Assembly (NCBI RefSeq): GCF_021531255.1
Contig: NZ_JAFBIO010000001.1
Location: 62,001 to 126,000, forward strand
Source of the DNA: Allofournierella massiliensis
GTDB taxonomy: Bacteria > Bacillota > Clostridia > Oscillospirales > Ruminococcaceae
Length of the DNA stretch: 64,000 nucleotides
Reading direction: 5' to 3'
A model generated the notes under the pieces. It did not search any database. It had not been told where the DNA came from and saw only the letters and a program-made list of their open reading frames with translations. Of this stretch, positions 1 through 64,000 are shown in pieces. The position numbers and the translations under genes were made by a program. The number at the start of each line of letters is the position of its first letter. Positions within the stretch are counted from its first letter, which is position 1.

Positions 1-854
1 AAAAGCTCGAAATCCGTTATCAGACTCAGCCAAAGTATCCTGGCAAGAAACTTGTCAGCGACGGCAAGAAGCTGATGATTGCACTTGCCCAGATTACCTA
101 TACCTCTGAGTTCTTTAAGACTGTTCATCAGGATCGTGATACCTATCTTGATTTTGCAGAAGACTATGAACCGCTGAAGTCCTTCTTTGACGGCGATCAG
201 AAGACCATCTTTGATAAGTCTCTGAAGCTGATGAAGATTTATGACGATAGCAAGACCTTCATCGTCAGCAAAGAGATTGAAGCTGTCGTTAAAGAAATTA
301 AGGCAATCCTGAAGATGGATGCACCGTTTAGCAGCATCTACAAGCTTCCTAGCCTGAATGATAAGTTCACCAACCTTTATAGTACGCTGCTTGAGGATAT
401 GGCTAAGCCTATCTTTGACGCAGTTGACGACGCTCGCAAGCGCGTTATGGACGAACTGAGCGGCAAGAAGTGCGAAGCCAGCCTGAAGCCGAGATATATC
501 GAGCTCTTTAATGAGTTAAGAACCAAAGCAGATACTTGCAACAATGTTGCAACTCTTCAGAATATCAAGGTTGAAGCCGATGCACTTAAAGTGCGCCTGC
601 TGAATGAAATTGCCGAGGCTGAAGCAAAACTGAATCCTCCGATTGTTGATCCCGTCCCTGGCGATGACGATGATCCGAAGCCTCCTGTCAAGCCTGTTGT
701 TAAGAAGAATAAGACTGTCAGCATCAAGTCGGTAAGTGCTTCTACCACATGGCAGATTGAGACTATCAACGATGTTGATCAGTATTTGGCCGATCTTCGC
801 AAGAAGCTTATCGGAACCTTGGAGGACAACACAATTATTCACATTGAGTTTTAA
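1..854 (+). CDS. brxC: BREX-1 P-loop protein BrxC, C-terminal part (5' end outside window)
   Basis: The open frame runs in from the window edge (reading frame 3) and ends at the TAA at 854, so only about the last 284 residues are visible and the ATPase domain is missing. The visible part is a charged, mostly helical region, then an Asp/Pro linker (PGDDDDPKPPVKPVVKK) and a short C-terminal domain ending HIEF, as in the ends of BrxC/PglY proteins. In BREX type 1, BrxC is the large ATPase encoded just before pglX, and here pglX, pglZ and brxL follow on the same strand. The name rests on this order and on the look of the C-terminus; the ATPase motifs cannot be checked here. An internal ATG at 75 is not a credible start because the frame is open upstream. 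Confidence 0.8.
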   Translation, partial: KLEIRYQTQPKYPGKKLVSDGKKLMIALAQITYTSEFFKTVHQDRDTYLDFAEDYEPLKSFFDGDQKTIFDKSLKLMKIYDDSKTFIVSKEIEAVVKEIKAILKMDAPFSSIYKLPSLNDKFTNLYSTLLEDMAKPIFDAVDDARKRVMDELSGKKCEASLKPRYIELFNELRTKADTCNNVATLQNIKVEADALKVRLLNEIAEAEAKLNPPIVDPVPGDDDDPKPPVKPVVKKNKTVSIKSVSASTTWQIETINDVDQYLADLRKKLIGTLEDNTIIHIEF

Positions 855-872
855 TTGAGAGGAGCATAGCCT

Positions 873-2030
873 TTGCCAGAAGGAAGAAAAATCAATTCTG
901 AAATTGGAAGAACAGCCATAGAGGAAAAAGTAAAAATGCATCTTTGGGCTGCCGCTGGTGGCAGGTGCGAATTGTGCAACAAGCCACTGTTTGTAGACGA
1001 CTCTTTTGGGGTGGAAGCAAACTACGGTCAGCTTGCGCACATTCACGCAGTAAGCCAAGGTGGGCCCCGTCACAAAGCGGATCTTTCAAATGAAGATAAG
1101 AATTCTTTTAACAACCTAATGTTACTGTGTCCTGAGCATCATCATATGATTGATACGATGCCGGAATCTTTTGTTGAGGGTTATCTGCTGCTAAAGAAGA
1201 AACGACACGAGGAACGAATTCGTAGATTAACAGAAATAACTGACACACAGACCTGCAGAATCGTGACATATTTTTCGAATATCGATAACTGGGAGTTGTT
1301 CAGTGATAGCAAATTACTGAAAGAAGCGGCGGTAGGAAGCAATATGTTACCAGGTTCCGAACCGGTTATTGAGCTTCACAGAGATTCTAAGTTGACATAT
1401 CAGTCAAAACGAGAATCTTTTGAACGAAAAGCTGAGGATCTACAAGAGCAGTGTCAAAAGTGGTTTGATGCAATCATTAGGGGAAACGATGCGGTTGCAG
1501 TGTTTGCACTAGCTCCGCAACCGCTATTGTTTGTCCTCGGAACATTCTTGAATGATCAGTTTAATGTTAAGGTTTTTCAATGTCATCGAACAGGACATAA
1601 GTGGCGATGGCCAGATGACAATACTACCGTTGGCTTTGAATTCTTTAAGAGCAGGTCGTCGAATAATGGAGCGGTTGCATTGGTAGTTGACTTAAGCGCT
1701 TCCGTTACCGACGACAGAGTTGCGAATGTATTAGGAAACGACATTAATATCTATCATCTTACAATTTCTTCTCCGAATAGGACTTTTGTGACCAACGAAA
1801 AAATACAGGATGATTTTGTGGCTACATTCAGAAGTGCACTGGAACACATTAAAAATGAGAATTCTAGTGCAACAGAAATACATCTATTTCAGGTGATGCC
1901 TAACTCGTTAGCCGTGCGTGCAGGAATGGATTACATGCCTAAAGCTGACCTGCCCTTGGTATTGTACGAGCAAGCATCTGCTGCAGAAGGCTTTTTTGCA
2001 GTATTAAAAATTGGAGGAACTTGTGTTTAG
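873..2030 (+). CDS. cap5: CBASS effector, HNH endonuclease-SAVED protein (Cap5 type)
   Basis: This is the DNA-degrading effector of a CBASS anti-phage system. In the known family the C-terminal SAVED domain binds a cyclic oligonucleotide and activates the N-terminal HNH nuclease. The HNH domain spans about residues 25-100, with a CxxC pair (C32, C35), the AHIHAVSQGG core (H56, H58), N81 and the CPEHHH motif (C86, H89, H90). Residues from about 190 to the end have SAVED-like character, including the FEFFKSR and LVVDLSAS strands. Length (385 aa) fits the family. The start is TTG at 873, eight bases behind a GAGAGGAG ribosome site. The gene begins 18 bases after brxC and overlaps the CD-NTase start by 8 bases. 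The HNH motif is certain; SAVED is assigned from overall pattern and context. Confidence 0.88.
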   Translation: MPEGRKINSEIGRTAIEEKVKMHLWAAAGGRCELCNKPLFVDDSFGVEANYGQLAHIHAVSQGGPRHKADLSNEDKNSFNNLMLLCPEHHHMIDTMPESFVEGYLLLKKKRHEERIRRLTEITDTQTCRIVTYFSNIDNWELFSDSKLLKEAAVGSNMLPGSEPVIELHRDSKLTYQSKRESFERKAEDLQEQCQKWFDAIIRGNDAVAVFALAPQPLLFVLGTFLNDQFNVKVFQCHRTGHKWRWPDDNTTVGFEFFKSRSSNNGAVALVVDLSASVTDDRVANVLGNDINIYHLTISSPNRTFVTNEKIQDDFVATFRSALEHIKNENSSATEIHLFQVMPNSLAVRAGMDYMPKADLPLVLYEQASAAEGFFAVLKIGGTCV

Positions 2031-3168
2031 TAGAGATAAATATAATAAGATTCTTCGCGAGTCAGCCCAGGCGATTGATATCAGCGATGAGATGTTCGCC
2101 AAGGCCGTAGAAGAATACGAAAGCTTGGGAAAGTGGATTGATGAAAATACTCCATTATATGAAATCGCCATTTTCCCGCAGGGATCGTTTGCGTTGGGCA
2201 CTGTTGTTCGCCCAGTCAGCAATGAGGAAGATTATGACCTTGATCTGGTTTGCGAATTCAAACAGAGATACGGGCTTACTGCCAAACAATTAAAGTGTGA
2301 TGTTGTTAAGCCCCTTTTAGTTCGCTACAAGAAAGCATCTCGTGAAATTGAAGAAAAAAGACGCTGCTGGCATGTTGAGTATGACGATATCCCCAATTTC
2401 CACATGGATGTTATTCCTGCATACAAGTATTATTCAGGAATTCAAATTACCGACCATAATGAAGAATTGAATTCATATGACTACATGGGAAGTAATCCTG
2501 CCGGGTATGTCGAATGGTTTTTTGGGCGATGTGCAAGACAGCATGCCCGGTTATATGAAAACTATGTCCGCGATCACAAACTTGTCGTTGCTCAGGCTGA
2601 TATTGAAAAAGTTAAGCGCAGAAAAGTCAAGACACCGTTACAGCGGACTGTTCAGATTTTGAAGCGACACAGGGATATTATGTTCGCAGATAGGGATTCA
2701 ACTTTGAAGCCAATCTCAATCATAATCACTACACTTGCAGGCAGGTTATATGAGGAAGAGGATACTGTTTTAGAGGCTCTTGAATCCATTCTTGGAAAAA
2801 CTCTAAAATTTATCATCGACAACAAAAAAGATGGTCAGTATTACATTGAAAATCCTAGTTATCCAGGGGAAAACTTCGCAGATAAATGGAATACTCATCC
2901 AGAACGAGTAAATGCATTTTTAGAATGGCTATCAGCAGCAAAGCGAGATTTACTTGCGGGTAATTTGATTACAGAAAGTCGTGGAGATGTTGCTCTTCGT
3001 ATGCAGAATTGTTTTGGTGCTCCGATTGCGGTAAGAGTATTTAATCAAATAGCACAGGAAGAATCGTCTGGAATTAAAAGTGGCACGATAAAGATGGATA
3101 CCCGGAGTGGAAATCTGTCTGATTCAGGAAGCATTAGCGTTCCTGCTAATCATCATCATGGGGCGTAA
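2023..3168 (+). CDS. CBASS cGAS/DncV-like nucleotidyltransferase (CD-NTase)
   Basis: This enzyme senses infection and makes the cyclic nucleotide that activates the SAVED effector. The polymerase-beta fold signature is present: a GS motif (G54-S55 in PQGSFALGT), the metal-binding pair D72/D74 in DYDLDLV, and the third acid D129 in HMDVIPAY. The best start is GTG at 2023, five bases behind a GGAGG that lies inside the end of the effector gene. A TTG at 2011 is possible but would overlap that ribosome site. The protein is then 381 residues. It ends Gly-Ala after a flexible His-rich tail, which suits C-terminal conjugation as known for type II CBASS cyclases. The clade and product cannot be fixed by eye. 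The downstream E2-like gene overlaps it by 11 bases. Confidence 0.9.
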   Translation: MFSRDKYNKILRESAQAIDISDEMFAKAVEEYESLGKWIDENTPLYEIAIFPQGSFALGTVVRPVSNEEDYDLDLVCEFKQRYGLTAKQLKCDVVKPLLVRYKKASREIEEKRRCWHVEYDDIPNFHMDVIPAYKYYSGIQITDHNEELNSYDYMGSNPAGYVEWFFGRCARQHARLYENYVRDHKLVVAQADIEKVKRRKVKTPLQRTVQILKRHRDIMFADRDSTLKPISIIITTLAGRLYEEEDTVLEALESILGKTLKFIIDNKKDGQYYIENPSYPGENFADKWNTHPERVNAFLEWLSAAKRDLLAGNLITESRGDVALRMQNCFGAPIAVRVFNQIAQEESSGIKSGTIKMDTRSGNLSDSGSISVPANHHHGA

Positions 3169-3610
3169 ATATATTCCCATCACCAACATTTCTCTGGTGC
3201 AGCAGAAAATCAGGTTGGAGCAACTTTTCCCGGAGCTCATTGAAAAGTGTGAGATAAAAAGAAGTGAACTTTTGTGCATTATGCGTCTGCAACCCGCCGA
3301 AGACACGGCTGTTTATCGAGTTTTGATCAAATTTAAGCCGACGGATGCACGTCCAAAAGCTTGGATGTTGTCGCCAGAATTAAAATTATTCAACGGCAAA
3401 AAACCACACCATATATACGGACTTGATGAAAAGGGTTGCCCAGAATTATGTGTGTTCTACCCTGGCTACAAAGAGTGGACAAAGCAAATGTTTATTGCAG
3501 AGTCATTTGTTCCGTGGATTGCAACTTGGCTAAATACGTATGAGTATTGGCTTATTACAGGAACATGGAATTACGATGAATCTCCACATACAAAAGGCCG
3601 TGTGAAATAA
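3158..3610 (+). CDS. E2-like conjugating protein of a type II-short CBASS
   Basis: A 150-residue protein without an E1 or JAB partner. The C-terminal half has the pattern of stand-alone CBASS E2 proteins: ELKLFNGKKPHHIYG, then PELCVFYPG, EWTKQMFIAESFVPW and WLNTYEYWLITGTW. C98 in LCVFYPG is the likely catalytic cysteine; C94 is close by. In studied type II-short systems such an E2-like protein acts on the C-terminus of its CD-NTase and primes it. The start is ATG at 3158, overlapping the cyclase stop (TAA 3166-3168). No clear Shine-Dalgarno precedes it, so translation is probably coupled. A longer frame from 3107 would add an unlikely hydrophobic extension. Function is inferred from motif and neighbours. 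Confidence 0.82.
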   Translation: MGRKYIPITNISLVQQKIRLEQLFPELIEKCEIKRSELLCIMRLQPAEDTAVYRVLIKFKPTDARPKAWMLSPELKLFNGKKPHHIYGLDEKGCPELCVFYPGYKEWTKQMFIAESFVPWIATWLNTYEYWLITGTWNYDESPHTKGRVK

Positions 3611-3648
3611 TTAATAACAAAAATCATCCCTGAGAGAGGGTAAGTGAT

Positions 3649-5196
3649 ATGAACAAGACAGCAATAAAAAACTTTGCGGTATGGGCACGAAGAAAGCTCA
3701 TCGCCGATATTACATACAGAGCAGGCATGCTGGGTATTACCGAGGGCGGTATTGCGCAGCCTATGCAGCAGTCCACCAAGGACCTGCAGTTCTTTGACAT
3801 TGGAACGAAGGATTACGTTGAGATTTCTGGAGAGGAAATCAAACAGCGCAACGCCCTTATTGCGGCTATTCGCAAAAAAGAAGGCAGCACAAATTATAAA
3901 GAAGCCTTCCAAAATGTCGTGGAAGAGGTTGCTTATACCTGGTTCAACCGCCTGATTGCTGTCCGTTTCATGGAAGTCAACGACTATCTCCCTTCTCGCA
4001 TTCGTGTCCTCTCTGCAGAGAATCCGAACAAGCTGGAGCCGGACTTTGTAACCACCCCCTTCGATACGGATATGGAGTTCACTCCTTATGAGAAGGACCG
4101 TGTACTGCAACTGAAGGAAGATAACAAGTTAGACGAACTGTTCCGTTTCCTGTTCATCAAGCAGTGCAACAAGCTTGGGGAGATTCTTCCCGAACTGTTT
4201 GAGCAGATTTCAGACTACACCGAACTTCTCCTGAACATTTCCTTCACCGACAAAGACGGTGTTATCTATCACCTGACTCATGACATTGATGAAGACGATT
4301 TCAATGTCTCCATGGAAGGTCAGGTTGAGATCATCGGTTGGATGTACCAGTACTACAATACTGAGCCAAAGGATGAAGTCTTTGCCCTTCTGAAAAAGAA
4401 CGTAAAGATCACCAAGGAACGCATTCCTGCAGCAACCCAGCTGTTTACTCCTGACTGGATCGTTCGCTACATGGTTGAGAACTCTCTTGGCCGCCTTTGG
4501 GTGGAGGGTCATCCAAATGAAGGGCTAAAATCCGAATGGAAGTATTATCTGGAAGAGGCTGAACAGGAGCCGGAAGTTGTTGCACAGCTTGAAAAGATTC
4601 GAGCTGAATATGCAGAATTGAATCCGGAAGACATCAAGGTAATTGATCCCTGCATGGGTTCCGGTCATATCCTGGTTTATGCTTTTGATGTTCTGATGCA
4701 GATATACGAGGCACAGGGCTATACCCAGCGTGACGCTGCAAAGAGCATACTGAAGAACAATCTGTATGGTATCGATATTGATACCCGTGCATATCAGCTG
4801 GCTTACTTCGCTGTCATGATGAAGGCACGCCAGTACAACCGCAGAATCTTCAACGAACATATCATGCCGAACCTGATGGCGGTAAAGAACACCGGCACCA
4901 TTAGTAAGTATGCCTTGAAACGTCTTGGCGAGCATGAGAAGCTTGCAAAGCGCCTGATGGACGACTTCGTCGATGCAGAAGAATACGGTAGCATTTTGGA
5001 TATTCACTATTCAGAAGACGAGCTGGATGCCTTGCAGGAGAAGGTAAATTCTGTCAATGAATTTGCTGATATACCGGATCTTTTGGCACAAATGGAGTGT
5101 GGTGAGTGTAAATCTGTTATCGTCCCGCTGATTCGTCAGGCACGTATCATGGGACAGAAATATGATGTGGTAGTGACGAACCCACCTTATATGGGC
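3649..5196 (+). repeat. Direct repeat, 5' part of pglX (copy A; partner 15973-17520)
   Basis: The first roughly 1.5 kb of the two pglX genes are the same length without obvious indels and differ only by scattered, mostly synonymous changes up to the NPPYMG codons. Both copies point the same way, about 12.3 kb apart, so they are a substrate for homologous recombination. Percent identity was not computed. Confidence 0.88.
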
Positions 5197-7341
5197 GCGT
5201 CAAATATGAATGCAAAACTTAACGAGTTTATCAAGTTAAACTATACAGATTATAAATCTGACTTTTTTTCCGCTTTTGTTGTTAAATGTACGTTGTTAGC
5301 AAAGCCATATGGCTTTCTTGGGTTCTTAACGCCATATGTTTGGATGTTTATCCAATCATATGAGAATATGAGAGAGTATCTTTACGATAATGCGACTATT
5401 CAAACTTTAATTCAATTCGAGTATTCTGCATTTGAAGAGGCCACCGTTCCAATTTGTACTTTCACATTCAGAAATTACTATGTTAACAATTATTATGGTG
5501 GATACTTTAATTTGACGAATTTTCGTGGAGGTATGGAAGTTCAACGGGTAAAAACTCTTGAGGCAATCAACAATAGTGCGTGTGGATATTATTATGCGCA
5601 AAGCACATATCATTTTGAGGAATTGCCAGGACGACCTTTGGCATATTGGATTAGTACTAATACAATTAATGATTTTCAATCGCCTGTTCATGTTGATGAT
5701 GTTTCTGAGACCCGAATCGGAATGGCAACAGCAGACAATGACCGCTTTATGCGAATGTGGTTTGAAATTGCAATTAATAAGGCTGGACTAATTTGCTCTT
5801 CAAGGCAGGAGGCCGAACAATCTAATAAAAAATGGTTCACATATTATAAAGGCGGAAGCTTCCGGAAATGGTACGGCAATATCGACTATGTGGTGAACTG
5901 GGAACATGATGGCTTTGAAATCAGAAATTTTATAGACGAAAAAACGGGGCGCATTCGCTCACATAATTACAACCTTGATTATATTTTTACTCCAGGACTT
6001 ACGTTTACTGCGATAAGCAGCAGTAATTTTGCTTGCCGGACTATGGATAATGGTCTATTCGGGAGTGGCGGATCAGGTGTTTGCCGCGTGAGTAACGAGA
6101 ATCGATTTCCGTTACTCGGATTCCTAAACTCAAATGTTGCAGCATACTTAATGTCATGTTTGAGTCAAACGATGAACTTCGAAGTTAATATGGTGGGAAG
6201 TTTACCATATATCAAGGATTCGAAACATGCCAAAGTTGAAGAAATCGTCTCCGCTGCCATTAGTAATTCAAAATCAGATTGGGATTCTTTTGAAACATCA
6301 TGGAATTTCAAAGTTCATCCCTTATTGAAATGGCGCAGTACATCTGATGAAGAACGCACTGTTGCCAACAGCTGTGGTGATGTGGCAGTACAATCACCGC
6401 TGGAATACGCCTGGACAATGTGGATGTTAGAGTGTGATGAACGCTTCAACCAACTGAAGGCAAATGAAGAAGAACTGAACCGTATCTTCATTGATATCTA
6501 CGGTCTTCAGGATGAGCTGACTCCTGAGGTTGAAGATAAAGATGTTACCGTTCGCAAAGCGGACCTTCAGCGAGATATCAAGAGCCTGATTTCCTACGCT
6601 GTTGGCTGCATGTTTGGCCGGTATTCTCTGGATGTACCTGGACTTGCTTATGCGGGCGGAGAATGGGATGGGAGCAAGTATTCCTCCTTCCTACCGGACG
6701 AGGATAACTGCATTCCTATAACCGATGAAGAATACTTCCAGGATGATATTGTAGGCCGTTTTGTTGAATTCATCCGTGTTGCCTATGGAGCAAATTCTCT
6801 GGAGGAAAATCTTGAATTTGTTGCAGATGCACTAGGAAACAAAGGAAAGACTGCACGAGATACTATCCGTCAGTATTTCCTGAATGATTTCTTCAAAGAT
6901 CACTGCCAGACCTATTCTGTCACCGGATCTGGAAAGCGTCCGATTTATTGGCTCTTCAATTCCGGTAAGCAGAACGGATTCAAAGCACTGGTTTATATGC
7001 ATCGTTGGACGGCAGATACCGTTGGTAATGTTCGTGTGGAATACCTTCACAAGATGCAGCTTGTCTATGAAAAAGAAATGGAAACCTGCCAGGATATCAT
7101 AGACAATAGCCTTGATCGACGCGAGATTGCTGCCGCTACAAAGCGAAAGGAAAAGCTGGTTAAGCAGCTGAAGGAATGCAAGGATTACGATGCAAAGGTC
7201 GCACATATAGCACTGTCCCGAATTGCAATTGATCTGGACGACGGCGTAAAGGTCAACTACCGCAAGGTTCAGACCGGTGCGGACGGCAAGTTCTGCGAGA
7301 TCCTTGAGGACTCAAAGAACATTATGGCAAAGGAGAAATAA
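3649..7341 (+). CDS. pglX: BREX-1 adenine-specific DNA methyltransferase PglX, copy 1
   Basis: A 1230-residue N6-adenine methyltransferase that marks host DNA and sets BREX target specificity. The SAM-binding motif is DPCMGSGH at about residues 333-340 and the catalytic motif is NPPY at 511-514. The N-terminal part and the last roughly 300 residues are almost the same as in the second copy at 15973-19710, while residues about 515-925 differ strongly. That divergent block sits behind the catalytic motif, where target recognition is expected. It is preceded by GAGAGGGTAAGTGAT and an ATG. It ends KEK-TAA at 7341, four bases before the next gene. A second pglX may give the host two methylation specificities or a store of sequence for recombination. 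Confidence 0.93.
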   Translation: MNKTAIKNFAVWARRKLIADITYRAGMLGITEGGIAQPMQQSTKDLQFFDIGTKDYVEISGEEIKQRNALIAAIRKKEGSTNYKEAFQNVVEEVAYTWFNRLIAVRFMEVNDYLPSRIRVLSAENPNKLEPDFVTTPFDTDMEFTPYEKDRVLQLKEDNKLDELFRFLFIKQCNKLGEILPELFEQISDYTELLLNISFTDKDGVIYHLTHDIDEDDFNVSMEGQVEIIGWMYQYYNTEPKDEVFALLKKNVKITKERIPAATQLFTPDWIVRYMVENSLGRLWVEGHPNEGLKSEWKYYLEEAEQEPEVVAQLEKIRAEYAELNPEDIKVIDPCMGSGHILVYAFDVLMQIYEAQGYTQRDAAKSILKNNLYGIDIDTRAYQLAYFAVMMKARQYNRRIFNEHIMPNLMAVKNTGTISKYALKRLGEHEKLAKRLMDDFVDAEEYGSILDIHYSEDELDALQEKVNSVNEFADIPDLLAQMECGECKSVIVPLIRQARIMGQKYDVVVTNPPYMGASNMNAKLNEFIKLNYTDYKSDFFSAFVVKCTLLAKPYGFLGFLTPYVWMFIQSYENMREYLYDNATIQTLIQFEYSAFEEATVPICTFTFRNYYVNNYYGGYFNLTNFRGGMEVQRVKTLEAINNSACGYYYAQSTYHFEELPGRPLAYWISTNTINDFQSPVHVDDVSETRIGMATADNDRFMRMWFEIAINKAGLICSSRQEAEQSNKKWFTYYKGGSFRKWYGNIDYVVNWEHDGFEIRNFIDEKTGRIRSHNYNLDYIFTPGLTFTAISSSNFACRTMDNGLFGSGGSGVCRVSNENRFPLLGFLNSNVAAYLMSCLSQTMNFEVNMVGSLPYIKDSKHAKVEEIVSAAISNSKSDWDSFETSWNFKVHPLLKWRSTSDEERTVANSCGDVAVQSPLEYAWTMWMLECDERFNQLKANEEELNRIFIDIYGLQDELTPEVEDKDVTVRKADLQRDIKSLISYAVGCMFGRYSLDVPGLAYAGGEWDGSKYSSFLPDEDNCIPITDEEYFQDDIVGRFVEFIRVAYGANSLEENLEFVADALGNKGKTARDTIRQYFLNDFFKDHCQTYSVTGSGKRPIYWLFNSGKQNGFKALVYMHRWTADTVGNVRVEYLHKMQLVYEKEMETCQDIIDNSLDRREIAAATKRKEKLVKQLKECKDYDAKVAHIALSRIAIDLDDGVKVNYRKVQTGADGKFCEILEDSKNIMAKEK
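6430..7336 (+). repeat. Direct repeat, 3' part of pglX (copy A; partner 18766-19675)
   Basis: After the divergent centre the two pglX genes become alike again at the codons for KANEEELNRIFIDIYG and stay alike almost to the end. The two homologous arms flank a variable middle, as in cassette-type specificity genes. Identity looks lower than in the 5' arm. Confidence 0.82.
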
Positions 7342-7345
7342 GCGA

Positions 7346-9139
7346 ATGAGTAAAGATAGCATTATTGTTGATAGTAAAGTCTTTTCACTTAAAGGTTTAT
7401 TCTCCGATAAGTTTACAGTCGATTTTTATCAGCGCGAGTATGTATGGGAGCACAAACAGTTGGAAGACCTTATCATGGACCTTTCCAGCGAGTTCCTGAA
7501 GAACTGGCAGCCTGGTCATTCTACGCAAAATGTTTCTACGTATGATCCGTACTTTATGGGAGAGATCGTGCTCTCAAATAAATCCGGAGAAAAAAGCGCG
7601 GTGATCGATGGTCAGCAGCGTATTACAACGTTGACGTTATTGCTAATTTACCTTCTCCGTACATATGGCGCAATGCCGAAGTTCCCAACGGATATCCGTG
7701 ATCTAATCTATGCGGATTACTACGGAGAATACTATTTCAACCTTGATATTCCTGAACGCAGAGAATGTATGCTGTCCCTGTTCAATAAGGGAGAATACAC
7801 AGTACCGAAGGATGCTTCACCTTCCGTGGTCAACCTTGTAAACCGATATGCAGATATTGCAGAATGCTGGGATAAGCGCATTGATGATACCAATATTGTT
7901 CCGTTTGTATACTGGCTGAAGGAAAAGGTTATGTTCTCCAAGGTTTGGACGAACAGCGATGAGTTTGCCTACGTCATCTTTGAGACGATGAATGACCGTG
8001 GTCTCTCCCTCACTCAGATTGAGATGCTTCGCAGCTACCTTTTGGCAAACACAAACGAAGATTCACGAGACGCAGCTATGACAGAATTTGATGCTGTAAT
8101 TCGTAATCTGGCCCAGGTTAAGCTCAGCTCGAAATCTAAAGCGGAATTTGAATTTTTTAAGATGTATTTCCGTGGACACTATGCAGATGATCTTTCTCAG
8201 GGCAATACTAAGTCAGACTTTGTCCGGATTGGTAAAGAGTTTCATCGTTGGGTAAGTGAAAACAGCAAGAAGCTCAAGCTGGAAAAGTCATCCGATTTTG
8301 TCGAGTTTATTCATCGAATCAAATATTTTGCGGATGTCTATCACAAAATCAATGCTCTGATTCAGAGCAGAAATACGGTTGATTATTTGTACCTCATAGT
8401 AAACAGCGACTATGGCTTTACCATGCAGCCTGCAGTCATCATGTCTGCCGTTTCATATAATGACAGTGATAAGGTTGTTGATGAGAAAATCAAGATTGTA
8501 TCTCGGTACCTTACAAAGGTGTTGACATATCGAGTTTGGAACCACTGGATGATTTCGCAGAGTGCGCTTGAGGCTAAGTCTTATGAGTTGTGTAAAGCAA
8601 TTCGTGGTATGGATACAGACGCGCTTCAGCGGCATCTGGCAACGGATCCTCTGGAAGCGCCTGCATTGTCGGGCACTCCGACTCTGAACCAACAGAACAG
8701 ACGACGCTTTATGGTAATGATTTCTCTGATTACAGAGATTGTTGCCTCGAGGTCAAAAACACCGGACTATCCGTTGAACCATCCGGATATTGAGGTTGAG
8801 CACATTTGGGCTAATCATTTTGAAGACCATACAGACGAGTTCAGAGACGAGGCAGAGTTTGCTACAGCTCGTAACAGCATTGGTGATTTGCTCGTTCTGC
8901 CAAAGAGCTTTAATGCTTCTTATGGTGACGATCCGTATACTTCTAAGGTTGAGCAGTACTTCTCTCAGAATATATTGGCGCAAACTCTGAATGAGAGAAA
9001 ATATACTAATAATCCGGGTTTCATGGCATTTATGAATATTAGCGGATTACCTTTTAAGCCTTATTCCAAGTTCACAAAGAATTCTATCAGCGAGAGAACA
9101 ACCCTTTATCGTCTAATCCTGGAGGATCACTGGAAATAA
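7346..9139 (+). CDS. DUF262/DUF1524 GmrSD-type restriction endonuclease (BrxU-like)
   Basis: A 597-residue single-chain protein. The N-terminal DUF262 (GmrS-like) domain has QREYVW at residues 29-34 and IDGQQRITTL from about 87. The C-terminal DUF1524 (GmrD-like) HNH nuclease has EVEHIW (H486) followed by the ARNSIGDLLVLP and NASYGD segment. Fused GmrSD proteins are nucleotide-driven type IV enzymes that cut modified phage DNA; BrxU is the known member from a BREX locus and complements BREX against phages with modified bases. The start is ATG at 7346, just behind AAGGAG at the end of pglX; a longer frame from 7277 overlaps pglX and looks spurious. That it is the functional equivalent of BrxU is inferred from domain order and context. 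Confidence 0.86.
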   Translation: MSKDSIIVDSKVFSLKGLFSDKFTVDFYQREYVWEHKQLEDLIMDLSSEFLKNWQPGHSTQNVSTYDPYFMGEIVLSNKSGEKSAVIDGQQRITTLTLLLIYLLRTYGAMPKFPTDIRDLIYADYYGEYYFNLDIPERRECMLSLFNKGEYTVPKDASPSVVNLVNRYADIAECWDKRIDDTNIVPFVYWLKEKVMFSKVWTNSDEFAYVIFETMNDRGLSLTQIEMLRSYLLANTNEDSRDAAMTEFDAVIRNLAQVKLSSKSKAEFEFFKMYFRGHYADDLSQGNTKSDFVRIGKEFHRWVSENSKKLKLEKSSDFVEFIHRIKYFADVYHKINALIQSRNTVDYLYLIVNSDYGFTMQPAVIMSAVSYNDSDKVVDEKIKIVSRYLTKVLTYRVWNHWMISQSALEAKSYELCKAIRGMDTDALQRHLATDPLEAPALSGTPTLNQQNRRRFMVMISLITEIVASRSKTPDYPLNHPDIEVEHIWANHFEDHTDEFRDEAEFATARNSIGDLLVLPKSFNASYGDDPYTSKVEQYFSQNILAQTLNERKYTNNPGFMAFMNISGLPFKPYSKFTKNSISERTTLYRLILEDHWK

Positions 9140-9187
9140 AGCTCATAGCATTGAGATTTTAGTATTCATTCTGAGAGGAGAAACACT

Positions 9188-11575
9188 ATGCAAAAGCAGA
9201 TTAAGCTTCTGTATGACCCTTATGAAAATCAAATAAAGTTCTCAATTTCTCAGGATGGCGGAGAAACATGGGACAGAATATCCGAAACCTCTGACCTTCG
9301 TAGGTATGAGAATCAGAATTGCGTCCTGGCGAACTGCGCTGAGGATATTGTCAGCATCATCAACAAATACCAGAATGTCGGTGTAGAAGGCGTGTTAGTC
9401 TGCTTTGAGGGAACGGAAGAAGACTTCGATTTGCTCCAAGAGGTCATAGAACGCGAGAATAAGGCAAATTCAAATGGAGGAAAGATTTCTTCTGTGAGAA
9501 TTGCTTCCTTCAAGTCTGCAGATGAGGCTATCGAAATTATTAGAACAGCATACGATAGAATATCTTCTGAGTTTTCTGATTATCTTCCGGAATGTGAAGG
9601 CTTTGAAGATATGGCGGCTGACGAGCAGGAAATTGGGCAAACCATAAGTACTTTCAATTCTACTGTAAGTACTGAAATTCCTGTTTGTATTATCGGCACA
9701 TACAGCATTGGTAAGTCTGCATTGATAAATGCTATTGTCGGTGCTGAGGTCCTGCCCAGTGCAGTGAAACAGTGTACTGCAAAGAATGTTCGGGTCATTG
9801 ACGCTGATTGCTACACTATCACGATAGAATTTGACGATAAGGAAATAGCATTTTCTGTGAGCAAAGGCGGAATCGTCGCCGTTGATACCTCCGATGAGGC
9901 AGAAGAATTAACAGCTGCTCTTCAAAAATTGATTGATTTCTCCGAGATGGATGAAGTGACTGCTATCCGGAACATTCTCCGCGTACTAAACGGTGAAATT
10001 AAGAGTGATATCTCTGCTTCTATAGGATTCAATGTGACAATCTCGCTTCCGTTTAAAGGATCGATATTAAACAACGAAACGGCACACATTGTGCTTTACG
10101 ATACCCCAGGAAGTGACAATAGTGATGTAGATCAGCGTGCACATCGTGTTGCATTGGAAGAAATGATGCAACATCAGACTAATGCACTGCCAGTATTCAT
10201 CATGGATCGTGAGCATGCGCTTTCCAATGATCACAAAGACGTTAAAACTCTCATTGATGGAAACAAGTCCGGTTTTTCAAGTCCAAACTGTATCATTGTT
10301 TTTTCAAAAGCTGAGCGACTAACGGAATCCCAGTATCGTGAAGAAATACCTACAACGCTCATAAACTGGCATGGTGGAATCACTTTCCTGCATGTCTGCG
10401 CAATAGGTGCACTTGGAGCCAAAAAAAGCGGTGAGACTTGGAGCGATTCTCAATACGAGGAAGTGTATAGAGATTGGTATAGAAAATATTCAGAGGACGG
10501 AAAATCTCTTCCTAAGTACAATCGTGTTCCTTGCGGAAGAATTATGGAGTCCAGCGTTAGGAATTGTGTTTCGGATGAACTCTTTGCATCTGGAATTCCA
10601 TCCCTGGAAGATGAAATAAACTACTATGTTCTCCGATACGCAAATTATAAGAAGTGTGTCAACGGCCGCGAACTACTTCTTCAGGCAATGGAACTAGCTA
10701 AGAAAAAGCTTCAAAAAGAGGAACAGCGCTTAAAACAAGATAAAAAGAAAAAAGAAGAAGAACAAGCAAGCATCCGAAATCAGTTGCTTACCCAAATGCG
10801 CAGCGTCTCTCCTCAGAAAATTGATGTTTACAATCTTGCCCGCAGCTATGACAAAGTATTGCATGCGTATTTCCAAACTGTCCCTAGAGCCGTTGAACAA
10901 GCTTGGCGCAATGCCCAAACCAAAACTGACAAAAAGGCATACATGATTGAAACCCTTCAAACTCATTGCATGGAGAATCTTTTTATTCCGACATATGAAG
11001 GAGAAAATGGCATAGCTCATCAAATAATCAAGAGACTGGTTGACTATGCTGGAGCGTATATTTCTAAACTCCGTCAAATAGTCGAGGAACGCCAAGATAG
11101 TCTATCGCAAGAAGCGCGTTCAGAACTCGAAGAGACCTTTAGCAGCATTGATATGCCTGAATTTGAGTCCATAGGCATAAAAGGGGCATTTACCTTGCTA
11201 GAGTTTTCGAGCTTCCTAAATTTCAAGTGGCTTGAAGAGAAGGGACTCGAATCTATCGCAAATAGTATTTGTACAAATTTGGACATTCATAAAAAAGGAA
11301 TTTTCAAGAAAACTAGCTATTATGGTGCTTTCCAAATGCAATGCATTATTAATCCGGTCAATGAGTATCAAAGACAGTTGCAAAAATGGACCGGCGAAAA
11401 CTGCTCTCTCCTTGAGCAGACCATCAATCGGGATAATGCAATCCTAAGCCAGTATGACGCTGAAATTGCCGCAACTGAAGCAAGAATTCAAGATTTGAAA
11501 GAAAGACTGGCTCGTTTAGATGATGTAAGACAGCAGCTAGATGTTGTTCTGTCTATTACGGAAGGAGCTAATTGA
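9188..11575 (+). CDS. Dynamin-like large GTPase
   Basis: A 795-residue protein with a GTPase domain near residues 165-400. The G1 loop is GTYSIGKS (G170-S177), G3 is DTPG (D305-G308) and a G4-like motif is SKAE at 373-376. An N-terminal region of about 150 residues has a pattern I do not recognise. Residues from about 490 on are long charged helices (a lysine/glutamate-rich segment near 505-530 and a final coiled coil near 745-790), as in bacterial dynamin-like proteins that assemble on membranes. There is no signal peptide or membrane span in it, but the next gene, two bases away, encodes a membrane-anchored partner. It is preceded by GAGAGGAG. This is the first gene of a five-gene block placed between the two pglX genes. 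Its role there is not known to me. Confidence 0.82.
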   Translation: MQKQIKLLYDPYENQIKFSISQDGGETWDRISETSDLRRYENQNCVLANCAEDIVSIINKYQNVGVEGVLVCFEGTEEDFDLLQEVIERENKANSNGGKISSVRIASFKSADEAIEIIRTAYDRISSEFSDYLPECEGFEDMAADEQEIGQTISTFNSTVSTEIPVCIIGTYSIGKSALINAIVGAEVLPSAVKQCTAKNVRVIDADCYTITIEFDDKEIAFSVSKGGIVAVDTSDEAEELTAALQKLIDFSEMDEVTAIRNILRVLNGEIKSDISASIGFNVTISLPFKGSILNNETAHIVLYDTPGSDNSDVDQRAHRVALEEMMQHQTNALPVFIMDREHALSNDHKDVKTLIDGNKSGFSSPNCIIVFSKAERLTESQYREEIPTTLINWHGGITFLHVCAIGALGAKKSGETWSDSQYEEVYRDWYRKYSEDGKSLPKYNRVPCGRIMESSVRNCVSDELFASGIPSLEDEINYYVLRYANYKKCVNGRELLLQAMELAKKKLQKEEQRLKQDKKKKEEEQASIRNQLLTQMRSVSPQKIDVYNLARSYDKVLHAYFQTVPRAVEQAWRNAQTKTDKKAYMIETLQTHCMENLFIPTYEGENGIAHQIIKRLVDYAGAYISKLRQIVEERQDSLSQEARSELEETFSSIDMPEFESIGIKGAFTLLEFSSFLNFKWLEEKGLESIANSICTNLDIHKKGIFKKTSYYGAFQMQCIINPVNEYQRQLQKWTGENCSLLEQTINRDNAILSQYDAEIAATEARIQDLKERLARLDDVRQQLDVVLSITEGAN

Positions 11576-11576
11576 T

Positions 11577-11939
11577 ATGAAAACAATCGAAAACCATGTA
11601 CTGCAATTAGCTGAAGATATCTACGCTGGCAGATGCAGTTATCAGAAAGCCGAAATCAGAATTCAGTCTCTAGAGAAGGAATTCGAAGCGGTTGATCGAG
11701 ACATTGCATATCCTGCATTCCCTGATATCGTTACAAAAGATTACCTTGATGAGTTAATAGGTCGTGTTCGAGTTGGACTCTATTCAAAACAGCTGCTATT
11801 GGATTTGGCAAAAGCATCCGACATGCTTCATGCAACCAAAGGCAAACATATCGATATTAAGAAACCTGTAATTGCCGGTATTGCAATCGCTGCTGCATTG
11901 ATAATCGCAATAATTATTGCGGTAGGCATAGGAGAATAA
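11577..11939 (+). CDS. Small C-tail-anchored membrane protein
   Basis: A 120-residue protein I do not recognise. Residues 1-95 are soluble and helical. One hydrophobic segment at the very C-terminus (AGIAIAAALIIAIIIAVGIG) should anchor it with the N-terminus in the cytoplasm. The start is ATG at 11577, behind GGAAGGAG inside the end of the GTPase gene and one base after its stop; the ATPase gene begins two bases after its own stop. This tight spacing suggests all three are made together. A likely role is to tie the GTPase or the ATPase to the membrane; this is inference. Confidence 0.7.
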   Translation: MKTIENHVLQLAEDIYAGRCSYQKAEIRIQSLEKEFEAVDRDIAYPAFPDIVTKDYLDELIGRVRVGLYSKQLLLDLAKASDMLHATKGKHIDIKKPVIAGIAIAAALIIAIIIAVGIGE

Positions 11940-11941
11940 CT

Positions 11942-14872
11942 ATGGGACAAAAAATTGATAATTCAATCCAGCTTCCGTCTGCAAGGGATATTTCTGCAGC
12001 TGATAAAGCAGCAAGAGACATACTTGGGAGATATTCCGCTAAGGTCTTCAAATCATATCTGCCTCGTATATCGAAGGATTATGACGTGGTTAAGCTTGGT
12101 ACGGGCAGATCTCCGGAAGAATCCGTCGCTTTTTTTGACGTTACAAAACTGATTATCGAAGAAGACGGTAATCTGATTGAAAAGCTCAAAAATGTCTATC
12201 ATTTACTGGCGTATTCTCGAAACAGCATTGGTCTGATTATTCATAGAACGCATGATACTTGTCGTATCTCCCTTGCAGTTGGAATGAAGAATAGAGATTC
12301 TGAAGCCGTCGCAAAGCTTGGGGAAACGATTCGTGATGCTCTTATGGGAAATTTCCCCGGCTCTGCTTGTTCCGGGATTGGTTACTATGGGTTCAATGCA
12401 GGCAATCCATTTGCATCCTTGAATGAAGAAACTTATTTTAATTCGGAAAGCATTGAGTCTTTTAATTCAATAGCAATTGCATCAAACATTGCTTCAGAGT
12501 TCTCTAAGGATTATATCGAGCAGGGACTTGAAAAAGTTCTCGATGGAATTATTCCCGCAAAGAAGCAGGAATACACAATCATCCTGTTGGCGGAAGCTAT
12601 TGACGATGAGCTCCTTGAAGAACGCAGACAAAGCCTGTACCAGACATACACTTGGCTGAGTCCACTTTCCAAACGCACAGAGAACTGGTCCTTCCAGGAA
12701 GGACAAAACTGGGGGAAGAATGCAAATGCTAACTTGATCGTTGTTGGAGCAGGCAGCAATTCTGGCGGATCCACTTCTTCTACTCAGGGGGCATCTGTCG
12801 AAATCAACCAGTATGCGGTATCTCATACCATGGAGATTATCGAGAAGCAGATGGAGCGCATTGAGCATTGCGCCGCACTGGGGGCATATGACTTCTCTGC
12901 ATATGTGCTTTCTCCAAATTGTCAACTTGCGAGTGAAGTGGCTCATATGTACATGTCTCTTACTCAGGGTAATGAGTCTTATTATGAGAAGCCGTCTATT
13001 AATGTTTGGAATGCACAGAAGGATGAAAAAACAAGAGAAAAGATTTCCCGGATGGCTGAATACTTGCGTAGGCTAACGCATCCGTCATTTACGAGCGGTA
13101 AAGAATCAGCTTCAGTTAAGGCAACTGCAACGATTTCCGGTGCAGAACTGGCTCACGCTATGAGTCTGCCTCGTAAGTCCCTGCCGGGATTTGCCACAAT
13201 TAGGTGCGCTGCATTTGGTCGTGAGATTACATCTTACGATTCTGAATATACTGGCAGTGTTCATCTTGGCTGTATACATCATATGCACCGAGATGAAGAG
13301 AAAGCCGTCGAGCTGAATAAAAACTCATTTGCTTCTCATGTATTTGTAACAGGTTCTACTGGCTCTGGTAAGAGTAACGCTATCTATACCTTGCTGGATT
13401 CTCTTAGGACTAAGTTCATGGTCATTGAACCGGCAAAGGGAGAATATAAATATGCCTTTACAAAGGATGTAAAGGTCTATGGCACAAATCCCCAAATATG
13501 TGAACTCCTCCGGATCAATCCATTTGTTTTTAATTCAGGAATACACGTGTATGAGCATATCGATCGTCTGTTGGATGTATTCAATGTCTGCTGGCCGATG
13601 TATGCCGCTATGCCTGCTGTTCTAAAAGATGCGATTATTAAAGCTTATGAAGACTGCGGATGGAACTTAATTACCTCTCAGAATAGCAAGGGTGATATTT
13701 ATCCGACATTTGAAGACGTTTGCGCTGAGATAGATGAGATTATTACTCATTCTGATTACTCGGATGAGAATAAAGGTAATTATCGTGGCTCATTAAAAAC
13801 TAGGTTAACATCTCTCACAAATGGAATTAACCGTCTGATTTTCTGTAACGGTGATATTTCGGATGAAAACCTGTTCGAGCAAAATGTCATTATTGATCTA
13901 AGCAGGGTTGGCTCCGCGGAGAATAAATCATTGATTATGGGAATGTTGATTATCCGGCTTCAGGAGTATCGTATGGCAGAAGGATGCATTAATTCCACTC
14001 TGCATCACGTTACGGTATTAGAAGAAGCACATAACATTCTTCGGCATGTTCCAGAAGGTGGTGGAGAATCCGGTAATCTCACACAGAAATCCGTCGAAAT
14101 GATTTCCAACGCAATTGCTGAAATGCGAACATACGGTGAGGGATTTGTCATTGCAGATCAGGCACCAGGCTTGCTGGACATGTCAGTCATTCGCAATACC
14201 AACACAAAAATCATTCTCAGGCTCCCGGATAAGAGCGATCGAGAGCTGGTTGGACGAGCAGCCAATCTGACGGATGCTCAGATCAACGAACTGGCAAGTC
14301 TGCAGCGTGGAGTTGCTGCCATTTATCAAAATGAATGGACAGAACCGATTCTTTGCAAAATCAAGAAATATGAAACGGCCTTTTCTTTTAACGATAGACC
14401 AGGATGCAAACCATATCCGCAAGAAGATTCTACTGCTCGTAAGTTTGTTAATTCATGCGTGTATGATCCCTTGTACCTTCAGCGGCATTCTGAACGCGAG
14501 TTTATCGATGCACTTGGAAAAATTCGTGTTGAAGGAATTGTAAAAGCACGCCTGCTGGATTATGTCCGTACACCGTTTGAAGCGCAGCGTAACGTGTGGC
14601 AGAAGGTGGCTTTCAGTTATTTCAAATTAAATCAGTGTGTATGCAAGAAAGATATAGGATTGTCCGAATGGCAGAATGCATTGACACGGCAGCTTCAGAA
14701 TTATGAGTTTGATGCAAAAATCGATCTTGCTACGAATTCCGAGTCGTTTTACAGATTCACTCAGATTATGACGCTTGAGGCAATTGTCGAACTAGGCAGT
14801 CGTCAGCCTGAGATTAGCTTGAAATTATCGGAACTGATGAAGGATTATCGAGGAATATTTGGTAAAGCATAA
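11942..14872 (+). CDS. HerA/FtsK/VirB4-type DUF87 ATPase
   Basis: A 976-residue protein. An N-terminal domain of about 440 residues is followed by an ATPase domain with Walker A GSTGSGKS (G471-S478), Walker B VLEEAHNIL (E694, E695) and a sensor-like IADQAPGLLD segment near residue 737. This is the layout of the HerA/DUF87 family, hexameric motors that move DNA or protein; some act as the motor half of phage-defence pairs with a nuclease or hydrolase. Here the genes after it encode an HNH toxin-like protein and a SUKH-like protein, so it may drive or control that nuclease. It shows no membrane span. The sequence does not tell whether DNA or protein is the substrate. Confidence 0.8.
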   Translation: MGQKIDNSIQLPSARDISAADKAARDILGRYSAKVFKSYLPRISKDYDVVKLGTGRSPEESVAFFDVTKLIIEEDGNLIEKLKNVYHLLAYSRNSIGLIIHRTHDTCRISLAVGMKNRDSEAVAKLGETIRDALMGNFPGSACSGIGYYGFNAGNPFASLNEETYFNSESIESFNSIAIASNIASEFSKDYIEQGLEKVLDGIIPAKKQEYTIILLAEAIDDELLEERRQSLYQTYTWLSPLSKRTENWSFQEGQNWGKNANANLIVVGAGSNSGGSTSSTQGASVEINQYAVSHTMEIIEKQMERIEHCAALGAYDFSAYVLSPNCQLASEVAHMYMSLTQGNESYYEKPSINVWNAQKDEKTREKISRMAEYLRRLTHPSFTSGKESASVKATATISGAELAHAMSLPRKSLPGFATIRCAAFGREITSYDSEYTGSVHLGCIHHMHRDEEKAVELNKNSFASHVFVTGSTGSGKSNAIYTLLDSLRTKFMVIEPAKGEYKYAFTKDVKVYGTNPQICELLRINPFVFNSGIHVYEHIDRLLDVFNVCWPMYAAMPAVLKDAIIKAYEDCGWNLITSQNSKGDIYPTFEDVCAEIDEIITHSDYSDENKGNYRGSLKTRLTSLTNGINRLIFCNGDISDENLFEQNVIIDLSRVGSAENKSLIMGMLIIRLQEYRMAEGCINSTLHHVTVLEEAHNILRHVPEGGGESGNLTQKSVEMISNAIAEMRTYGEGFVIADQAPGLLDMSVIRNTNTKIILRLPDKSDRELVGRAANLTDAQINELASLQRGVAAIYQNEWTEPILCKIKKYETAFSFNDRPGCKPYPQEDSTARKFVNSCVYDPLYLQRHSEREFIDALGKIRVEGIVKARLLDYVRTPFEAQRNVWQKVAFSYFKLNQCVCKKDIGLSEWQNALTRQLQNYEFDAKIDLATNSESFYRFTQIMTLEAIVELGSRQPEISLKLSELMKDYRGIFGKA

Positions 14873-14894
14873 TTAATAGAAGGAGGTTTTCTCG

Positions 14895-15554
14895 ATGGCA
14901 ATTCCAGTAGTAATAAAAGCAGTAGAAGTTGCAAGCGAGGTAGCTACTTCTGCCAAAGTGATAGACTTATCTACGATGGTTTCTGATGCCCAGGCCATTG
15001 CTAATGAAGTGTGGCCTAAAGCGAAAGAAATCCCGTCGGCTATTGAAACCGAGATTACCCCTGAAACTATAGCTGAAGAAACCTGGGAATCAACAATCGC
15101 CGAAAATCTGAAGCGCGAGCTGGATGCAACATTACATAAGTACTTTGATGACCTCAAAGAAAAATCTGATGTTAGGGACACCCTTGACGATGCTCCTTTC
15201 GATATAACGGAATTGAGAGCGCTGTCGCCAGAAGAAAATGCACTTATGCGCGAAGAATTTGCTCTGAAAAAGAATGCTTTGAAGAGGCAATGGGAGGAAA
15301 CAAATAATCGCCCATGGCCTAAGTATGACAAGGATGTTTATATCACAAATGCTGAAGGCGATTCCGTTCTCATTCGAAAAGCTGGAATGGACTATGATGC
15401 ACATCATATTCAACCGCTTTCACTTGGTGGTAAAAATGAGGCTCGAAATCTTACGCCGCTCAGCGCAGATATTCACTTTGATCACAAAGGAATTCATAAG
15501 TTAGGAAGCCCATATGATCAGATAAGTAAAATGTTAGGAGGAACCGACTTATGA
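14895..15554 (+). CDS. HNH nuclease, polymorphic-toxin type
   Basis: A 219-residue protein with an N-terminal helical part (residues 1-110), a basic linker and a C-terminal HNH domain: DAHHIQPLSLGGKNEARNLTPL with H170/H171, then HFDHKGIH. The spacing matches the HNH domains at the ends of polymorphic toxins rather than the CBASS Cap5 HNH. It has no signal peptide. It begins behind AGGAGG and overlaps the SUKH-like gene by four bases. The close pair with a likely immunity protein argues that it harms the producing cell, for example by cutting DNA when released. Unlike secreted toxins it is short and sits after a HerA-type ATPase, which fits an internal effector. Function is inferred. Confidence 0.8.
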   Translation: MAIPVVIKAVEVASEVATSAKVIDLSTMVSDAQAIANEVWPKAKEIPSAIETEITPETIAEETWESTIAENLKRELDATLHKYFDDLKEKSDVRDTLDDAPFDITELRALSPEENALMREEFALKKNALKRQWEETNNRPWPKYDKDVYITNAEGDSVLIRKAGMDYDAHHIQPLSLGGKNEARNLTPLSADIHFDHKGIHKLGSPYDQISKMLGGTDL

Positions 15555-15907
15555 TGCATGAAGAATTTTTCAAACTTCTCGAGAATACTTCAGTTAATGA
15601 TGAGACTGTGGCCAGTGTAGAAAGTGCTTATAAGTTGACACTTCCGGACACTCTGAAAAAGGTCTTATCAGTCTCAACTGAGGATGTATTCGTAGATGAG
15701 AAAAGATTATTGTCTCTTAGTGAAATACTCTCAGCAGACATTGAGTATGGAACAGCTTTTATTGCGCAGAAACTGATTCCTGTGTTTGACAGTATGGATA
15801 ATGATTTTATCGTATTTGATTTACAGGAGAATACATGGACGATGTTTAACATCGTTGATTTATGTCAGTTTGCAAAGCGTGAATTGTTGGCCGACTATTT
15901 CAATTGA
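15551..15907 (+). CDS. SUKH-like (SMI1/KNR4) immunity protein
   Basis: A 118-residue acidic protein with features of the SUKH superfamily: an early IE/VE-type helix, the LPDTLKKVL segment near residue 32, a SLSEIL motif in the middle, and a DNDFIVFDLQENTWTMFN hairpin near residue 80. SUKH proteins commonly neutralise nuclease toxins encoded just upstream, and this gene overlaps the HNH toxin-like gene (ATG 15551, toxin stop 15552-15554) behind an AGGAGG. Together they look like a toxin-immunity pair. Binding specificity cannot be seen in the sequence. Confidence 0.72.
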   Translation: MMHEEFFKLLENTSVNDETVASVESAYKLTLPDTLKKVLSVSTEDVFVDEKRLLSLSEILSADIEYGTAFIAQKLIPVFDSMDNDFIVFDLQENTWTMFNIVDLCQFAKRELLADYFN

Positions 15908-15972
15908 CAGTCTTTCGGGTAATTGACACCTGACTTTCCCAATATATTAATAGATGGTCCGGAGGAAATAGA

Positions 15973-17520
15973 ATGAACAAAACAGCAATCAAAAACTTTG
16001 CGGTATGGGCACGAAGAAAGCTCATTGCCGATATTACATACAGAGCAGGCATGCTGGGTATTACCGAGTCCGGTATTGCACAGCCTATGCAGCAGTCCAC
16101 CAAGGACCTGCAGTTCTTTGACATCGGGACTAAGGACTATGTTGAAATCTCCGGAGAGGAGATCAAGCAGCGCAATGCCCTTATTGCGGCCATTCGCAAG
16201 AAAGAAGGCAGCACGAACTATAAAGAGGCCTTTCAAAATGTTGTGGAAGAGGTTGCCTATACCTGGTTCAACCGCCTGGTTGCTGTCCGTTTCATGGAAG
16301 TCAACGACTACCTCCCATCTCGCATTCGTGTCCTCTCTGCAGAGAATCCGAACAAGCTGGAGCCGGACTTTGTAACCACGCCCTTCGATACAGATATGGA
16401 GTTCACTCCTTATGAGAAGGACCGCGTGCTGCAACTGAAGGAAGATAACAAGCTGGACGAGCTGTTCCGTTTTCTGTTCATCAAGCAGTGCAACAAGCTT
16501 GGTGAGATCCTGCCCGAACTGTTTGAGCAGATCTCTGACTACACTGAACTCCTTCTGAACATTTCTTTCACGGATAAGGACGGAATTATCTATCATCTAA
16601 CTCATGACATCTCTGAGGATGACTTCAATGTCTCCAAAGAAGGTCAGGTCGAGATCATCGGCTGGATGTACCAGTACTACAATACTGAGCCGAAAGATGA
16701 AGTCTTTGCACTTCTGAAGAAGAACGTAAAGATTACTAAAGAACGCATTCCTGCAGCAACCCAGCTGTTTACTCCGGACTGGATTGTTCGCTACATGGTT
16801 GAGAACTCTCTTGGCCGCCTTTGGGTAGAAGGTCATCCAAATGAAGGCCTGAAGTCCGGATGGAAATACTATCTGGAAGAGGCAAAGCAGGAACCTGAAG
16901 TTGTTGCACAACTTGAAAAGATTCGCGCTGAATATGCAGAACTGAACCCGGAAGATATCAAGGTAATTGATCCCTGCATGGGTTCCGGTCATATTCTTGT
17001 ATATGCTTTTGATGTCCTAATGCAGATTTATGAGGCACAGGGCTATACCCAGCGTGACGCTGCAAAGAGCATACTGAAGTACAATCTGTATGGTATCGAT
17101 ATTGATACTCGTGCGTATCAGCTTGCCTACTTTGCTGTCATGATGAAGGCGCGCCAGTACAACCGCAGGATTTTCAACGAACATATCATGCCCAACCTGA
17201 TGGCGGTAAAGAATACCGGCACCATTAGTAAGTATGCACTTAAACGCCTTGGAGAGCACGAAAAGCTTGCGAAGCGGCTAATGGATGATTTCACCGACGC
17301 AGAGGAATACGGCAGCATTTTGGATATTCACTATTCTGCTGAAGCATTGGATGCTCTGCAAGAAAAGATAGATTCTATCAATGAATTTGAAGATATCCCT
17401 GATCTTCTAGCACAAATGGAGTGCGGAGAGTGCAAGTCTGTAATTACTCCTCTTGTTCGTCAGGCTCGTATCATGGGGCAGAAATATGATGCTGTCATTA
17501 CGAATCCTCCATATATGGGT
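15973..17520 (+). repeat. Direct repeat, 5' part of pglX (copy B; partner 3649-5196)
   Basis: Second copy of the 5' pglX arm. Recombination with copy A would delete or excise about 12.3 kb carrying the GmrSD-type gene and the five-gene GTPase/ATPase/toxin module and leave one pglX with the copy-2 centre. Confidence 0.88.
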
Positions 17521-19710
17521 ATCAATAGTATGGGCGGTGAGTTTTATGACTACATTACGACACATCACGAAGCATTTAAGCATGATTTGTATTGTGTTTT
17601 TATTGATGTTTGCCATTGGTTGTTAAAACCCAATCGTTACCAGGCTATGATAACTCAGCAATCTTTCATGTTTAATGCTCGATATGAAAAAGCTAGGACT
17701 GCGATTATTGCAGATAATTCTTGTGTTAATCTTTTGCACTTGGGTGCCCGTGCATTTGAAGAGATTGGCGGAGAAGTTGTCCAGACGGCAACTTATGTTT
17801 TCATGTCAACACATGTAAACGGGTTAAAAGGATATTACTTAGATCTTCAAGATTATCAATCACAAGAATCCAAGGAACAGGCATATACAGTACTTAAAGA
17901 TTCTTTAAGTGAAGGCGTATACAAAAAATCATTGGATGACTTTAGGGATATCTCTGGGTTCAATTATTCCTATTGGCTGTCAAACCAAGTGATCAAGGCA
18001 CTGGGAAACAAAAAAACAATTGCAACAATTGCTGAAACTCGTCACGGACTGGTGACGGGTAGCGGCGAGAAATTCATGAGATTATGGCCAGAAATCAGTC
18101 AGAAGAAATTCAACACATCGATTGACAATGCAAGCTTGGATACTGTCGGTACAACATGGTTCCCTTATAACAAGGGTGGAACAATGAGACGCTGGTATGG
18201 AAACAGAGAATACGTTGTTAATTGGGAAAATAACGGCTTTTTAATTCGAAACTATAGGAACGAAAAGGGAAAGCTCAAATCCTCGAATTATAATAATGAA
18301 TTCAATTGCCAGCCTGACATTTCTTGGACAGATATTTCAACTGGATTATTTTCGGCCAGATATACTCCCCAAGGCGCATTGTTTGATACTTCTGGGCCGT
18401 CACTCTTTTTGAAATCACAAGAATATTCGGACTACTTGCTTGGACTAATGAATTCAAAGGTCATGCAAAAGTTCTTGGATGTATTTTGTGTCGGACTTCA
18501 CTATAGCACTGGTTCTGTAGCCTCTATACCATTAGTTGTTGAACGAAAAGCTGAGGTCGAGTACTTAGTGCAAGAATGTTTGCAGATAGCCGTCTCGGAA
18601 TGGGATAGCTATGAACTGTCGTGGGATTATCAAGAGCATCCATTAGTTGCATTATCTAAAGGGCTTTGGGACGCAACAGCTATTGGAGCTTCAATGCACT
18701 ACTATTATGGCGGACACCCAGAAGTCTCCTGTCCTCTTGAACTTTGCTTCATGCTCTGGCAGGGCGAGTGTAATGAGAGGTTTAAGCGACTCAAGGCGAA
18801 CGAAGAAGAGCTGAATCGTATCTTCATTGACATCTACGGACTTCAGGATGAATTGACATCTGAAGTTGAGGATAAGGACGTGACTGTTCGCAAGGCAGAT
18901 TTGCAGCGGGATATCAAGAGCCTGATTTCCTATGCAGTTGGCTGCATGTTTGGGCGATATTCTCTGAATGTACCTGGTCTTGCTTATGCGGGCGGCGACT
19001 GGGACAGCAGCAAGTACTCCTCCTTCATGCCAGATGAAGATAATTGTATTCCTATCACTGATGAAGAATACTTCCAGGATGATATCGTCGGACGTTTTGT
19101 GGAATTCATTCGTATCATTTATGGAGAGGATAGTCTGGAAGCAAACCTTGACTATATTGCTAAGGCTCTTGGCAGTAAGGGTAAGACTTCTCGGGATACT
19201 ATCCGTCAGTACTTTCTGAATGATTTCTACAAGGATCATTGCCAGACTTACTCTGTCACCGGTTCTGGCAAACGTCCAATCTATTGGATGTTCAATTCCG
19301 GCAAACAGAATGGATTCAAAGCACTGGTCTACATGCATCGCTGGACTCCGGATACTGTTGGTAATGTCCGCGTGGAATATCTCCACAAGATGGAGCTTGT
19401 CTACGAGAAAGAGATGGAGACCTGTCAGGATATCATTGACAACAGCTTAAACTCACGCGAGATTGCAGCTGCTACTAAGCGCAAGGAAAAACTAGTCAAG
19501 CAGCTGAAGGAATGCAAAGACTATGATGCACTGATGGGCCATATCGCAGGCTCAAGAATCGGCATTAATCTGGACGATGGCGTAAAGTTGAATTACCGGC
19601 TGGTTCAGACTGGTAAAGACGGTCGTTTCTGTGAGATTCTCGCAGATTCCAAAGATATTATGATTAAGGAGAACTCTGAAATATGGCAGAACTTAGTTTC
19701 AAGCAGATAA
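15973..19710 (+). CDS. pglX: BREX-1 adenine-specific DNA methyltransferase PglX, copy 2
   Basis: A 1245-residue paralogue of the first pglX, in the same orientation. The first 514 residues are nearly the same, with DPCMGSGH at about 333 and NPPY at 511-514. The centre (about 515-935) is largely different, starting at NPPYMGINSMGG against NPPYMGASNMNA, and the last roughly 300 residues match again. The C-terminus differs: where copy 1 ends KEK-TAA, copy 2 reads on for about a dozen residues and stops inside pglZ, a 28-base overlap. It starts behind CGGAGGAAATAGA. The two copies probably methylate different sites. Which of them works with PglZ and BrxL is unknown. Confidence 0.93.
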   Translation: MNKTAIKNFAVWARRKLIADITYRAGMLGITESGIAQPMQQSTKDLQFFDIGTKDYVEISGEEIKQRNALIAAIRKKEGSTNYKEAFQNVVEEVAYTWFNRLVAVRFMEVNDYLPSRIRVLSAENPNKLEPDFVTTPFDTDMEFTPYEKDRVLQLKEDNKLDELFRFLFIKQCNKLGEILPELFEQISDYTELLLNISFTDKDGIIYHLTHDISEDDFNVSKEGQVEIIGWMYQYYNTEPKDEVFALLKKNVKITKERIPAATQLFTPDWIVRYMVENSLGRLWVEGHPNEGLKSGWKYYLEEAKQEPEVVAQLEKIRAEYAELNPEDIKVIDPCMGSGHILVYAFDVLMQIYEAQGYTQRDAAKSILKYNLYGIDIDTRAYQLAYFAVMMKARQYNRRIFNEHIMPNLMAVKNTGTISKYALKRLGEHEKLAKRLMDDFTDAEEYGSILDIHYSAEALDALQEKIDSINEFEDIPDLLAQMECGECKSVITPLVRQARIMGQKYDAVITNPPYMGINSMGGEFYDYITTHHEAFKHDLYCVFIDVCHWLLKPNRYQAMITQQSFMFNARYEKARTAIIADNSCVNLLHLGARAFEEIGGEVVQTATYVFMSTHVNGLKGYYLDLQDYQSQESKEQAYTVLKDSLSEGVYKKSLDDFRDISGFNYSYWLSNQVIKALGNKKTIATIAETRHGLVTGSGEKFMRLWPEISQKKFNTSIDNASLDTVGTTWFPYNKGGTMRRWYGNREYVVNWENNGFLIRNYRNEKGKLKSSNYNNEFNCQPDISWTDISTGLFSARYTPQGALFDTSGPSLFLKSQEYSDYLLGLMNSKVMQKFLDVFCVGLHYSTGSVASIPLVVERKAEVEYLVQECLQIAVSEWDSYELSWDYQEHPLVALSKGLWDATAIGASMHYYYGGHPEVSCPLELCFMLWQGECNERFKRLKANEEELNRIFIDIYGLQDELTSEVEDKDVTVRKADLQRDIKSLISYAVGCMFGRYSLNVPGLAYAGGDWDSSKYSSFMPDEDNCIPITDEEYFQDDIVGRFVEFIRIIYGEDSLEANLDYIAKALGSKGKTSRDTIRQYFLNDFYKDHCQTYSVTGSGKRPIYWMFNSGKQNGFKALVYMHRWTPDTVGNVRVEYLHKMELVYEKEMETCQDIIDNSLNSREIAAATKRKEKLVKQLKECKDYDALMGHIAGSRIGINLDDGVKLNYRLVQTGKDGRFCEILADSKDIMIKENSEIWQNLVSSR
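18766..19675 (+). repeat. Direct repeat, 3' part of pglX (copy B; partner 6430-7336)
   Basis: Second copy of the 3' pglX arm. Recombination between the 3' arms would keep the copy-1 centre and lose the copy-2 centre, so loss of the module could leave either specificity. Confidence 0.82.
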
Positions 19711-22196
19711 CAGACAAACTGAATGAAGAGTTCACCGGCAGTACTCGCAAACTGGTATTCTGGTATGATGCCAATGCAGAGTTTGCAGAGGACATTGACA
19801 CTCTTGAGCTCATAAATGCAAAAGTGCTGCACCTTGAAAAGGACAATCAGTTCTATATCAAGCTTTTCCTGGAAAGAGAAGATAAAACCACAAACTATCT
19901 GATCTATGCTCCGTTCCCGAAGCCGGACATCCGTGAGAACCATCTTGCGGATACCATCCGCTATTCCAAGGAATTCTTTGCTGACCGTACCTCCCTTCTG
20001 TGCTTAGATCTTGGCATTCATGAGAGATTTAAGCCGATTGTAGAAAAGCATATTGCATTCTTCAATAACAAAACCCGTACAAGTGCATTCTATGCATTTG
20101 AACTGGACAATTATAACGACTCCATCATTGAAGTAGCTATGATGAGCGTACTCTGTGGCAGCAAGGTTGCGTCTTTCGAAGAAGTTGTACGCTGCATTCT
20201 GACAAACGATGGCTTTGAAGAGAATAAGTATCTTGCAGAGTTCGATAAGTACGGACTGACTGAGGCATTCTGGAAGCACTGTGATACTGTCTTTGGATAT
20301 ACGGATGCAGATCCAACTTTGGAAAAGCTGGTCATGTCTACCTTCGTAACCTACGCGCAGAAGACGATCCATAAAGATTTGCCGACAAGTTGGCAGCCGT
20401 ACGTTTCCTATAAGCCTGGTAATGTGCTGGCGTTTATCGATAATCTGATGAACAGCCTGATTTATGGCGAAAACTTCGACAAGCTGTCTGAAACCATGTT
20501 CCAGACCCTACAGGCAAAGAAGGTGCTGACTGCTATGGCACCGGAGGATATCGTAGATTGCAATGTTTTTGCAGGTGTTGATGATATCCTTGTTAAGTGG
20601 ATTATCGATCGATTGGTTGCTGAGGACGTTGATGCAAAGCTGAATGGCAGAACTATTCCGGAGATCTGCGCATATCGGCGTAAAATGCACTTCGGCAGAA
20701 AGTATCGCACTCAGTATTTTGTCCTTGAGAATGCATACCATCTGATCATTCCGGGAATCTACACGCCTGCAGGAAGCCTGTATTTGGCTGCAAAGAATTA
20801 TACCGAAAAAGACTATCAGGTTGATCGCAGGTACAGATATTTTTATTATCATTATGACCGTCTAGAGGACACTGCTGATTTTGAGAATCTCCGTCAGCTG
20901 GTGGAAAACATCTACACAAACGATTATCTTAGCAATATTACTTCAAATTGGAGCGCGGGCTTTGTAGCAGATGAAGGTCATTCCAGAGTTGACAACCAAC
21001 TTGACTTCTTCAGTAAGTACGTGAAGTTCAAGAAAGAGCGCGTTGTTGTCATTATATCTGATGCCATGCGTTACGAAGTTGGCAGGACGCTATACGAAAA
21101 GCTCCTTGCGGACGAGAGATGTGATGCAAAGATTACTGCGATGCAGAGCGTTCTTCCTTCCATTACCAGTTATGGAATGGCAGCGTTGCTTCCGCATAGC
21201 AAAGTGACAATGAGCAATGAATATGAGGTGCTTGTAGATGGTCAGCCCTGCGCCAGCTTGAAACAGCGTGAGACTATTTTACAAACAGCGAAGCCTAACA
21301 GCCGCTGCATTCAGTTCGATGAAATTAAGGGTGCAAATCAGGCTGATATGAGAGCAATTCTCACCGGTCAGGACGTGGTCTATGTTTACCACAACCAGAT
21401 CGACTCTCGCGGAGACAAGGCTTCTTCTGAAAACGAAGTGTTTGTGGCTTGTGAAGAGGCTGTTGAAGAGATTATCAAGCTAATCCGTGACATCAATGCC
21501 CGTGGCAATACTCATCACTTCATTGTAACCGCAGACCATGGTTTCATTTATAAGCGGGATAAGCTGAGTGAGTCTGATAAGATCAGCGGATTCAGTGGCT
21601 GCGGAAAACGGTATGCGATTTCGGATGCAAAACTTGATACCGCCGGCGTTATTTGCGTTCCTATGAGTAGCTACGACCAGGATGCTGACGACTACCGCTA
21701 TGTCTTAGCACCTATGGGAGCTGATCTTTTCAAGGTTCCCGGCAGCGGACTGAACTATGTACACGGCGGCTGCTCCCCTCAGGAAATGCTAATCCCTGTC
21801 ATTGAAGTCCGTGCTGAACGCAGCAAGGTTACTACAATCAATGCTGCTATTGATCTTGTAAGCCTTACAAATAAGATTACAAACCTGAATATCAGCCTTG
21901 ACTTCCTTCAGACTGAACCGGTCAGTGATACCATCAAGGAAACAACGTATCGCGTCTACTTCATCGATGAGAATGGTACCCGTATTTCCAACGAGAACCT
22001 TTATCATGCAGACCGCACAGACGAAGAGGCAACGAAGCGTGTATTCAAGCTGAAGTTCACATTTAAAAATCAGAAATACGACAAACGGAAGAAATATTAT
22101 CTGGTCGCTGTTGATGATAAGACCAACCTCGAAACACTTCGTCGCGAGGTAATTATGGATCTGGCATTCGCAGGAGACTTCGGTTTCGGCGTATAA
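19683..22196 (+). CDS. pglZ: BREX-1 alkaline-phosphatase-fold protein PglZ
   Basis: An 837-residue PglZ, a core BREX protein found with pglX in all full systems. The alkaline-phosphatase-type metal-binding motifs are visible: SDAMRYEVG (D460) and VTADHGFI (D618, H619), the latter followed by an HGG-containing HGGCSPQEM segment. The length fits the BREX-1 subfamily. It starts at ATG 19683 behind AAGGAG and overlaps copy 2 of pglX by 28 bases. brxL starts 14 bases after its stop. The protein has no signal peptide, so despite its fold it acts inside the cell. Confidence 0.95.
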   Translation: MAELSFKQITDKLNEEFTGSTRKLVFWYDANAEFAEDIDTLELINAKVLHLEKDNQFYIKLFLEREDKTTNYLIYAPFPKPDIRENHLADTIRYSKEFFADRTSLLCLDLGIHERFKPIVEKHIAFFNNKTRTSAFYAFELDNYNDSIIEVAMMSVLCGSKVASFEEVVRCILTNDGFEENKYLAEFDKYGLTEAFWKHCDTVFGYTDADPTLEKLVMSTFVTYAQKTIHKDLPTSWQPYVSYKPGNVLAFIDNLMNSLIYGENFDKLSETMFQTLQAKKVLTAMAPEDIVDCNVFAGVDDILVKWIIDRLVAEDVDAKLNGRTIPEICAYRRKMHFGRKYRTQYFVLENAYHLIIPGIYTPAGSLYLAAKNYTEKDYQVDRRYRYFYYHYDRLEDTADFENLRQLVENIYTNDYLSNITSNWSAGFVADEGHSRVDNQLDFFSKYVKFKKERVVVIISDAMRYEVGRTLYEKLLADERCDAKITAMQSVLPSITSYGMAALLPHSKVTMSNEYEVLVDGQPCASLKQRETILQTAKPNSRCIQFDEIKGANQADMRAILTGQDVVYVYHNQIDSRGDKASSENEVFVACEEAVEEIIKLIRDINARGNTHHFIVTADHGFIYKRDKLSESDKISGFSGCGKRYAISDAKLDTAGVICVPMSSYDQDADDYRYVLAPMGADLFKVPGSGLNYVHGGCSPQEMLIPVIEVRAERSKVTTINAAIDLVSLTNKITNLNISLDFLQTEPVSDTIKETTYRVYFIDENGTRISNENLYHADRTDEEATKRVFKLKFTFKNQKYDKRKKYYLVAVDDKTNLETLRREVIMDLAFAGDFGFGV

Positions 22197-22209
22197 GGAG
22201 GATGCATAA

Positions 22210-24276
22210 ATGCTTGAAGAAACAATAGAGAAAACCTCGCGAGAGGAAATTAAAGAAAAACTCCGCCGCAATTTTGATGGAAAGATCGTCAGAAAAGATC
22301 TGACCAAGAAAATCAAAGAAGGCGCAAATGTACCTGTTTACGTTCTTGAATTCCTTCTTGGACAGTACTGTAGCTCCGATGATCCAGAGACCATTGAGCA
22401 GGGTGTCCAGACTGTAAAGAGAATTCTGGCTGATAACTTTGTGCGTCCGGATGAAGCTCAGAAGATTCTGTCCGTGCTTCGCAAGAACGGCAGCCATACT
22501 GTTATTGACATGGTAACCGTACGTCTTGATATTAAGCATGACTGCTATCTGGCGGACTTCTCTAACCTTGGCCTTTCCGGTGTTCCTATTGAGGACAGCT
22601 ATCCTGAACAGTATGACCGACTGCTTTGCGGAGGAATTTGGTGCATCGTTAGGCTGAACTATGGAGTCGAGGAAGATGAGGATAATGCTTCTGGCTATCC
22701 GATTTCTATCTATGATCTCACTCCGATTCAGATGCCTCATATCGACATTTCGGAGCTTAAAGAAGGACGCAAGGCTTTCACAAAGGACGAGTGGATTGAT
22801 GTAATCCTTCGTTCTACCGGAATGGAACCGGATGAACTCAGCTATCGTGAGAAGTGGCTGCTTCTGCTTAGAAGCGTTCCTCTGATTGAAAATAACTATA
22901 ACCTTTGTGAGCTGGGCCCGAGAAGCACCGGTAAGTCTCATCTGTACAAAGAGATTTCTCCGAACAGTATTCTTGTTTCTGGTGGACAGACTACGGTTGC
23001 AAACCTTTTCTATAACATGGGACGAAAGACAGTTGGTCTTGTCGGCCTTTGGGACTGTGTCGCTTTTGATGAAGTTGCCGGTATCCGGTTTAAGGATAAA
23101 GACGGCGTACAGATCATGAAGGACTACATGGCCTCCGGCTCCTTTGCAAGAGGTAAAGAAGAAAAAGCTGCATCTGCGTCTATGGTGTTCGTAGGCAATA
23201 TCAATCAGAGCGTTGATGTCCTTCTGAAGACATCCAGTCTCTTTGATCCCTTCCCCCCTGAAATGGGAACAGACACGGCATTCCTTGATCGTATTCATTG
23301 CTATCTTCCCGGCTGGGAAATTCCTAAGTTCAGACCGGAACACTTTACCGGAGACTATGGCTTCATCACCGACTATTATGCAGAGTTTATTCGTGAGCTT
23401 CGTAAAGAGCAGTATGGCGATGCTATTGATAAGTATTATCGCCTTGGTAAGAATCTGAATCAGCGTGACACCATTGCCGTTCGTCGCACAGTTGATGGCC
23501 TTCTGAAACTTGTATATCCTGATGGGGTATTTGAGAAGGAAGATCTTGAAGAGATTTTGGTGATTGCTCTTGAGATGCGCCGCAGAGTAAAAGAGCAACT
23601 GAAGAAACTGGGCGGTATGGAGTTCTATGATGTGAATTTCTCCTACATTGATAATGAGACTTTCCAGGAAAAATATGTCGGTGTGCCTGAACAGGGCGGC
23701 GGTAAGCTTATTCCGGAGGGGATTTGTAATCCTGGTCAGGTTTATACGGTTGCTCAGGGTAAGTCCGGCATGATTGGTGTATTCCGTCTGGAGTCGCAGA
23801 TGCTCCCTGGAAACGGTAAATTTACATATACCGGTGTTGGTACTGACCGAGAGGCAAAAGAAGCGTGCAGCACGGCCTACAACTTCCTGAAGGCAAATGG
23901 GACGCACATTAGTGGCTCCATTAGCACCTCAATGAAGGACTATATTATCAACTATCAGGATCTTCAGGGAATCGGCATGACAGGAACACTGGCGCTGCCT
24001 ACGCTGATTGCACTTTGCTCTATTGCACTTGGAAAGCCGGTTCTGAGCACTATGGCCGTTTTGGGTGAGATAAGCATTAGCGGTACTATTCAGAAAATCC
24101 CCGAACTTGCAAACTCTTTGCAGGTATGCCTTGATAGCGGCGCCAAGAAAGTTTTAATTCCCGCAACTTCAATGGTTGATTTTATGACTGTTCCGGCAGA
24201 TCTAATGGCATCCTTCCAAATCATCCCGTACTCCAGTGCTGAGGATGCAGTATTTAAAGCGCTTGGTGTAGAATAA
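22210..24276 (+). CDS. brxL: BREX Lon-like AAA+ protein BrxL
   Basis: A 688-residue protein with a BrxL N-terminal domain, an AAA+ ATPase core and a Lon-like C-terminal domain. Walker A is GPRSTGKSH (G236-H244) and a Walker B-type segment is VAFDEVAG near residues 284-291. The C-terminal part (about 560-688) has the Lon fold pattern GTLALPTLIALCSIALG and AVLGEISISGTIQKIPELANSL. In Lon proteases the serine lies in GPSAG; the matching place here reads IGMTG, and the lysine position also appears to be changed, so peptidase activity is doubtful by my alignment. BrxL proteins form DNA-binding rings needed for phage exclusion. It starts behind AAGGAGGATGCATAA. Confidence 0.94.
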   Translation: MLEETIEKTSREEIKEKLRRNFDGKIVRKDLTKKIKEGANVPVYVLEFLLGQYCSSDDPETIEQGVQTVKRILADNFVRPDEAQKILSVLRKNGSHTVIDMVTVRLDIKHDCYLADFSNLGLSGVPIEDSYPEQYDRLLCGGIWCIVRLNYGVEEDEDNASGYPISIYDLTPIQMPHIDISELKEGRKAFTKDEWIDVILRSTGMEPDELSYREKWLLLLRSVPLIENNYNLCELGPRSTGKSHLYKEISPNSILVSGGQTTVANLFYNMGRKTVGLVGLWDCVAFDEVAGIRFKDKDGVQIMKDYMASGSFARGKEEKAASASMVFVGNINQSVDVLLKTSSLFDPFPPEMGTDTAFLDRIHCYLPGWEIPKFRPEHFTGDYGFITDYYAEFIRELRKEQYGDAIDKYYRLGKNLNQRDTIAVRRTVDGLLKLVYPDGVFEKEDLEEILVIALEMRRRVKEQLKKLGGMEFYDVNFSYIDNETFQEKYVGVPEQGGGKLIPEGICNPGQVYTVAQGKSGMIGVFRLESQMLPGNGKFTYTGVGTDREAKEACSTAYNFLKANGTHISGSISTSMKDYIINYQDLQGIGMTGTLALPTLIALCSIALGKPVLSTMAVLGEISISGTIQKIPELANSLQVCLDSGAKKVLIPATSMVDFMTVPADLMASFQIIPYSSAEDAVFKALGVE

Positions 24277-24311
24277 AAGGGGGAATATAAAATAAAGGGG
24301 GAATATAAAAT
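24276..24311 (+). repeat. 18-bp tandem duplication containing the ribosome site
   Basis: The 18-base unit AAAGGGGGAATATAAAAT occurs twice in a row (24276-24293 and 24294-24311), the second copy running into the ATG of the next gene. Each copy carries a purine-rich AAAGGGGG that could bind 16S rRNA. It looks like a recent slippage event. Confidence 0.9.
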
Positions 24312-24834
24312 GAACGCTTCGGATGTCAGGATCCTGAAAACAATTGGTGTAGTCGCAGATGCGACAAAATCGATGCAGTTAGAATTGAATATAGTTTCCA
24401 TCGACGGAGGCGAAATTAAATACGATCTCCGTGAATGGTCACTTGACCATGATAGAATTGGACAAGGAGTATCATTTACAACTGATGGCGCACAGGTTTT
24501 ATTGGCCCTGTTAAAAGAATGTTTTAAAGATGGCGGAGAAGGAATTGATATTACGACAATTCATATTCCTGACACGGATCTCTTTGGAAATCCCGTCGCA
24601 GAACCGGTTAAGCCTCAAATTGACACGGGCGTTTGTGACTTGCTCACAGAAAAGGGAATCTCTTATACCGATAAACGTTATAATGGCGGTGCCCTTTGGG
24701 TGATAGGGGATCATTCTCTTGATTCCATTATGTTGGAATTAGCTGAGAAAGGATATAAGTTTTTATATAGCGAAAAAGGCGGAAAACAAACAAAGGGAAA
24801 ACCCGGATGGTACCTCAGGGCACCAAAATCCTAA
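24310..24834 (+). CDS. PC4/YdbC-like single-stranded DNA-binding protein
   Basis: A 174-residue protein with two parts. The N-terminal 75 residues have a YdbC/PC4-type fold pattern (EIKYDLREWSLDHDRIGQG followed by a long helix), a family that binds single-stranded nucleic acid. The C-terminal part (about 100-174: ISYTDKRYNGGALWVIG, then KGKPGWYLR) resembles a small domain found at the ends of some restriction-associated proteins; that comparison is from memory. It follows brxL by 33 bases on the same strand and is probably co-transcribed. Its role in BREX is not known to me. It could bind processed DNA ends; this is inference. Confidence 0.6.
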   Translation: MNASDVRILKTIGVVADATKSMQLELNIVSIDGGEIKYDLREWSLDHDRIGQGVSFTTDGAQVLLALLKECFKDGGEGIDITTIHIPDTDLFGNPVAEPVKPQIDTGVCDLLTEKGISYTDKRYNGGALWVIGDHSLDSIMLELAEKGYKFLYSEKGGKQTKGKPGWYLRAPKS

Positions 24835-24849
24835 GCTGAGGAATGAGAT

Positions 24850-25521
24850 ATGGCTATAACTGTTGAATTACAATATGGTGTTGTATTTGGAAAATGCGAT
24901 GCAAGTGACTGGATTGAATGGGAAATCGATCTTGATGGTGAAGCTAAAGAGGCATATTTGAAAGCAAAAAAACTACGGATTGCTTTTGATGAGTTCCCCG
25001 AATTAGAAGCGGTCTTGTCTGCCGCTTATGAGGAAATTGAGGAACAAGAAATCGATAATCTCAGCGAGTTCGATGATGAGTACGTTCAGGAATGCACAGG
25101 ACGATATCCTGTAGATCCTGATGAAATCAATGACCTTGTAGCAGATAGAGATCCTCATACACTCGCATTTTTTGAGCTCACTGATTTGTCAGACGAGGAG
25201 CTGGATGAGTGGGATGCAAATGACTTAGATGAACTTCCTGATGTGTGTGATTTCCAAGAGAACTTTGAGCCTTCAAGTCCTTTTGATGGTGGATACCTAC
25301 TTAATGTTGAGTTTGTTGAACATCCTGAAGAAGATGATCTTGACGAGGATGAGGCAACAGAGACATTACGGGAATTATTCCAAGAAGCAAATGGCGACTA
25401 TTCTGTCATCAAGGATTATATCGAAAGATGCGACAGTCTTTTCTATGATGGTGATTTAGCTGATTTAGCTGCGCAGATTGCGGAGGAACTCGGAATTACC
25501 GATTTTACCATTGAAGAGTAA
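24850..25521 (+). CDS. Strongly acidic protein of unknown function
   Basis: A 223-residue protein I do not recognise. By my count 71 residues are Asp or Glu (about 32 percent) and only about 11 are Lys or Arg. The acid residues are spread along the chain, with clusters such as DLSDEELDEWDANDLDELPD and HPEEDDLDEDEATE. This charge resembles DNA-mimic proteins that occupy DNA-binding sites of restriction enzymes or regulators, but many unrelated proteins are acidic. It lies between the PC4-like gene and the WYL regulator, on the same strand, so it is likely part of the BREX transcript. A self-control or anti-restriction role is speculation. Confidence 0.55.
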   Translation: MAITVELQYGVVFGKCDASDWIEWEIDLDGEAKEAYLKAKKLRIAFDEFPELEAVLSAAYEEIEEQEIDNLSEFDDEYVQECTGRYPVDPDEINDLVADRDPHTLAFFELTDLSDEELDEWDANDLDELPDVCDFQENFEPSSPFDGGYLLNVEFVEHPEEDDLDEDEATETLRELFQEANGDYSVIKDYIERCDSLFYDGDLADLAAQIAEELGITDFTIEE

Positions 25522-25556
25522 CCATTAATTAGCAAATTGAGGTAGCGGGTACCACT

Positions 25557-26534
25557 ATGGAAAACGGAACAAAACTTAGAATTTTATACCTCTATCAGCA
25601 TCTGATCCAGAACACGGATCCTGATCATCCAGAATCAACGGTTGAGCTGATGAAGATGTTGAAAGAAAAATATGATATCAAAGTCAGCCGCAATACGATC
25701 AGTGACGATCTTTTGATGCTGAGTGACTGTGATCTTCAGGTTGAGGTCATCCACTCTACGCAGAACAAGTATTATTTTGATGGTCAGCTCTTCAGTGTGC
25801 CGGAATTGAAGATTCTGATTGATGCGGTCTCCTCTTCCAAATTCATTACCGAGCACAAGAGTGAGGAACTTATCAACAAGCTTCTTTCCCTCGTGCCGCG
25901 TCATAGTGCGGTGAAACTTCGTCGCCATATATATGCTTCAGATCGTGTGAAGTCAGATAATGAACGAGGCTACTACATTGTTGATGCCATCAATGAGGCA
26001 ATTGATACCAAGAGGAAGATATCTTTCTGCTACACCGATTATGACATCAATAAGAATCGTCAGCTGACTAATGATGGCGTTCCTTACACTGTCAGTCCTT
26101 ATACGCTCATGTGGGATGGCGATTATTATTATCTTCGTGGTTTCTGTGATGAGCGTCAGGCAATGAGAACTTTCCGTTTGGATCGTATCGCTAAGCAACC
26201 GGATATTCTCCGTGATCCCGCAGTTCCGAAGCCGGAAAATTACAGCATCGCAGAATACAGTAAATCCGTATTCCGGATGTATGATACCGATGAGCCACAG
26301 GAAGTTTCTCTTCTCTGTAAAACATCGACCATGAAAGTGTTGATCGATAATTTTGGACTGGATGTAGATACCACTCCGGTGGATGAAGATCACTTCCAGG
26401 CTAAAGTTATGGTTTGCACCAGCCCGACCTTCTACCGTTGGGTATTTGGCTTCTGTGGAAGCATCAAGATCCTCGGACCGGAACCGGTTGTAGAGAAATA
26501 TCATGAAATGGCACGAGAAGCTCTTGAGTCATGA
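25557..26534 (+). CDS. WYL-domain transcriptional regulator (BREX-associated)
   Basis: A 325-residue protein. The N-terminal winged helix (about residues 5-75, with SRNTISDDLLML as the recognition part) is followed by a WYL domain (YTVSPYTLMWDGDYYYLRGF and RTFRLDRI) and a C-terminal extension. WYL regulators such as BrxR sit beside many BREX and CBASS loci and repress them until an effector binds. In most BREX loci the regulator comes first; here it follows brxL in the same direction, behind a GGTAGCGGG site. Which promoter it binds cannot be seen; the start of the BREX operon is outside the window. Confidence 0.85.
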   Translation: MENGTKLRILYLYQHLIQNTDPDHPESTVELMKMLKEKYDIKVSRNTISDDLLMLSDCDLQVEVIHSTQNKYYFDGQLFSVPELKILIDAVSSSKFITEHKSEELINKLLSLVPRHSAVKLRRHIYASDRVKSDNERGYYIVDAINEAIDTKRKISFCYTDYDINKNRQLTNDGVPYTVSPYTLMWDGDYYYLRGFCDERQAMRTFRLDRIAKQPDILRDPAVPKPENYSIAEYSKSVFRMYDTDEPQEVSLLCKTSTMKVLIDNFGLDVDTTPVDEDHFQAKVMVCTSPTFYRWVFGFCGSIKILGPEPVVEKYHEMAREALES

Positions 26535-26546
26535 TATTTCGCAAAT

Positions 26547-26618
26547 AGGTGCACACTATTTTGGGCACCTCAAATCAATTTGCCTGAAACCCCTTGATTT
26601 CGCAATCGAGGGGTTTTA
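26547..26618 (+). terminator. Double hairpin and terminator after the BREX operon
   Basis: Two inverted repeats follow the WYL gene. AGGTGC (26547-26552) pairs with GCACCT (26565-26570). Then AACCCCTTGATT (26588-26599) pairs with AATCGAGGGGTT (26604-26615, one wobble) and is followed by TTTATAAT. The second has the form of an intrinsic terminator and separates the BREX transcript from the repressor gene. Confidence 0.75.
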
Positions 26619-26631
26619 TAATAATCACATC

Positions 26632-26648
26632 TGAGACGAGCCGTCTCA
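26632..26648 (+). promoter_or_regulatory. Palindromic operator in front of the LexA-like repressor
   Basis: TGAGACG-AGC-CGTCTCA is a perfect 7-3-7 inverted repeat only 23 bases before the start codon of a LexA-like protein. This is the expected place for autoregulation. The site differs from the usual Bacillota LexA box (CGAAC-N4-GTTCG), so the repressor probably has its own specificity. Confidence 0.72.
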
Positions 26649-26671
26649 TATAGATGAAAGGAATTAAAGCC

Positions 26672-27304
26672 ATGAGAGCTAAGAGTATGGAATTGATGGA
26701 TCAGATCATTTCCTTCATTGATCAGTTTTACAGCGCCAAGCATACCTCTCCCTCTGCGAATGAAATTGCCCAGGGTGTTGGTATCTCTAAAGCAACCGCC
26801 CATCGCTACCTGGTTGAAATGACTGAGCGCGGAATGCTTGAATACGATGGTGCATCTCGAACCATTGTCACCAAGATGATCAGCAAGTTCTCTTCCAGCA
26901 GCTTCTCTGCTCCGGTTGTCGGCGCGATCCCCTGTGGTGAACCCGAAGTCGAGGAAGAGAATATCGAAGAATATGTCAGCCTGCCCGTTTCCCTTTTCGG
27001 TCAGGGGGACTTCTACATTCTGAATGCTGCCGGTGACTCCATGGTGGATGCGGGCATCGATGATGGAGATCTAATCGTAATCAGTAAGCAAGGTTCCGCT
27101 AATGTTGGTGACATTGTAGTTGCGCTTGATGAGAACCAGTCGAACACATTGAAGCTTTTTGCCGGGATAGACACCAAGTCCGGAGAAGCCATTCTCCGAT
27201 ACTGTAATGAAGAGCGTTATCCGGGCAGAGAGATCCGAGTCCGACAGTTGATCGTTCAGGGCGTTGCCAAGCATGTCATCAAGGCACTTGGGCCAAATCA
27301 TTGA
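26672..27304 (+). CDS. LexA-like self-cleaving repressor (S24 family)
   Basis: A 210-residue repressor. An N-terminal winged-helix domain (about 5-62: HTSPSANEIAQGVGISKATAHRYL) is joined to an S24 peptidase domain. The cleavage site is probably C88-G89 in VGAIPCGEP, the serine nucleophile is S123 in GDSMVDAG and the general-base lysine is K161 in NTLKLF. Such proteins cut themselves when RecA filaments form during DNA damage. The start is ATG at 26672 behind AAAGGA; an ATG at 26654 has no good ribosome site. With the palindrome just upstream this looks like the SOS-responsive master repressor of the integrated element. It could also be a host-type LexA paralogue. Confidence 0.87.
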   Translation: MRAKSMELMDQIISFIDQFYSAKHTSPSANEIAQGVGISKATAHRYLVEMTERGMLEYDGASRTIVTKMISKFSSSSFSAPVVGAIPCGEPEVEEENIEEYVSLPVSLFGQGDFYILNAAGDSMVDAGIDDGDLIVISKQGSANVGDIVVALDENQSNTLKLFAGIDTKSGEAILRYCNEERYPGREIRVRQLIVQGVAKHVIKALGPNH

Positions 27305-27324
27305 AGAAAGGGTGTGTTTGAGTA

Positions 27325-27513
27325 TTGAGAACATATGATGTTAAATGTCCCATATGCGGCAAGGTCAATCGTAACCTCTACTTAGAGGAAACGGAAGGCT
27401 GGATGGAATGTGACCAATGCCGCAATGCTACTAAGGTCCAGCTTACGAACGAATATAAACTGATGCCGGTTTGCGTTGTAAAGCGCATTAAACCGATGCT
27501 CGCGACGTTTTGA
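27325..27513 (+). CDS. Small zinc-ribbon protein
   Basis: A 62-residue protein with CPICG (near residue 9) and CDQC (near residue 33), a four-cysteine zinc ribbon. The start appears to be TTG at 27325; no ATG lies before the first CxxC in this frame. It follows the LexA-like gene by 20 bases and precedes another zinc ribbon by 20 bases, so the three are probably one transcript. The function is unknown. Confidence 0.6.
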   Translation: MRTYDVKCPICGKVNRNLYLEETEGWMECDQCRNATKVQLTNEYKLMPVCVVKRIKPMLATF

Positions 27514-27533
27514 TACATATAAGGAGAACCTGG

Positions 27534-27746
27534 ATGGCAGTTTTCGAAGATAATTCTTGGCGTCCTCTCTCCTGGTACTGTTCCAACTGCGGACAGCATG
27601 TCACAGCGTATCAGAACAGCAAAGGCGAATTCAAGGTCGCTTGCCCGAAGTGCAGAGTCGTAATGGTGAGAACACCGAAGGGGCGACGCCGAGACACCAT
27701 TGAGCTTTATGCTCCCAAGGGACAGGAACATGTCCCCACGATCTGA
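27534..27746 (+). CDS. Small zinc-ribbon protein
   Basis: A 70-residue protein with CSNCG and CPKC pairs forming a treble-clef or ribbon-type zinc site, then a basic TPKGRRRD segment that could touch nucleic acid. The start is ATG at 27534 behind AAGGAG. Such proteins are common in mobile elements of Clostridia, but I cannot name a function. Confidence 0.62.
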   Translation: MAVFEDNSWRPLSWYCSNCGQHVTAYQNSKGEFKVACPKCRVVMVRTPKGRRRDTIELYAPKGQEHVPTI

Positions 27747-27871
27747 GTCTTAGAGGCTCATTACAATTGAACGGTATAACGACGGAATGGCTGAGATGAA
27801 ACAGGCTGCATAAGACCATCTCCAGGTCACATACTTTGAATAATCGGCTGGTTACACCAGATATATTACAT

Positions 27872-27942
27872 GAGAGGCCACCGACAAACACAGGGAAACC
27901 ATACCCAATGGTAACCCGTGCTTGCCGGTGGTCTCTTTTTTC
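27872..27942 (+). terminator. Large hairpin with T-run
   Basis: GAGAGGCCACCG (27872-27883) pairs with CGGTGGTCTC (27926-27935) and is followed by TTTTTTCTTTT. A smaller inverted repeat (ACCAT/ATGGT) lies in the loop. It likely ends the LexA-like/zinc-ribbon transcript. The stretch 27747-28170 otherwise holds no gene. Confidence 0.65.
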
Positions 27943-28016
27943 TTTTCCACCGGTCAGGCAAATCAAATCCCAAGAATAACAAAATATCGAAAGCCTGACA
28001 TGCATTAAGGGCCGAG

Positions 28017-28139
28017 GATACATATACTGCTCACTCCCGAAAATTTGATTATTTTCATTTTTCGGGAATGCAGTATCGGTACCCTTTCTTTAGTGCACCC
28101 TTTTGCAGGCTGCCGGCTCCGGTCCCGAGTATATGTATC
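28017..28139 (+). promoter_or_regulatory. Switch-like leader with alternative pairings before the Xre gene
   Basis: GATACATATAC (28017-28027) is a perfect complement of GTATATGTATC (28129-28139), closing a domain of about 120 bases. The overlapping ATACTGC (28024-28030) can instead pair with GCAGTAT (28070-28076), which encloses a stable hairpin TCCCGAAAAT/ATTTTTCGGGA (28035-28044 with 28057-28067). The two pairings exclude each other in part, as in attenuators. It ends 31 bases before the Xre start codon. It may be an RNA switch or a DNA-level control region. Confidence 0.45.
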
Positions 28140-28170
28140 TTCTGCTCCGCACAGGCGGAAAGGAAAAGAA

Positions 28171-28458
28171 ATGTATTACGATCCCGTTGAATTTGGAAAG
28201 AGACTCCGCGAACTGAGACTGAGCCTGGGACTGACGCAGGAAGAACTTGCAGAAAAACTGAACATTAGCCTGAACCATATGAGTTTTCTGGAAAGAGGTT
28301 TGCGATCCTGTTCTATTGACTTATTTGTTGAGCTCTCTTTCTTCTTTGATGTGACACTGGATTATCTGATCCTGGGACCGAATCCCCGGCATGCCGACAA
28401 CAAAGACCAGCTCCTCGATGTGATCAGCCAGCTGTCCAGAATAGCGAAGAACATGTAA
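28171..28458 (+). CDS. Xre-family helix-turn-helix regulator
   Basis: A 95-residue protein. Residues 6-65 form a classic Xre domain (FGKRLRELRLSLGLTQEELAEKL, then SLNHMSFLERG), with a short helical tail. The start is ATG at 28171 behind GGAAAGGAAAAG; a longer frame from 28045 runs through the structured leader and is unlikely. Such small regulators control excision and transfer genes in integrative elements. Its operator is not obvious. Confidence 0.85.
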   Translation: MYYDPVEFGKRLRELRLSLGLTQEELAEKLNISLNHMSFLERGLRSCSIDLFVELSFFFDVTLDYLILGPNPRHADNKDQLLDVISQLSRIAKNM

Positions 28459-28532
28459 TCGCACACACTAAGAGTAACGGTGGTACACACTCCGGGTTGG
28501 TTAATGGAAAAGCGGATTTTCGATAGACTATG

Positions 28533-28559
28533 CATGTACCGATCAAGCGGTGCATGAAC
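28533..28559 (+). other. Hairpin ahead of the candidate structured RNA
   Basis: TGCATGTACCG pairs with CGGTGCATGA around an ATCAAG-type loop with one mismatch. It has no T-run, so it is more likely a structured leader or a protein-binding site than a terminator. Confidence 0.4.
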
Positions 28560-28570
28560 TTTGAAAACCG

Positions 28571-28800
28571 AATATACATTCTTCAGTCACGAACCCGTGA
28601 TGAGCAGCAACCTCCGTTGTAAATGCGATGAACTCCCACTGAGGGAACGAGCGGTACACAGCGGTAAGTGCCGGACAGCTTCCGGCATAGCGTAAACATT
28701 ACGGCATAATGAGACTTCCGCCTGCGGGCGGCTCGGTGAGAACCACGGAGGGGTGAGATTCCCATGGACCTGGTAAGCTGCCGGACGACTGAATGTATTC
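28571..28800 (+). ncRNA. Candidate structured RNA (or hairpin-rich origin region)
   Basis: The interval between the Xre and MazF genes has no credible ORF but shows nested pairing. The outer stem is GAATATACATTC...CAGTC (near 28571-28588) with GACTGAATGTATTC (28787-28800). Inside it are GCAGC/GCTGC and CCTCCGT/ACGGAGG (about 28611-28617 with 28745-28751). Within these sit several local hairpins: TCCC/GGGA, TGCCGGA/TCCGGCA (near 28669-28688), CGTAA/TTACG and CCGCC/GGCGG. This order of stems is unlikely by chance. I do not recognise the family. A DNA origin (sso/oriT) would also give hairpins. No folding energy was computed. Confidence 0.45.
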
Positions 28801-28932
28801 CCTGTTTTTCGGGGGTGTCGAGGACAAATACGAAAAGATCATATAACGAAACTTACATCCGGGGAGACTCGGAGTTTGAAACGTAGGGCTGGTAATCGTA
28901 CCAGCCGTTTACATACAAAGGAGGAATGCATT

Positions 28933-29331
28933 ATGAAACATAATCGAGATGTATTAAAACCGGGATGGTGCTTCAGACGCGGCGATATCTATATGGCAAA
29001 CCTGAATCCTTTCACCGGTTCTGAACAGGGCGGTACAAGACCGGTCCTGGTTCTGCAGAACAATGACGGCAACTTCTACTGCCCGACCCTGATCGTAGCA
29101 CCGATGACCACGCAGCTGAAAAAGCTGAACCAGCCGACGCATTTCCTGATCAAGCACAACAGAGCGTTGGCAGCTCCCTCCATGGTGGAGTTCGAACAGA
29201 TCAAGACCATCGATAAAAGCAGGGTGCTGAGCTACCTTGGTAAGCTCACCAGAGAACAGCTGGCGCAGGTGGATGATTACCTGAAGGTCAGCCTGGGAAT
29301 GTATATTCCGGAAACCGTTGAGGCTCCGTAA
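28933..29331 (+). CDS. MazF/PemK-family mRNA-cleaving toxin
   Basis: A 132-residue protein with the MazF fold pattern: RRGDIYMANLNPFTGSEQGGTRPVLVLQN at residues 15-43, then VAPMTT and a VEFEQIKTIDKSRV segment. MazF toxins are ribosome-independent RNases normally held by a MazE antitoxin made just upstream. Here no antitoxin-like ORF precedes it; the space holds the candidate RNA at 28571-28800. The start is ATG at 28933 behind AAAGGAGGA; the longer frame from 28876 is not needed. It may stabilise the element or have been taken over for another role. Confidence 0.86.
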   Translation: MKHNRDVLKPGWCFRRGDIYMANLNPFTGSEQGGTRPVLVLQNNDGNFYCPTLIVAPMTTQLKKLNQPTHFLIKHNRALAAPSMVEFEQIKTIDKSRVLSYLGKLTREQLAQVDDYLKVSLGMYIPETVEAP

Positions 29332-29349
29332 GAGCCGGACAAAGAAAAT

Positions 29350-29373
29350 GCCCCGAAGGCACCGGCCTCGGGG
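29350..29373 (+). other. GC-rich hairpin between mazF and the HTH gene
   Basis: CCCCGAAGGC pairs with GCCTCGGGG with one bulge. It has no T-run, so it may reduce read-through or stabilise the upstream message rather than fully stop transcription. Confidence 0.5.
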
Positions 29374-29395
29374 ATCTACATAGGAGGAAATGAAC

Positions 29396-29614
29396 ATGGA
29401 AGCATGTGAAGTATTTGAGATGGATGCGAATTCACCGGATGCACTTCCGGAGAAGCGTACCTATACAGTTGAAGATATTCAGGTGATCCTGGGTATTTCC
29501 AGAGGAACAGCATATAAGCTCCTTGAGAAGAAGGAATTCCGCTGGTTCAAGATCGGCAGCACCTATCGCATCTCCAAGAAGAGCTTTGATGACTGGCTTG
29601 ATAATATGATGTGA
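29396..29614 (+). CDS. Excisionase-type helix-turn-helix protein
   Basis: A 72-residue protein of the MerR-like HTH_17/excisionase family: YTVEDIQVILGISRGTAYKLL followed by FRWFKIGSTYRISKKSFDDWL. It probably bends DNA at the attachment site and directs the integrase to excise. The ATG at 29396 lies eight bases behind AGGAGG; the ATG at 29390 is too close to it. It is encoded upstream of a larger HTH-repeat protein and the integrase. Confidence 0.82.
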   Translation: MEACEVFEMDANSPDALPEKRTYTVEDIQVILGISRGTAYKLLEKKEFRWFKIGSTYRISKKSFDDWLDNMM

Positions 29615-29623
29615 CCTTGTCAA

Positions 29624-29704
29624 GGATGTCGATGAACCGCTGACATCCTAACAATTCGAAGAGACATCCGCTACTTTGTATCCAGGTCGTCAGGCCTGGA
29701 TACA
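29624..29704 (+). other. Two perfect hairpins between HTH genes
   Basis: GGATGTC (29624-29630) pairs with GACATCC (29642-29648). Then TGTATCCAGG (29677-29686) pairs with CCTGGATACA (29695-29704) over a ten-base perfect stem. There is no strong T-run. They lie in the 110-base gap before the four-HTH gene and could be attenuators or binding sites for the excisionase-type protein. Confidence 0.6.
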
Positions 29705-29724
29705 TCAATTTAAGGAGGATTAAC

Positions 29725-30594
29725 ATGGGTGAGAATGACAAAACGACTATGTCCGTCCCTGAGATGAGGCGGATGTTGGGACTCGGTAAGACAGAAGCTT
29801 ACTGGTTAGTACATAGAGGTTTCTTTGATACGATCCTTGTTGAAGGCAAGATGAGGATCGTCATTGAAAGCTTTGAGAAATGGTATGCGAACCAGATTAA
29901 ATGGGAAAAGGTTGAGGGTCCTCCACCGGGTGAGGAACTGAATGCCTATTCGTACTCCATTCCGCAGATTGCAGAGTTGCTCGGTGTAGATGGCTCAATC
30001 GCCTATGACATCGTAAAGCGCTGCCACATCGAAACCTTCACGGTCGATACCTGGAAGCGTGTCCGCAAGGACGTATTTGAAGCCTGGTATCAGAGTCAGT
30101 CCAAATACAGGACTCCTGAAGACAGAGAAAGAGATGCTGAGCGCGAAGAAGCAACGATGACTATGCCGGAGATGGCAAGACTTCTGCTCATACCACGTAA
30201 AGATGTATACGGAATTCTTTCCAGCCCCAAGAATGTGGGCGTATTTGAATATGAGATCATTGCAGACCGTAAGCGTGTTACAAAGGAAAGCTTTGAACGC
30301 TGGTATGCTGGTCAGAAAAAGTATCGCAAATTATGCGACCGTTCCGAAGCAGAACAGGCCAGGATCGAGGAGCTTCGTAAGGAAGCTGAAAAGCCCCGCT
30401 TGAAAGTCCCGGATAACAAGCCGGCCTATGACCTTCAGGAGACAGCAATCCTGCTCGATATTACATATAACGAAGTACGTGAGCTGATCCGAAACGGTGA
30501 CCTGGAGGCAAAGAAATACGGAAACAAGATGTTTGTCATCAGAGATGATATCCAGTGGTTTCTGTTTCAGCAGAAGCTGAACCATGAAGATTAA
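29725..30594 (+). CDS. Protein with four tandem excisionase-like HTH units
   Basis: A 289-residue protein made of four similar blocks: residues about 7-55 (MSVPEMRRMLGLGKTEAYWLV ... SFEKWYANQ), 74-125 (YSIPQIAELLGVDGSIAYDIV ... VFEAWYQSQ), 143-195 (MTMPEMARLLLIPRKDVYGIL ... SFERWYAGQ) and 232-285 (YDLQETAILLDITYNEVRELI ... DIQWFLFQQ). Each has a MerR/HTH_17 helix pair and a Trp-containing end helix. It starts behind AAGGAGGATTAAC and ends 17 bases before the integrase gene. Such a protein could bind several half-sites at once when organising the excision complex; this role is inferred. Confidence 0.75.
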   Translation: MGENDKTTMSVPEMRRMLGLGKTEAYWLVHRGFFDTILVEGKMRIVIESFEKWYANQIKWEKVEGPPPGEELNAYSYSIPQIAELLGVDGSIAYDIVKRCHIETFTVDTWKRVRKDVFEAWYQSQSKYRTPEDRERDAEREEATMTMPEMARLLLIPRKDVYGILSSPKNVGVFEYEIIADRKRVTKESFERWYAGQKKYRKLCDRSEAEQARIEELRKEAEKPRLKVPDNKPAYDLQETAILLDITYNEVRELIRNGDLEAKKYGNKMFVIRDDIQWFLFQQKLNHED

Positions 30595-30611
30595 GGAAGG
30601 AGGATCAGAAC

Positions 30612-32018
30612 ATGGCTTCAATTGTTGAAAGAAAAAATCGTTACTGCGTTGTCTATCAGTACGATGCCGAAGACGGCAAAAGAAAGCAGAAATGGGAAAC
30701 CTATAAGACCATGGCTGAAGCCAAGCGTCGCAAAGCAGAGATCGAATATAAGGAAGAACTCGGAACGCTGGTGATTCCCAACTGCAAGACACTGGAGGAA
30801 CTCCTGAGGGAATACGTCACGCTTTATGGCAAGACGACTTGGGCCATCTCCACTTATGGAGGCTGCACAGCCTTGATTGAGCATTACATCATTCCGATCA
30901 TTGGCTCCATGAAACTGAATGAGATCACTTCCCGTGTTCTTGAAAAGTATTATATGTCGCTGCTCAAGACGCCTGCGGTCGATAAGATCACGAAGAAGCG
31001 AGGTTCCAAGAATGTAGATTACGTGACTCCGGCAACCGTGAAAAAGATACATAACATCCTGCGAAGTTGTTTTCATCAGGCTGTGAAATGGGATCTGATG
31101 GAAAAGAACCCGGCGGTATATGCTACGGTTCCGAAGGCTGAAGCCAAGAAACGTGAAATCTGGGATGCTCCCACTCTCTTCCATGCCCTTGAGGTGTGCG
31201 AGGATGAGCGACTGAAACTTGCCATAAATCTTGCGTTTGCCTGTTCCCTTCGTATGGGAGAGCTGCTTGGACTGACCTGGGACTGCGTAGATATCACACC
31301 TGAAAGCATTGTCGCAGGCAAAGCATATGTCTATGTTAATAAGGAACTTCAGCGAGTGGACAAAAGCCATATGTCGGTTCTGGAAAAGAAGGATGTGATC
31401 ACGACCTTCCCGGAACTCAGGGCCAATAACAAGACGGTCCTTGTCCTGAAAAAGCCTAAGACAGCAACCAGCACCCGTAAGGTTTTCCTGCCGAAGACCG
31501 TTGCAGAGATGCTGGTTGACTGGAAGCGTGAGCAGGAATTTACCAAGGCAGCGCTTGGCAAGGAATATCAGGACTTCAACCTGGTCATGGCCAATGGACT
31601 TGGCATGCCGACGGAGGATTCCAGAATCAACAGCATGTTCAAGGAACTGATTACGAAGCATGATCTGCCATATGTTGTGTTCCACAGCCTGCGTCATTCC
31701 AGTATCACTTACAAGCTGAAGCTGAACGGCGGCGATATCAAAGCGGTTCAGGGCGACTCCGGTCATGCACAGGCGACCATGGTAACCGACCAGTATTCTC
31801 ACATCCTGGACGAAGACCGCAAGGCCAATGCAGAGCTTTTCGAGAATGCATTCTACAGTGGCAAGGTAATGGAAACGGAAGAACCTGAGCCTGCTGAGAC
31901 TGAACCGGCTGCGGCGGCCGCAGTACCTGCCGGAGTGGATCCGGAGCTTCTGATGAAGCTTCTTACCAATCCGGAGATGGCATCGCTTCTTAAAACGCTG
32001 GCACAGACAATAAAATAA
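30612..32018 (+). CDS. int: Tyrosine recombinase, element integrase
   Basis: A 468-residue integrase. An AP2-like N-terminal arm-binding domain and a core-binding domain (SAM-like, about 60-165) precede the catalytic domain. Catalytic residues visible: R214 (SLRMGELLG), H358 and R361 (HSLRHSS), H385 (GHAQATM) and the nucleophile Y395 (DQYSHI). A low-complexity Glu/Pro/Ala stretch near 420-440 separates a short C-terminal helix. It lies next to the tRNA-derived attachment site at 32419-32464, as usual for integrases of tRNA-targeting elements. The start is ATG at 30612 behind AAGGAGGA. Confidence 0.95.
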   Translation: MASIVERKNRYCVVYQYDAEDGKRKQKWETYKTMAEAKRRKAEIEYKEELGTLVIPNCKTLEELLREYVTLYGKTTWAISTYGGCTALIEHYIIPIIGSMKLNEITSRVLEKYYMSLLKTPAVDKITKKRGSKNVDYVTPATVKKIHNILRSCFHQAVKWDLMEKNPAVYATVPKAEAKKREIWDAPTLFHALEVCEDERLKLAINLAFACSLRMGELLGLTWDCVDITPESIVAGKAYVYVNKELQRVDKSHMSVLEKKDVITTFPELRANNKTVLVLKKPKTATSTRKVFLPKTVAEMLVDWKREQEFTKAALGKEYQDFNLVMANGLGMPTEDSRINSMFKELITKHDLPYVVFHSLRHSSITYKLKLNGGDIKAVQGDSGHAQATMVTDQYSHILDEDRKANAELFENAFYSGKVMETEEPEPAETEPAAAAAVPAGVDPELLMKLLTNPEMASLLKTLAQTIK

Positions 32019-32044
32019 GCCCATCCGAGGATGAGCACTTACAT

Positions 32045-32096
32045 AGAGAGTATTGTATTTGGGATGAAGATCCTGAGCGCAATGCTCTCTTTTTTC
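32045..32096 (+). terminator. Integrase terminator
   Basis: AGAGAGTATTG (32045-32055) pairs with CAATGCTCTCT (32080-32090) with one wobble, followed by a run of T. The rest of the 400 bases between int and the attachment site holds no gene that I can see. Confidence 0.7.
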
Positions 32097-32418
32097 ATTC
32101 GGAAAACAGCATTCTGAAACAGAGTTCCGCAGGGATTCCGTAGGTGTTCTATCGGAGTTCCCGTGCTCGGGTCAGGCAGGTGCGCAGATGTCCTCGTGAT
32201 GGACTTTTTGCCCAAAATCTGCTAAGATTGGTGATAGATAAAAAGTCTTCAATAGTTCCTTTTTAGCAATCGCTAAAAATCGTCTAATATGACCCCTTAT
32301 TCCTCTAACGACAAGGGTGAACATAGATGAACACGAGACAACTCGGAATGCGAAAAAAACTAGGAAAATAAAGACTTTTATGAACATGGATGGACATGTG
32401 TGATAAGTCTTCGGCGGT

Positions 32419-32464
32419 TCTCCTAAGCGGAAGGCCGCTGGTTCGAATCCAGTCAGGGACGCCA
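32419..32464 (+). other. Right attachment site: 3' half of tRNA-Arg(CCT)
   Basis: The sequence from the anticodon loop CTCCTAA (anticodon CCT at 32422-32424) through the T arm GCTGG-TTCGAAT-CCAGT and the 3' acceptor strand CAGGGAC to G-CCA fits the 3' half of a tRNA-Arg. The upstream bases cannot form the D arm or the 5' acceptor strand GTCCCTG, so this is not a working tRNA. It is the fragment carried by a mobile element that integrates into tRNA-Arg and restores the gene at its other end. That end, with the full tRNA, should lie left of base 1. Confidence 0.8.
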
Positions 32465-32473
32465 GCGCACTAT

Positions 32474-32510
32474 CGCGGAAGATTTTTCACGAAATCTTCC
32501 GCGTTTCTTC
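32474..32510 (+). terminator. Former tRNA terminator
   Basis: CGCGGAAGATTT (32474-32485) pairs perfectly with AAATCTTCCGCG (32492-32503), then TTTCTTCT. It starts ten bases after the tRNA fragment and is probably the chromosomal terminator of the original tRNA-Arg gene. Confidence 0.78.
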
Positions 32511-32728
32511 TAATAAAAAAGAGGCTTCATTGATGAAATGCTAAAAAAACAGGGCTTTTATCTAATGAGGAAAAACACCCCGAAACGGTGATTCCGCTAA
32601 AAATGGCGCGTGTTTTCGTGTTCACCGGTGTATCTGGGTGTAAATCTATAAAAAATCGGTCCTGACAGCAAGAAAATGCCGATATTTAGCCTGAGGCTGA
32701 TGTGATGGAAGAACCGGTTAAGATGCAT

Positions 32729-32776
32729 ATTTCTAAACGCATTAGAAATTCAGATTGCGATATTTTAGATTTCTAA
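32729..32776 (+). promoter_or_regulatory. Three ATTTCTAA operator half-sites
   Basis: ATTTCTAA-ACGCA-TTAGAAAT (32729-32749) is a perfect 8-5-8 palindrome, and a third ATTTCTAA lies at 32769-32776. They sit 50 to 100 bases before the HTH-like gene, a good place for autoregulation. The stretch 32511-32728 shows no gene. Confidence 0.6.
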
Positions 32777-32826
32777 AAACAAGCGCCAATATTGAAGAAA
32801 TCTTTAAAGATGGAGGTAGGAAAACC

Positions 32827-33066
32827 ATGACAGTACGAGAATTGGCAATGCGGCTTAAAGAGATGTATGAGAATAGCAGCAATGAAAAGACAACCATGAT
32901 TCACTTGTTTGGCATTATGTATGCTGAAGAAATCAAGGGATGTGGATCTACTCCCAAAGAGATTTTGAAGCTTGCCAATATGCCTGAATCTTATCAGACC
33001 GAGATAAGCAAAGGTGTCAGGTTATCAAAATATGTTGATGTAAAAGAACGATACTCCAATTTATAA
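32827..33066 (+). CDS. Small HTH-like protein
   Basis: A 79-residue protein (MTVRELAMRLKEMYENSSNEKTTMIHLFG near the start, then YAEEIKG, STPKEILKLANMP and a basic end). I recall similar short proteins annotated as HTH-like in Clostridia, often near restriction or mobile genes. The start is ATG at 32827 behind GGAGGTAGG. Upstream palindromes suggest it may bind them; a terminator follows. Confidence 0.6.
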   Translation: MTVRELAMRLKEMYENSSNEKTTMIHLFGIMYAEEIKGCGSTPKEILKLANMPESYQTEISKGVRLSKYVDVKERYSNL

Positions 33067-33086
33067 AGACTAACGATATTTTACAT

Positions 33087-33123
33087 AGCCCCGTGGTGAC
33101 GAAAATCACTGCGGGGCTTTTGT
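33087..33123 (+). terminator. Terminator after the HTH-like gene
   Basis: AGCCCCG-TGGTGA pairs with TCACTG-CGGGGCT around a CGAAAA loop and is followed by TTTTGT. Confidence 0.8.
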
Positions 33124-33172
33124 CGTCTCCGGACTTCCCCGGCGGCGGATCAAAACTATGGAGGATATCGTG

Positions 33173-33475
33173 ATGAGAAAAAAAGTGAGACGCAAAACCA
33201 TTCTGATCGATGGGATCAGATACTACGATGACAAGCCGGATACCTGCCGCAAGTGCTTCTTCTGGAAAAACCGCAAGGCCGGCTGTGTCCTTGGTACGCA
33301 GAACTGCTACTACCTGGCTGAGGCAGTAAAGACCGAGCAGGAAAAGAAATGTGAGGGCTGCTGTTACGCCAAAGGCCATCCCTGTGTCAGCGCTGTCTGC
33401 TACAAGGAACTGGACGCATGGCTCAGAGCAATCCGGGCTAACCGCGCAAAGGAAGAAGGTGCGGCAAATGAGTAA
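33173..33475 (+). CDS. Cysteine-rich protein of mobile-element type
   Basis: A 100-residue basic protein with cysteines in the order CRKC, a lone C, C-x-x-C-C (CEGCC) and two later C, enough for one or two metal sites. The start is ATG at 33173 behind GGAGGATATCGTG; an ATG at 33158 is also possible. It overlaps the next small Cys-rich gene by eight bases. The function is unknown. Confidence 0.6.
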   Translation: MRKKVRRKTILIDGIRYYDDKPDTCRKCFFWKNRKAGCVLGTQNCYYLAEAVKTEQEKKCEGCCYAKGHPCVSAVCYKELDAWLRAIRANRAKEEGAANE

Positions 33476-33692
33476 GAAGGATGATGTCTTCCGCAGATAT
33501 GAGAAGCTTGCGAAGGCTGCAAAGAAAGAAAATCCCGGGAATGCATCGGACCACAAGCCCGGAAGCTGCGCTCACTGCCTCTACTATCGCCCGGATTTCA
33601 AGTATCGCCGGTGCCAGTTCACCAGGTGTCCCTACGGTAAGGATAAGGATGTGTTTCGCAAAAAGCCTCTGAAGCGCGATAAATTCTCCTGA
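33468..33692 (+). CDS. Small cysteine-rich basic protein
   Basis: A 74-residue protein with a charged N-terminal helix and a C-terminal CAHCLYYRPDFKYRRCQFTRCPYG cluster of four cysteines, a likely zinc knuckle. The ATG at 33468 overlaps the upstream gene, so the two are probably translated together. No function can be assigned. Confidence 0.6.
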   Translation: MSKKDDVFRRYEKLAKAAKKENPGNASDHKPGSCAHCLYYRPDFKYRRCQFTRCPYGKDKDVFRKKPLKRDKFS

Positions 33693-33711
33693 AAGCAGGT
33701 GGTGACTATGA

Positions 33712-33972
33712 GTGTTTGATTATTTCTATGGACCTCAGGCAGAACAGTTTGCCTTCTACCGGGTTCCCAAGGTGCTTTTTACGAATGACCGGTTCAAATA
33801 TCTGTCGGCTGAGGCGAAAACTATGCTGGACTACCTCATGCCCCGCCTTGCCAGAGAAGCAGGAGCCACCGAAGCCCTCAAAGCCGCCGACCCGATGAAA
33901 TGGGTAGGTTTGATGAACAACTGCAAGGCGAGAGCCGAGGAAATCGTAATGCATGAGCTAATCTATGTTTAA
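33712..33972 (+). pseudogene. Chimera of RepA_N replication initiator start and TnpV-like end
   Basis: The first about 42 residues (MFDYFYGPQAEQFAFYRVP, FKYLSAEAK) match the start of RepA_N-type replication initiators in Clostridia elements. From about residue 43 on, the sequence (LMPRLAREAG, DPMKWVGLMNNCKARAEEI, ending HELIYV) looks like the C-terminus of TnpV-type transposon proteins. An in-frame deletion near 33838 seems to have joined two unrelated genes. The product, 86 residues, should not work as an initiator. The family comparisons are from memory. Confidence 0.6.
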
Positions 33973-34142
33973 CGGTCAAGAGCCGGAAAAATCGGAAATC
34001 TTGCGATAACAGCCGCCCCGACGATACATTCCCTGTCCGGGCGGTTTCTATTTGAAAATCCTCATTTTCCCCAAGTCAAGAGCCGGGAAAAATCCCTCAA
34101 AAATGCCCCTCTCTCCAAACGAGGGCGCAGAAAGGAGTATTT

Positions 34143-34439
34143 ATGCGAACAGGGCTTACCAAGCAGGAAAAGACCACCGATATTTGGTTTGACGAGAAAG
34201 ACCCGCTTATCCATATCCGCACCCACAACACCGGCTTGAAGAAACGGCTTGCCGCCTACGCCGAGCAGCACCCCGATGTGTGCCGCCAGACCGACGCAGA
34301 CCCGGAAACGGGCTGCATGGAGTTTGATATTGAGAAAGGCCGGTTCTCTTTCCGTCTGACCGCCCCATACAGCGAGGAACGCCGGGAAGCGGCGGTACGC
34401 CAGAGAAAACAACGCCACCGACAGGCTGAAATAATGTAG
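34143..34439 (+). CDS. Conserved small protein of conjugative/mobilizable elements
   Basis: A 98-residue protein with DEKDPLIHIRTHNTGLKKRL near residue 18, GCMEFDIEKGRFSFRLTAPY in the middle and a basic end. I recall it as a common companion of mobilizable elements in gut Clostridia, with no known function. The start is ATG at 34143 behind AAAGGAG. It stands just before the IS30-type insertion. Confidence 0.65.
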   Translation: MRTGLTKQEKTTDIWFDEKDPLIHIRTHNTGLKKRLAAYAEQHPDVCRQTDADPETGCMEFDIEKGRFSFRLTAPYSEERREAAVRQRKQRHRQAEIM

Positions 34440-34510
34440 ATTTGTTCATACTCTTGTGCTATACTTTTCTCAAAGAAACAGGACGAAAAATCAAAAGTTA
34501 AAGGACGCAA

Positions 34511-35775
34511 ATTGCAAGTGCAAGTTGGACACGTGCACGGTAGAACTTAGTGAATCAGAGCGTCGGTCAGGATGGAAGCCGCAGGCTTCCGTCCTGGGCG
34601 ATGCTGCCGCAGCCTTCGGCTGCGTAAACAGAGTCGAGGAACTCGTCAAACAGTTCCTCCGGGGTGCGGTAGCCAAGCTTTTTGCGAGGCCGTCCGTTCA
34701 ATTCATCAGCTGCAGCCAAGATATACTCAGCAGAGAAAGCCTCAATGGACACACCCTTCGGAACAAAGGTTCGAAACAGCCCGTTGTGGCGTTCGTTTTG
34801 GGGACGTTCCCACGAGGTGTAGGGATGCGCAAAGTAGACTGCACAGCCCCAGCTCTCGACCTGACTGAACGCAGAGAACTCTGAGCCGTTGTCCACGGTA
34901 ATGGTCTTGAAGACCTGTGAGAACTTTTCTCCGAATTCTTCCCTGAGTGACTGCATGGCGTTCAGAACGGAGTCTGCATCCTTGCCGGGAATCCGGATGG
35001 CAATATAGTTCTCCGTTTTCTTCTCCAACAGGGAAGGACAACAGCCTCTTTGCCGCCCCTTTTGCCGACCACGGTGTCACCTTCCCAATGACCTTCCTCG
35101 ATGCGCAGAGCCGCAATCTCAGGCCTCTGGGAAATGTCTGTGCCGAAGCTCTTCTTGTGTTCACGGGGCTTGGAGCCCTTGTGCTGCTTGCGTTTCATGG
35201 CTTCGGGCAGTTCTATCACAGACAAGTCAAGGCTGCCTGCCCAGACCTCATTGTAAAGCGTGTGGGTGCAGACCATCTCCTCTGCTGAAAACAGCCCGTG
35301 CAGACGAGCATAGCCGACGCAGGCATCCAAAGACCACTTGTGTTCTTTGACCTGTTCCATTATCCAGCGAATGAAGCGAGTGCAGTGACAAATTCGGTGT
35401 GGTTTCCGAGAACGCTTCCTGTTCGCCCTGTAGGCCGCTTCTCCACGCCTTGCCGAGTATCCGGGCTTCCTGCCCTTGCTGCTCTTTCGGGGTGGTGTGC
35501 CGCGCTTTAGCTCGTTCCCAACGGTGGTTGGTGAACATCCGATTGCTCTGGCAATGGCTCTGTTCGTGTAGCCAGCGTTCTTGAGATGCTGGATTGCGCC
35601 TCGTTCCTCTCGCTGTAAGTGCTGTCCCTTCTTGCGTTCTACCAATTCTGTGATATAATCTTGGCAGTCCATAGTGATTGCCCTCCCTTGGAAGAAGTTG
35701 TGTGCTAACTTCATTCTACCATGTGGGGAAAATCACTATGGATTTTTTCTTAGGTGTCCAACTTCATTTTACAAT
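34511..35775 (-). mobile_element. IS30-family insertion sequence, inactivated
   Basis: The element is about 1.26 kb with imperfect terminal inverted repeats: ATTGCAAGTGCAAGTTGGAC (34511-34530) and, on the other strand, ATTGTAAAATGAAGTTGGAC (35756-35775), with AC following in both. It carries one transposase frame on the minus strand. A 14-base direct repeat CAAAAGTTAAAGGA is found 6 bases left and 3-4 bases right of the ends (34491-34504 and near 35779-35792); this is longer than the usual 2-3 base IS30 target duplication, so it may have been there before. Confidence 0.82.
34567..35672 (-). pseudogene. IS30 transposase, frameshifted
   Basis: The N-terminal HTH part (QREERGAIQHLKNAGYTNRAIARAIG) and first catalytic Asp (EGDTVVGKRGGKEAVV) are in one frame; the rest, from LLEKKTENYIAI to the second Asp (ITVDNGSEF) and the Glu (PQNERHNGLFR), is in another. 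Joining them needs one extra base in the CTTCCC run near 35031-35037, so a single-base deletion split the gene. All three DDE residues are present. The start is taken as ATG at 35672 on the minus strand (MDCQDYITELVERK). Confidence 0.85.
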
Positions 35776-35801
35776 CGACCAAAAGTTAAAGGAGAATAAA
35801 A

Positions 35802-36020
35802 ATGAAGAAATTGCTATTTGGGTTGACATGGCAGATATTGGGCTTTTTGGGGGCGATTATAATTCTGTGTTCGGCGGCACCGCATCAATGGGATTATAAC
35901 GGTATAACAGGCATTGTAGGAAGTTTGTTAGGATTAGACTTGATGATGCCGCTTGTCGTTTGTATAGTCATCTTCATTATTGGCGGTGTGTTTTGCTACA
36001 AAGGAATACAAGAAAAGTGA
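35802..36020 (+). CDS. Small membrane protein, two transmembrane segments
   Basis: A 72-residue protein with hydrophobic segments at about 5-25 (LLFGLTWQILGFLGAIIILC) and 45-66 (LDLMMPLVVCIVIFIIGGVF) and a short Lys end. It begins behind AAAGGAG. The IS30 element now lies directly upstream and may have cut it from its promoter. No known family. Confidence 0.55.
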   Translation: MKKLLFGLTWQILGFLGAIIILCSAAPHQWDYNGITGIVGSLLGLDLMMPLVVCIVIFIIGGVFCYKGIQEK

Positions 36021-36140
36021 GCAAACAATTCCCGTTTATCGAACATTACACAGCAAAACTAAATAAACTACCCTCAAAGGGCAGCCGAGCAATCGACTGC
36101 TCTTTTTCCATGCCCATGAGCAGAAAGGAGCGACCAGCCA

Positions 36141-36436
36141 TGACGAAACCGAGAGAGAAAACCCGCCAGGAATTGACCGCCGAGATTGAGGACGGGAAGA
36201 AGAAAATCCGGCAGCTTGAAAATCGGGAAAAGGTGTTGCGGCAAAAGTTATCCCAAGAGGAACGCAGGACGCGCAGCCATCGGCTGATCGTCCGGGGTGC
36301 TGTCTTTGAGAGCATTGTGCCGGAAGCCAAGAGCATGACCGACGAGGAAGCCGCCGCCTTTCTCCGGCTTGCCCTGACGAGCGAGGAAGCGCGGGCTTAT
36401 CTGAAAAAACGCACCGAGGGCGGGAAAAGCGAATAA
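36141..36436 (+). CDS. DUF3847 protein, relaxase-associated
   Basis: A 98-residue protein with an N-terminal coiled coil (RQELTAEIEDGKKKIRQLEN) and a conserved middle (RSHRLIVRGAVFESIVPEA) typical of DUF3847. Such genes lie before MobA/MobL-type relaxase genes in mobilizable elements. The start is ATG at 36141 behind GAAAGGAG; the longer frame from 35960 is not supported. Here the relaxase after it is broken. Confidence 0.75.
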
Positions 36437-36667
36437 TCCCTTTGGCACAAAGGGCGCACTTATACACCCTTACGGGCGTGTGCGCTCTGCCGAGGGCTTA
36501 TCTCCGCACAGGGGACTTTCCCCGCGCTCCGATATGGCGGCTTTGCCGCAACAAGGGGCTGCACCCCTTGCGCCGCTTACGCGACTATCCCTGCACACCC
36601 ACAAAAACGGCACACCCGCCTTTGGCGTCTGCACCATTTTTGCGGGTTTTGTTATCCTATCCGGGAG
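36437..36667 (+). other. Possible oriT region
   Basis: A gap of about 230 bases between the DUF3847 gene and the relaxase fragment contains GC-rich inverted repeats (such as GGCGGCTTTGCCGC near 36537) and CCTGCACACCCACAAAAACGG. In MobA/MobL elements the transfer origin is usually here. I cannot point to a nick site; this is positional inference. Confidence 0.3.
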
Positions 36668-37138
36668 GTGATACCCATAGCCATCTACCATTGTAATATC
36701 GGCATTGTCAGCCGGGGCAAGGGCAAATCAGCCGTTGCCGCAGCCGCCTACCGAAGCGGCGAAAAGCTGACAAACGAGTGGGACGGAATGACCCACGACT
36801 ACACCCGCAAAGGCGGTGTTGTCCATACAGAAATCATGCTGCCGCCCCACGCCCCGCCCTCTTTCTCTAACCGTTCAACCTTGTGGAACAGCGTGGAGCT
36901 TTACGAGAAAGCCGGGAACGCCCAGCTTGCCAGAGAGATTGACGCGGCGCTCCCCATAGAGTTATCCAGAGAGGAACAGATCCGGCTTGTCCGGGAATAC
37001 TGTTCCTCTCAATTTGTTTCCAGAGGAATGTGCGTTGATTATGTAGAAACACGAATCGAAAGGGGCATCTGGCAATTGTGCTGGATGCCTTTTTTCGTAT
37101 CGTTCATATTGAACAACAAGGATGAAAGATTGCTGTGA
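36668..37138 (+). pseudogene. Truncated MobA/MobL-family relaxase
   Basis: The first about 125 residues are a clear MobA/MobL N-terminus (IAIYHCNIGIVSRGKGKSAV, AAAYRSGEKL, WNSVELYEKAGNAQLARE, FVSRGMCVDY). The histidine motif that should follow right after (NPHAH) is missing; from about 37040 the frame runs into unrelated sequence and stops at 37138. The active-site Tyr region is present but the metal site is lost, so the product cannot nick DNA. The start is GTG at 36668 behind GGGAGG. Confidence 0.8.
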
Positions 37139-37154
37139 TTCGTTTTCATGCCTA

Positions 37155-37202
37155 TTGACTTCCTAACGGTTATTAGGTACAATGTCCCTAACGACCATTA
37201 GG
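37155..37202 (+). promoter_or_regulatory. Strong promoter with two tandem palindromic operators
   Basis: TTGACT (37155-37160) and TACAAT (37178-37183) are separated by 17 bases. The spacer is filled by CCTAACGGTTATTAGG (37162-37177), and a second site CCTAACGACCATTAGG (37187-37202) lies 25 bases on, just after the -10. Both share CCTAAcg-N4-TTAGG symmetry. A dimeric repressor of the TetR or MarR kind would block both polymerase binding and escape. The regulator gene is not nearby. Confidence 0.75.
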
Positions 37203-37315
37203 TATATGAAGATTGGAGAAATGAAATGGAAAGGATATGTGAAACATAATAGATACAAGCCTATGATATTTTTTCAATATAAACTTAAATATTCCATTCA
37301 TGAGGAGGAGATAGA

Positions 37316-38041
37316 ATGAAAAAGGGAAAGCTTATTATTACAATTCTGGCTATGTCAGTTATGTTAACGGCTTGTAACGGTATTAGCAAATCAAAGAAGG
37401 ATGAGAAAACCACTGAGGCAAATAAAACGACTGCTGCAGAGCAGACTGTAACTGATGAAAAAAACGCAGATTCTGAAAAAACAGAAGAAGTAACCTCAAC
37501 ACAGGAAGCTTCTACAGAAGAATCTTCAGAGGAATCTACAGAGGCAGATAGTAAAAAAGTCGGAATAACAGAGGAGGAACTTGCAGTACTTGTAAATGAA
37601 AACTTTAACTGTGCCAGAAACATTTTTGGTATGTCACCTTTACCAACTGTAGGAGACCCACTGGATGGAGGTAGCTTATATCAGGTTGATCCTGAAGAGT
37701 ACGCTTCATATGAGGAGTTGTATAATTATGTAAATTCAGTTTATTGTAAAGAATATACTGATTCATTGTTTGACAGGGAGACATATGATGGAGCAAAGAG
37801 ATACTACAATGAAGATGGAAAATTATACACCAATGTCAATGCTTTTGGAGCAAAAGGCTATTATGTAGATTGGTCAGGATGCTTTATCAGTATTACTACA
37901 AACAGTGAAACAGAGTGTAAATTTACTGTTACGGGATCAATTGAGGAGCCGAGTGCCGAACCTGTTAAAGAACCATATACAATAGAAGGCCGTGCTTTTG
38001 TTGAAAATGGTAAGTGGGTACTTGAAAACATGATTTATTAA
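37316..38041 (+). CDS. Lipoprotein, possibly IseA-like
   Basis: A 241-residue protein with a lipoprotein signal peptide (KLIITILAMSVMLTAC, lipid Cys about residue 20), then a Glu/Ser/Thr-rich linker to about residue 85 and a globular domain (ITEEELAVLVNENFNCARN, YASYEELYNYVNSVYCKEY, FVENGKWVLENM). The domain resembles IseA-type endopeptidase inhibitors and related secreted domains, but only loosely. It starts behind GAGGAGATAGA. It is driven by the doubly operated promoter at 37155 and closed by a terminator at 38065. Low GC and Lys-rich codons differ from the downstream chromosome. Confidence 0.65.
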   Translation: MKKGKLIITILAMSVMLTACNGISKSKKDEKTTEANKTTAAEQTVTDEKNADSEKTEEVTSTQEASTEESSEESTEADSKKVGITEEELAVLVNENFNCARNIFGMSPLPTVGDPLDGGSLYQVDPEEYASYEELYNYVNSVYCKEYTDSLFDRETYDGAKRYYNEDGKLYTNVNAFGAKGYYVDWSGCFISITTNSETECKFTVTGSIEEPSAEPVKEPYTIEGRAFVENGKWVLENMIY

Positions 38042-38064
38042 TTACATCAAAATTTCTTTAAATA

Positions 38065-38115
38065 AGCGCAGTGATATACAATGGGTTCAGTTGTATATTG
38101 CTGTGCTTTTTTTGG
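38065..38115 (+). terminator. Terminator of the lipoprotein gene
   Basis: AGCGCAGTGATATACAA (38065-38081) pairs with TTGTATATTGCTGTGCT (38091-38107) and is followed by seven T. The stem has 17 positions with few mismatches. Confidence 0.88.
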
Positions 38116-38128
38116 GGGGGGATTAATG

Positions 38129-38310
38129 CTGGTTATATTCTTTGGTGTTATGGTAGGAGTTGGACTCTATTGCAGAAAACATTCTACCGATGTTAACGGA
38201 TTTGTTCTTGGTGGAAGAAGTGTTGGCCCATGGCTGACCGCTTTTGCATATGGAACATCTTATTTTTCCACTGTTATTTTATAGGCTATGTACTGACCTT
38301 ATGGTACAAA
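38129..38310 (+). pseudogene. Fragment of a sodium:solute symporter
   Basis: The first 52 residues (MLVIFFGVMVGVGLYCRKH, FVLGGRSVGPWLTAFAYG, TSYFSTVI) match the start of SSS-family sodium symporters. The frame breaks at a TAG near 38283 while the following motif (FIGY) goes on in the +1 frame, a frameshift; the homology ends soon after, near 38300. Only about one transmembrane segment of the usual 13 remains. Confidence 0.7.
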
Positions 38311-38339
38311 TTTGTTATTAGGAGCAATACAGTAGGTAA

Positions 38340-38499
38340 CAGTTTTCTCGCAGTATATGCAGAAGATTTCATGGCAGGATTTCAGTATAAGGAAGATGCA
38401 GAGAGATACTATGTATTACTAAAGGAACGATTGAAGAAATTCAATCTAGAACTGGAAGAAAGCAAGAGCAGAATGATAGAGTTCTTGCGGAGAGATTGA
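38340..38499 (+). pseudogene. Fragment of a group II intron reverse transcriptase
   Basis: About 50 residues (VYAEDFMAGFQYKEDAERYY, LKERLKKFNLELEESKSRMI, EFL) match the YADD region of LtrA-type group II intron reverse transcriptases. The catalytic YADD has become YAED, and both sides are missing. It follows the symporter fragment directly, so an intron or deletion may have struck there. I did not find the intron's domain V. Confidence 0.72.
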
Positions 38500-38574
38500 A
38501 AGCAACAGAAGATTTGAATTTGTCGATTAAAAAGTTGATCGTGCCATATGTGGCTTGATTATAAAAGCAAAGAT

Positions 38575-38700
38575 AAAAACGCAATGTACACCTAAAAGTG
38601 TGCTAGAGCTGGTAGGTAGCCCAGCCGTCCTATTTTAAATAGGGTAAGTAACCTGCCCCTCCGGGTTGTCCATTCTTTGTGAAACAAATATTCAGGAGGG
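38575..38700 (+). promoter_or_regulatory. Probable yjdF riboswitch
   Basis: The leader of a yjdF-type gene contains ordered pairings: TACAC/GTGTG, a GGTAGGTAGCCC...AACCTGCCCC segment and the hairpin CCTATTTTAAATAGGG. The yjdF RNA motif is known just upstream of yjdF genes in Bacillota and binds azaaromatic compounds. The assignment rests on position and general look; no covariance model was run. Confidence 0.62.
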
Positions 38701-38706
38701 ATTCTT

Positions 38707-38925
38707 ATGGACAAAGTAAGTGGAAAGCTGACAGTATACTTTGAAGAACAATTTTGGGTAGGTGTATTTGAGCATATCGAAAATGGTAAGTTGACTGTAG
38801 CAAAGGTGACTTTTGGCGCAGAGCCAAAAGATTACGAAATACAGGAATATATTCAAAGATACTATTTCAGTTTGAAATTCAGTCCGGCTGTTGATACTGT
38901 GGTTCTTCCTTGTGCTGCTATGTGA
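38707..38925 (+). pseudogene. yjdF: YjdF family protein (DUF2992), truncated
   Basis: Residues 1-60 (SGKLTVYFEEQFWVGVFE, NGKLTVAKVTFGAEPKD, IQRYYFSLKFSPAVD) match YjdF. The usual Lys/Arg-rich C-terminus is absent; after about residue 60 the frame reads into other sequence and ends at 38925. It starts behind CAGGAGGGATTCTT and is preceded by the probable riboswitch. It may be non-functional. Its GC is lower than that of the sequence after 38900, so the deletion junction is probably near 38885-38910. Confidence 0.75.
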
Positions 38926-39278
38926 ACGATTCCCAGCTGGACAGGATGTTTGGAAGCGACCCGGGGCCTTTCCGTGCGCTTCCCGACACAAAATCCCGCT
39001 CGGTCATCCGGATTGACGGAAGCAGCAAAACATTGCCCAGACACAGGGCGGTTGTGGAATATCTCCTTCGGGAATATCCGGAAACCCTTGGCATCTGCGA
39101 GCGCTTTTTAAAGAAAGTGAAAGGCGAGGCGCTGGATGAGATTATGAGCATGTATCCGCCGGAGATTTTGAGCGAAAAAAAGAATGAACTGATCCGACGC
39201 TTTTTGAAAAGAAAGGCGGAAATCCTGGATGCCCTGGTGGAAGAAGGAGAGAAAAATGGCGTAGGACAAAAGAGATGA
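38910..39278 (+). pseudogene. Unrecognised C-terminal protein fragment
   Basis: An open frame of up to 122 codons with no clear ribosome site, beginning at the yjdF junction. It encodes a helical charged protein (LPRHRAVVEYLLREYPETLG, then ERFLKKVKGEALDEIMSMYP) that looks like the end of a longer one. GC content is already that of the chromosome. It probably lost its 5' part when the yjdF fragment was joined here. No family recognised. Confidence 0.4.
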
Positions 39279-39528
39279 TTTTTTATATCTGACCTGGGAA
39301 GATTCCAACAGTGGGAAGCGTTTTATAGTGGGAAAGCTGACCCGGGGCGAGCGCTTTGTGTTTGAGTATACGGGATGCAGTGAGGCGGAAAAATGCGGCT
39401 GGGAAAGGCTGGAGGCATTCCCGGAAGAAAAAAGATATGAAAGTGAAACGCTTTTTTCGATTGAAAAATGGAACAGGGGCGGCAGGGAAAGCAAAAGCAG
39501 CAGAAAAATCACGGAAACATTTGTCTGA
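39265..39528 (+). pseudogene. Unrecognised small frame, probably a remnant
   Basis: The frame reads YLTWEDSNSGKRFIVGKL, then RGERFVFEYTG and WERLEAFPEEKRYESETLF, before losing sense at about 39460. The pattern recalls small HipA/HIRAN-like N-terminal domains that end with a conserved LPDRKR, which is missing here. There is no ATG before the conserved part; it would have to start at a GTG (39328) or depend on the upstream frame. Probably broken at both ends. Confidence 0.35.
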
Positions 39529-39615
39529 ACCGAAGCCGTTTTGCCGTTGGAAAGCAATTTTTGTGGTATAATAAGGCAGAAGGTCGGCGCGGCCGAAGAG
39601 AAAGGAAAATGTGGT

Positions 39616-40371
39616 ATGAAGAAGATCGAGATCTACGCCCACAGAGGCGCCAGCTGCTGCGCGCCGGAAAATACCCTGCCGGCTTTTGCGCTGGCGGCGA
39701 AACTGGGGGCGGACGGCATAGAGCTGGACGTTCACCTGACAAAGGACGACCAGCTGGCGGTAATCCACGACGAAACCGTGGAGCGGACCACGAACGGGCA
39801 AGGCTGGGTGAAGGATTTTACCCTGGCGGAGCTGCAAAAACTTTGCGCCAACAATGGAATGCCGGGTTTTGCGGATGCCTATGTGCCCTCGTTGGAGGAA
39901 GTCCTGATATTGGTCCGCCCCACGAAAATGAAGGTGAATATAGAGCTTAAGACCGGAATCCTCTGGTACGAGGGCGTTGAGCGAAAAACGGTGGACCTGG
40001 TTCGGAAAATGGGAATGGAGGACAGGGTGATATATTCTTCCTTCAACCACTACAGCATCGAGGAAGTCCGACGGGTGGCTCCGCAGGCGCAGACGGCATA
40101 TCTGTATTCGGATATTATCTGCGATGTGGAAAAATATGCGGCCGCCCATGGGGTGGACGGGCTGCATCCCGGTCTGTGGAATGTGAAGATGCGGGATCTG
40201 CTGCGCATCTATCTGAACAGCGGCCTGCCGGTCCGTGTATGGACGGTGGATGAGGAAGAGGACATGCGCTGGCTTATGCGGGAAGGTGCCCATGTGATCA
40301 CCAATGATCCCAAGCTGGCTCTGCAGGTGAGAGCGAAGATGGTGCAGGAGGGAGCCCTGGCCGGCGACTGA
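39616..40371 (+). CDS. Glycerophosphodiester phosphodiesterase
   Basis: A 252-residue cytoplasmic GDPD that releases an alcohol and glycerol 3-phosphate from phospholipid head groups. Catalytic motifs: AHRGASCCAPENT (H9, R10, E18), ELDVHLTKD (E40, D42) and HDETVERTTNG. The TIM barrel ends with VRVWTVDEEEDM and VITNDP. The length is normal for the short bacterial form. The start is ATG at 39616 behind GAAAGGAAAAT; a TATAAT lies at 39567-39572. It is the first clearly intact chromosomal gene after the mobile region. A terminator follows. Confidence 0.93.
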   Translation: MKKIEIYAHRGASCCAPENTLPAFALAAKLGADGIELDVHLTKDDQLAVIHDETVERTTNGQGWVKDFTLAELQKLCANNGMPGFADAYVPSLEEVLILVRPTKMKVNIELKTGILWYEGVERKTVDLVRKMGMEDRVIYSSFNHYSIEEVRRVAPQAQTAYLYSDIICDVEKYAAAHGVDGLHPGLWNVKMRDLLRIYLNSGLPVRVWTVDEEEDMRWLMREGAHVITNDPKLALQVRAKMVQEGALAGD

Positions 40372-40407
40372 GAAGCCGAGAGACTGGCACCCTGTTTTAG
40401 CAAAACA

Positions 40408-40448
40408 AAAAGAGCCCGCCGCTGGCTGAACGCAGAGGCGGGCTTTTT
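40408..40448. terminator. Bidirectional terminator
   Basis: GCCCGCC (40414-40420) pairs with GGCGGGC (40437-40443), followed by TTTTT on the + strand and preceded by AAAAAGA, so it also serves the convergent ferredoxin gene. Confidence 0.85.
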
Positions 40449-40475
40449 CAAGTGGAGCCATGCAAAGAAGAAAAA

Positions 40476-41237
40476 TCAAAGAAACAGCTGATTTTCCTTA
40501 GGCTGAGAGCAAACGGCTTCCAGCTTGCGGGAGGTGGCTGCAAGAATCTCCGGAGCTACCCGGCGGGCATGCTGGGGGCAAACCTGGACGCAGCGCATGC
40601 AGGAGATGCAGAGTTGGGGGTCGGTGTGTTCGGGCGTTGCGGCCGGGATGGCCTGAACCGGGCAGAGGGAAGCACAGATGCCGCAGCGGTTGCAGGTATC
40701 CAGGGTTTGGGGAACCATGGGAATGGTATGCAGTTCCTTATAGGGGCGGTTGCCGGGTACGGCAGGCTCGCCCGGGGCGCCTCCCTCCAAGTGGCTGCAG
40801 ATCTGGCGGGAAAAATCCTCCAACTGCTCTTTGTCGCGGGCATCGGGGCGGCCGGCAGCGAACTGATGCATGATGGAGTGCTCGGCCACAGCCGCCACAG
40901 CGGCATCACAGCGGAAGCCGGCAGCTTTCAAAACATCTTCCAGCTCGGTCAGGGTATCCTCAAAAGCCCGGTTGCCATAAGCCGTGGCAAATACGGCCCG
41001 GGCGCCGCCGCCCTGGATCTGCCCCAGGCGCTGAGCAGCCACGGGAGGAACACGGCCGCCGAAAGAGGGAACCGCCACAACGCAGATGTCCTCAGCCGTC
41101 AGGGAAATAGCGGAAAAATCCCGCCGGGAGTCGGAGAGATCTATCTCTTCGGCCGGCTGCTGCCATGCCGAAGTGAGCAGCTGGCAGACCTTGCGGGTGC
41201 CGCCGGTGGGGCTGAAAAAGATGGCATACAGTTTCAT
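40476..41237 (-). CDS. EFR1-type flavodoxin-ferredoxin fusion protein
   Basis: A 253-residue redox protein. The N-terminal half has a flavodoxin-like fold (IFFSPTGGTRKV FMN loop, VVAVPSFGGRVP, FATAYGNRAFEDT); the C-terminal part carries two 4Fe-4S motifs, CNRCGICASLCP and CISCMRCVQVCP. Such proteins (EFR1 family) shuttle electrons in anaerobes; the partner is unknown. It is a single gene, convergent with the phosphodiesterase and divergent from the yesN gene. Confidence 0.88.
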   Translation of the reverse strand: MKLYAIFFSPTGGTRKVCQLLTSAWQQPAEEIDLSDSRRDFSAISLTAEDICVVAVPSFGGRVPPVAAQRLGQIQGGGARAVFATAYGNRAFEDTLTELEDVLKAAGFRCDAAVAAVAEHSIMHQFAAGRPDARDKEQLEDFSRQICSHLEGGAPGEPAVPGNRPYKELHTIPMVPQTLDTCNRCGICASLCPVQAIPAATPEHTDPQLCISCMRCVQVCPQHARRVAPEILAATSRKLEAVCSQPKENQLFL

Positions 41238-41457
41238 GATGCTGTCTCCTGATGATTAGAAATGTACCGCTCAAAGCGGATGAATAAGTTCAGCAGCATT
41301 GTACCTCTTATCACGGGGTTCGTCAAACAGAGGGATTGGCCTTGACTGGAAAATGTGATAAAATACAGGTGATTTGAAGCGGCATTTTGGTGCAAGAATG
41401 CCGAAAAGGGAAATCGAGAAAAATACGGGACAAAGAAGAAGCGCCAAGGAGAAAACA

Positions 41458-43122
41458 ATGCAGGAGAAAATGACCTATACCGTAGTGGTTGCAGATGACG
41501 AGGACGAACTGCGGGAAGCGCTTTGCCGTATGGTGCCCTGGGAGGAACTGGGCTTCAGGCTGGTGGGAGATGCCAGCAACGGTCTGGATGCGCTGGAATT
41601 GGTGGAACAGTTGGAACCGGATCTCCTTTTGACGGATATCCGAATGCCGTTTATCTCGGGGATCGATCTGGCCAGGCAGGTGCGGGAGATCCGCCCTTCC
41701 ATGCATATTGCCTTTTTGAGCGGCTTTGATGACTTTGAATATGCCAAGCAGGCCATCCAGTATAACATTATCAGCTATATGCTCAAGCCAATCACCCGGG
41801 AAGGACTGATCAAAGAACTGACCGCAATCCGGGAAAAGATGGACGCCCAGTTCAACGCTTTCCGGCAGCAGAGCCAGTTCCGGGCCAATCGGGAAAACTT
41901 CCTGATGTCCCTGGTGCTGGATGATTTCCCCCAGGATTTTGTCCGTCGGGAAGAAAAAAGCTCGGCGCAGCCCGGGGCGGTGGAGCGCCGCCGGGAAGAG
42001 GCGCTGCGGGCCCTGGCTGTGGAATGTGGCCTGTTGGAAGATGAGACCGACCGGCCTTCCTATGTGGTGGCTGCCCTCTGCCTCACCGACCAGGAGAGCG
42101 GCAACATTACCTCCCCCAGCATGACCCATTCCATGGAGATGATCGCCCAGAAATATTTCCGCCACGAGGGTTTTTATTCCCAGGGCAAGGTGGTTATGGT
42201 GCTGCTGGGGAATCCCTCCGACTTTGATGAATATCTGCATATTTTGGCCAACGAGTGGCTGCAGATGTCCGAGCGGGCGCTGCATATTTGCTGCCATGTG
42301 GGTGTGAGCCGGCAGACACAGGAGCTGAACCAGCTGCACCGGGCATATCGGGAGGCGCTGGAAGCCATGACTTTTGTGGAAGCAGGCCAGAGCCAGGTGC
42401 ACTTTTTGTCCGATACCCACCCCCTGACGGCAGTGCGTGTGGAAAATCTGAATGAACAGGTGAACCGGCTGCAGGAGGCCTTCAAGAGCGGCAGCCGGGA
42501 GGATATGACCAGAGAGATTTCCGCACTGGTGGGCACGGGCTTTGCCTCCCCTCAAAGCAAGAACTGGCTGGATATGGCGGTGCTGCAGCTGATTTCGGAG
42601 ATATATCGGGTCCTGTTCCTGGCCGGCGGCGGGGAGGCCGTAACCGCTCTGCAGGACCGGGGATTTTTCAGCGGCCTGACCTTCCATTACCGCTCGTCCG
42701 CTGAGCTGCAGAGCACCCTGGAGGAGTTCTGCTTTTTTGCCATGGATACCCTCAGCGGATTGCAGAAAAAAGGGGGAGACCTGCTTTGCCGGCAGGCTTT
42801 GAGTGCCATAGACCAGCATTATAAGGACGAGGACCTCTCCCTGGTTTCCCTCAGCGGGATGCTGAACGTGAGCCCCAATCACCTGAGTGCCTGCATCAAA
42901 AAGTACGCGGGAGAAAGCTTTATCAATATCCTGATCCGCAAGCGAATGGAAACAGCCCGGGAGCTGCTTCTTACCACGCCCATGAAAATCATGGAGGTGG
43001 CGCAGCAGTGCGGGTACAGCGATCAGCATTATTTCAGCTATTGCTTTAAAAAGTATTGCGGCATATCGCCCAATATGCTCCGGCATCAGAGCAGACAGGA
43101 AGAGGAGGGGAAAGCCCAGTGA
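41458..43122 (+). CDS. AraC-type response regulator (YesN family)
   Basis: A 554-residue regulator. The receiver domain (1-125) has the acidic pocket VADDEDE, phospho-acceptor D60 in LLTDIRMP and K109 in SYMLKPI. A long middle linker (about 150-420) leads to two AraC HTH motifs at the end (LSLVSLSGMLNVSPNHLSA, then MKIMEVAQQCGYSDQHYFS). This form pairs with YesM-type kinases and controls sugar uptake genes. The start is ATG at 41458 behind AAGGAG. It overlaps the kinase gene by four bases. The mglB promoter, with its repeats, is the most likely target. Confidence 0.9.
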   Translation: MQEKMTYTVVVADDEDELREALCRMVPWEELGFRLVGDASNGLDALELVEQLEPDLLLTDIRMPFISGIDLARQVREIRPSMHIAFLSGFDDFEYAKQAIQYNIISYMLKPITREGLIKELTAIREKMDAQFNAFRQQSQFRANRENFLMSLVLDDFPQDFVRREEKSSAQPGAVERRREEALRALAVECGLLEDETDRPSYVVAALCLTDQESGNITSPSMTHSMEMIAQKYFRHEGFYSQGKVVMVLLGNPSDFDEYLHILANEWLQMSERALHICCHVGVSRQTQELNQLHRAYREALEAMTFVEAGQSQVHFLSDTHPLTAVRVENLNEQVNRLQEAFKSGSREDMTREISALVGTGFASPQSKNWLDMAVLQLISEIYRVLFLAGGGEAVTALQDRGFFSGLTFHYRSSAELQSTLEEFCFFAMDTLSGLQKKGGDLLCRQALSAIDQHYKDEDLSLVSLSGMLNVSPNHLSACIKKYAGESFINILIRKRMETARELLLTTPMKIMEVAQQCGYSDQHYFSYCFKKYCGISPNMLRHQSRQEEEGKAQ

Positions 43123-44837
43123 AGCGGTGGAGAAGTCGCGGCAGGGGAATGAGTATGACCTCCATCCTGGTTTTGATGGTGGTATGCATCGTAGCTGTGG
43201 CGCTCACCGGCTGCATGATCCTGTTTATCAGCCGCTATCAGAGAGCGATGGAGCAGAGCGCCAAAACCAGCAGTGAGCAGGCGGTAGAACAGGTAGCCAG
43301 CGTGGTGGGCAGCTATACCCGGGATATGAATCAGGCTATGGCCATGCTGGTGGAGGCCCTGGAAGAGGAGGAAGATCCGGACGCCTTTTTTGACAATTTC
43401 CTAAAAATCCGCCCGGATGTGGTGGCGGTGACCCGCTATGACAGCCAGGGGGAACTGCTGGATTGCTGGGCACTGGACCGGCAGCCCCGAGAACATATCC
43501 TGGAAAACCTTTCCTTTGATAAACGGCTGCTGGAAAGCGGCCAGGAAAGCTCAATCTCGGCGCCCCATGCGGAATCCATCTTTGAGGGATATTACCCCTG
43601 GGTGGTCACCATGACCCAGAAAATAGACGGGGAGGACGGGGAGAGCTGGCTGGCGCTGGACCTGAGTTTTTTCAATATTTCCTCTTACATCAATAATGTG
43701 GGCATCGGCCAGCACGGATATTGTTTCCTGACGGATACCGGCGGCAGCATCGTGTACCATCCCCAGCAGCAGCTGCTCTATTCCGGCATCAAAAATGAGA
43801 GCGCGGAGGAACAGCTGGCCAGCCGGGATGGGAATTATACCCAGGAAGATATGATCTGCTCGGTGAAGGATATAGAGGGAAGCAGCTGGCGGGTAGTGGG
43901 CGTAAGCTATGTGGATGAGCTGGTCACCGCCAATGTGGCCGTCATGATCCAGATCGCCCTGACCATTGTGGCGGCCGTGCTGCTGGTGACGGCGGTGAGC
44001 AGCCTGATTTTGTCCGGTGTGCTTTCCCGGCCGCTGCACAGCCTTTCCAACGAGATGGAAAAATTTGAGCAGAACGCGGCGGAATATACCTATCACCCGG
44101 TGAAAGGAGCCCGGGAAGTGGGGGCCCTGTCCGATGCTTTTGGACATATGGTAGTCAAGATCCAGGATCTGATGGCCAAGGTTCGGGAAGAGGAGATCAA
44201 CCTGCGAAAAACCGAGCTGAAGGCTCTGCAGGCCCAGATCAACCCTCACTTTTTGTACAATACCCTGGATTCCATTGCCTGGATGTGCGAGCAGGAGCGA
44301 AGTGCCGACGCGGTGCAGATGGTGCATGCCCTGGCTACCCTCTTCCGCATCAGCATCAGCAAGGGGCATGAGCTGATTCCCATTTCCAAGGAGATCGAGC
44401 ATGCCAAGAGCTATCTGCAGATTCAGAAATACCGGTATAAGAATCAGTTCTCCTATACCTTTAATGTGGATCCTGCCTGCGAGGAATTTTACTGCAATAA
44501 GATCACCCTGCAGCCCATCATTGAAAATGCCATTTATCATGGCCTGGATCTGATGGTGGAAGAGGGAAGGATCGATGTGACGGTGCGGCAGGACGGCGAG
44601 GATATCGTATTCACGGTGGAGGACAACGGAGTGGGCATGAGCCAGGAACAGGTGGCCCACATGCTGCACCGGGAACCGGGGGACCGCACGGGGATCGGGA
44701 TCAAGAACGTGAACGACCGGCTCCGGATCTATTTCGGGGAAGGGTACGGCCTGAAGATCACCAGCGAACTGGACGAGGGCACCTGTGTGGAGATCCGCAT
44801 GCCCAAGGTAAAGAGAGGCGAATATGGCGAGAAGTAA
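43119..44837 (+). CDS. Sensor histidine kinase (YesM/LytS family)
   Basis: A 572-residue membrane kinase. One transmembrane helix at about 10-38 is followed by an extracellular sensor domain (about 40-295, dCACHE-like), a second helix (about 298-320: IALTIVAAVLLVTAVSSLIL), a HAMP region and a His_kinase domain with INPHFLYNTLDSIAW and an ATPase end (NAIYHG, VEDNGVGMS, GIGIKNVNDRL). The start is GTG at 43119, overlapping the yesN stop (GTGA) behind GAGGAGGGG. The following gene, a binding protein, overlaps it by 14 bases and may present sugar to the sensor. Confidence 0.9.
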   Translation: MKRWRSRGRGMSMTSILVLMVVCIVAVALTGCMILFISRYQRAMEQSAKTSSEQAVEQVASVVGSYTRDMNQAMAMLVEALEEEEDPDAFFDNFLKIRPDVVAVTRYDSQGELLDCWALDRQPREHILENLSFDKRLLESGQESSISAPHAESIFEGYYPWVVTMTQKIDGEDGESWLALDLSFFNISSYINNVGIGQHGYCFLTDTGGSIVYHPQQQLLYSGIKNESAEEQLASRDGNYTQEDMICSVKDIEGSSWRVVGVSYVDELVTANVAVMIQIALTIVAAVLLVTAVSSLILSGVLSRPLHSLSNEMEKFEQNAAEYTYHPVKGAREVGALSDAFGHMVVKIQDLMAKVREEEINLRKTELKALQAQINPHFLYNTLDSIAWMCEQERSADAVQMVHALATLFRISISKGHELIPISKEIEHAKSYLQIQKYRYKNQFSYTFNVDPACEEFYCNKITLQPIIENAIYHGLDLMVEEGRIDVTVRQDGEDIVFTVEDNGVGMSQEQVAHMLHREPGDRTGIGIKNVNDRLRIYFGEGYGLKITSELDEGTCVEIRMPKVKRGEYGEK

Positions 44838-45810
44838 AAAGATGCGGGCCGTACTGTTGGCCCTGGCCCTGAGCGTGGGGCTGCTTTGCGCCTGTTCGGC
44901 GGTATCCACGCCGGTGACCACGCAGAAACACCGGGTGGCCCTGGTGGTGAAATCCACCGAGACCGAGTTCTGGAAAAGCGCCTTTGCCGGGGCCAAGGCT
45001 GCGGCCACCGAATACAACCTGGAACTTTCCATACGGGGGCCGGAAACCGAGGAGGATTATAAGACCCAGAATGAGATGATCGGCCAGGCGGTGGAAGATG
45101 GCGCGGAAGCACTGGTGTTTTCGGCCATTGACTATGAGAATAATGTGCCGGCGATAGAGGCGGCCGCCCAGGCAGGCCTGAAACTGGTGGCCATAGACAG
45201 CGGGGTGGCCTCGGACAAGATCAGCACCTACATCGGCACCGACAACTATGCCGCCGGCAAGATGGCGGCCTCCGCAGCGCTGCAAAGCGGGGAAAGTCAG
45301 ATCTGCGTAGGCCTGGTAAATTACGATGCCAACAGCGCCAACGGCCAGGAACGGGAAAAAGGTGTGCGGGAAATCCTGGAGCAGCTGGACAATGTGGAGA
45401 TCGTGCAGGCCATGAACGTGTTTTCCATTGCGGAGAATGCCCGGATCCGCACCGAAGCCATGCTGAAACAGCATCCGGAGATCAATGTGATCATTGCCTT
45501 CAACGAGCCCACCAGCGTGGGCGCCGCCAGAGCGGTTCGGGATCTGGGGCTGGAAGAGGACGTCTGGCTGGTGGGATTTGACAGCAATGTGGAGACGGTG
45601 GACCTGCTGCAGAGCGGCGTGGTGGATGTACTGATCGTGCAGAACCCCTATGCCATGGGATACCTGGGGGTGGAAAGCGCCTATAAGCTGCTGGCCGGCC
45701 AGACCGACGAGGTGGAAAGCACGGTGGATACCGCCACCGTGCTGGTCACCCGGGAAAATATGTTTACTCCGGACTGTCAAAAAGCCCTGTTTTCCTTTGC
45801 TGGATGGTAA
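44824..45810 (+). CDS. Sugar-binding lipoprotein linked to the two-component system
   Basis: A 328-residue periplasmic-binding-type 1 protein with a lipoprotein signal (VLLALALSVGLLCACS, Cys about residue 24). It has the ribose/galactose-binding fold: RVALVVKSTETEFWKSA, AEALVFSAID, KLVAIDSG and VWLVGFDSN. It overlaps the kinase gene, not the permease genes, so it may act as the ligand-binding partner of the sensor rather than in transport. Similar three-gene sets of kinase, regulator and binding protein are known before mgl-type transporters. Its ligand is probably galactose or a related sugar. Confidence 0.85.
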   Translation: MARSKKMRAVLLALALSVGLLCACSAVSTPVTTQKHRVALVVKSTETEFWKSAFAGAKAAATEYNLELSIRGPETEEDYKTQNEMIGQAVEDGAEALVFSAIDYENNVPAIEAAAQAGLKLVAIDSGVASDKISTYIGTDNYAAGKMAASAALQSGESQICVGLVNYDANSANGQEREKGVREILEQLDNVEIVQAMNVFSIAENARIRTEAMLKQHPEINVIIAFNEPTSVGAARAVRDLGLEEDVWLVGFDSNVETVDLLQSGVVDVLIVQNPYAMGYLGVESAYKLLAGQTDEVESTVDTATVLVTRENMFTPDCQKALFSFAGW

Positions 45811-45834
45811 ACAAAAAAAGCGGAATTAGAAGTG

Positions 45835-45944
45835 TTGCACAAAAGTAAAACGATAAGTTTGTACAAAAGTGTGTACAACAGTGGATTTTTTAACTTTTTT
45901 CAGTGAATTTTTACCTTGGCGAAGAAAAAATTTACCGGTATAAT
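45835..45944 (+). promoter_or_regulatory. mglB promoter with 12-bp tandem repeats
   Basis: A -35 TTGGCG (45916-45921) and a -10 TATAAT (45939-45944) are 17 bases apart. Upstream are copies of a 12-base unit: TTGCACAAAAGT (45835-45846), a degenerate copy ending AAGT (45847-45858), TTGTACAAAAGT (45859-45870) and GTGTACAACAGT (45871-45882). Within the last two, TTGTACA and TGTACAA also form an inverted repeat. AraC-type regulators bind direct repeats, so these are likely activator sites for the YesN-type protein. Confidence 0.7.
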
Positions 45945-46007
45945 AAATGCCAGAAGAACGGATGTCAAAGCGGCGTCCGCCCAACGGAAAATTAGGAGGA
46001 TACACAC

Positions 46008-47318
46008 ATGAAAAAAGCAATGGCCATTGCCTTGGCTATGTCTATGGCGCTGTCCATGGCTGCCTGCGGCGGTTCTTCTTCGTCCAGTGCGGCTACCAGC
46101 ACCGGCAGCACTTCCGGCAGCACCGCTGCCAGCACCCCCGCTGCGAGCGGCGAGGTTGCCAACAAGGATAAGCCCCTGGTTTGGTTCAACCGTCAGCCCT
46201 CCAACAGCTCCACCGGCGAGCTGGACATGAACGCTCTGAGCTTCAACGAGGACACCTACTACGTGGGCTTCGACGCCAACCAGGGCGCTGAGCTGCAGGG
46301 CACCATGGTTATGGATTACATCAAGGCCAACATCGACTCCATCGATCGCAACGGCGACGGCGTCATCGGCTACGTGCTGGCCATCGGCGATATCGGCCAC
46401 AACGACTCCATCGCCCGTACCCGCGGCGTGCGCGCTGCTCTGGGCACTGCCGTTGAGAAAGAGGACGGCAGCATCAACAGCGATCCTGTTGGCACCAACG
46501 CCGACGGTTCCGCTACCGCTGTTAAGGACGGCGAGCTGGAAGTGGACGGCAAGACCTACACCATCCGCGAGCTGGCTTCTCAGGAGATGAAGAACTCCGC
46601 CGGCGCCACTTGGGACGCTGCCACTGCCGGCAACGCCATCGGCACCTGGGCTTCTTCCTTCGGTGAGCAGATCGACGTGGTCGTTTCCAACAACGACGGC
46701 ATGGGCATGTCCATGTTCAACGCCTGGTCCAAGACCAACGAAGTTCCCACCTTTGGCTATGACGCCAACGCCGACGCGGTGGCTGCCATTGCGGAAGGCT
46801 ACGGCGGCACCATCAGCCAGCATGCTGACGTTCAGGCTTACCTGACCCTGCGTGTGCTGCGCAACGCTCTGGACGGCGTGGATATCGATACCGGTATCGG
46901 CACCGCTGACGACGCCGGCAACGTGCTGAGCGACGATGTGTACTACTACAACAAGGAGCAGCGCTCCTACTACGCCCTGAACGTGGCTGTGACCAAGGAG
47001 AACTATGAGGAGTTCACCGACTCCACCAAGGTTTACGAGCCCGTTTCCAACCAGCTGGATGCTTCCACTCATCCCTCCAAGAAGGTGTGGCTGGACATCT
47101 ACAATGCTGCTGACAACTTCCTGAGCGCCACCTACCAGCCCCTGCTGCAGAACTACGACGATCTGCTCAACCTGGAAGTGGAGTACATCGGCGGCGACGG
47201 CCAGACCGAGGCCAACATCACCAACCGTCTGAGCAACCCCAGCCAGTATGACGCCTTCGCCATCAACATGGTGAAGACCGACAACGCGGCTTCCTACACG
47301 GCTCTGCTCAACCAGTGA
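46008..47318 (+). CDS. mglB: Galactose/methyl-galactoside ABC transporter binding protein MglB
   Basis: A 436-residue lipoprotein (AIALAMSMALSMAACGG; Cys about residue 20, then a Ser/Thr/Ala linker). The fold is that of galactose-binding proteins, and the EF-hand-like calcium loop DRNGDGVIGY is present as in MglB, along with VVSNNDGMG. It is longer than the E. coli protein (about 330) by inserted loops. Its codon use is strongly biased to few codons, suggesting very high expression. It begins behind TAGGAGGAT. A strong hairpin lies between it and mglA. Confidence 0.9.
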   Translation: MKKAMAIALAMSMALSMAACGGSSSSSAATSTGSTSGSTAASTPAASGEVANKDKPLVWFNRQPSNSSTGELDMNALSFNEDTYYVGFDANQGAELQGTMVMDYIKANIDSIDRNGDGVIGYVLAIGDIGHNDSIARTRGVRAALGTAVEKEDGSINSDPVGTNADGSATAVKDGELEVDGKTYTIRELASQEMKNSAGATWDAATAGNAIGTWASSFGEQIDVVVSNNDGMGMSMFNAWSKTNEVPTFGYDANADAVAAIAEGYGGTISQHADVQAYLTLRVLRNALDGVDIDTGIGTADDAGNVLSDDVYYYNKEQRSYYALNVAVTKENYEEFTDSTKVYEPVSNQLDASTHPSKKVWLDIYNAADNFLSATYQPLLQNYDDLLNLEVEYIGGDGQTEANITNRLSNPSQYDAFAINMVKTDNAASYTALLNQ

Positions 47319-47357
47319 TAACGCTGCGCAAGCAGACTGAACATTTGGACTAAGTAA

Positions 47358-47416
47358 GCTATTAGGGAGAAGGAGTTCTTCGTTTGGGAGAAGGAATTCT
47401 CCCTAATAGCACTTTT
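47358..47416 (+). terminator. Intra-operon attenuator between mglB and mglA
   Basis: GCTATTAGGGAGAA (47358-47371) is fully complementary to TTCTCCCTAATAGC (47397-47410), then ACTTTTTT. It has the form of a terminator but stands inside an operon, so it should let only part of the transcripts go on to mglAC and protect the mglB message. Confidence 0.88.
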
Positions 47417-47484
47417 TTGGGAATTTTGCGGCAGAATCAGCTTTGGCTGAAGCTGTTGAAATGGATAAGACAGGAGTAGACAGA

Positions 47485-48993
47485 ATGGCAGAAGCGAAAG
47501 AGGATATTGTCCTGTCAATACGTGGAATGAGCAAGTCCTTTGGACGCAACCGGGTGCTGGATCACATCAATCTGGATGTGAAGCGCGGGACCGTCATGGG
47601 GCTTATGGGAGAAAACGGCGCAGGCAAATCCACCATGATGAAATGCCTGTTCGGCACTTACCAGAAGGATGAGGGAAAAATCTTCCTGAACGGCAAGGAG
47701 ATCAGCTTTTCCGGGCCCAAGGATGCCCTGGAAAACGGCATCGCCATGGTTCACCAGGAGCTGAACCAGTGCCTGGAGCGGAACGTGATCGACAACCTCT
47801 TCCTGGGGCGCTATCCCGTCAATTCCATGGGTGTCGTGGATGAGGGACTCATGAAGAAAAAGGCCTCCGAGCTGTTCCGCAAGCTTGGAATGACCGTAAA
47901 CCTGAACCAGCCCATGCGGAACATGTCGGTCTCCCAGCGGCAGATGTGCGAGATTGCCAAGGCAATTTCCTACAACTCCCAGGTGATCGTGCTGGACGAG
48001 CCCACCTCCTCTCTGACTGTGCAGGAGGTAGATAAGCTCTTTGAGATGATGCGTATGCTCAAGAATCAGGGCATTTCGCTGATTTACATCTCGCATAAGA
48101 TGGACGAGATCTTCGAGATCTGTGATGAAATTTCGGTCTTGCGGGACGGCAACCTGGTGATGACCAAGCCGGCCAAAGAGACCAACATGAACGAGTTGAT
48201 TACCGCCATGGTGGGCCGCTCTTTGGAGAGCCGCTTCCCGCCGGTGGATAATACCCCCGGCAAGCCGGTGCTTTCGATCCGTCACCTTTCCACCAAATAC
48301 GCCCCCTACCTGCAGGACGTCAGCTTTGATGTGCGGGAGGGCGAGATCTTTGGCCTGTATGGCCTGGTGGGCGCAGGACGCACCGAGCTGCTGGAAACTA
48401 TTTTCGGCGTTCGTACCCGTGCAGCGGGCCGTGTTTATTTCAAGGATCGTTTGATGAACTTCAACGATGCCAAGGACGCCATCGATCATGGCTTTGCCAT
48501 GATCACGGAAGAGCGCAAGGCCAACGGCCTGTTCCTGAAGTGCGACCTCACCTTCAATACCACGATCTCCAGCCTGGAGCAGTACAAGACGGGCGTGGCG
48601 CTGTCCCGCCCCAAGATGGTCAAGGCCACCAATAAGGAGCTCCGGGTCATGCACACCAAGTGCATGGGGCCGGATGACATGATCACAAGCCTGTCCGGCG
48701 GCAACCAGCAGAAGGTCATTTTCGGCAAATGGCTGGAGCGTGAGCCCCAGATCTTCATGATGGACGAACCCACCCGAGGCATCGACGTGGGCGCCAAGTA
48801 CGAGATCTACGAGCTGATCATCCAGATGGCCAAGCAGGGCAAGACCATCATTGTGGTTTCCTCCGAGATGCCCGAGATCCTGGGCATCACCAACCGGATC
48901 GGCGTAATGTCTAACGGTCACCTTTCCGGCATTGTGAACACCAAGGAGACCAATCAGGAAGAGCTTTTGAGACTGAGTGCAAAATACCTATAA
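47485..48993 (+). CDS. mglA: Galactose ABC transporter ATPase MglA
   Basis: A 502-residue sugar ABC ATPase with two nucleotide-binding domains. The first has Walker A GENGAGKS, a signature-like MSVSQRQM and Walker B VIVLDEPTSS. The second has the degenerate GLVGAGRTE, signature LSGGNQQK and FMMDEPTRGID. The start is ATG at 47485 behind CAGGAGTAG; the TTG at 47443 has no site. It powers MglC with MglB delivering galactose or methyl-galactoside. Confidence 0.93.
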   Translation: MAEAKEDIVLSIRGMSKSFGRNRVLDHINLDVKRGTVMGLMGENGAGKSTMMKCLFGTYQKDEGKIFLNGKEISFSGPKDALENGIAMVHQELNQCLERNVIDNLFLGRYPVNSMGVVDEGLMKKKASELFRKLGMTVNLNQPMRNMSVSQRQMCEIAKAISYNSQVIVLDEPTSSLTVQEVDKLFEMMRMLKNQGISLIYISHKMDEIFEICDEISVLRDGNLVMTKPAKETNMNELITAMVGRSLESRFPPVDNTPGKPVLSIRHLSTKYAPYLQDVSFDVREGEIFGLYGLVGAGRTELLETIFGVRTRAAGRVYFKDRLMNFNDAKDAIDHGFAMITEERKANGLFLKCDLTFNTTISSLEQYKTGVALSRPKMVKATNKELRVMHTKCMGPDDMITSLSGGNQQKVIFGKWLEREPQIFMMDEPTRGIDVGAKYEIYELIIQMAKQGKTIIVVSSEMPEILGITNRIGVMSNGHLSGIVNTKETNQEELLRLSAKYL

Positions 48994-49007
48994 TGAGGGA
49001 GATCGCT

Positions 49008-50663
49008 ATGGCAGCAGAAAATTCAAAGATTCTCACGGCTGAGCAGGAGCAGCAGCTTCGCAAGCCGATAGACGAGTATGTAGGAAAAATTCAGGATCAG
49101 ATCAATGCTCTGCGGGAAGACGGCACCGATAAGGTCATCGAGTATCAGAACCTGATCGATAACCTCAAGCGTGACCGGATCTACACCCAGCAGGAAAAGA
49201 ACGAGCGGATCGAGCAGGCCAAGAAAGAGCAGGAAAAGGCCCGCGCCGTGGAAACCCAGAACAAAGCCCAGATCGCCAAGCTGATTGCCGACGCTGAGGG
49301 CTACCTGAAGGCTCACTACAACACCGATTATTATCAGGCAGTTGTGGCCAGCTGCAAGGAAGAGAAGATCCAGGCCCAGAAAAAGTACAACGAGGCTGTG
49401 GCCCGGCTGAAGAAAGAGCATCAGGAGACTCTTTCCAAGCTGACGGATCAGCACGAGATCAAGGACGAGAAGTACGTCCACAAAAATCGGCTGTTCGACG
49501 CCAAGATGCAGCTGGCCAAGGACCTGCAGGAAGTCAAGGACCGGCAGCATGCCGCCTTTGATTACCGTTATCACCTGATCGACATGCTGCGCATGTCCAA
49601 GTTCACGGTGGCGGAAGATCTGGCCCAGAGATGGGAAAACTACAAGTACACCTTCAACCGTCGGGACTTTTTGCTCCGCAACGGCCTGTACATTGCCATC
49701 ATCGTGATCTTCATTGCGCTGTGCATCATCACTCCCATTGTCAAGAACGTCCAGCTGCTCACCGTGAACAACGTGCTGAACATTCTGCAGCAGGCTTCTC
49801 CCCGTATGTTCCTGGCTCTGGGCGTGGCCGGCCTGATCCTCCTGGCCGGTACCGACCTTTCCATCGGCCGTATGGTGGGTATGGGCATGACCGCTGCCAC
49901 CATCGTGATGCATCAGGGCCCCAACACCGGCTCTGTGTTCGGCCATGTGTTTGACTTCTCCGGCCTGCCGGTTCTGGCTCGTGTTCTGCTGGCTCTGGTG
50001 ATCTGCATTGTGCTGTGCACCATCTTCACCACCATAGCAGGTTTCTTCACGGCCAAATTCAAGATGCACCCCTTCATTTCCACCATGGCGAACATGCTGG
50101 TGATCTTCGGTCTGGTGACCTATTCCACCAAGGGCGTTTCCTTCGGTGCCATTGATCCCAGCATCCCCGGCATGATCATCCCCCGCATCAACGGGTTCCC
50201 CACCATCATCCTCTGGGCGGTGGCGGCCGTGGCCATTGTCTGGTTCATCTGGAACAAGACCACCTTCGGCAAGAACCTGTACGCGGTGGGCGGCAACCCT
50301 GAGGCTGCTTCCGTTTCCGGTATCTCGGTGTTCTGGGTTACCGTGGGCGCCTTTATTCTGGCCGGTATCCTTTACGGCTTTGGCTCCTGGCTGGAATGCA
50401 TCCGTATGGTGGGCTCCGGCTCCGCCGCTTACGGCCAGGGCTGGGAAATGGACGCCATCGCTGCCTGCGTGGTGGGCGGTATCTCCTTCACCGGTGGTAT
50501 TGGTAAGATTTCCGGCGTGGTGGTCGGCGTGTTCATCTTCACCGCTCTGACCTACTCTCTGACCACTCTGGGTATCGATACCAACCTGCAGTTCGTGTTC
50601 TCCGGCATTATCATTCTGGTTGCCGTTATGCTGGACTGCCTGAAGTACGTTCAGAAGAAATAA
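49008..50663 (+). CDS. mglC: Galactose ABC permease MglC with long N-terminal coiled coil
   Basis: A 551-residue permease. Residues from about 222 are the usual MglC part, with about eight to ten transmembrane helices (LYIAIIVIFIALCIITPIV first, then ALGVAGLILLAGTDLSIGR, GGNPEAASVSGI, CVVGGISFTGG). The first 220 residues are not usual for MglC (about 336 aa in E. coli): a charged helical region rich in Glu, Lys and Gln, probably a coiled coil in the cytoplasm. The start is ATG at 49008 behind GAGGGAGATCG; an ATG at 48993 overlaps the mglA stop. It likely docks to MglA or another partner. Confidence 0.92.
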   Translation: MAAENSKILTAEQEQQLRKPIDEYVGKIQDQINALREDGTDKVIEYQNLIDNLKRDRIYTQQEKNERIEQAKKEQEKARAVETQNKAQIAKLIADAEGYLKAHYNTDYYQAVVASCKEEKIQAQKKYNEAVARLKKEHQETLSKLTDQHEIKDEKYVHKNRLFDAKMQLAKDLQEVKDRQHAAFDYRYHLIDMLRMSKFTVAEDLAQRWENYKYTFNRRDFLLRNGLYIAIIVIFIALCIITPIVKNVQLLTVNNVLNILQQASPRMFLALGVAGLILLAGTDLSIGRMVGMGMTAATIVMHQGPNTGSVFGHVFDFSGLPVLARVLLALVICIVLCTIFTTIAGFFTAKFKMHPFISTMANMLVIFGLVTYSTKGVSFGAIDPSIPGMIIPRINGFPTIILWAVAAVAIVWFIWNKTTFGKNLYAVGGNPEAASVSGISVFWVTVGAFILAGILYGFGSWLECIRMVGSGSAAYGQGWEMDAIAACVVGGISFTGGIGKISGVVVGVFIFTALTYSLTTLGIDTNLQFVFSGIIILVAVMLDCLKYVQKK

Positions 50664-50701
50664 TCACCATCAGTCGGAGCGTGGCTCCGCAAATACCCAA
50701 A

Positions 50702-50747
50702 AAAGCGAAGAGCGCCTTCCCCAAAAGGGAAGGCGCTCTTTGCTTTT
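50702..50747 (+). terminator. mgl operon terminator
   Basis: AAGAGCGCCTTCCC pairs with GGGAAGGCGCTCTT, followed by TGCTTTT. It is the main stop of mglBAC. Confidence 0.88.
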
Positions 50748-50784
50748 ATCCTCATAAAAAAAGAAGCGGTAAGGGCAGATCAGG

Positions 50785-50825
50785 CAAAAAACTCCCGGGG
50801 CGGTAGCCGCCCCAGGAGTTTTTGT
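50785..50825. terminator. Bidirectional terminator between mglC and galM
   Basis: AACTCCCGGGGCGG pairs with CCGCCCCAGGAGTT around a TAG loop (one mismatch), with A-runs before and T-runs after, so it can serve both the + strand mgl and the - strand gal operon. Confidence 0.85.
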
Positions 50826-50849
50826 TCAGGATCTTTTACTGTAAGCCAC

Positions 50850-51869
50850 TCAGTACAGGCTGAAACGGAACACCGTCCGGGTGCAGAGTTTGCGGCCTGC
50901 CCGCAGAACGGGCGAGGGGAAACTGTAGCAGGAAAATGCGTTGGGGAAAAGCTGGGTTTCCAGGCAAATGGCGGTACGCCGGTCAATGAGGGTCCCGTTT
51001 TTGCCGGGGCGGGGGGTCAGGAAGTTGGCGGTGTAGAGCTGCAGGCCGGGCAGGTCGGTGCTCAGATCCATGCGGATCCCGCTGACTTCGCTGCACAGGG
51101 TGGCCGCATGCTGGCTGGAAAGCACGAAGTTGTGGTCATATCCGTGGCCGTTTTTCAGCTGGGGGTGATCCGCTTCGATATCCCGCCCGATGGGTTTGGG
51201 GCGCCGGAAATCAAAGGGAGTGTCTTCCACCTGAAGGAAACGCCCGGTGGGCAGGCTGGCCTCGTCGTTTTCGGTAAAACGTTCGGCTTTCAGCTGCAGG
51301 ATGTGGTTCATGGCGTAGTCGCCGCCGTTCAGGTTGAAGTAGCTGTGGTTGGTCAGGTTGACGGGGGTATCCTGATCGGTTTCGGCTTCGTAGGTGATGG
51401 CCAGGGCATTATCCGCCGAAAGGGTGTAGGTTACCCGCACCATCAGATTGCCGGGGTATCCCTCCTCGCCGTCAGGGGAAAGGCGGGAAAAGGTGATCCC
51501 GCCGGGGAAGGGAGCGGCATCCCAGATTTGTTTGTCAAAGCCTTTCAGCCCGCCGTGCAGGTGGTTGGGGCCGTCATTAGCTGCCAGGGAATAGGTGCGG
51601 CCGTTGAGGGAAAAGCTGGCCCCGCCGATCCGGTTGGCCATCCGGCCCACCGTGGCACCCAGATATCCGTCGCTGCGCTCATAGGCAGCCAGGGTGTCAT
51701 AGCCCAGTACCACATCGGTAAAGCCGCCCAGGGCGTTGGGCACGCACAGGGACTGCAGGGTGGCGCCGTAATTCAGCAGGGTGGCCGTGGCGCCGTTGGC
51801 GTTCCGCAGTCGGTAGGCAGTCACCGGTTTCTGATCCAAAGTGAGACCAAAAAGAGAATGTGTAAGCAT
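50850..51869 (-). CDS. galM: Aldose 1-epimerase (galactose mutarotase)
   Basis: A 339-residue enzyme that converts beta- to alpha-galactose before phosphorylation by GalK. Typical motifs: NYGATLQSL, GATVGRMANRIGGA, NHLHGGLKGFD (catalytic His), NLTNHSYFNL (second His) and a late GYDHNFVL; the Glu base should lie in the C-terminal ICLETQLFPN. The length is standard. It is the last gene of galKTM, 18 bases after galT. Leloir genes galK, galT and galM are all present, but no galE is in the window. Confidence 0.93.
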   Translation of the reverse strand: MLTHSLFGLTLDQKPVTAYRLRNANGATATLLNYGATLQSLCVPNALGGFTDVVLGYDTLAAYERSDGYLGATVGRMANRIGGASFSLNGRTYSLAANDGPNHLHGGLKGFDKQIWDAAPFPGGITFSRLSPDGEEGYPGNLMVRVTYTLSADNALAITYEAETDQDTPVNLTNHSYFNLNGGDYAMNHILQLKAERFTENDEASLPTGRFLQVEDTPFDFRRPKPIGRDIEADHPQLKNGHGYDHNFVLSSQHAATLCSEVSGIRMDLSTDLPGLQLYTANFLTPRPGKNGTLIDRRTAICLETQLFPNAFSCYSFPSPVLRAGRKLCTRTVFRFSLY

Positions 51870-51887
51870 AGAAAACCTCCTGAAAGG

Positions 51888-53381
51888 TTACCGCACGCTC
51901 TCGATAAAACGCAGGAAAGCCTGCTTGCCGGTTTCGTTGCGGGCATACACGCCGGCTTGCTCCAGAACCTTGGCGAACACCTGGCCAACCTCCTGCCGGA
52001 GAATCTCCTCCACATTGGAGGCGTCGGGGCTGCGGCGGGCAGCGATTTCCAGGGCCCAGTCCGCGTGGGAGGCGGTGAGAGGGTCGGCCCGGAGATCCTC
52101 ACCCTGGACCAGAGCCCGGGCGACGGCGGCCAGTTCGGTTTTCAGGCGGGCAGGCAGCACGGCCAGGCCCATGACCTCGATCAAGCCGATGTTTTCTTTT
52201 TTGATGTGATGGAGTTCGGCATGGGGATGATAAAGCCCCAGAGGATGTTCGGGGGTAGTGAGGTTGTTCCGCAATACCAGATCCATCTGGTAGTCCGTCC
52301 CGCAGCGGCGGGCAATGGGGGTGATGGTATTGTGGGGAACGTCGTCCGTATAGGCAAGGATGGTTGCGCTCTCGTCGGTATAGGAACGCCAGGCAGCCAG
52401 GATTTTATCTGCCAGGGCGATGAGCCGCTGGGGATCCGCTCCCTGCAGCCGGATCACCGAGAGGGGCCATTTCACGATGCCGGCCTGGATATCCGAAAAG
52501 CCGGGGAAAGAGACCGGGGTCTCCACCGGGGCCTTGGCCATGGCAAAATCATACCGGCCGCCCTGGAAGTGGTCGTGGGCCAGGATGGAACCGCCCACAA
52601 TAGGCAGGTCGGCATTGGAGCCCAGGAAGTAATGGGGGAACTGGGTGATGAAGTCCATCAGTTTGCAAAAGCAATCGTGATCGATCTTCATGGGGGTGTG
52701 GCTGCCGTTGAGCAGGATGCAGTGCTCGTTGTAGTACACATAGGGCGAGTACTGCAAAAACCAGGGCTGCCCGTGGATGGTCAGGGGAATCAGGCGGAGA
52801 TTCTGCCGGGCAGGGTGGTCCAGCCGGCCGGCGTAGCCCTCATTTTCCCGGCAGAGCTGGCATTTGGGGTAGGCGGTGGCTGCCGCGTTGCGGGCGGCAG
52901 CGATGGCCCGGGGATCCTTTTCCGGCTTGGAAAGGTTGATGGTGATATCCAGCTGACCATATTCCGTGTCGGCTTTCCACTGCACATCCCGGGCAATGCG
53001 GTCCCGGCGGATATAGTTGATATCGCCGCAGAAACGATAATACCAGTCGGTGGCCTGCTGGGGAGAGCGGGCATACAGCTCAAAGAAGCGGCGGATCACC
53101 TGGCTGGGGGCCGGGGTGACCCGGCCCATCAGAGAGGTATCGAAGAGGTCCCGCCCCAGGGGGGAATCATCCTGCAGAACGCCCCGGGCGAGGGCATCCT
53201 CGGTAAGGGCGTTGAGAAGAGCGGGAAGGTCGATCTCCCCGTCGGGGACCTCCTGATCCTCATAGGAATCCAGTTTCAGAATTTCCAGCAGGCTGTTCCG
53301 GGCCCAGACCAGATCTTCGGGGGGCAGAAGCTCTTTCCGGCGGGCATATTCCACCAGTGCTGCAACAGACGATGCGGACAA
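51888..53381 (-). CDS. galT: UDP-glucose--hexose-1-phosphate uridylyltransferase (Bacillota type)
   Basis: A 497-residue GalT of the longer Bacillota-type family, which lacks the classic HPHxQ layout of the E. coli enzyme. Visible features: a long N-terminal region, CQLCRENEGYAG, LTIHGQPWFLQYSPYVYYNE, PIVGGSILAHDHFQGG (catalytic His region) and YHPHAELHHIKKENIGLIEV. It swaps UMP between UDP-glucose and galactose 1-phosphate. The minus-strand gene lies between galK (36 bases upstream) and galM. Confidence 0.92.
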   Translation of the reverse strand: MSASSVAALVEYARRKELLPPEDLVWARNSLLEILKLDSYEDQEVPDGEIDLPALLNALTEDALARGVLQDDSPLGRDLFDTSLMGRVTPAPSQVIRRFFELYARSPQQATDWYYRFCGDINYIRRDRIARDVQWKADTEYGQLDITINLSKPEKDPRAIAAARNAAATAYPKCQLCRENEGYAGRLDHPARQNLRLIPLTIHGQPWFLQYSPYVYYNEHCILLNGSHTPMKIDHDCFCKLMDFITQFPHYFLGSNADLPIVGGSILAHDHFQGGRYDFAMAKAPVETPVSFPGFSDIQAGIVKWPLSVIRLQGADPQRLIALADKILAAWRSYTDESATILAYTDDVPHNTITPIARRCGTDYQMDLVLRNNLTTPEHPLGLYHPHAELHHIKKENIGLIEVMGLAVLPARLKTELAAVARALVQGEDLRADPLTASHADWALEIAARRSPDASNVEEILRQEVGQVFAKVLEQAGVYARNETGKQAFLRFIESVR

Positions 53382-53417
53382 AATAAACGCCTCCTTATGG
53401 ATTGGGGATGAGAAAGG

Positions 53418-54704
53418 TCAGATCAGCACGGCGCCGCCCACGGGCCGCACCCGCAGGAAATGGCAGCAGCCTTTGCCCAGTACTGCTTCCATGCCGGCCT
53501 GGAACTCCTGGACCCGGTCCTGCGGCACATAGGCCTGGACGGTGCCCGCAAAACCGCCGCCGTGCACCCGGACTGCTCCGTCCCCTTTCAGGAGCCGGCG
53601 GGCCAGAGCGATGGTGAGGGTGAGGGCCTGGTGGGCAGGATCCGACCAGCAGGAAAGGTTCTGCAGATGTTCGGCAGAGGACTGGCCGGACTGATTCACC
53701 AGCCGCAGGAAGCCATAGAAATCATCGTTTTCCAGCATCTGGGCCTCTTTGGCGGCCAGCTGGTTATCAGTGTAGAAGTGGATGGCCCGCAGTACGGCCC
53801 GGTCGCCCGCATGGGCCCGGAGTTCGGGCAGGTGGGACCAGATCGCCTCTTCCGGCACCTGACGCAGCACATCCTTGCCGAAGAAGCGGGCCACGGCGCC
53901 CATTTCCCGGGGAATGGCGGCATATTCATCGGTGAGATCCGCATGGTCTGCGCCCGAGTCGATCACGCAGAGGGCATAGCTGGAGGAAGAGAGGGAGTAT
54001 TCCAGCTTTTTCACCAGGGGCTTGGCGGGATCTTCAAAATCAATGGAGATGATGCCGCCCACGGCGCTGGCCAGCTGGTCCATCAGGCCGCAGGGCTTGC
54101 CGAAGAAGACGTTTTCGGCGTACTGACCGATTTGGGCGATCTGCACCATATCCAGCTCATCGCCGCAGTACAGATGGTTCAGGATCACCCCAATCATGAC
54201 CTCGTAGGCGGCCGAAGAGGAAAGCCCCGACCCGCCCAGTACGGTGGAATTCACGCAGGCATGGAAGCCATGGGGCTGGTAGCCCAGCTCACGAATCCGG
54301 GCGGCAATGCCCCGCACCAGAGCCGCCGAGCTGCCCTCTTCCTCCTTTTTGGGGGTAAGGCAGCTCAGATCCACCCGCAGTTCGGGGTAACCCTCGGAAA
54401 GAATGCGGATTACATCGTCCCCGCTGGGGCCGGCACAGGCCAGCGCGTCCAGATCCACAGCGGCGGCCAGCACCCGGCCCCGCTGATGGTCGGTGTGGTT
54501 GCCGCCCATCTCGGTGCGGCCCGGGCCGGAAAACAGCCCTACCTCCTCATCGGCGGCAAAGGCGGCCTGATAGGCGTCCAGCAGTTTCAGCAAGCGGGCG
54601 CGCTTGGTGCCCAGGGCGGAAGGCCCACAGCCGCATACGGCGCACAGACGGGCGTCCAGCCCGCCCTCCTGGATATGGCGGCGAAGATCGTTGGGATGCT
54701 GCAT
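53418..54704 (-). CDS. galK: Galactokinase
   Basis: A 428-residue GHMP-family kinase that makes galactose 1-phosphate. Motifs: GRTEMGGNHTDHQRG (sugar-binding signature), VLGGSGLSSSAAYEVMIG (phosphate loop), the CVIDSGADHADLTDEYA segment and the C-terminal GGGFAGTVQAYV. It has a small N-terminal extension over the usual 390 residues. It is the first gene of galKTM and follows a promoter with a LacI-type operator. Confidence 0.94.
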   Translation of the reverse strand: MQHPNDLRRHIQEGGLDARLCAVCGCGPSALGTKRARLLKLLDAYQAAFAADEEVGLFSGPGRTEMGGNHTDHQRGRVLAAAVDLDALACAGPSGDDVIRILSEGYPELRVDLSCLTPKKEEEGSSAALVRGIAARIRELGYQPHGFHACVNSTVLGGSGLSSSAAYEVMIGVILNHLYCGDELDMVQIAQIGQYAENVFFGKPCGLMDQLASAVGGIISIDFEDPAKPLVKKLEYSLSSSSYALCVIDSGADHADLTDEYAAIPREMGAVARFFGKDVLRQVPEEAIWSHLPELRAHAGDRAVLRAIHFYTDNQLAAKEAQMLENDDFYGFLRLVNQSGQSSAEHLQNLSCWSDPAHQALTLTIALARRLLKGDGAVRVHGGGFAGTVQAYVPQDRVQEFQAGMEAVLGKGCCHFLRVRPVGGAVLI

Positions 54705-54776
54705 GATAGATCATCTCCTGTATGTATTTTTGAGCAACACAAAATTAGAAAAAAGGGACAGTATACCCCTGATTAC

Positions 54777-54819
54777 AGTATACGGTGATTTTAGTAAAAG
54801 CACAATATGTTTACTAAAA
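54777..54819 (-). promoter_or_regulatory. galK promoter and GalR-type operator
   Basis: On the minus strand, TTGTGC (54800-54805) and TATACT (54777-54782) are 17 bases apart. Overlapping it, TTTTAGTAAA (54789-54798) and TTTACTAAAA (54810-54819) form an inverted repeat around the -35. A LacI-family dimer there would block transcription. The regulator gene lies upstream on the same strand. A second GTATAC motif pair lies at 54761-54782. The stretch 54820-54920 shows nothing else clear. Confidence 0.72.
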
Positions 54820-54920
54820 AACATGCACAAGGATTTCCCCCGGTTTTTGCGCAAAAAGACGAAAGATTTCCCCGCAAATCAAGAAGGCCGCCGGGACGGA
54901 ATCAGGGCGGCGGGAAAAAG

Positions 54921-54961
54921 AAAAAATCGCCCGGGGCTGCGGGGCAGCCCGGGCGATTTTT
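54921..54961. terminator. Terminator after the LacI-type gene
   Basis: AAAATCGCCCGGG pairs with CCCGGGCGATTTT with a GC-rich inner stem. It lies 66 bases past the stop of the minus-strand regulator gene and, with its flanking A and T runs, can act both ways. Confidence 0.87.
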
Positions 54962-55026
54962 CACGCGGATTTGTCTATCCCGAAGAAGGGCGGGAGCAAG
55001 CTTTGAAAAGGCCGCAAAAGGATCGA

Positions 55027-56058
55027 TCAGCGGCCGGGAGGGCAGACGCTCTCCCGCTGGATCAGGGAAGGGGGAACGACCACTTTCAGGGGCAGGGCAT
55101 CCGCCCCCAGGGATACCCGGCGGCTCAGCAGGTCCACGGCCAGGTGGCTCATCTCTTCCACATGGGTGCTGATGCTGGTAAGGGGAGGGTCGGTGAGGGT
55201 GCTGAGAACGGTATCGTTGAAGCTGATGATGGAAAGGTTCTGGGGAACCCGGATGCCGGCGGCCCGGGCGGCGCTTACCGCGCCAATGGCGGCTTCCTCG
55301 TTGGCGGCGATCAGAGCGGTGGGCATGGGCTCGCCGCTTTCCAGCCGACAGCTGACCACAGCCCGGGCTTCCGGCGCTGTCATGGGGGCATCCAGCAGGA
55401 AAGCCGGGTCAAAAAGCCCTTTTTCCTGCATATATTGGATAAAATATTGGCGGCGGACCTCCGGGGCGGGGCGCTTTTTCTGGTCCAGTTTGGCAGCGGG
55501 GCCCAAAAAGCCGATCCGGGTATGGCCCAAAGAAAGCAGGGAATCCAATGCCTGTTCAATGCCTACCCGGTAATTCAGCACCACCGAGTCAAAACGGGAT
55601 TCATCCGGGGAAGAATCCAGAAAGACCAGCTTGGGGCAGAGCCGGTGCAGGGTGCGGATCTGCTCTTCCGAGAAGATGCCGATGGCCAGGATCCCCTCAA
55701 AACTGCCTGCCAGGTCGGCCCGGTAAACGCCGCCCTGCTCCAGCAGGTGCAGGGTGCGGATCCGTTTGTCCCGGCAATACTGCTCGGCGTAGTTGCGCAG
55801 ATACAGGTAGTAGGGGTCGGCCAGCTGTTCCACCGGGCTGAGCATTTCGGCAATGGCAAAGCAGCCGGCCGAAGCCCGGGCCCGGGAACGGGGAGATTTG
55901 GGCGAGGTTTTGGTGGTATAATGCAGCTTGCCGGCGGCTTCCAGGATGGCGGCCCGGGTGGAATCGGTGACGCTCATGGTGGGGTCGTCGTTCAGTACGC
56001 GGGAGATGGTGGTGATGGAATAGCCGGTATATTCGGCCAGTTCCCGAAGCGTGGCCAT
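55027..56058 (-). CDS. LacI-family regulator of galactose genes
   Basis: A 343-residue LacI/GalR-type repressor. N-terminal HTH: ATLRELAEYTGYSITTISRVLN, then DSTRAAILEAAGKLHYT; the hinge is followed by a periplasmic-binding-type effector domain (IRTLHLLEQGG, RIGFLGPAAKLD, PTALIAANEEAAIGAVSAAR, ISFNDTVLSTLTDPPLTSIS). The start is ATG at 56058 on the minus strand behind AGGAGG; an upstream ATG at 56076 would place that site inside the gene. Its place before galKTM and the operator at 54789 suggest it represses that operon until galactose or a derivative binds. Confidence 0.9.
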   Translation of the reverse strand: MATLRELAEYTGYSITTISRVLNDDPTMSVTDSTRAAILEAAGKLHYTTKTSPKSPRSRARASAGCFAIAEMLSPVEQLADPYYLYLRNYAEQYCRDKRIRTLHLLEQGGVYRADLAGSFEGILAIGIFSEEQIRTLHRLCPKLVFLDSSPDESRFDSVVLNYRVGIEQALDSLLSLGHTRIGFLGPAAKLDQKKRPAPEVRRQYFIQYMQEKGLFDPAFLLDAPMTAPEARAVVSCRLESGEPMPTALIAANEEAAIGAVSAARAAGIRVPQNLSIISFNDTVLSTLTDPPLTSISTHVEEMSHLAVDLLSRRVSLGADALPLKVVVPPSLIQRESVCPPGR

Positions 56059-56325
56059 GAAACCAAGCCTCCTCATAAAATATACTGAAAAAGAAGGGAG
56101 TGTAAATGCTCTAAATACATCCAGTATAGTAAATCTTTATGTTTTGTGCAAGCGGATTGGGCGTGAAAATACCTTGTAAAAAGCAGGAAAGAGGAAATTT
56201 GCAAAAGCTGCGCAAATATGCTATTCTGGATACAATAAAATGGTAGGAATTTACGAAAACGGCGGCCGGTATCGGCCTGCCCGGAGTGAAAGACGGGCAG
56301 CCGTCAGGGATACAGGAGGCTTGTT

Positions 56326-56733
56326 GTGCATATCCAAATTCATGAGTCGGCGGAAGATTATCTGGAAACGATCCTGATGCTGAAGGAAGAAAACGGTCAG
56401 GTGCGCTCCATTGATATCGTGGGCAAATTGAATTACACAAAGCCCAGCGTCAGCGTCGCAATGAAAAAGCTGCGGGAGAGCGGGCATATCCGGATGGATG
56501 AGGACGGGTATATCACCCTGACCCCCACCGGTATGGAGATCGCCCAGCGGATCTATGGCCGGCATAAGCTGCTGAGCTCCTTTTTGCGGGAACTGGGGGT
56601 AGACGAAAAAACGGCCGCCGCCGAGGCCTGCCGCATTGAACACGACCTGAGTGAAGACACGGTGGAAAAGATCCGCCGGCATCTGGAGCAGATGCGCCGG
56701 CAAAATCCGGACGAAACCGGAGAAAAGGCATAA
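56326..56733 (+). CDS. DtxR/MntR-family metal-dependent regulator
   Basis: A 135-residue protein: an N-terminal winged helix (SAEDYLETILML, RSIDIVGKLNYTKPSVSVAMKKL) and a metal-binding dimer domain (HKLLSSFLRELGV, EACRIEHDLSEDTVEKI) like MntR, without an SH3-like end. H77, E99, C102 and H106 are plausible metal ligands by my count. It probably responds to manganese or iron. The start is GTG at 56326 behind AGGAGG. Its targets are not visible here. Confidence 0.87.
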   Translation: MHIQIHESAEDYLETILMLKEENGQVRSIDIVGKLNYTKPSVSVAMKKLRESGHIRMDEDGYITLTPTGMEIAQRIYGRHKLLSSFLRELGVDEKTAAAEACRIEHDLSEDTVEKIRRHLEQMRRQNPDETGEKA

Positions 56734-56761
56734 CCGCTTTTCCGGCATCCAGCATAGAGAA

Positions 56762-56835
56762 AAGCCTCAGGCACTGAGACTGAGGCTTGATTCGGCGCTT
56801 TTGGTCTGACCAAGACAAAAAAGCGCCGTTTTTTT
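56762..56835 (+). terminator. Two hairpins after the MntR-type gene
   Basis: AAGCCTCAG (56762-56770) pairs with CTGAGGCTT (56780-56788). Then GGCGCTTTT (56794-56802) pairs with AAAAGCGCC (about 56819-56827), followed by GTTTTTTTC. The second is a good intrinsic terminator. Confidence 0.82.
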
Positions 56836-56927
56836 CTCTGCCGAGCGATATGGCCGGGGCAAAAGGAAAAAACTTGCCCCGAAAACCGCGGCGTTTTTGG
56901 CAAATGGCAAACAAGAGGAGAAATGCC

Positions 56928-58853
56928 ATGCATAAAAGAAAGCTGCTTTTGGTGGAGAAAAGCCCCATCGACGCAGAACTGCTGAGCCTGAGCCTGCAGG
57001 AAGAATACGAGGTGGCCCGGGCGCAGGATGGCCGGCAGGGCCTTGCGCTTTTGAGGCAGGCGCATGGCGGCATCGATCTGGTGCTGCTGGATCTGACCAC
57101 CCAGGAATCGGGCGGGTATGAACTTCTGGAGCAGGTCCGCCGGGAACCCTCCCTGGCCCGGATCCCGGTCATCGCTGTGACCCGGCAGGATTCCCAGGAA
57201 GAAGCGGAGCAGGCCCTGGCACTGGGGGCAGCGGAGGTGCTGGCCAAGCCCTGCGGGCCCCTGTTGCTCCGGCGGAAGGTGGAAAGTGTGATCCGCCTGC
57301 GGGAGAGCGGCGGCCGGCAGGAGCCGGATCAGGAGGATGAGCTGACCGGCCTTCTGAAGCGGGAGGTGTTCTGCCAAAAGGCAGAAGAGCTTTTGCGGGA
57401 AAACCCAGAGGAAACCTATACGGTCTTTTGCTTTGACCTGGAAAATTTCAAGCTGGTCAATGATCTTGCCGGCCGGACCGCAGGGGACCGGCTGCTTCAG
57501 TGCGCCGCCGGCATCCTGAAGGAACAGATCCCGGAAGGCGGGCTGTGCGGCCGGCTTCGCGCGGATACCTTTGCCATCCTGGCGCCGAGCCGGGTACAGT
57601 ATGGGGAAGAGGAGTTCCGCCGGGCAAACGAACGACTGAACGGGCTGGGAATGAATGTGCGCCTTTCCCTGCGGGTGGGCATTTATAAAATAGAAGAGCG
57701 GGATCTGTCCATGAGCACGGTCTGTGACCGGGCCATCCTGGCGGCGGATTCCATACGGGGCTGGTACGGCAAGCGCTTTGCGGTGTACAATGACGAGATC
57801 CGCCAGAATCTGCTGCGGGAAAAATCCCTCATCGACGGGATGGAGCAGGCCCTGAGTGAAAAGCAGTTTGAAGTGTGGTATCAGCCCCGGTATTGCCTCC
57901 GAACCGGGCAGATCGCTGCGGCCGAAGCTCTGGTGCGCTGGCAGCACCCCCAAAAAGGGCTGCTGCATCCGGATGAATTCATATCCCTGTTCGAGCGCAC
58001 CGGGCTGATCGACAAGCTGGATCTGTATGTGTGGGAACAGGCCTGTGCCGACACGGCCCGGTGGGAAAAGCAGGGCTGCCCGGCGCTGCCGGTGTCGGTG
58101 AATGTTTCCCGGGCCGATCTGTACGACCCGGAACTGCCGGGGCGTTTGGGGGAGATCCTGCGGCGATACAGCCTCCCTGCTTCCCGGCTGCATCTGGAAA
58201 TCACCGAGACGGTCTGCGCAAAGGAGCCTCACCAGATCGTGGAGGCGGCAAAACGGCTGAAACAAGCCGGTTTTGTGCTGGAAATGGATGATTTCGGCAG
58301 CGCCTATTCCTCCCTGAATATGCTCAATGAGATGCCCATCGACCTGCTCAAGCTGGATATGAATTTTCTGCGGCATGAAAAGAACCCGGGACGGGACCGG
58401 AACATCCTATACTTTATTATTGACCTGGCCAGGTGGATGCGGCTGCCGGTTACGGCAGAAGGGGTGGAGACCCGGGAACAGGCCGACTGGCTGCGGGGGA
58501 TCGGGTGCGATTGCGGGCAGGGGTATTTCTTCTCCCGCCCATTGCCGGAAAAGGAATATCTCCAATTGCTGCGCCGCTGTAAGGAAGAGGCTTCGGTCAG
58601 ACAGCAAAACTCCGCACCGGAACCGGAAGACGGGGAAGAGGAAACCCATAGACCCACCCTCCTGATTTTGGAACGGGAAGAGGCTTACCGCCAGCTGCAG
58701 CAGCGGGTGCTGGGCCGGCGATACCATCTGGTCTGGAAAGAGAGCAGCGAGGAGATTCTGCAGGCGCTGGTCCGGGCGGATCAGGCCCTGTACCAAGCCA
58801 AGCGCCAGGGCAAGGGGCGCTGCTGCCTGTGGCAGCCGGAATCTCCCGCCTGA
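56928..58853 (+). CDS. REC-degenerate GGDEF-EAL cyclic-di-GMP phosphodiesterase
   Basis: A 641-residue protein. The receiver domain (1-120) keeps a phospho-acceptor Asp in DLVLLDLTTQ and a late VLAKPC. The GGDEF domain (about 135-290) is degenerate: the active site reads RADTF in place of GGDEF, so no synthase activity is expected. The EAL domain (about 300-545) is intact: AAEALVRWQHP, VSVNVSRADL, LEITETVC, MDDFGSAYSSL and AEGVET. The last 70 residues are odd: a receiver-like start (RPTLLILEREEA) runs directly into a GGDEF-like end (ADQALYQAKRQGKGRCCLW), as if a second module had been deleted internally. The start is ATG at 56928 behind AAGAGGAG. Confidence 0.88.
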   Translation: MHKRKLLLVEKSPIDAELLSLSLQEEYEVARAQDGRQGLALLRQAHGGIDLVLLDLTTQESGGYELLEQVRREPSLARIPVIAVTRQDSQEEAEQALALGAAEVLAKPCGPLLLRRKVESVIRLRESGGRQEPDQEDELTGLLKREVFCQKAEELLRENPEETYTVFCFDLENFKLVNDLAGRTAGDRLLQCAAGILKEQIPEGGLCGRLRADTFAILAPSRVQYGEEEFRRANERLNGLGMNVRLSLRVGIYKIEERDLSMSTVCDRAILAADSIRGWYGKRFAVYNDEIRQNLLREKSLIDGMEQALSEKQFEVWYQPRYCLRTGQIAAAEALVRWQHPQKGLLHPDEFISLFERTGLIDKLDLYVWEQACADTARWEKQGCPALPVSVNVSRADLYDPELPGRLGEILRRYSLPASRLHLEITETVCAKEPHQIVEAAKRLKQAGFVLEMDDFGSAYSSLNMLNEMPIDLLKLDMNFLRHEKNPGRDRNILYFIIDLARWMRLPVTAEGVETREQADWLRGIGCDCGQGYFFSRPLPEKEYLQLLRRCKEEASVRQQNSAPEPEDGEEETHRPTLLILEREEAYRQLQQRVLGRRYHLVWKESSEEILQALVRADQALYQAKRQGKGRCCLWQPESPA

Positions 58854-58867
58854 ACCTGCCCCGGCCC

Positions 58868-58897
58868 TTTACAATGCGGGCCGGGCAGAGGTATAAT
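58868..58897 (+). promoter_or_regulatory. glyS promoter
   Basis: TTTACA (58868-58873) and TATAAT (58892-58897) are 18 bases apart. The spacer includes the right arm of a hairpin CTGCCCCGGCCC/GGGCCGGGCAG that begins just after the previous gene. The leader to glyS (58898-58979) is GC-rich with a GGCGGCGC/GCGCCGC pair. No T-box is evident. Confidence 0.65.
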
Positions 58898-58979
58898 GTG
58901 CATCGGAACTTGCGGGGGCAGAGCGCCTTCCGCGCCGGAATAACGGCGGCGCAGCCAGCGCCGCAGTGAGGAGTATCAA

Positions 58980-60395
58980 ATGAAAAACAGCGAAAAAACA
59001 CTGGATATGATCGTCAATCTCTGCAAAAACCGCGGGTTTGTCTATGCGGGCAGCGAGATTTACGGCGGCCTGGCCAACAGCTGGGATTACGGCCCTCTGG
59101 GCGTTGAATTCAAAAACAACGTCAAAAAGGCCTGGATGAAGAAGTTCGTGCAGGAGAGCGGCCTGAACGTGGGTCTGGACGCGGCCATCCTGATGAACCC
59201 CCAGACCTGGGTGACCACCGGCCATGTGGCCAGCTTCAGCGACCCCCTGCTGGACTGCCGGGCCTGCAAGTCCCGTCATCGCGCGGATAAGCTGATCGGC
59301 GAGGCTCACCCCGAGGTGAATGTGGACGCCATGAGCTTTGATGAGATGGACGCTTTTATTGCCGGCCATGAGGATGTGGTCTGCCCCGTCTGCGGTAAGC
59401 ATGACTTCACCCCCATCCGCAAGTTCAACCTGATGTTCAAGACCGCCATCGGCGTTACCGAGGATTCTTCCAGCACCTGCTATCTGCGCCCCGAGACCGC
59501 CCAGGGCATCTTTGTGAATTTTGCCAACATCCAGCGCACTACTCGCCGCAAGCTGCCCTTCGGCGTCTGCCAGGTGGGCAAGGCTTTCCGCAACGAGATC
59601 ACCCCGGGCAACTTCACCTTCCGTACCCGGGAATTTGAGCAGATGGAATGTGAGTTCTTCTGCAAGCCGGGCACCGACCTGGAGTGGTTTGCCTACTGGA
59701 AGGACTTCTGCAAGAACTGGCTGCTGAGCCTGGGCATCAAGGAGGAGAACCTCCGCCTGCGGGATCATGAGCCTGCCGAGCTGGCCTTCTACAGCCGGGC
59801 CACTACCGACATTGAATATGCCTTCCCCTTCACCGATTGGGGCGAACTGTGGGGCATTGCCGATCGTACCAACTACGACCTGGGCCGCCATCAGGAGGCC
59901 AGCGGCAAGAGCCTGGAGTACTTTGACCCCGAGACCAACGAGCATTACATCCCCTATGTGATCGAGCCCTCCCTGGGCTGCGACCGGGTGGCTCTGGCCT
60001 TCCTGTGCGAAGCCTACGACGAGGAGCACATGACCGATGCCAAGGGCAAGGAGGATGTGCGCACCGTGCTGCGCCTGCATCCCTTCCTGGCTCCCTACAA
60101 GGCGGCAGTGCTGCCCCTCTCCAAAAAGCTGGGGGACAAGGCCCAGGAGATCCGCAGCGAGCTTTCCCGCTACTTTATGGTGGATTACGACGATGCCGGG
60201 TCCATCGGCAAGCGTTACCGCCGGCAGGATGAGATCGGCACTCCCCTGTGCATCACGGTGGACTTTGACACCGTGGGCGACGGAGAAAAAGAGGGCGACG
60301 GCTGCGTCACCGTGCGGGATCGGGATACCATGGAGCAGGTCCGCATGCCCATCAGCGAGCTGCGCGCCTACATTGAAAAGAAGATCGAATTCTGA
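58980..60395 (+). CDS. glyS: Glycyl-tRNA synthetase, homodimeric type
   Basis: A 471-residue class II synthetase of the alpha2 type. N-terminal [14 protein letters not shown], the motif 2 region [15 protein letters not shown] and [21 protein letters not shown], motif 3 [14 protein letters not shown], and a C-terminal anticodon-binding domain ([21 protein letters not shown]). Short Cys pairs (CRACK and CPVCGK) in the insert may bind zinc. It charges tRNA-Gly in the cytoplasm. It has strong codon bias. It starts behind GTGAGGAG. Confidence 0.96.
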
Positions 60396-60529
60396 GGAAT
60401 TCTCTGCGGGGCTGCCGGAACTGCCGGCGGCCCCCTTTTCAAAAACAGAAAAAGCTGCATAAAGGGCGGCAAAAACAGCCATACAATGAGAAAGACCTTT
60501 TAGGGTCCCTGCTGCCGGGAGGAAGAAAG

Positions 60530-61765
60530 ATGGACAGAGAATTGCTGGAAAAATACGCGGATTTTGTGGTGAAGGTGGGGGTCAATGTGCAGCCCCGCCA
60601 GACCTTTCTGATCCGGTGCCCGGTGGAGGCGGCCTTTTTTGCCCGGGCCTGCGCCCGGGCCGGATATGAGGCGGGCGCCAAGGAGGTGATCGTCCGATAC
60701 GAGGACGATCAGCTGGCCCGGCTAAAATACGAAAAAACACCGGAGGAGGTCCTGGCCGGGGGACATGAGTACGAGCTGCGCAGCTGGCTGGACTATGCCG
60801 AAGACCCGGACGGCTGCTGCCTGCTGGCCATTCATGCCTCCGACCCGGAAGTTTTTGCCGGGCTGGATGCCGGCAAGCTGAACCGGGTGAGCCTGGCCCG
60901 CCGCCGCTTCATGCAGCCCTGGAACGACTATACCATGAAGGACCGGGTACAGTGGTGCGTGGCGGCCCTGCCCACCCCTGCCTGGGCGACCCGGGTCTTC
61001 CCGGGCCTGGACGGGGAAGAGGCGGTGGAGAAGCTCTGGCCGGTGATTTTTGATGTCTGCCGGGTCACCGGAGGGGATCCAGTAGGGGAGTGGAAGGCCC
61101 ATGTGGCCAGAACCGCCGCCCGCCGGGATCGCCTGAACGAGTTGGGCCTGGAAAGCCTGCACATCACTTCTTCCAACGGCACCGATCTGGTGGTGGGCCT
61201 GGCAGAGGAGAATCTCTGGGAGGGGGCCGCCGGCCTGGCCGAAAACGGGGTGGAGTTCATCGCAAATGTGCCCACCGAGGAGGTCTTTACCGCCCCCCAC
61301 TGCCGGCGCACCGAGGGTGTGGTGAAAAGCACCAAGCCCTATGTGTATAACGGCCAGATCATCCGGGACTTCTCGGTTACCTTCCGGGAAGGCCGGGCGG
61401 TGGAATGGAGCGCCGGGGAAAATGGGGAGCTGCTGACCCGGATGCTCACCAGCGACGAGGGGGCCGCCCGGCTGGGCGAGATCGCCCTGGTGCCCGCTTC
61501 CAGTCCCATAAACCGCAGCGGGCTGCTTTTCTTCAACACCCTGTTTGATGAGAACGCCGCCTGCCACATTGCTTTTGGGGACAGCTATCCGGGTACCACC
61601 CGGGGCGGTACGGCCCTCAGCCGGGCAGAGCTGGACGGGCGGGGGATGAACCACTCGGCCATCCATGAGGATGTGATGATCGGCGCGGCTGATACCACCG
61701 TTACCGGCAGAACCCGGGACGGCCGGGAGGTGCTGATCTTCCGGGATGGGGAATGGGCCTTCTGA
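60530..61765 (+). CDS. Aminopeptidase, M29 family
   Basis: A 411-residue metallo-aminopeptidase of the AmpS/PepS/AmpT type. The metal ligands appear in NVPTEEVFTAPH (Glu), LGEIALVP (Glu), NTLFDENAACHIAFG (Glu, His) and the end SAIHEDVMIG (His, Asp). It removes N-terminal residues from peptides in the cytoplasm. The start is ATG at 60530 behind GGAGGAAGA. It is a single gene between glyS and rimP. Confidence 0.93.
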   Translation: MDRELLEKYADFVVKVGVNVQPRQTFLIRCPVEAAFFARACARAGYEAGAKEVIVRYEDDQLARLKYEKTPEEVLAGGHEYELRSWLDYAEDPDGCCLLAIHASDPEVFAGLDAGKLNRVSLARRRFMQPWNDYTMKDRVQWCVAALPTPAWATRVFPGLDGEEAVEKLWPVIFDVCRVTGGDPVGEWKAHVARTAARRDRLNELGLESLHITSSNGTDLVVGLAEENLWEGAAGLAENGVEFIANVPTEEVFTAPHCRRTEGVVKSTKPYVYNGQIIRDFSVTFREGRAVEWSAGENGELLTRMLTSDEGAARLGEIALVPASSPINRSGLLFFNTLFDENAACHIAFGDSYPGTTRGGTALSRAELDGRGMNHSAIHEDVMIGAADTTVTGRTRDGREVLIFRDGEWAF

Positions 61766-61959
61766 TGAGGGGGGAATCCCCTCAAAAAGCCGGTTTTGCC
61801 GGGAATTTTGCCCATCTTTATGGGGTCGGGCCCTTGCGCCCGGCCCCAAATTGTGATATAGTAGCAGGGTAGGATGAATGATTTCAATGGAAAGTGGGCC
61901 GCAAGGTCCGCTTTTCTTGTTTGTCAGGGGCTTTTTTGCCCCGGGAAGGATGTGTGTCA

Positions 61960-62451
61960 ATGGCGTCCGGTAAAAACGGAAAAAATACGGCGGGCGTGGT
62001 GGAAGAGCTGGTGCGTCCGGTGATTGAAAGCATGGGCCTTGGCCTGCGGCTGTGGGATGTGCGCTTTGAAAAGGAAGGCCCGGACTGGTATCTGCGGATC
62101 CTCATTGATCGGGATGAACCGCTGGATACGGATACCTGCGCCCTGGTAAGCCATGCCATCGATCCGGTGATCGATGAGGCCGACCCCATCGACCAGAGCT
62201 ATTTTATGGAGGTGGGCAGCCCCGGCCTGGGCCGCCGCCTTACCCGCCCGGAGCACTATGAGCAGCTGCAGGGGCAGAAGGTGGCTGTGCGGCTCATCCG
62301 CCCCCTGGAAAACGGCATGCGGGAATTCGAAGGGATCCTGCAGGGCCGGCAGGACAGCCTGGTGACGGTGGATACCCCCCAGGGGCCGGTGAGTTTTGAG
62401 GCCGGCGCAGCCAGCTATGTGAAGCTGTGCGACGACGAGGACCTGTTTTAA
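61960..62451 (+). CDS. rimP: Ribosome maturation factor RimP
   Basis: A 163-residue RimP, needed for 30S subunit assembly. Typical motifs: VEELVRPVIESMGLGLRLWDV, FEKEGPDWYLRILIDRDEPL, FMEVGSPGLGRRLTRPEHY and the C-terminal Sm-like GQKVAVRLI. The start is ATG at 61960 behind GGGAAGGATG; a longer frame from 61894 lacks a site. It is followed by nusA and ylxR, the classic rimP-nusA-ylxR-ylxQ-infB order. Confidence 0.94.
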   Translation: MASGKNGKNTAGVVEELVRPVIESMGLGLRLWDVRFEKEGPDWYLRILIDRDEPLDTDTCALVSHAIDPVIDEADPIDQSYFMEVGSPGLGRRLTRPEHYEQLQGQKVAVRLIRPLENGMREFEGILQGRQDSLVTVDTPQGPVSFEAGAASYVKLCDDEDLF

Positions 62452-62572
62452 GGCCCGGGGCCCGGCAAGGAAAAGGGCCGGCCCCTGAAGATGGATGGCA
62501 GATTGAGGAAAATCGAAAGGAATCCCCGGCCGGCAAGGCCAGGCGGGATCTCGAACAGGAGGAAACCGGAAA

Positions 62573-63646
62573 ATGAATGCAGAATTTTTTGAAGCCCTGT
62601 CCATGCTGGAAAAGGAGAGAGGGCTTTCCGCCGATTACCTGGTGGAAAAGATTGCCAACGCCATCGTGATCGCGGTGAAGAAGGATTACGAGGTGGAGGA
62701 TGACAACGTACTGGTGGAGATCGACCCGGCCCGGGGCCGCTTCAGCGTTTCCCTGGTGCGGGACATCGTGGAAGAGGTGGAAAATCACAACACCCAGGTG
62801 AGCCTGGCCGAGGCCCAGGAAGTCCGCAAGAGCTATAAGCTGGGCGACCGGATGGTGACTCCCCTCAAGACCAAGGAGTTCGGCCGTATTGCCGCCCAGA
62901 CCGCCAAGCATGTGATCCGTCAGGGCATCCGGGAGGCCGAACGCAGCCAGCAGTTCAGCGAGATGCAGTCCAAGGCCCATGAGCTGATCACCGCCACCGT
63001 CACCCGGGTAGATCCGGCCAGAGGCATTGTGGCCCTGGATCTGGGCAAGGGCGGCGAGGCCATCCTGCCCCGGAACGAGCAGGTGCCCGGCGAGGAGTAC
63101 ACCGAGGGCCAGCATGTGCAGGTGTATGTGGTGGATGTGACCGTCACCGAGCGGGGTCCCCGGGTGATGATCAGCCGCACCCATCCCGGCCTTGTGAAGC
63201 GGATGTTTGAGATGGAAGTGCCCGAGATCTTCGACGGCACCGTGGAAATCAAGGCCATCAGCCGGGAAGCCGGCATGCGCACCAAGATGGCGGTGTACAG
63301 CAAGGATGAGAACGTGGATCCGGTGGGCGCCTGCATCGGCGCACACGGCGCCCGTGTGGCCAAGATCGTGGAAGAGCTGAACGGGGAGAAGATCGACATT
63401 GTCAAGTGGAGTGAGGATGTGAGCGAGTTCATCAGCGCCGCCCTCAGCCCCGCCCGGGTGCTGAAGGTGGAGATCCTGGACGGCGACACCCGCGCCTGCA
63501 AGGTGACCGTGCCGGATAACCAGCTGAGCCTGGCCATCGGCAACAAGGGCCAGAATGCCCGCCTGTGTGCCCGCCTGACCGGCTACAACATCGATATCCG
63601 CCCCGAGAGCGGCTACTACGGCGAGGAGCCGGACGAGAAGGCCTGA
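62573..63646 (+). CDS. nusA: Transcription termination/antitermination protein NusA
   Basis: A 357-residue NusA of the short Bacillota form: N-terminal RNA-polymerase-binding domain (1-130), S1 domain (about 135-200: ATVTRVDPARGIVALDLGKG) and two KH domains (about 230-345), with IGAHGARV and IGNKGQNARL as the GXXG loops. It lacks the C-terminal acidic repeats of Proteobacteria. It binds the elongating polymerase and controls pausing. It starts behind AGGAGGAAACC, after a 120-base gap behind rimP. Confidence 0.96.
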   Translation: MNAEFFEALSMLEKERGLSADYLVEKIANAIVIAVKKDYEVEDDNVLVEIDPARGRFSVSLVRDIVEEVENHNTQVSLAEAQEVRKSYKLGDRMVTPLKTKEFGRIAAQTAKHVIRQGIREAERSQQFSEMQSKAHELITATVTRVDPARGIVALDLGKGGEAILPRNEQVPGEEYTEGQHVQVYVVDVTVTERGPRVMISRTHPGLVKRMFEMEVPEIFDGTVEIKAISREAGMRTKMAVYSKDENVDPVGACIGAHGARVAKIVEELNGEKIDIVKWSEDVSEFISAALSPARVLKVEILDGDTRACKVTVPDNQLSLAIGNKGQNARLCARLTGYNIDIRPESGYYGEEPDEKA

Positions 63647-63695
63647 AAAGCCGGATAAAACACAGACCTCAACAAGAAGGAGCTGAATCAGATCC

Positions 63696-63974
63696 ATGCA
63701 ACCGAAAAAGATCCCCATCCGCCGCTGTGTGGGCTGCGGAGAGGGCAAGCCGAAAAAAGAACTGGTGCGCGTGGTGCGGAGTGCGGCCGGCGAAGTGAAT
63801 CTGGACCTGACCGGCCGGATGCCGGGCCGGGGCGCTTACCTGTGCCGGGATACGGAATGCCTGCGCAAGGCCCGCAAGGCCCGCCGGCTGGAAAAGGAAT
63901 TTTCCCAGGCCATTCCCGATGAAGTGTATGACCGGCTGGAAAAAGAGCTGGGAGGCGCGGATCATGAGCAATGA
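63696..63974 (+). CDS. ylxR: YlxR/RnpM family RNA-binding protein
   Basis: A 92-residue protein with the DUF448 pattern IPIRRCVGCGEGKPKKELVRVVR, GRMPGRGAYLC and a C-terminal helix. Members regulate RNase P activity (RnpM) or act as DNA-binding regulators. It starts behind AAGGAG. The next gene overlaps its stop, which is the usual ylxR-ylxQ coupling. Confidence 0.92.
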   Translation: MQPKKIPIRRCVGCGEGKPKKELVRVVRSAAGEVNLDLTGRMPGRGAYLCRDTECLRKARKARRLEKEFSQAIPDEVYDRLEKELGGADHEQ

Positions 63975-64000
63975 GCAGGCGCTTTTCGGTGCCCTGGGCC
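63964..64000 (+). CDS. L7Ae-type ribosomal protein (YlxQ), start only
   Basis: ATG at 63964 opens a frame (MSNEQALFGALG) that continues out of the window and overlaps the ylxR stop (TGA 63972-63974). In the conserved rimP-nusA-ylxR cluster this position holds the L7Ae/L30e-type gene ylxQ. Only 12 residues are visible, so the name rests mainly on gene order. Confidence 0.65.
   Translation, partial: MSNEQALFGALG

Follow-up and report, generated by a model that had tools for sequence, protein, structure and literature searches.

What kind of system is encoded by the five tightly packed genes that interrupt a BREX island of Allofournierella massiliensis? The window, i.e., the whole stretch of 64,000 nucleotides that was analysed, carries at 9188-15907 five open reading frames, all on the + strand, for a GTPase, a small protein, an ATPase, an HNH protein and a SUKH protein (Table 1). 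Their successive spacings of +1, +2, +22 and -4 bases bear out the arrangement described in the earlier note, five same-strand genes 1-22 bases apart or overlapping between two pglX copies. The start of the small gene was taken as the ATG at 11577, the mechanical ORF list beginning that frame at 11541. The module is placed between the gene of a GmrSD-type protein, which we take to be BrxU-like, and the second pglX, the two pglX copies forming a direct repeat (300 nt at 92% and 300 nt at 83%); PglZ and BrxL are also encoded in the flanks of the module, and the island contains a CBASS pair as well. No named system with this gene set was found in the model libraries and the literature searched, the latter by titles and the starts of abstracts, with preprints and subscription journals thinly covered.

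Table 1. Positions in the window of the module's features and of neighbouring genes
Feature	Position	Strand	Basis
First PglX, context	3649-7341		PglX model match
GmrSD-type restriction protein, context, outside module	7340-9139	+	GmrSD_N 3.8e-30, GmrSD_C 7.1e-8
GTPase, dynamin-like, 795 aa, GxxxxGKS, DTPG, long helical part	9188-11575	+	ORF, Dynamin_N, AF2 model, Foldseek
Small protein, 120 aa, one C-terminal hydrophobic stretch (tail-anchor-like)	11577-11939	+	ORF, hydropathy
HerA/DUF87 ATPase, 976 aa, short Ser/Gly-rich linker	11942-14872	+	DUF87, TrwB_AAD_bind, family alignment
HNH protein (putative toxin), 219 aa, whole gene	14895-15554	+	ORF
Putative toxin N-terminal tag, residues 1-68	14895-15098	+	local alignment scores against L018, L020
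Putative HNH nuclease toxin domain	15120-15554	+	conserved residues, AF2 model, Foldseek, profile match
SUKH-family putative immunity protein, 118 aa	15551-15907	+	SMI1_KNR4, cluster c11, family alignment
Second pglX, context	15973-19710	+	same cluster c44 as first copy, direct repeat

The recognisable parts reported previously all find a counterpart in the family and fold matches. The GTPase matches Dynamin_N at 8.6e-14, and its AF2 model (mean pLDDT 84) has SynDLP, BDLP, IniA and a bacterial dynamin pair as top Foldseek matches (E 7e-13 to 1e-11); all 50 listed matches are dynamin-superfamily proteins, with a whole-query TM of only 0.19-0.28. The modelled G domain and helical stalk place the protein in the dynamin superfamily, as predicted from its fold. 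The small protein reaches a hydropathy of 3.18 over 19 residues in its C-terminal stretch and has no family match above cut-off in Pfam, PADLOC and NCBIfam-type scans, queried with one extra leading residue; in another locus, L077, the hydrophobic-tailed partner appears glycine-zipper-like, by weak Pfam matches below cut-off. The ATPase matches DUF87/HerA (2.3e-9) and TrwB_AAD_bind (3.5e-7), a conjugation coupling-protein model, and its solved relatives comprise HerA 4d2i (3.9e-21) and seven further sequences. Against the NCBIfam HerA_antiphage models NF042943 and NF042944 it scores 51 of 800 and 38.8 of 850 bits, both below the cut-off.

The Pfam HNH match of the fourth protein is weak (0.012, below the Pfam cut-off), but the AF2 model of its HNH domain has Rhs2-CT (9t38/8cm0) as best Foldseek match (prob 1.00, TM by target 0.60-0.61, best E 2.4e-3), a profile of the domain matches the Rhs2 chain at 5.2e-5, and the domain is accordingly modelled with the fold of this T6SS toxin. 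H170-H171 (15402-15407), N185, H194 and H201 are invariant across 8 aligned HNH domains. The SUKH protein matches SMI1_KNR4/SUKH-1 at 9.3e-6 (26.7 bits against a cut-off of 25.4), and an immunity role for the gene downstream of the toxin is suggested by its family; its cluster, c11, comes after the HNH toxin type in 9/9 cases in the HerA loci examined. The available part of PMC4524185 likewise presents Rhs2-CT/RhsI2 of Serratia marcescens (PDB 8cm0, 9t38) as a DNase of HNH toxin fold held by an immunity protein; unlike the window toxin, Rhs2 is described there as a T6SS effector, and the window's immunity family has no solved relative below E 0.05. Three plasmid records carry the window's HNH domain, and its immunity protein was found in none of the plasmid records. 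An LXG-like toxin (LXG being judged by eye) also ends in this HNH type and has a SUKH-like gene after it.

The module is by no means confined to this island. Among the best 80 of 577 HerA relatives, ranked by likeness to the HerA family alignment, GTPase, toxin and immunity genes all lie beside HerA in 63 loci from five named phyla, and such recurrence outside BREX, the test proposed in the earlier note, upholds the view of one module of an unnamed kind. The gene order is found again in further genera and phyla, the set of GTPase, HerA, toxin and immunity genes is also found on four plasmids, and the core is present in both Gram-positives and Gram-negatives. A constant association with BREX core genes was not found: PglX, PglZ and BrxL-type genes occur within seven genes only in L042 among 95 other loci, a count based on shared clusters with the window's copies of these proteins, which diverged BREX genes could escape. 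A toxin-family gene directly follows HerA in 85/96 loci, no more than 50 b away in all but one of them (84/85), and the median toxin-immunity gap is -1, i.e., the genes overlap. The GTPase, HerA, toxin and immunity genes of the previously proposed five-gene set do recur, but the set is not fixed: in the 79 loci where a GTPase gene lies upstream on the same strand, HerA is preceded by a hydrophobic-tailed gene in 26, by another gene in 2 and by none in 51 (near relative L020 included), so that the tail-anchored gene is optional, and some loci carry two GTPases in a row.

The picture is looser in evenly sampled genomes than in the best 80 of 577 loci. In a phylum-level sample, HerA was detected at 1e-20 in 8/398 genomes, the organism's own included, and the 7 others comprise 3 with GTPase, HerA, nuclease and SUKH and 4 with other partners; in an order-level sample (13/295 genomes at 1e-40), the 12 others have a recognised toxin right after HerA in 7 cases, before it in 1 and none in 4, 4 of these 12 contigs, judged by their length, already belonging to the set of 80. 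A near-identity search with a plasmid copy gave 1/5,426 positive E. coli genomes. Phage cargo was considered and rejected, HerA relatives being seen in 8 viral-collection loci and 2 unannotated phage records.

The last two genes behave as a swappable cassette: the toxins fall into at least eight types, each of which has an immunity family of its own, the pairing being nearly one to one. As a rule the gene after HerA is predicted to be a short toxin (cluster c2: median 220 aa, range 142-620) in which a tag that goes with the core lineage precedes an exchangeable toxin domain, and the next gene would encode the immunity protein of that toxin type. In the neighbourhoods of HerA loci, 88/91 immunity-cluster genes come immediately downstream of a toxin gene; one of the 3 unpaired genes is the partner of an opposite-strand module. 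Families seen in relatives include WHH/Colicin-DNase and Endonuclease_NS_2 among the toxins and YezG-like, PoNi and SUKH among the immunity proteins. The HNH-SUKH pair of the earlier note does occur in HerA loci with nine HNH-c11 pairs, but as one among at least eight toxin-immunity types it is rejected as an essential pair; a tie of this pair mostly to secreted toxins, which was to count against the module, was found only in part, the LXG-like case standing against the nine pairs in HerA loci.

What the earlier picture lacked is that the toxin bears an N-terminal tag going with the ATPase lineage. Residues 1-68 of the window toxin are common to L018 and L020, its HerA-nearest relatives, which have different toxin domains (local scores of 149 and 98 against shuffle maxima of 60 and 58, 500 shuffles each), and its HNH domain is common to other toxins with different N-termini. 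The N-terminus thus appears to follow the HerA lineage while the C-terminus swaps. On the HerA tree, the tag changes 5 times (300 shuffles: mean 21.7, lowest 16) and the toxin type 19 times (mean 26.7, lowest 22) over the same 45 rows, those without a pattern or toxin class being dropped; the tag therefore seems to track HerA more than toxin type does, the latter being itself non-independent of the tree, since 19 lies below all 300 shuffles. The four tag motif patterns were written after inspecting the sequences and are thus post hoc; they match 53/105 toxin-like proteins, with a shuffled rate of at most 0.9% per pattern, and 52/105, the window toxin included, fit none. In tandem cassettes, 6/12 second toxins fit a pattern, 5 of the 6 the same as the first toxin's, two of these 5 being near-identical contigs.

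The exchange of a C-terminal toxin domain against a constant N-terminus and an immunity gene just downstream are shared with polymorphic toxin systems, as are the toxin and immunity families, as far as the accessible part of the 2012 account goes (PMC3482391). Unlike the systems covered there, the module's toxins are short, have a short tag and are linked to a GTPase/HerA operon, and Pfam scans detected no LXG, RHS, PAAR or VgrG domain in the window toxin and nine relatives' toxins, nor in three further nuclease toxins and two hydrophobic proteins at the toxin place.

Several neighbourhoods point to defence. L020 lies between Wadjet JetC/JetD and McrBC, and L042 after pglX-pglZ-brxL; the pglX of L018 is an N-terminal fragment only, fused to a peptidase tail. 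With PADLOC at 1e-15, 130 flank proteins match 206 models and 115 control proteins match 4, a comparison that counts models, not proteins; the flank sample took 130/265 eligible proteins (at most 700 aa, three nearest per locus, loci L018-L075, core clusters left out) and the controls 15 stretches from three genomes only. Many flank families around HerA loci are ordinary. A same-strand WYL regulator occurs at most seven genes upstream in 15/64 loci with room, a WYL model being matched by 2/115 control proteins; in the window, the WYL gene is at 25557-26534, and none lies just upstream of the module.

Among known systems, HerA pairs with SIR2, DUF4297 and others in HerA-nuclease anti-phage systems. 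The module resembles these in having a HerA-family ATPase beside a nuclease effector in defence islands, the window's adjacent gene being a nuclease by Rhs2-CT fold and profile match. It differs from them in the dynamin-like GTPase and optional membrane anchor before HerA, in using as effector a swappable toxin that bears a tag and comes with a dedicated immunity gene, and in an ATPase that falls far below the HerA_antiphage cut-off. Its GTPase has the fold of bacterial dynamins (SynDLP, BDLP, IniA, pair 5owv), and many loci share with them two GTPases in a row; Eleos is a dynamin-type defence system, and from both the module is set apart by its partner genes. Scanned against PADLOC, whose models may or may not include Eleos, the GTPase gives no match at E up to 0.1. 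A GTPase switch, variable effectors and a frequent membrane link recall the GAP1 GTPase-centred conflict systems, which are defined by double GTPase and GAP1 in the part of the study available (Kaur et al., 2020, PMC7159879); neither a GAP1 nor a double-GTPase match is listed for the window's five proteins in Pfam and NCBIfam scans. One distant HerA relative, L012, has a GAP1-like appearance, by eye only.

By sequence, the dynamin-like GTPase and HerA-family ATPase make up the common core, with an optional membrane-anchored partner, and the best explanation, to which we assign a probability of about 0.5, is a modular toxin-deploying immune operon directed against phages or plasmids within the cell that carries it, in which a tag-reading GTPase/HerA core would deploy a plug-in toxin. 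Through the tag, toxin and immunity protein would be docked together, at the inner membrane face, on either the HerA ring or the GTPase; phage or plasmid entry might trigger the GTPase through membrane disturbance and/or HerA through DNA binding, and nucleotide hydrolysis would strip or outpace the immunity protein, which would guard the uninfected cell. The freed toxin, here a putative HNH DNase, would destroy the cell's DNA, with the loss of the invader and usually the host. Defence islands and WYL regulators favour such own-cell defence, and with it the abortive system suggested earlier, beside which its export alternative stands; the 63/80 loci support a conserved core with a cassette, and the near one-to-one pairing, the 88/91 immunity genes right after a toxin, the tag following HerA (in the tree counts and the window chimera comparison) and the presence of one core in Gram-positives and Gram-negatives also support it. 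The non-independence of toxin type from the HerA tree weighs against the immune operon, and the lack of a WYL gene just upstream in the window, the ordinary flank families and the pglX fragment of L018 weaken the argument from context.

The main rival is toxin export, which we regard as rather unlikely: GTPase, anchor and HerA ring would form or load a new translocase, recognise the tag and send the toxin into neighbours, with the immunity protein shielding the producing cell and its kin. A dedicated immunity protein and a C-terminal toxin part that can be swapped typically mark toxins delivered into rival cells, which weighs against own-cell defence, as do the match of HerA to TrwB_AAD_bind and the LXG-like toxin that ends in the window's HNH type and is followed by a SUKH-like gene. 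The toxin and immunity types, from the Rhs2-CT fold to the families of the relatives, are those of secreted polymorphic toxins, the lineage-linked tag resembles a secretion signal, the GTPase and the hydrophobic-tailed partner are of membrane type, and tandem second toxins sharing the first toxin's tag fit export cargo as well. Export is opposed by the defence-island setting, by a core serving both Gram-positives and Gram-negatives, by few unpaired immunity genes in the neighbourhoods (3/91) and by the displayed operons, beside which no envelope channel or injector gene was seen by inspection. Somewhat more tentatively than the immune operon itself, and with slightly more doubt than belief, we suggest that a machine of dynamin-like GTPase, anchor and HerA ring reads tags and loads or moves interchangeable toxins, be it as a new secretion route or as an immune effector loader.

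It is improbable that the last two genes are an addiction (toxin-antitoxin) cassette stabilising an island or plasmid, with the core having another, unrelated task: plasmids and a few virus-collection contigs do carry the module and the two genes do overlap, but the toxin is closely linked to HerA and tied to the core by its tag, and SUKH/YezG-type immunity proteins are stable inhibitors, not labile antitoxins. A chance cluster of unrelated genes has a negligible probability; BREX islands gather auxiliary nucleases, as the part available of PMC12839542 reports, but recurrence in 63 of the best 80 of 577 loci and on unrelated plasmids refutes it.

Should the core deploy its tagged toxins within the cell, it would represent a defence system with warfare toxins and their antidotes as plug-in effectors; should it export them, it would be a secretion machine that has a dynamin and a HerA motor as its basis. 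Under either reading, a broad HerA family without a name, of which at least 577 relatives were found, would gain a likely role, and there would be a testable code linking tag and core.

The five open reading frames, all on the + strand, were confirmed in the positions given by the earlier note, and their spacing is tight, as in a single transcription unit, with AGGAG-type stretches resembling ribosome-binding sites preceding the ATG of the GTPase and of the toxin. The GTPase carries a Dynamin_N domain (8.6e-14, family scan), and its model (mean pLDDT 84) best matches SynDLP, BDLP, IniA and a bacterial dynamin pair; the small protein after it has a single, C-terminal hydrophobic stretch. The ATPase belongs by family alignment to one cohesive HerA family, scores far under the cut-offs of the NCBI named HerA equivalogs, and has a Ser-rich linker, inside which some relatives (loci L011, L017; by eye) hold glycine-rich hydrophobic stretches. 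In the HNH domain of the toxin, H170, H171, N185, H194 and H201 are kept in 8/8 aligned sequences; by fold it comes closest to Rhs2-CT (prob 1.00, E 2.4e-3), whose structure was determined together with that of its immunity protein, and it has a profile match to Rhs2 (5.2e-5). Earlier work showed that Rhs2-CT degrades DNA and that RhsI2 restrains it (PMC4524185). The fifth protein is SUKH-like (family scan).

A genome scan with the HerA alignment yielded at least 577 relatives, and in the best 80 loci of these the module recurs. Within seven genes of HerA, a GTPase lies upstream in 74 (counting L036, whose GTPase sits in an opposite-strand module), a toxin-family gene in 72, an immunity-cluster gene in 69 and all three in 63, contig ends accounting for some missing partners. 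The upstream GTPase falls in protein cluster c1, except in four loci with septin/IIGP-like c19. These 80 loci span Bacillota (60), Actinomycetota (10), Spirochaetota (6), Campylobacterota (1) and Synergistota (1), with two unassigned. Plasmids also carry the module, in E. coli (two dynamins, hypothetical, ATPase, HNH/ENDO VII nuclease, SMI1/KNR4), Exiguobacterium, and Lactococcus cremoris and Treponema, the last two with a preceding WYL gene; plasmid HerA relatives of Ruminococcus albus, Acinetobacter, Streptomyces, Anabaena and Photobacterium have different partners. At L023, L024, L025 and L079, the dynamin-like GTPase gives way to a run of two or three others (the one scanned matched MMR_HSR1 and Septin), and at the distant L014 and L015 the proteins before HerA are, by eye, Hsp70/actin-like in place of a GTPase. 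At L152, by length the same contig as L036, two HerA modules stand back to back and belong to separate subfamilies: the first has a WHH-type toxin and c8 partner, the second a hydrophobic protein at the toxin place.

Toxin types, defined by clustering of C-termini, have their own immunity clusters. EVHHMP, WHE and PD-(D/E)XK are our motif-based names, and PoNe is named after its PoNi partner.

Toxin types and partner immunity clusters
Toxin type	Immunity cluster	Count
HNH	c11	9/9
LHH	c12	8/9
WHH/Colicin-DNase	c8	11/11
WHE (variant of WHH)	c5 or c14 (members scanned: DUF6985)	18/20
Endonuclease_NS_2 (NS2)	c10	10/12
EVHHMP	c13	6/7
PD-(D/E)XK	c24	3/3
PoNe	c33	2/2
Metallopeptidase	c7	15/19

Cluster c5 also partners four unclassed W-type toxins; outside these pairs stand seven toxin-place proteins (singletons or hydrophobic types) and two c15 pairs. 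The glycine-rich hydrophobic protein at the toxin place of the distant relatives L013-L015 and L036 may act on membranes as an effector. In L026, L028, L031, L033, L037, L038, L040, L041, L043, L098 and L099, the nuclease cassette is followed at +3/+4 by a metallopeptidase-like protein (HEMRHAYQ type) that has a small partner of its own; the type stands at +1 in L055, L067, L080, L087 and L102-L105.

We read the N-terminal part of the toxin as a tag. Its residues 1-68 match the same part of the toxins at the two loci whose HerA is nearest, L018 (local score 149, best of 500 shuffles 60) and L020 (98 vs 58), and show a weak match to third-nearest L019 (53 vs 50), whereas the C-terminal part finds no match in L018, L020 or L019 (36, 24, 30 vs 44, 53, 51). 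The C-terminal part matches L041, L042 and L051 (391, 408, 370; highest shuffle 60), where the N-terminus shows no significant match (scores 23, 37 and 26, reached by 394, 33 and 112 of 500 shuffles). Four short N-terminal patterns are shared among toxins of differing kinds. On the HerA tree, over the same 45 rows, patterns change 5 times and toxin type 19 times, so toxin type has been swapped more than the tag, though its distribution is also non-random. In tandem cassettes, 6/12 second toxins match a pattern, 5 of them sharing that of the first toxin (two of these, L098 and L099, are near-identical).

Taken as a whole, the window is a defence island built in layers from BREX genes, a CBASS pair, GmrSD, the module and a WYL regulator, in the order CBASS pair, pglX, GmrSD, module, second pglX, pglZ, brxL, WYL regulator.

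Features of the island
Feature	Position	Basis or remark
BrxC-type helical domain	within ORF 75-854	family scan
CBASS-like pair	873-3168	within BREX island, directly ahead of pglX
Effector, HNH-SAVED	873-2030	family scan
Synthase, SMODS/DncV-like	2011-3168	family scan
pglX, first copy	3649-7341	
Five-gene module	9188-15907	+ strand
pglX, second copy	15973-19710	
WYL regulator	25557-26534	
Same WYL regulator, with S24/LexA-like repressor and phage-type integrase	25557-27304 and 30612-32018	downstream of brxL

The last three genes suggest an integrated element downstream of brxL. Because the second pglX repeats the first in direct orientation at a distance of ~12.3 kb (300-nt blocks 92% and 83%), the two copies could recombine, which would remove GmrSD and the module and fuse pglX specificities.

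Public annotation names parts of the module and no system, and the five proteins gave no match naming such a set in PADLOC, Pfam or NCBIfam. The literature search found nothing nearer than a 2026 BREX survey, which covers HNH and HerA partners with "GTPase" absent from its main text (PMC12839542), and other GTPase systems, with "dynamin" absent from the main texts (Kaur 2020, 2021; PMC7159879, PMC8195603). Each part is of a type already known; the way they are put together, with a core, a tag and a swappable toxin that has its antidote, is undescribed as far as searched.

That the toxin acts inside its own cell, in defence, has in our judgement about an even chance (roughly 0.5), somewhat likelier than export. 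This reading rests on the settings (BREX genes in the window and at L042, a pglX fragment adjoining L018, Wadjet and McrBC flanking L020), on the PADLOC models matched (206 in 130 flank proteins vs 4 in 115 control proteins from three genomes, models rather than proteins being counted), on a WYL gene upstream in 15/64 loci, on the pairing of 88/91 immunity genes with a toxin (one of the three unpaired belongs to a neighbouring opposite-strand module), and on the same core being found across envelope types. Export of the toxin from the cell, to which the toxin and immunity families, the logic of the tag and the membrane parts all point, we judge the less likely of the two. The HNH type also occurs outside HerA loci: at G268 it forms the end of an LXG-like toxin, with a SUKH-like gene next (labels by eye), in Anoxybacillus the gene after it is annotated as SMI1/KNR4, and in Persicobacter a SUKH-like ORF (by eye) comes next; the cassette therefore seems to have been taken from a shared pool of warfare toxins.

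What the first reader, a model, noticed from the sequence alone, without database searches (positions are those of the whole stretch)
28571..28800. Candidate structured RNA between Xre and MazF
About 230 bases without an ORF show at least three nested long-range stems and four local hairpins, closed by GAATATACATTC.../GACTGAATGTATTC. It is directly before an antitoxin-less MazF, so it might control the toxin, act as an RNA antitoxin-like element, or be a replication/transfer origin.
Basis: partly seen in the sequence, partly recalled or inferred. Interest (0 to 1): 0.68.

Follow-up and report, generated by a model that had tools for sequence, protein, structure and literature searches.

The report
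Conjugative element's canT-type antiterminator RNA
The flagged stretch is a conserved folded RNA of about 270 bases that most likely lets RNA polymerase run through stop signals once a conjugative element has cut itself out of the chromosome; it is a relative of the tested Tn916 antiterminator canT, and it gives a likely job to two orphan Rfam RNA motifs (pemK and dinG).

Summary
The structured RNA is real and longer than reported (about window 28533-28829). Part of it (28706-28767) is the orphan Rfam motif "pemK RNA" (RF02913, 70.5 bits). Around 90 copies show that the conserved unit is much larger: a hairpin, a boxA-like sequence, closing helix P1, helices P2, P3, P3b, P4, the pemK part and a last hairpin, nearly all with strong covariation. 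In the window's genome the boxA-like sequence matches only here and in the 16S-23S rRNA spacer. The decisive link is Tn916 canT, an experimentally shown cis-acting processive antiterminator RNA (PMC11658703): it matches RF02913 (55.0 bits), has the same boxA, P1 and P2, and its inactivating ATA-to-TGC mutation falls exactly on the first three pemK bases. The window RNA occupies the canT position of a ~72-kb ICE: regulator, RNA, MazF, Xis, Int, attR, with a terminator at the opposite end before RepA/ParAB/T4SS genes. MazF follows the RNA in only 29 of 92 copies, so an RNA antitoxin is not supported; oriT is unlikely. Best reading: a canT-class antiterminator coupling transfer-gene expression to excision. 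Unproven here: transcription, activity and NusB/S10 recruitment.

The parts
28533..28556 (+). P0 hairpin directly before the boxA-like sequence (boxB-like position)
   Evidence: Folds at -13.9 kcal/mol, z -3.49; the upstream 45 nt of 40 homologues fold at mean -12.3 against -7.3 shuffled; in L031 GTACC/GGTAC replaces GTACCG/CGGTGC
28559..28574 (+). boxA-like sequence CTTTGAAAACCGAATA
   Evidence: Pattern has 2 hits in the whole own genome: here and in the 16S-23S spacer; YTTGAMAA upstream of 72 of 90 pemK copies, 11 of 170 control segments
28575..28588 (+). P1 5' strand (closing helix)
   Evidence: Swap test z -17.6; 11 of 12 pairs with double changes
28595..28598 (+). P2 5' strand (CCGT)
   Evidence: Swap test z -12.7
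28614..28620 (+). P3 5' strand (CCGTTGT)
   Evidence: Swap test z -10.0
28634..28646 (+). P3b hairpin (TCCC/GGGA)
   Evidence: Swap test z -8.6
28658..28664 (+). P3 3' strand (ACAGCGG)
   Evidence: As for P3 5' strand
28669..28687 (+). P4 hairpin (TGCCGGA/TTCCGGCA)
   Evidence: Swap test z -15.9; 8 of 8 pairs with double changes
28701..28704 (+). P2 3' strand (ACGG)
   Evidence: As for P2 5' strand
28706..28767 (+). Rfam pemK RNA RF02913; begins with the near-invariant AUAAUGAUACUUC (here AUAAUGAGACUUC)
   Evidence: 70.5 bits, gathering 34.8; the Tn916 canT(S3) mutation lies on the equivalent of its first AUA
28769..28784 (+). P9 hairpin after the pemK part
   Evidence: Swap test z -13.3; 6 of 6 pairs with double changes
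28787..28797 (+). P1 3' strand
   Evidence: As for P1 5' strand
28799..28829 (+). Conserved 3' tail TCCC..GGGGGTGTCGAGGACAAATA
   Evidence: Recurs in many copies; absent as such from Tn916
28171..28458 (+). Xre-family regulator gene before the RNA
   Evidence: HTH_3 1.6e-11
28933..29331 (+). MazF/PemK-family gene, first gene after the RNA
   Evidence: PF02452 1.8e-30
29396..29614 (+). Excisionase-like HTH_17 gene
   Evidence: Pfam HTH_17
29725..30594 (+). HTH_17 protein
   Evidence: Pfam
30612..32018 (+). Tyrosine integrase
   Evidence: Phage_integrase 4.4e-18
32420..32463 (+). attR: copy of the 3' end of tRNA-Arg(CCU); attL is at the intact tRNA gene G000:C11:22667-22743
   Evidence: blastn; ARAGORN
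33081..33124 (+). 44-bp terminator-like sequence, identical to the one at the ICE's left end (G000:C11:23508-23551), here at the left end of a second, adjacent element
   Evidence: pattern

Best explanation
The feature is a canT-class processive antiterminator RNA of an integrative and conjugative element (ICE). It sits near the right end, between regulator genes and the MazF-Xis-Int module. While the ICE is integrated, a terminator just inside its left end shields RepA, ParA/B, VirD4, VirB4 and relaxase genes from host transcription. After excision and circularisation, a transcript that starts upstream of the RNA runs through RNA-MazF-Xis-Int and across the joined ends. The nascent RNA folds (boxA-like 5' part, P1-P4 body, pemK core) and modifies the elongating polymerase, probably together with host Nus factors recruited by the boxA-like sequence, so that it ignores the left-end terminator and transcribes the transfer genes. 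Shown here: structure, homology to canT, ICE anatomy, a terminator-like hairpin. Shown by others for Tn916: cis, orientation-specific, processive antitermination. Inferred: activity of this copy and the role of NusB/S10.
For: (1) The Tn916 canT region (pCF10 copy, L162) matches RF02913 at 55.0 bits and carries TTCTTTGAAAACTGAATA, the same P1 (AGTAATCGAATA/TGTTCGATTGCT) and P2 (CGATAAGA/TCTTATCG) at the same places. (2) canT(S3), an ATA-to-TGC change starting 283 nt after the orf8 stop that abolishes antitermination, is L162:3923-3921, exactly the first three bases of the pemK motif; the inactivating 162-bp deletion covers the whole pemK part (PMC11658703). (3) Same location: Tn916-type sigma/orf8 or Xre genes upstream in 45 of 92 copies; recombinase, Xis, MazF or ParA/B-type genes downstream in 76 of 92, 135 of 138 of those downstream genes on the RNA's strand. 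(4) Strong covariation of helices outside the Rfam model used to find the copies. (5) boxA-like sequence shared with the rRNA spacer of the own genome. (6) The window's ICE has the matching left-end terminator-like hairpin (-24.8 kcal/mol) before RepA_N/ParA/ParB/T4SS genes.
Against: No transcript or reporter data for this copy, and no clear promoter was found directly upstream of it. 18 of 90 pemK copies lack the strict boxA-like sequence, some lack a canonical P1, and the L076 copies lack most of the 5' body, so not every part can be essential. The pCF10 element is a Tn916-type copy, not the very Tn916 of the paper, although the S3 position reads ATA as expected. A shorter 400-bp canT fragment was insensitive to S3 in the paper, so the role of the motif depends on context.
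Confidence: 0.88

Rival explanations
1. A cis-regulatory leader of the MazF/PemK toxin (the Rfam annotation), controlling only that gene's translation or termination.
For: Rfam files RF02913 as cis-regulatory 'pemK RNA'; MazF is among the next three genes in 29 of 92 copies and directly next in the window.
Against: Most copies have other genes downstream; in the window's nearest relatives two genes separate RNA and MazF; Tn916 canT has no MazF between it and xis and works on heterologous terminators and lacZ (PMC11658703).
Confidence: 0.05
2. An RNA antitoxin (type III-like) that binds or is cut by the adjacent MazF.
For: No antitoxin gene is seen next to MazF; a structured RNA precedes it.
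Against: RNA copies without MazF nearby are the majority; no tandem repeat units in the window's RNA; canT function needs no other Tn916 gene (PMC11658703).
Confidence: 0.02
3. A DNA element (oriT or other transfer/replication origin) whose hairpins act in the DNA.
For: It lies in an ICE and has inverted repeats.
Against: The relaxase gene is ~40 kb away; the boxA-like sequence and the near-invariant single-stranded AUAAUGAUACUUC point to RNA; canT is orientation-specific and affects transcription, not excision (PMC11658703).
Confidence: 0.02
4. A structured leader that mainly protects the transcript from Rho through its boxA-like sequence, or stabilises it, with no processive effect on intrinsic terminators.
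For: boxA-like sequence; some copies retain only boxA plus the pemK core.
Against: canT read through several intrinsic terminators in series (PMC11658703).
Confidence: 0.05

Closest known systems
canT of Tn916 (Wirachman & Grossman 2024, PMC11658703)
   Same: RF02913 match, boxA-like sequence, P1 and P2 at the same places, AUAAUGAUAC motif hit by the S3 mutation, position between regulator genes and xis/int, terminator at the opposite end
   Different: The window RNA has MazF between it and xis, a Xre gene instead of orf7/orf8 directly upstream, no long insert in the first pemK stem, and a conserved 3' tail
Rfam pemK RNA (RF02913)
   Same: The 3' part of the window RNA is a full match
   Different: Rfam models 61 positions only and names it after MazF/PemK; the conserved RNA is about 270 nt and not MazF-specific
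Rfam dinG RNA (RF03082)
   Same: The RF03082 match L160 has the same boxA-like sequence, GCC..GAGCGAGCGA and AUUAAUGAUACUUCC
   Different: Different hairpins after the core; the window scores below its threshold (23.3 of 46.9 bits)
rrn boxA antitermination element
   Same: CCTTGAAAACTGAATA of the own 16S-23S spacer against CTTTGAAAACCGAATA here
   Different: The large structured body with the pemK core is not part of the rrn element
EAR and HK022 put RNAs; pLS20 conAn
   Same: RNA-based processive antitermination (PMC11658703, PMC8955417)
   Different: [quoted passage not shown] conAn also needs a protein; EAR and put were not compared by sequence here

Membership tests
canT-class antiterminator | Homologous to the Tn916 canT RNA | tested here: met
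   Both match RF02913 above threshold and share boxA-like sequence, P1 and P2
canT-class antiterminator | Contains the bases whose change inactivates canT | tested here: met
   canT(S3) AUA = first three pemK positions; window 28706-28708 is AUA
canT-class antiterminator | Located between element regulators and xis/int, terminator at the other end | tested here: met
canT-class antiterminator | Read-through of terminators in cis, processive | not testable with these tools
   Needs a reporter assay
Rfam pemK RNA RF02913 | Score above gathering threshold | tested here: met
   70.5 against 34.8
Rfam dinG RNA RF03082 | Score above gathering threshold | tested here: not met
   23.3 against 46.9
rrn-type boxA element | Near-identical boxA sequence in the same genome's rRNA operon | tested here: met
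rrn-type boxA element | Binding of NusB/S10 | not testable with these tools
   No binding data
Type III (RNA antitoxin) toxin-antitoxin | RNA paired with its toxin gene | tested here: not met
   MazF near only 29 of 92 copies
oriT | Close to the relaxase gene | tested here: not met
   Relaxase ~40 kb away in the integrated ICE
oriT | Nick site | not testable with these tools
   No mapping data

The most novel reading that the evidence does not exclude
The orphan Rfam motifs pemK and dinG are fragments of one large, widespread class of mobile-element antiterminator RNAs that has captured the host's rRNA boxA and so couples ICE gene expression to the NusB/S10 antitermination machinery; Tn916 canT is its first tested member.
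Probability: 0.6. Interest if true: 0.78.

Novelty: new member of a known kind. Interest (0 to 1): 0.64.

Why it matters
It gives a probable function to an orphan Rfam RNA that is named after a toxin and found in 100 of 298 sampled genomes of the window's family (up to 9 copies each), and to a related motif, dinG. For canT, whose authors found structure prediction 'complicated', it supplies a covariation-supported structure, an explanation of the S3 mutation, and a host-factor hypothesis (boxA, NusB/S10). It shows how many ICEs, including this one with BREX, CBASS and Wadjet defence genes, may tie transfer-gene expression to excision. In the held literature I found no paper linking pemK RNA to canT.

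Tried and rejected
MazF-specific leader, RNA antitoxin and oriT: rejected or made unlikely. Other Rfam families: only sub-threshold dinG and a chance snoRNA match. pLS20 conAn2 as a relative: no match. The first P4 window in the swap test was misplaced (z +2.5); with alignment-based windows it gives z -15.9. MAFFT registers of P1 and P2 differ between subfamilies, so P2, P3 and P3b were tested by strand swapping rather than by column counts. The left-end terminator pattern is element-specific (2 of 298 genomes), so it could not be used to find other elements. The 2017 discovery paper of the Rfam motif and the conAn paper were not held.

Full report
OBSERVATION. The + strand of 28571-28800 folds at -80.7 kcal/mol, z -2.58, so single-sequence folding alone is suggestive only. 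Rfam identifies 28706-28767 as pemK RNA, RF02913, 70.5 bits against a gathering score of 34.8.

HOMOLOGUES. RF02913 occurs in 100 of 298 sampled genomes of the window's family, up to 9 copies per genome, and in 21 of 299 genomes sampled across the phylum. I aligned about 90 copies with 200 nt upstream. Conservation reaches from CCTTGAAAACTGAATA, about 150 nt or more before the pemK part, to a hairpin and GGGGTGTCGAGGACAAATA after it. Because copies were found almost only by the pemK part, everything upstream is independent evidence.

STRUCTURE. In copy after copy a closing helix P1 starts 17-22 nt after the start of the boxA-like sequence and ends 13-20 nt after the pemK part, with completely different sequences, for example AGTGCTGCGGAT/GTCCGCAGCATT, AGGTTATCAGGT/GCCTGATAACTT and AACTTTACAGGT/GCCTGTAAAGTT. 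On 40 distinct sequences (39 in the swap tests), swapping 3' strands among sequences destroys pairing: z -17.6 (P1), -12.7 (P2), -10.0 (P3), -8.6 (P3b), -15.9 (P4), while deliberately mismatched strand pairs give z 0.0-0.1; last hairpin -13.3, main pemK stem -10.0, first pemK stem only -2.6. Column counts on the plain MAFFT alignment agree: 32 of 35 pairs with double changes, covariation score 0.630 against 0.229 in shuffles and at most 0.179 for slid partners. Relatedness inflates shuffle-based numbers, but the slid control keeps it.

BOXA. The pattern CYTTGAMAAYHGMATA hits the 2.5-Mb own genome twice: in this RNA and in the 16S-23S spacer before 23S; the reversed control pattern hits 0 times. 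In genome G013 five of six hits lie about 350 nt after 16S 3' ends. YTTGAMAA occurs upstream of 72 of 90 pemK copies against 11 of 170 control segments, and the 45 nt before it fold better than shuffled sequence. That boxA binds NusB and S10 in rrn and lambda antitermination is established for E. coli (PMC12691694); its action here is inference.

LINK TO canT. Wirachman and Grossman (PMC11658703) showed that a 452-bp region between orf8 and xis of Tn916 is a cis-acting, orientation-specific, processive antiterminator, most likely RNA. I took the Tn916-type element of pCF10 (L162). Its orf8-xis region (460 bp) matches RF02913 at 55.0 bits and has the boxA-like sequence at nt 125, P1 at 142 and 397, and P2 at 159 and 273 after the orf8 stop. 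The published S3 mutation (ATA to TGC at nt 283) coincides with pemK positions 1-3, and the base triplet there is indeed ATA; the 162-bp deletion removes nt 229-390, the entire pemK part (nt 283-383). The coincidence of Rfam motif, mutation and position is what makes the functional transfer strong.

ELEMENT ANATOMY. The window lies in a ~72-kb ICE: attL at tRNA-Arg(CCU), G000:C11:22667-22743, attR at window 32420-32463. From left: a 44-bp terminator-like sequence (C11:23508-23551, -24.8 kcal/mol), RepA_N, ParA, ParB, VirD4, a TraG/VirB4-type ATPase, NlpC/P60, topoisomerase, relaxase, Wadjet, BREX with CBASS genes inside it, regulators, the RNA, MazF, Xis, Int. This is the Tn916 plan: antiterminator at one end, terminator and transfer genes at the other, brought into line by circularisation. 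A second element adjoins at attR; its left end keeps the 44-bp terminator unchanged although the flanks are only about 68% identical, which suggests selection on it.

NOT A MazF ELEMENT. Of 92 copies, downstream genes include serine recombinase in 32, MazF in 29, tyrosine integrase in 17, ParA in 11. In L031, L032, L035 and others the order is RNA, ParB-like gene, DUF6551 gene, MazF, so the window's MazF is next to the RNA only because those two genes are missing.

RELATED CLASSES. dinG RNA (RF03082) at L160 has the same boxA-like sequence and core, so dinG is probably a branch of the same class; this rests on one clear example and two looser ones. pLS20 shows neither feature.

LIMITS. No expression data; activity of this copy, its promoter and the boxA factors are untested. 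The statement that the literature has not made the pemK-canT link covers only the held library.

Noticed in passing
L076 (G287:C14:35291-36724, - strand): Four tandem copies, about 430-500 nt apart, of a short version of this RNA (boxA-like sequence, short hairpin, pemK core) before a ParB-like gene; two copies lie 768 nt apart in G235:C28. Why an element would stack antiterminators is open.
   Followed up: partly
L160, L161, L159: dinG RNA (RF03082) copies share boxA-like sequence and/or core with this RNA, so two Rfam families may be one class.
   Followed up: partly
window 28016-28141: Long inverted repeat (GGATACATATACTG..GAGTATATGTATC; z -5.05) before the xre gene, in a stretch 95% identical in L031; no Rfam match.
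   Followed up: partly
window 27872-27937: Very stable intrinsic-terminator-like hairpin (-38.4 kcal/mol, z -4.71) followed by a T-rich tail, between the regulator operon and xre.
   Followed up: partly
window 28800-28933 against L031:3264-4990: Two genes (ParB-like and DUF6551) present between RNA and MazF in the nearest relatives are missing in the window.
   Followed up: yes
window 873-3168: CBASS-type cyclase and SAVED-HNH effector genes lie inside a BREX locus (BrxC end at 75-854, two PglX, PglZ, BrxL); Wadjet genes lie upstream on the same ICE.
   Followed up: partly
window 33081-33972: Left end of a second ICE adjoining attR, with an identical 44-bp terminator and a short RepA_N-like reading frame.
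   Followed up: partly
window 38563-38689: azaaromatic (yjdF) riboswitch, RF01764, 72.6 bits.
   Followed up: no
G139:C5:550678 and G144:C7:50941: CCTTGAAAACTGAATA directly before GGAGGACACTGGATGGC in two genomes, without the pemK part: maybe a truncated copy or another use of the boxA-like sequence.
   Followed up: no
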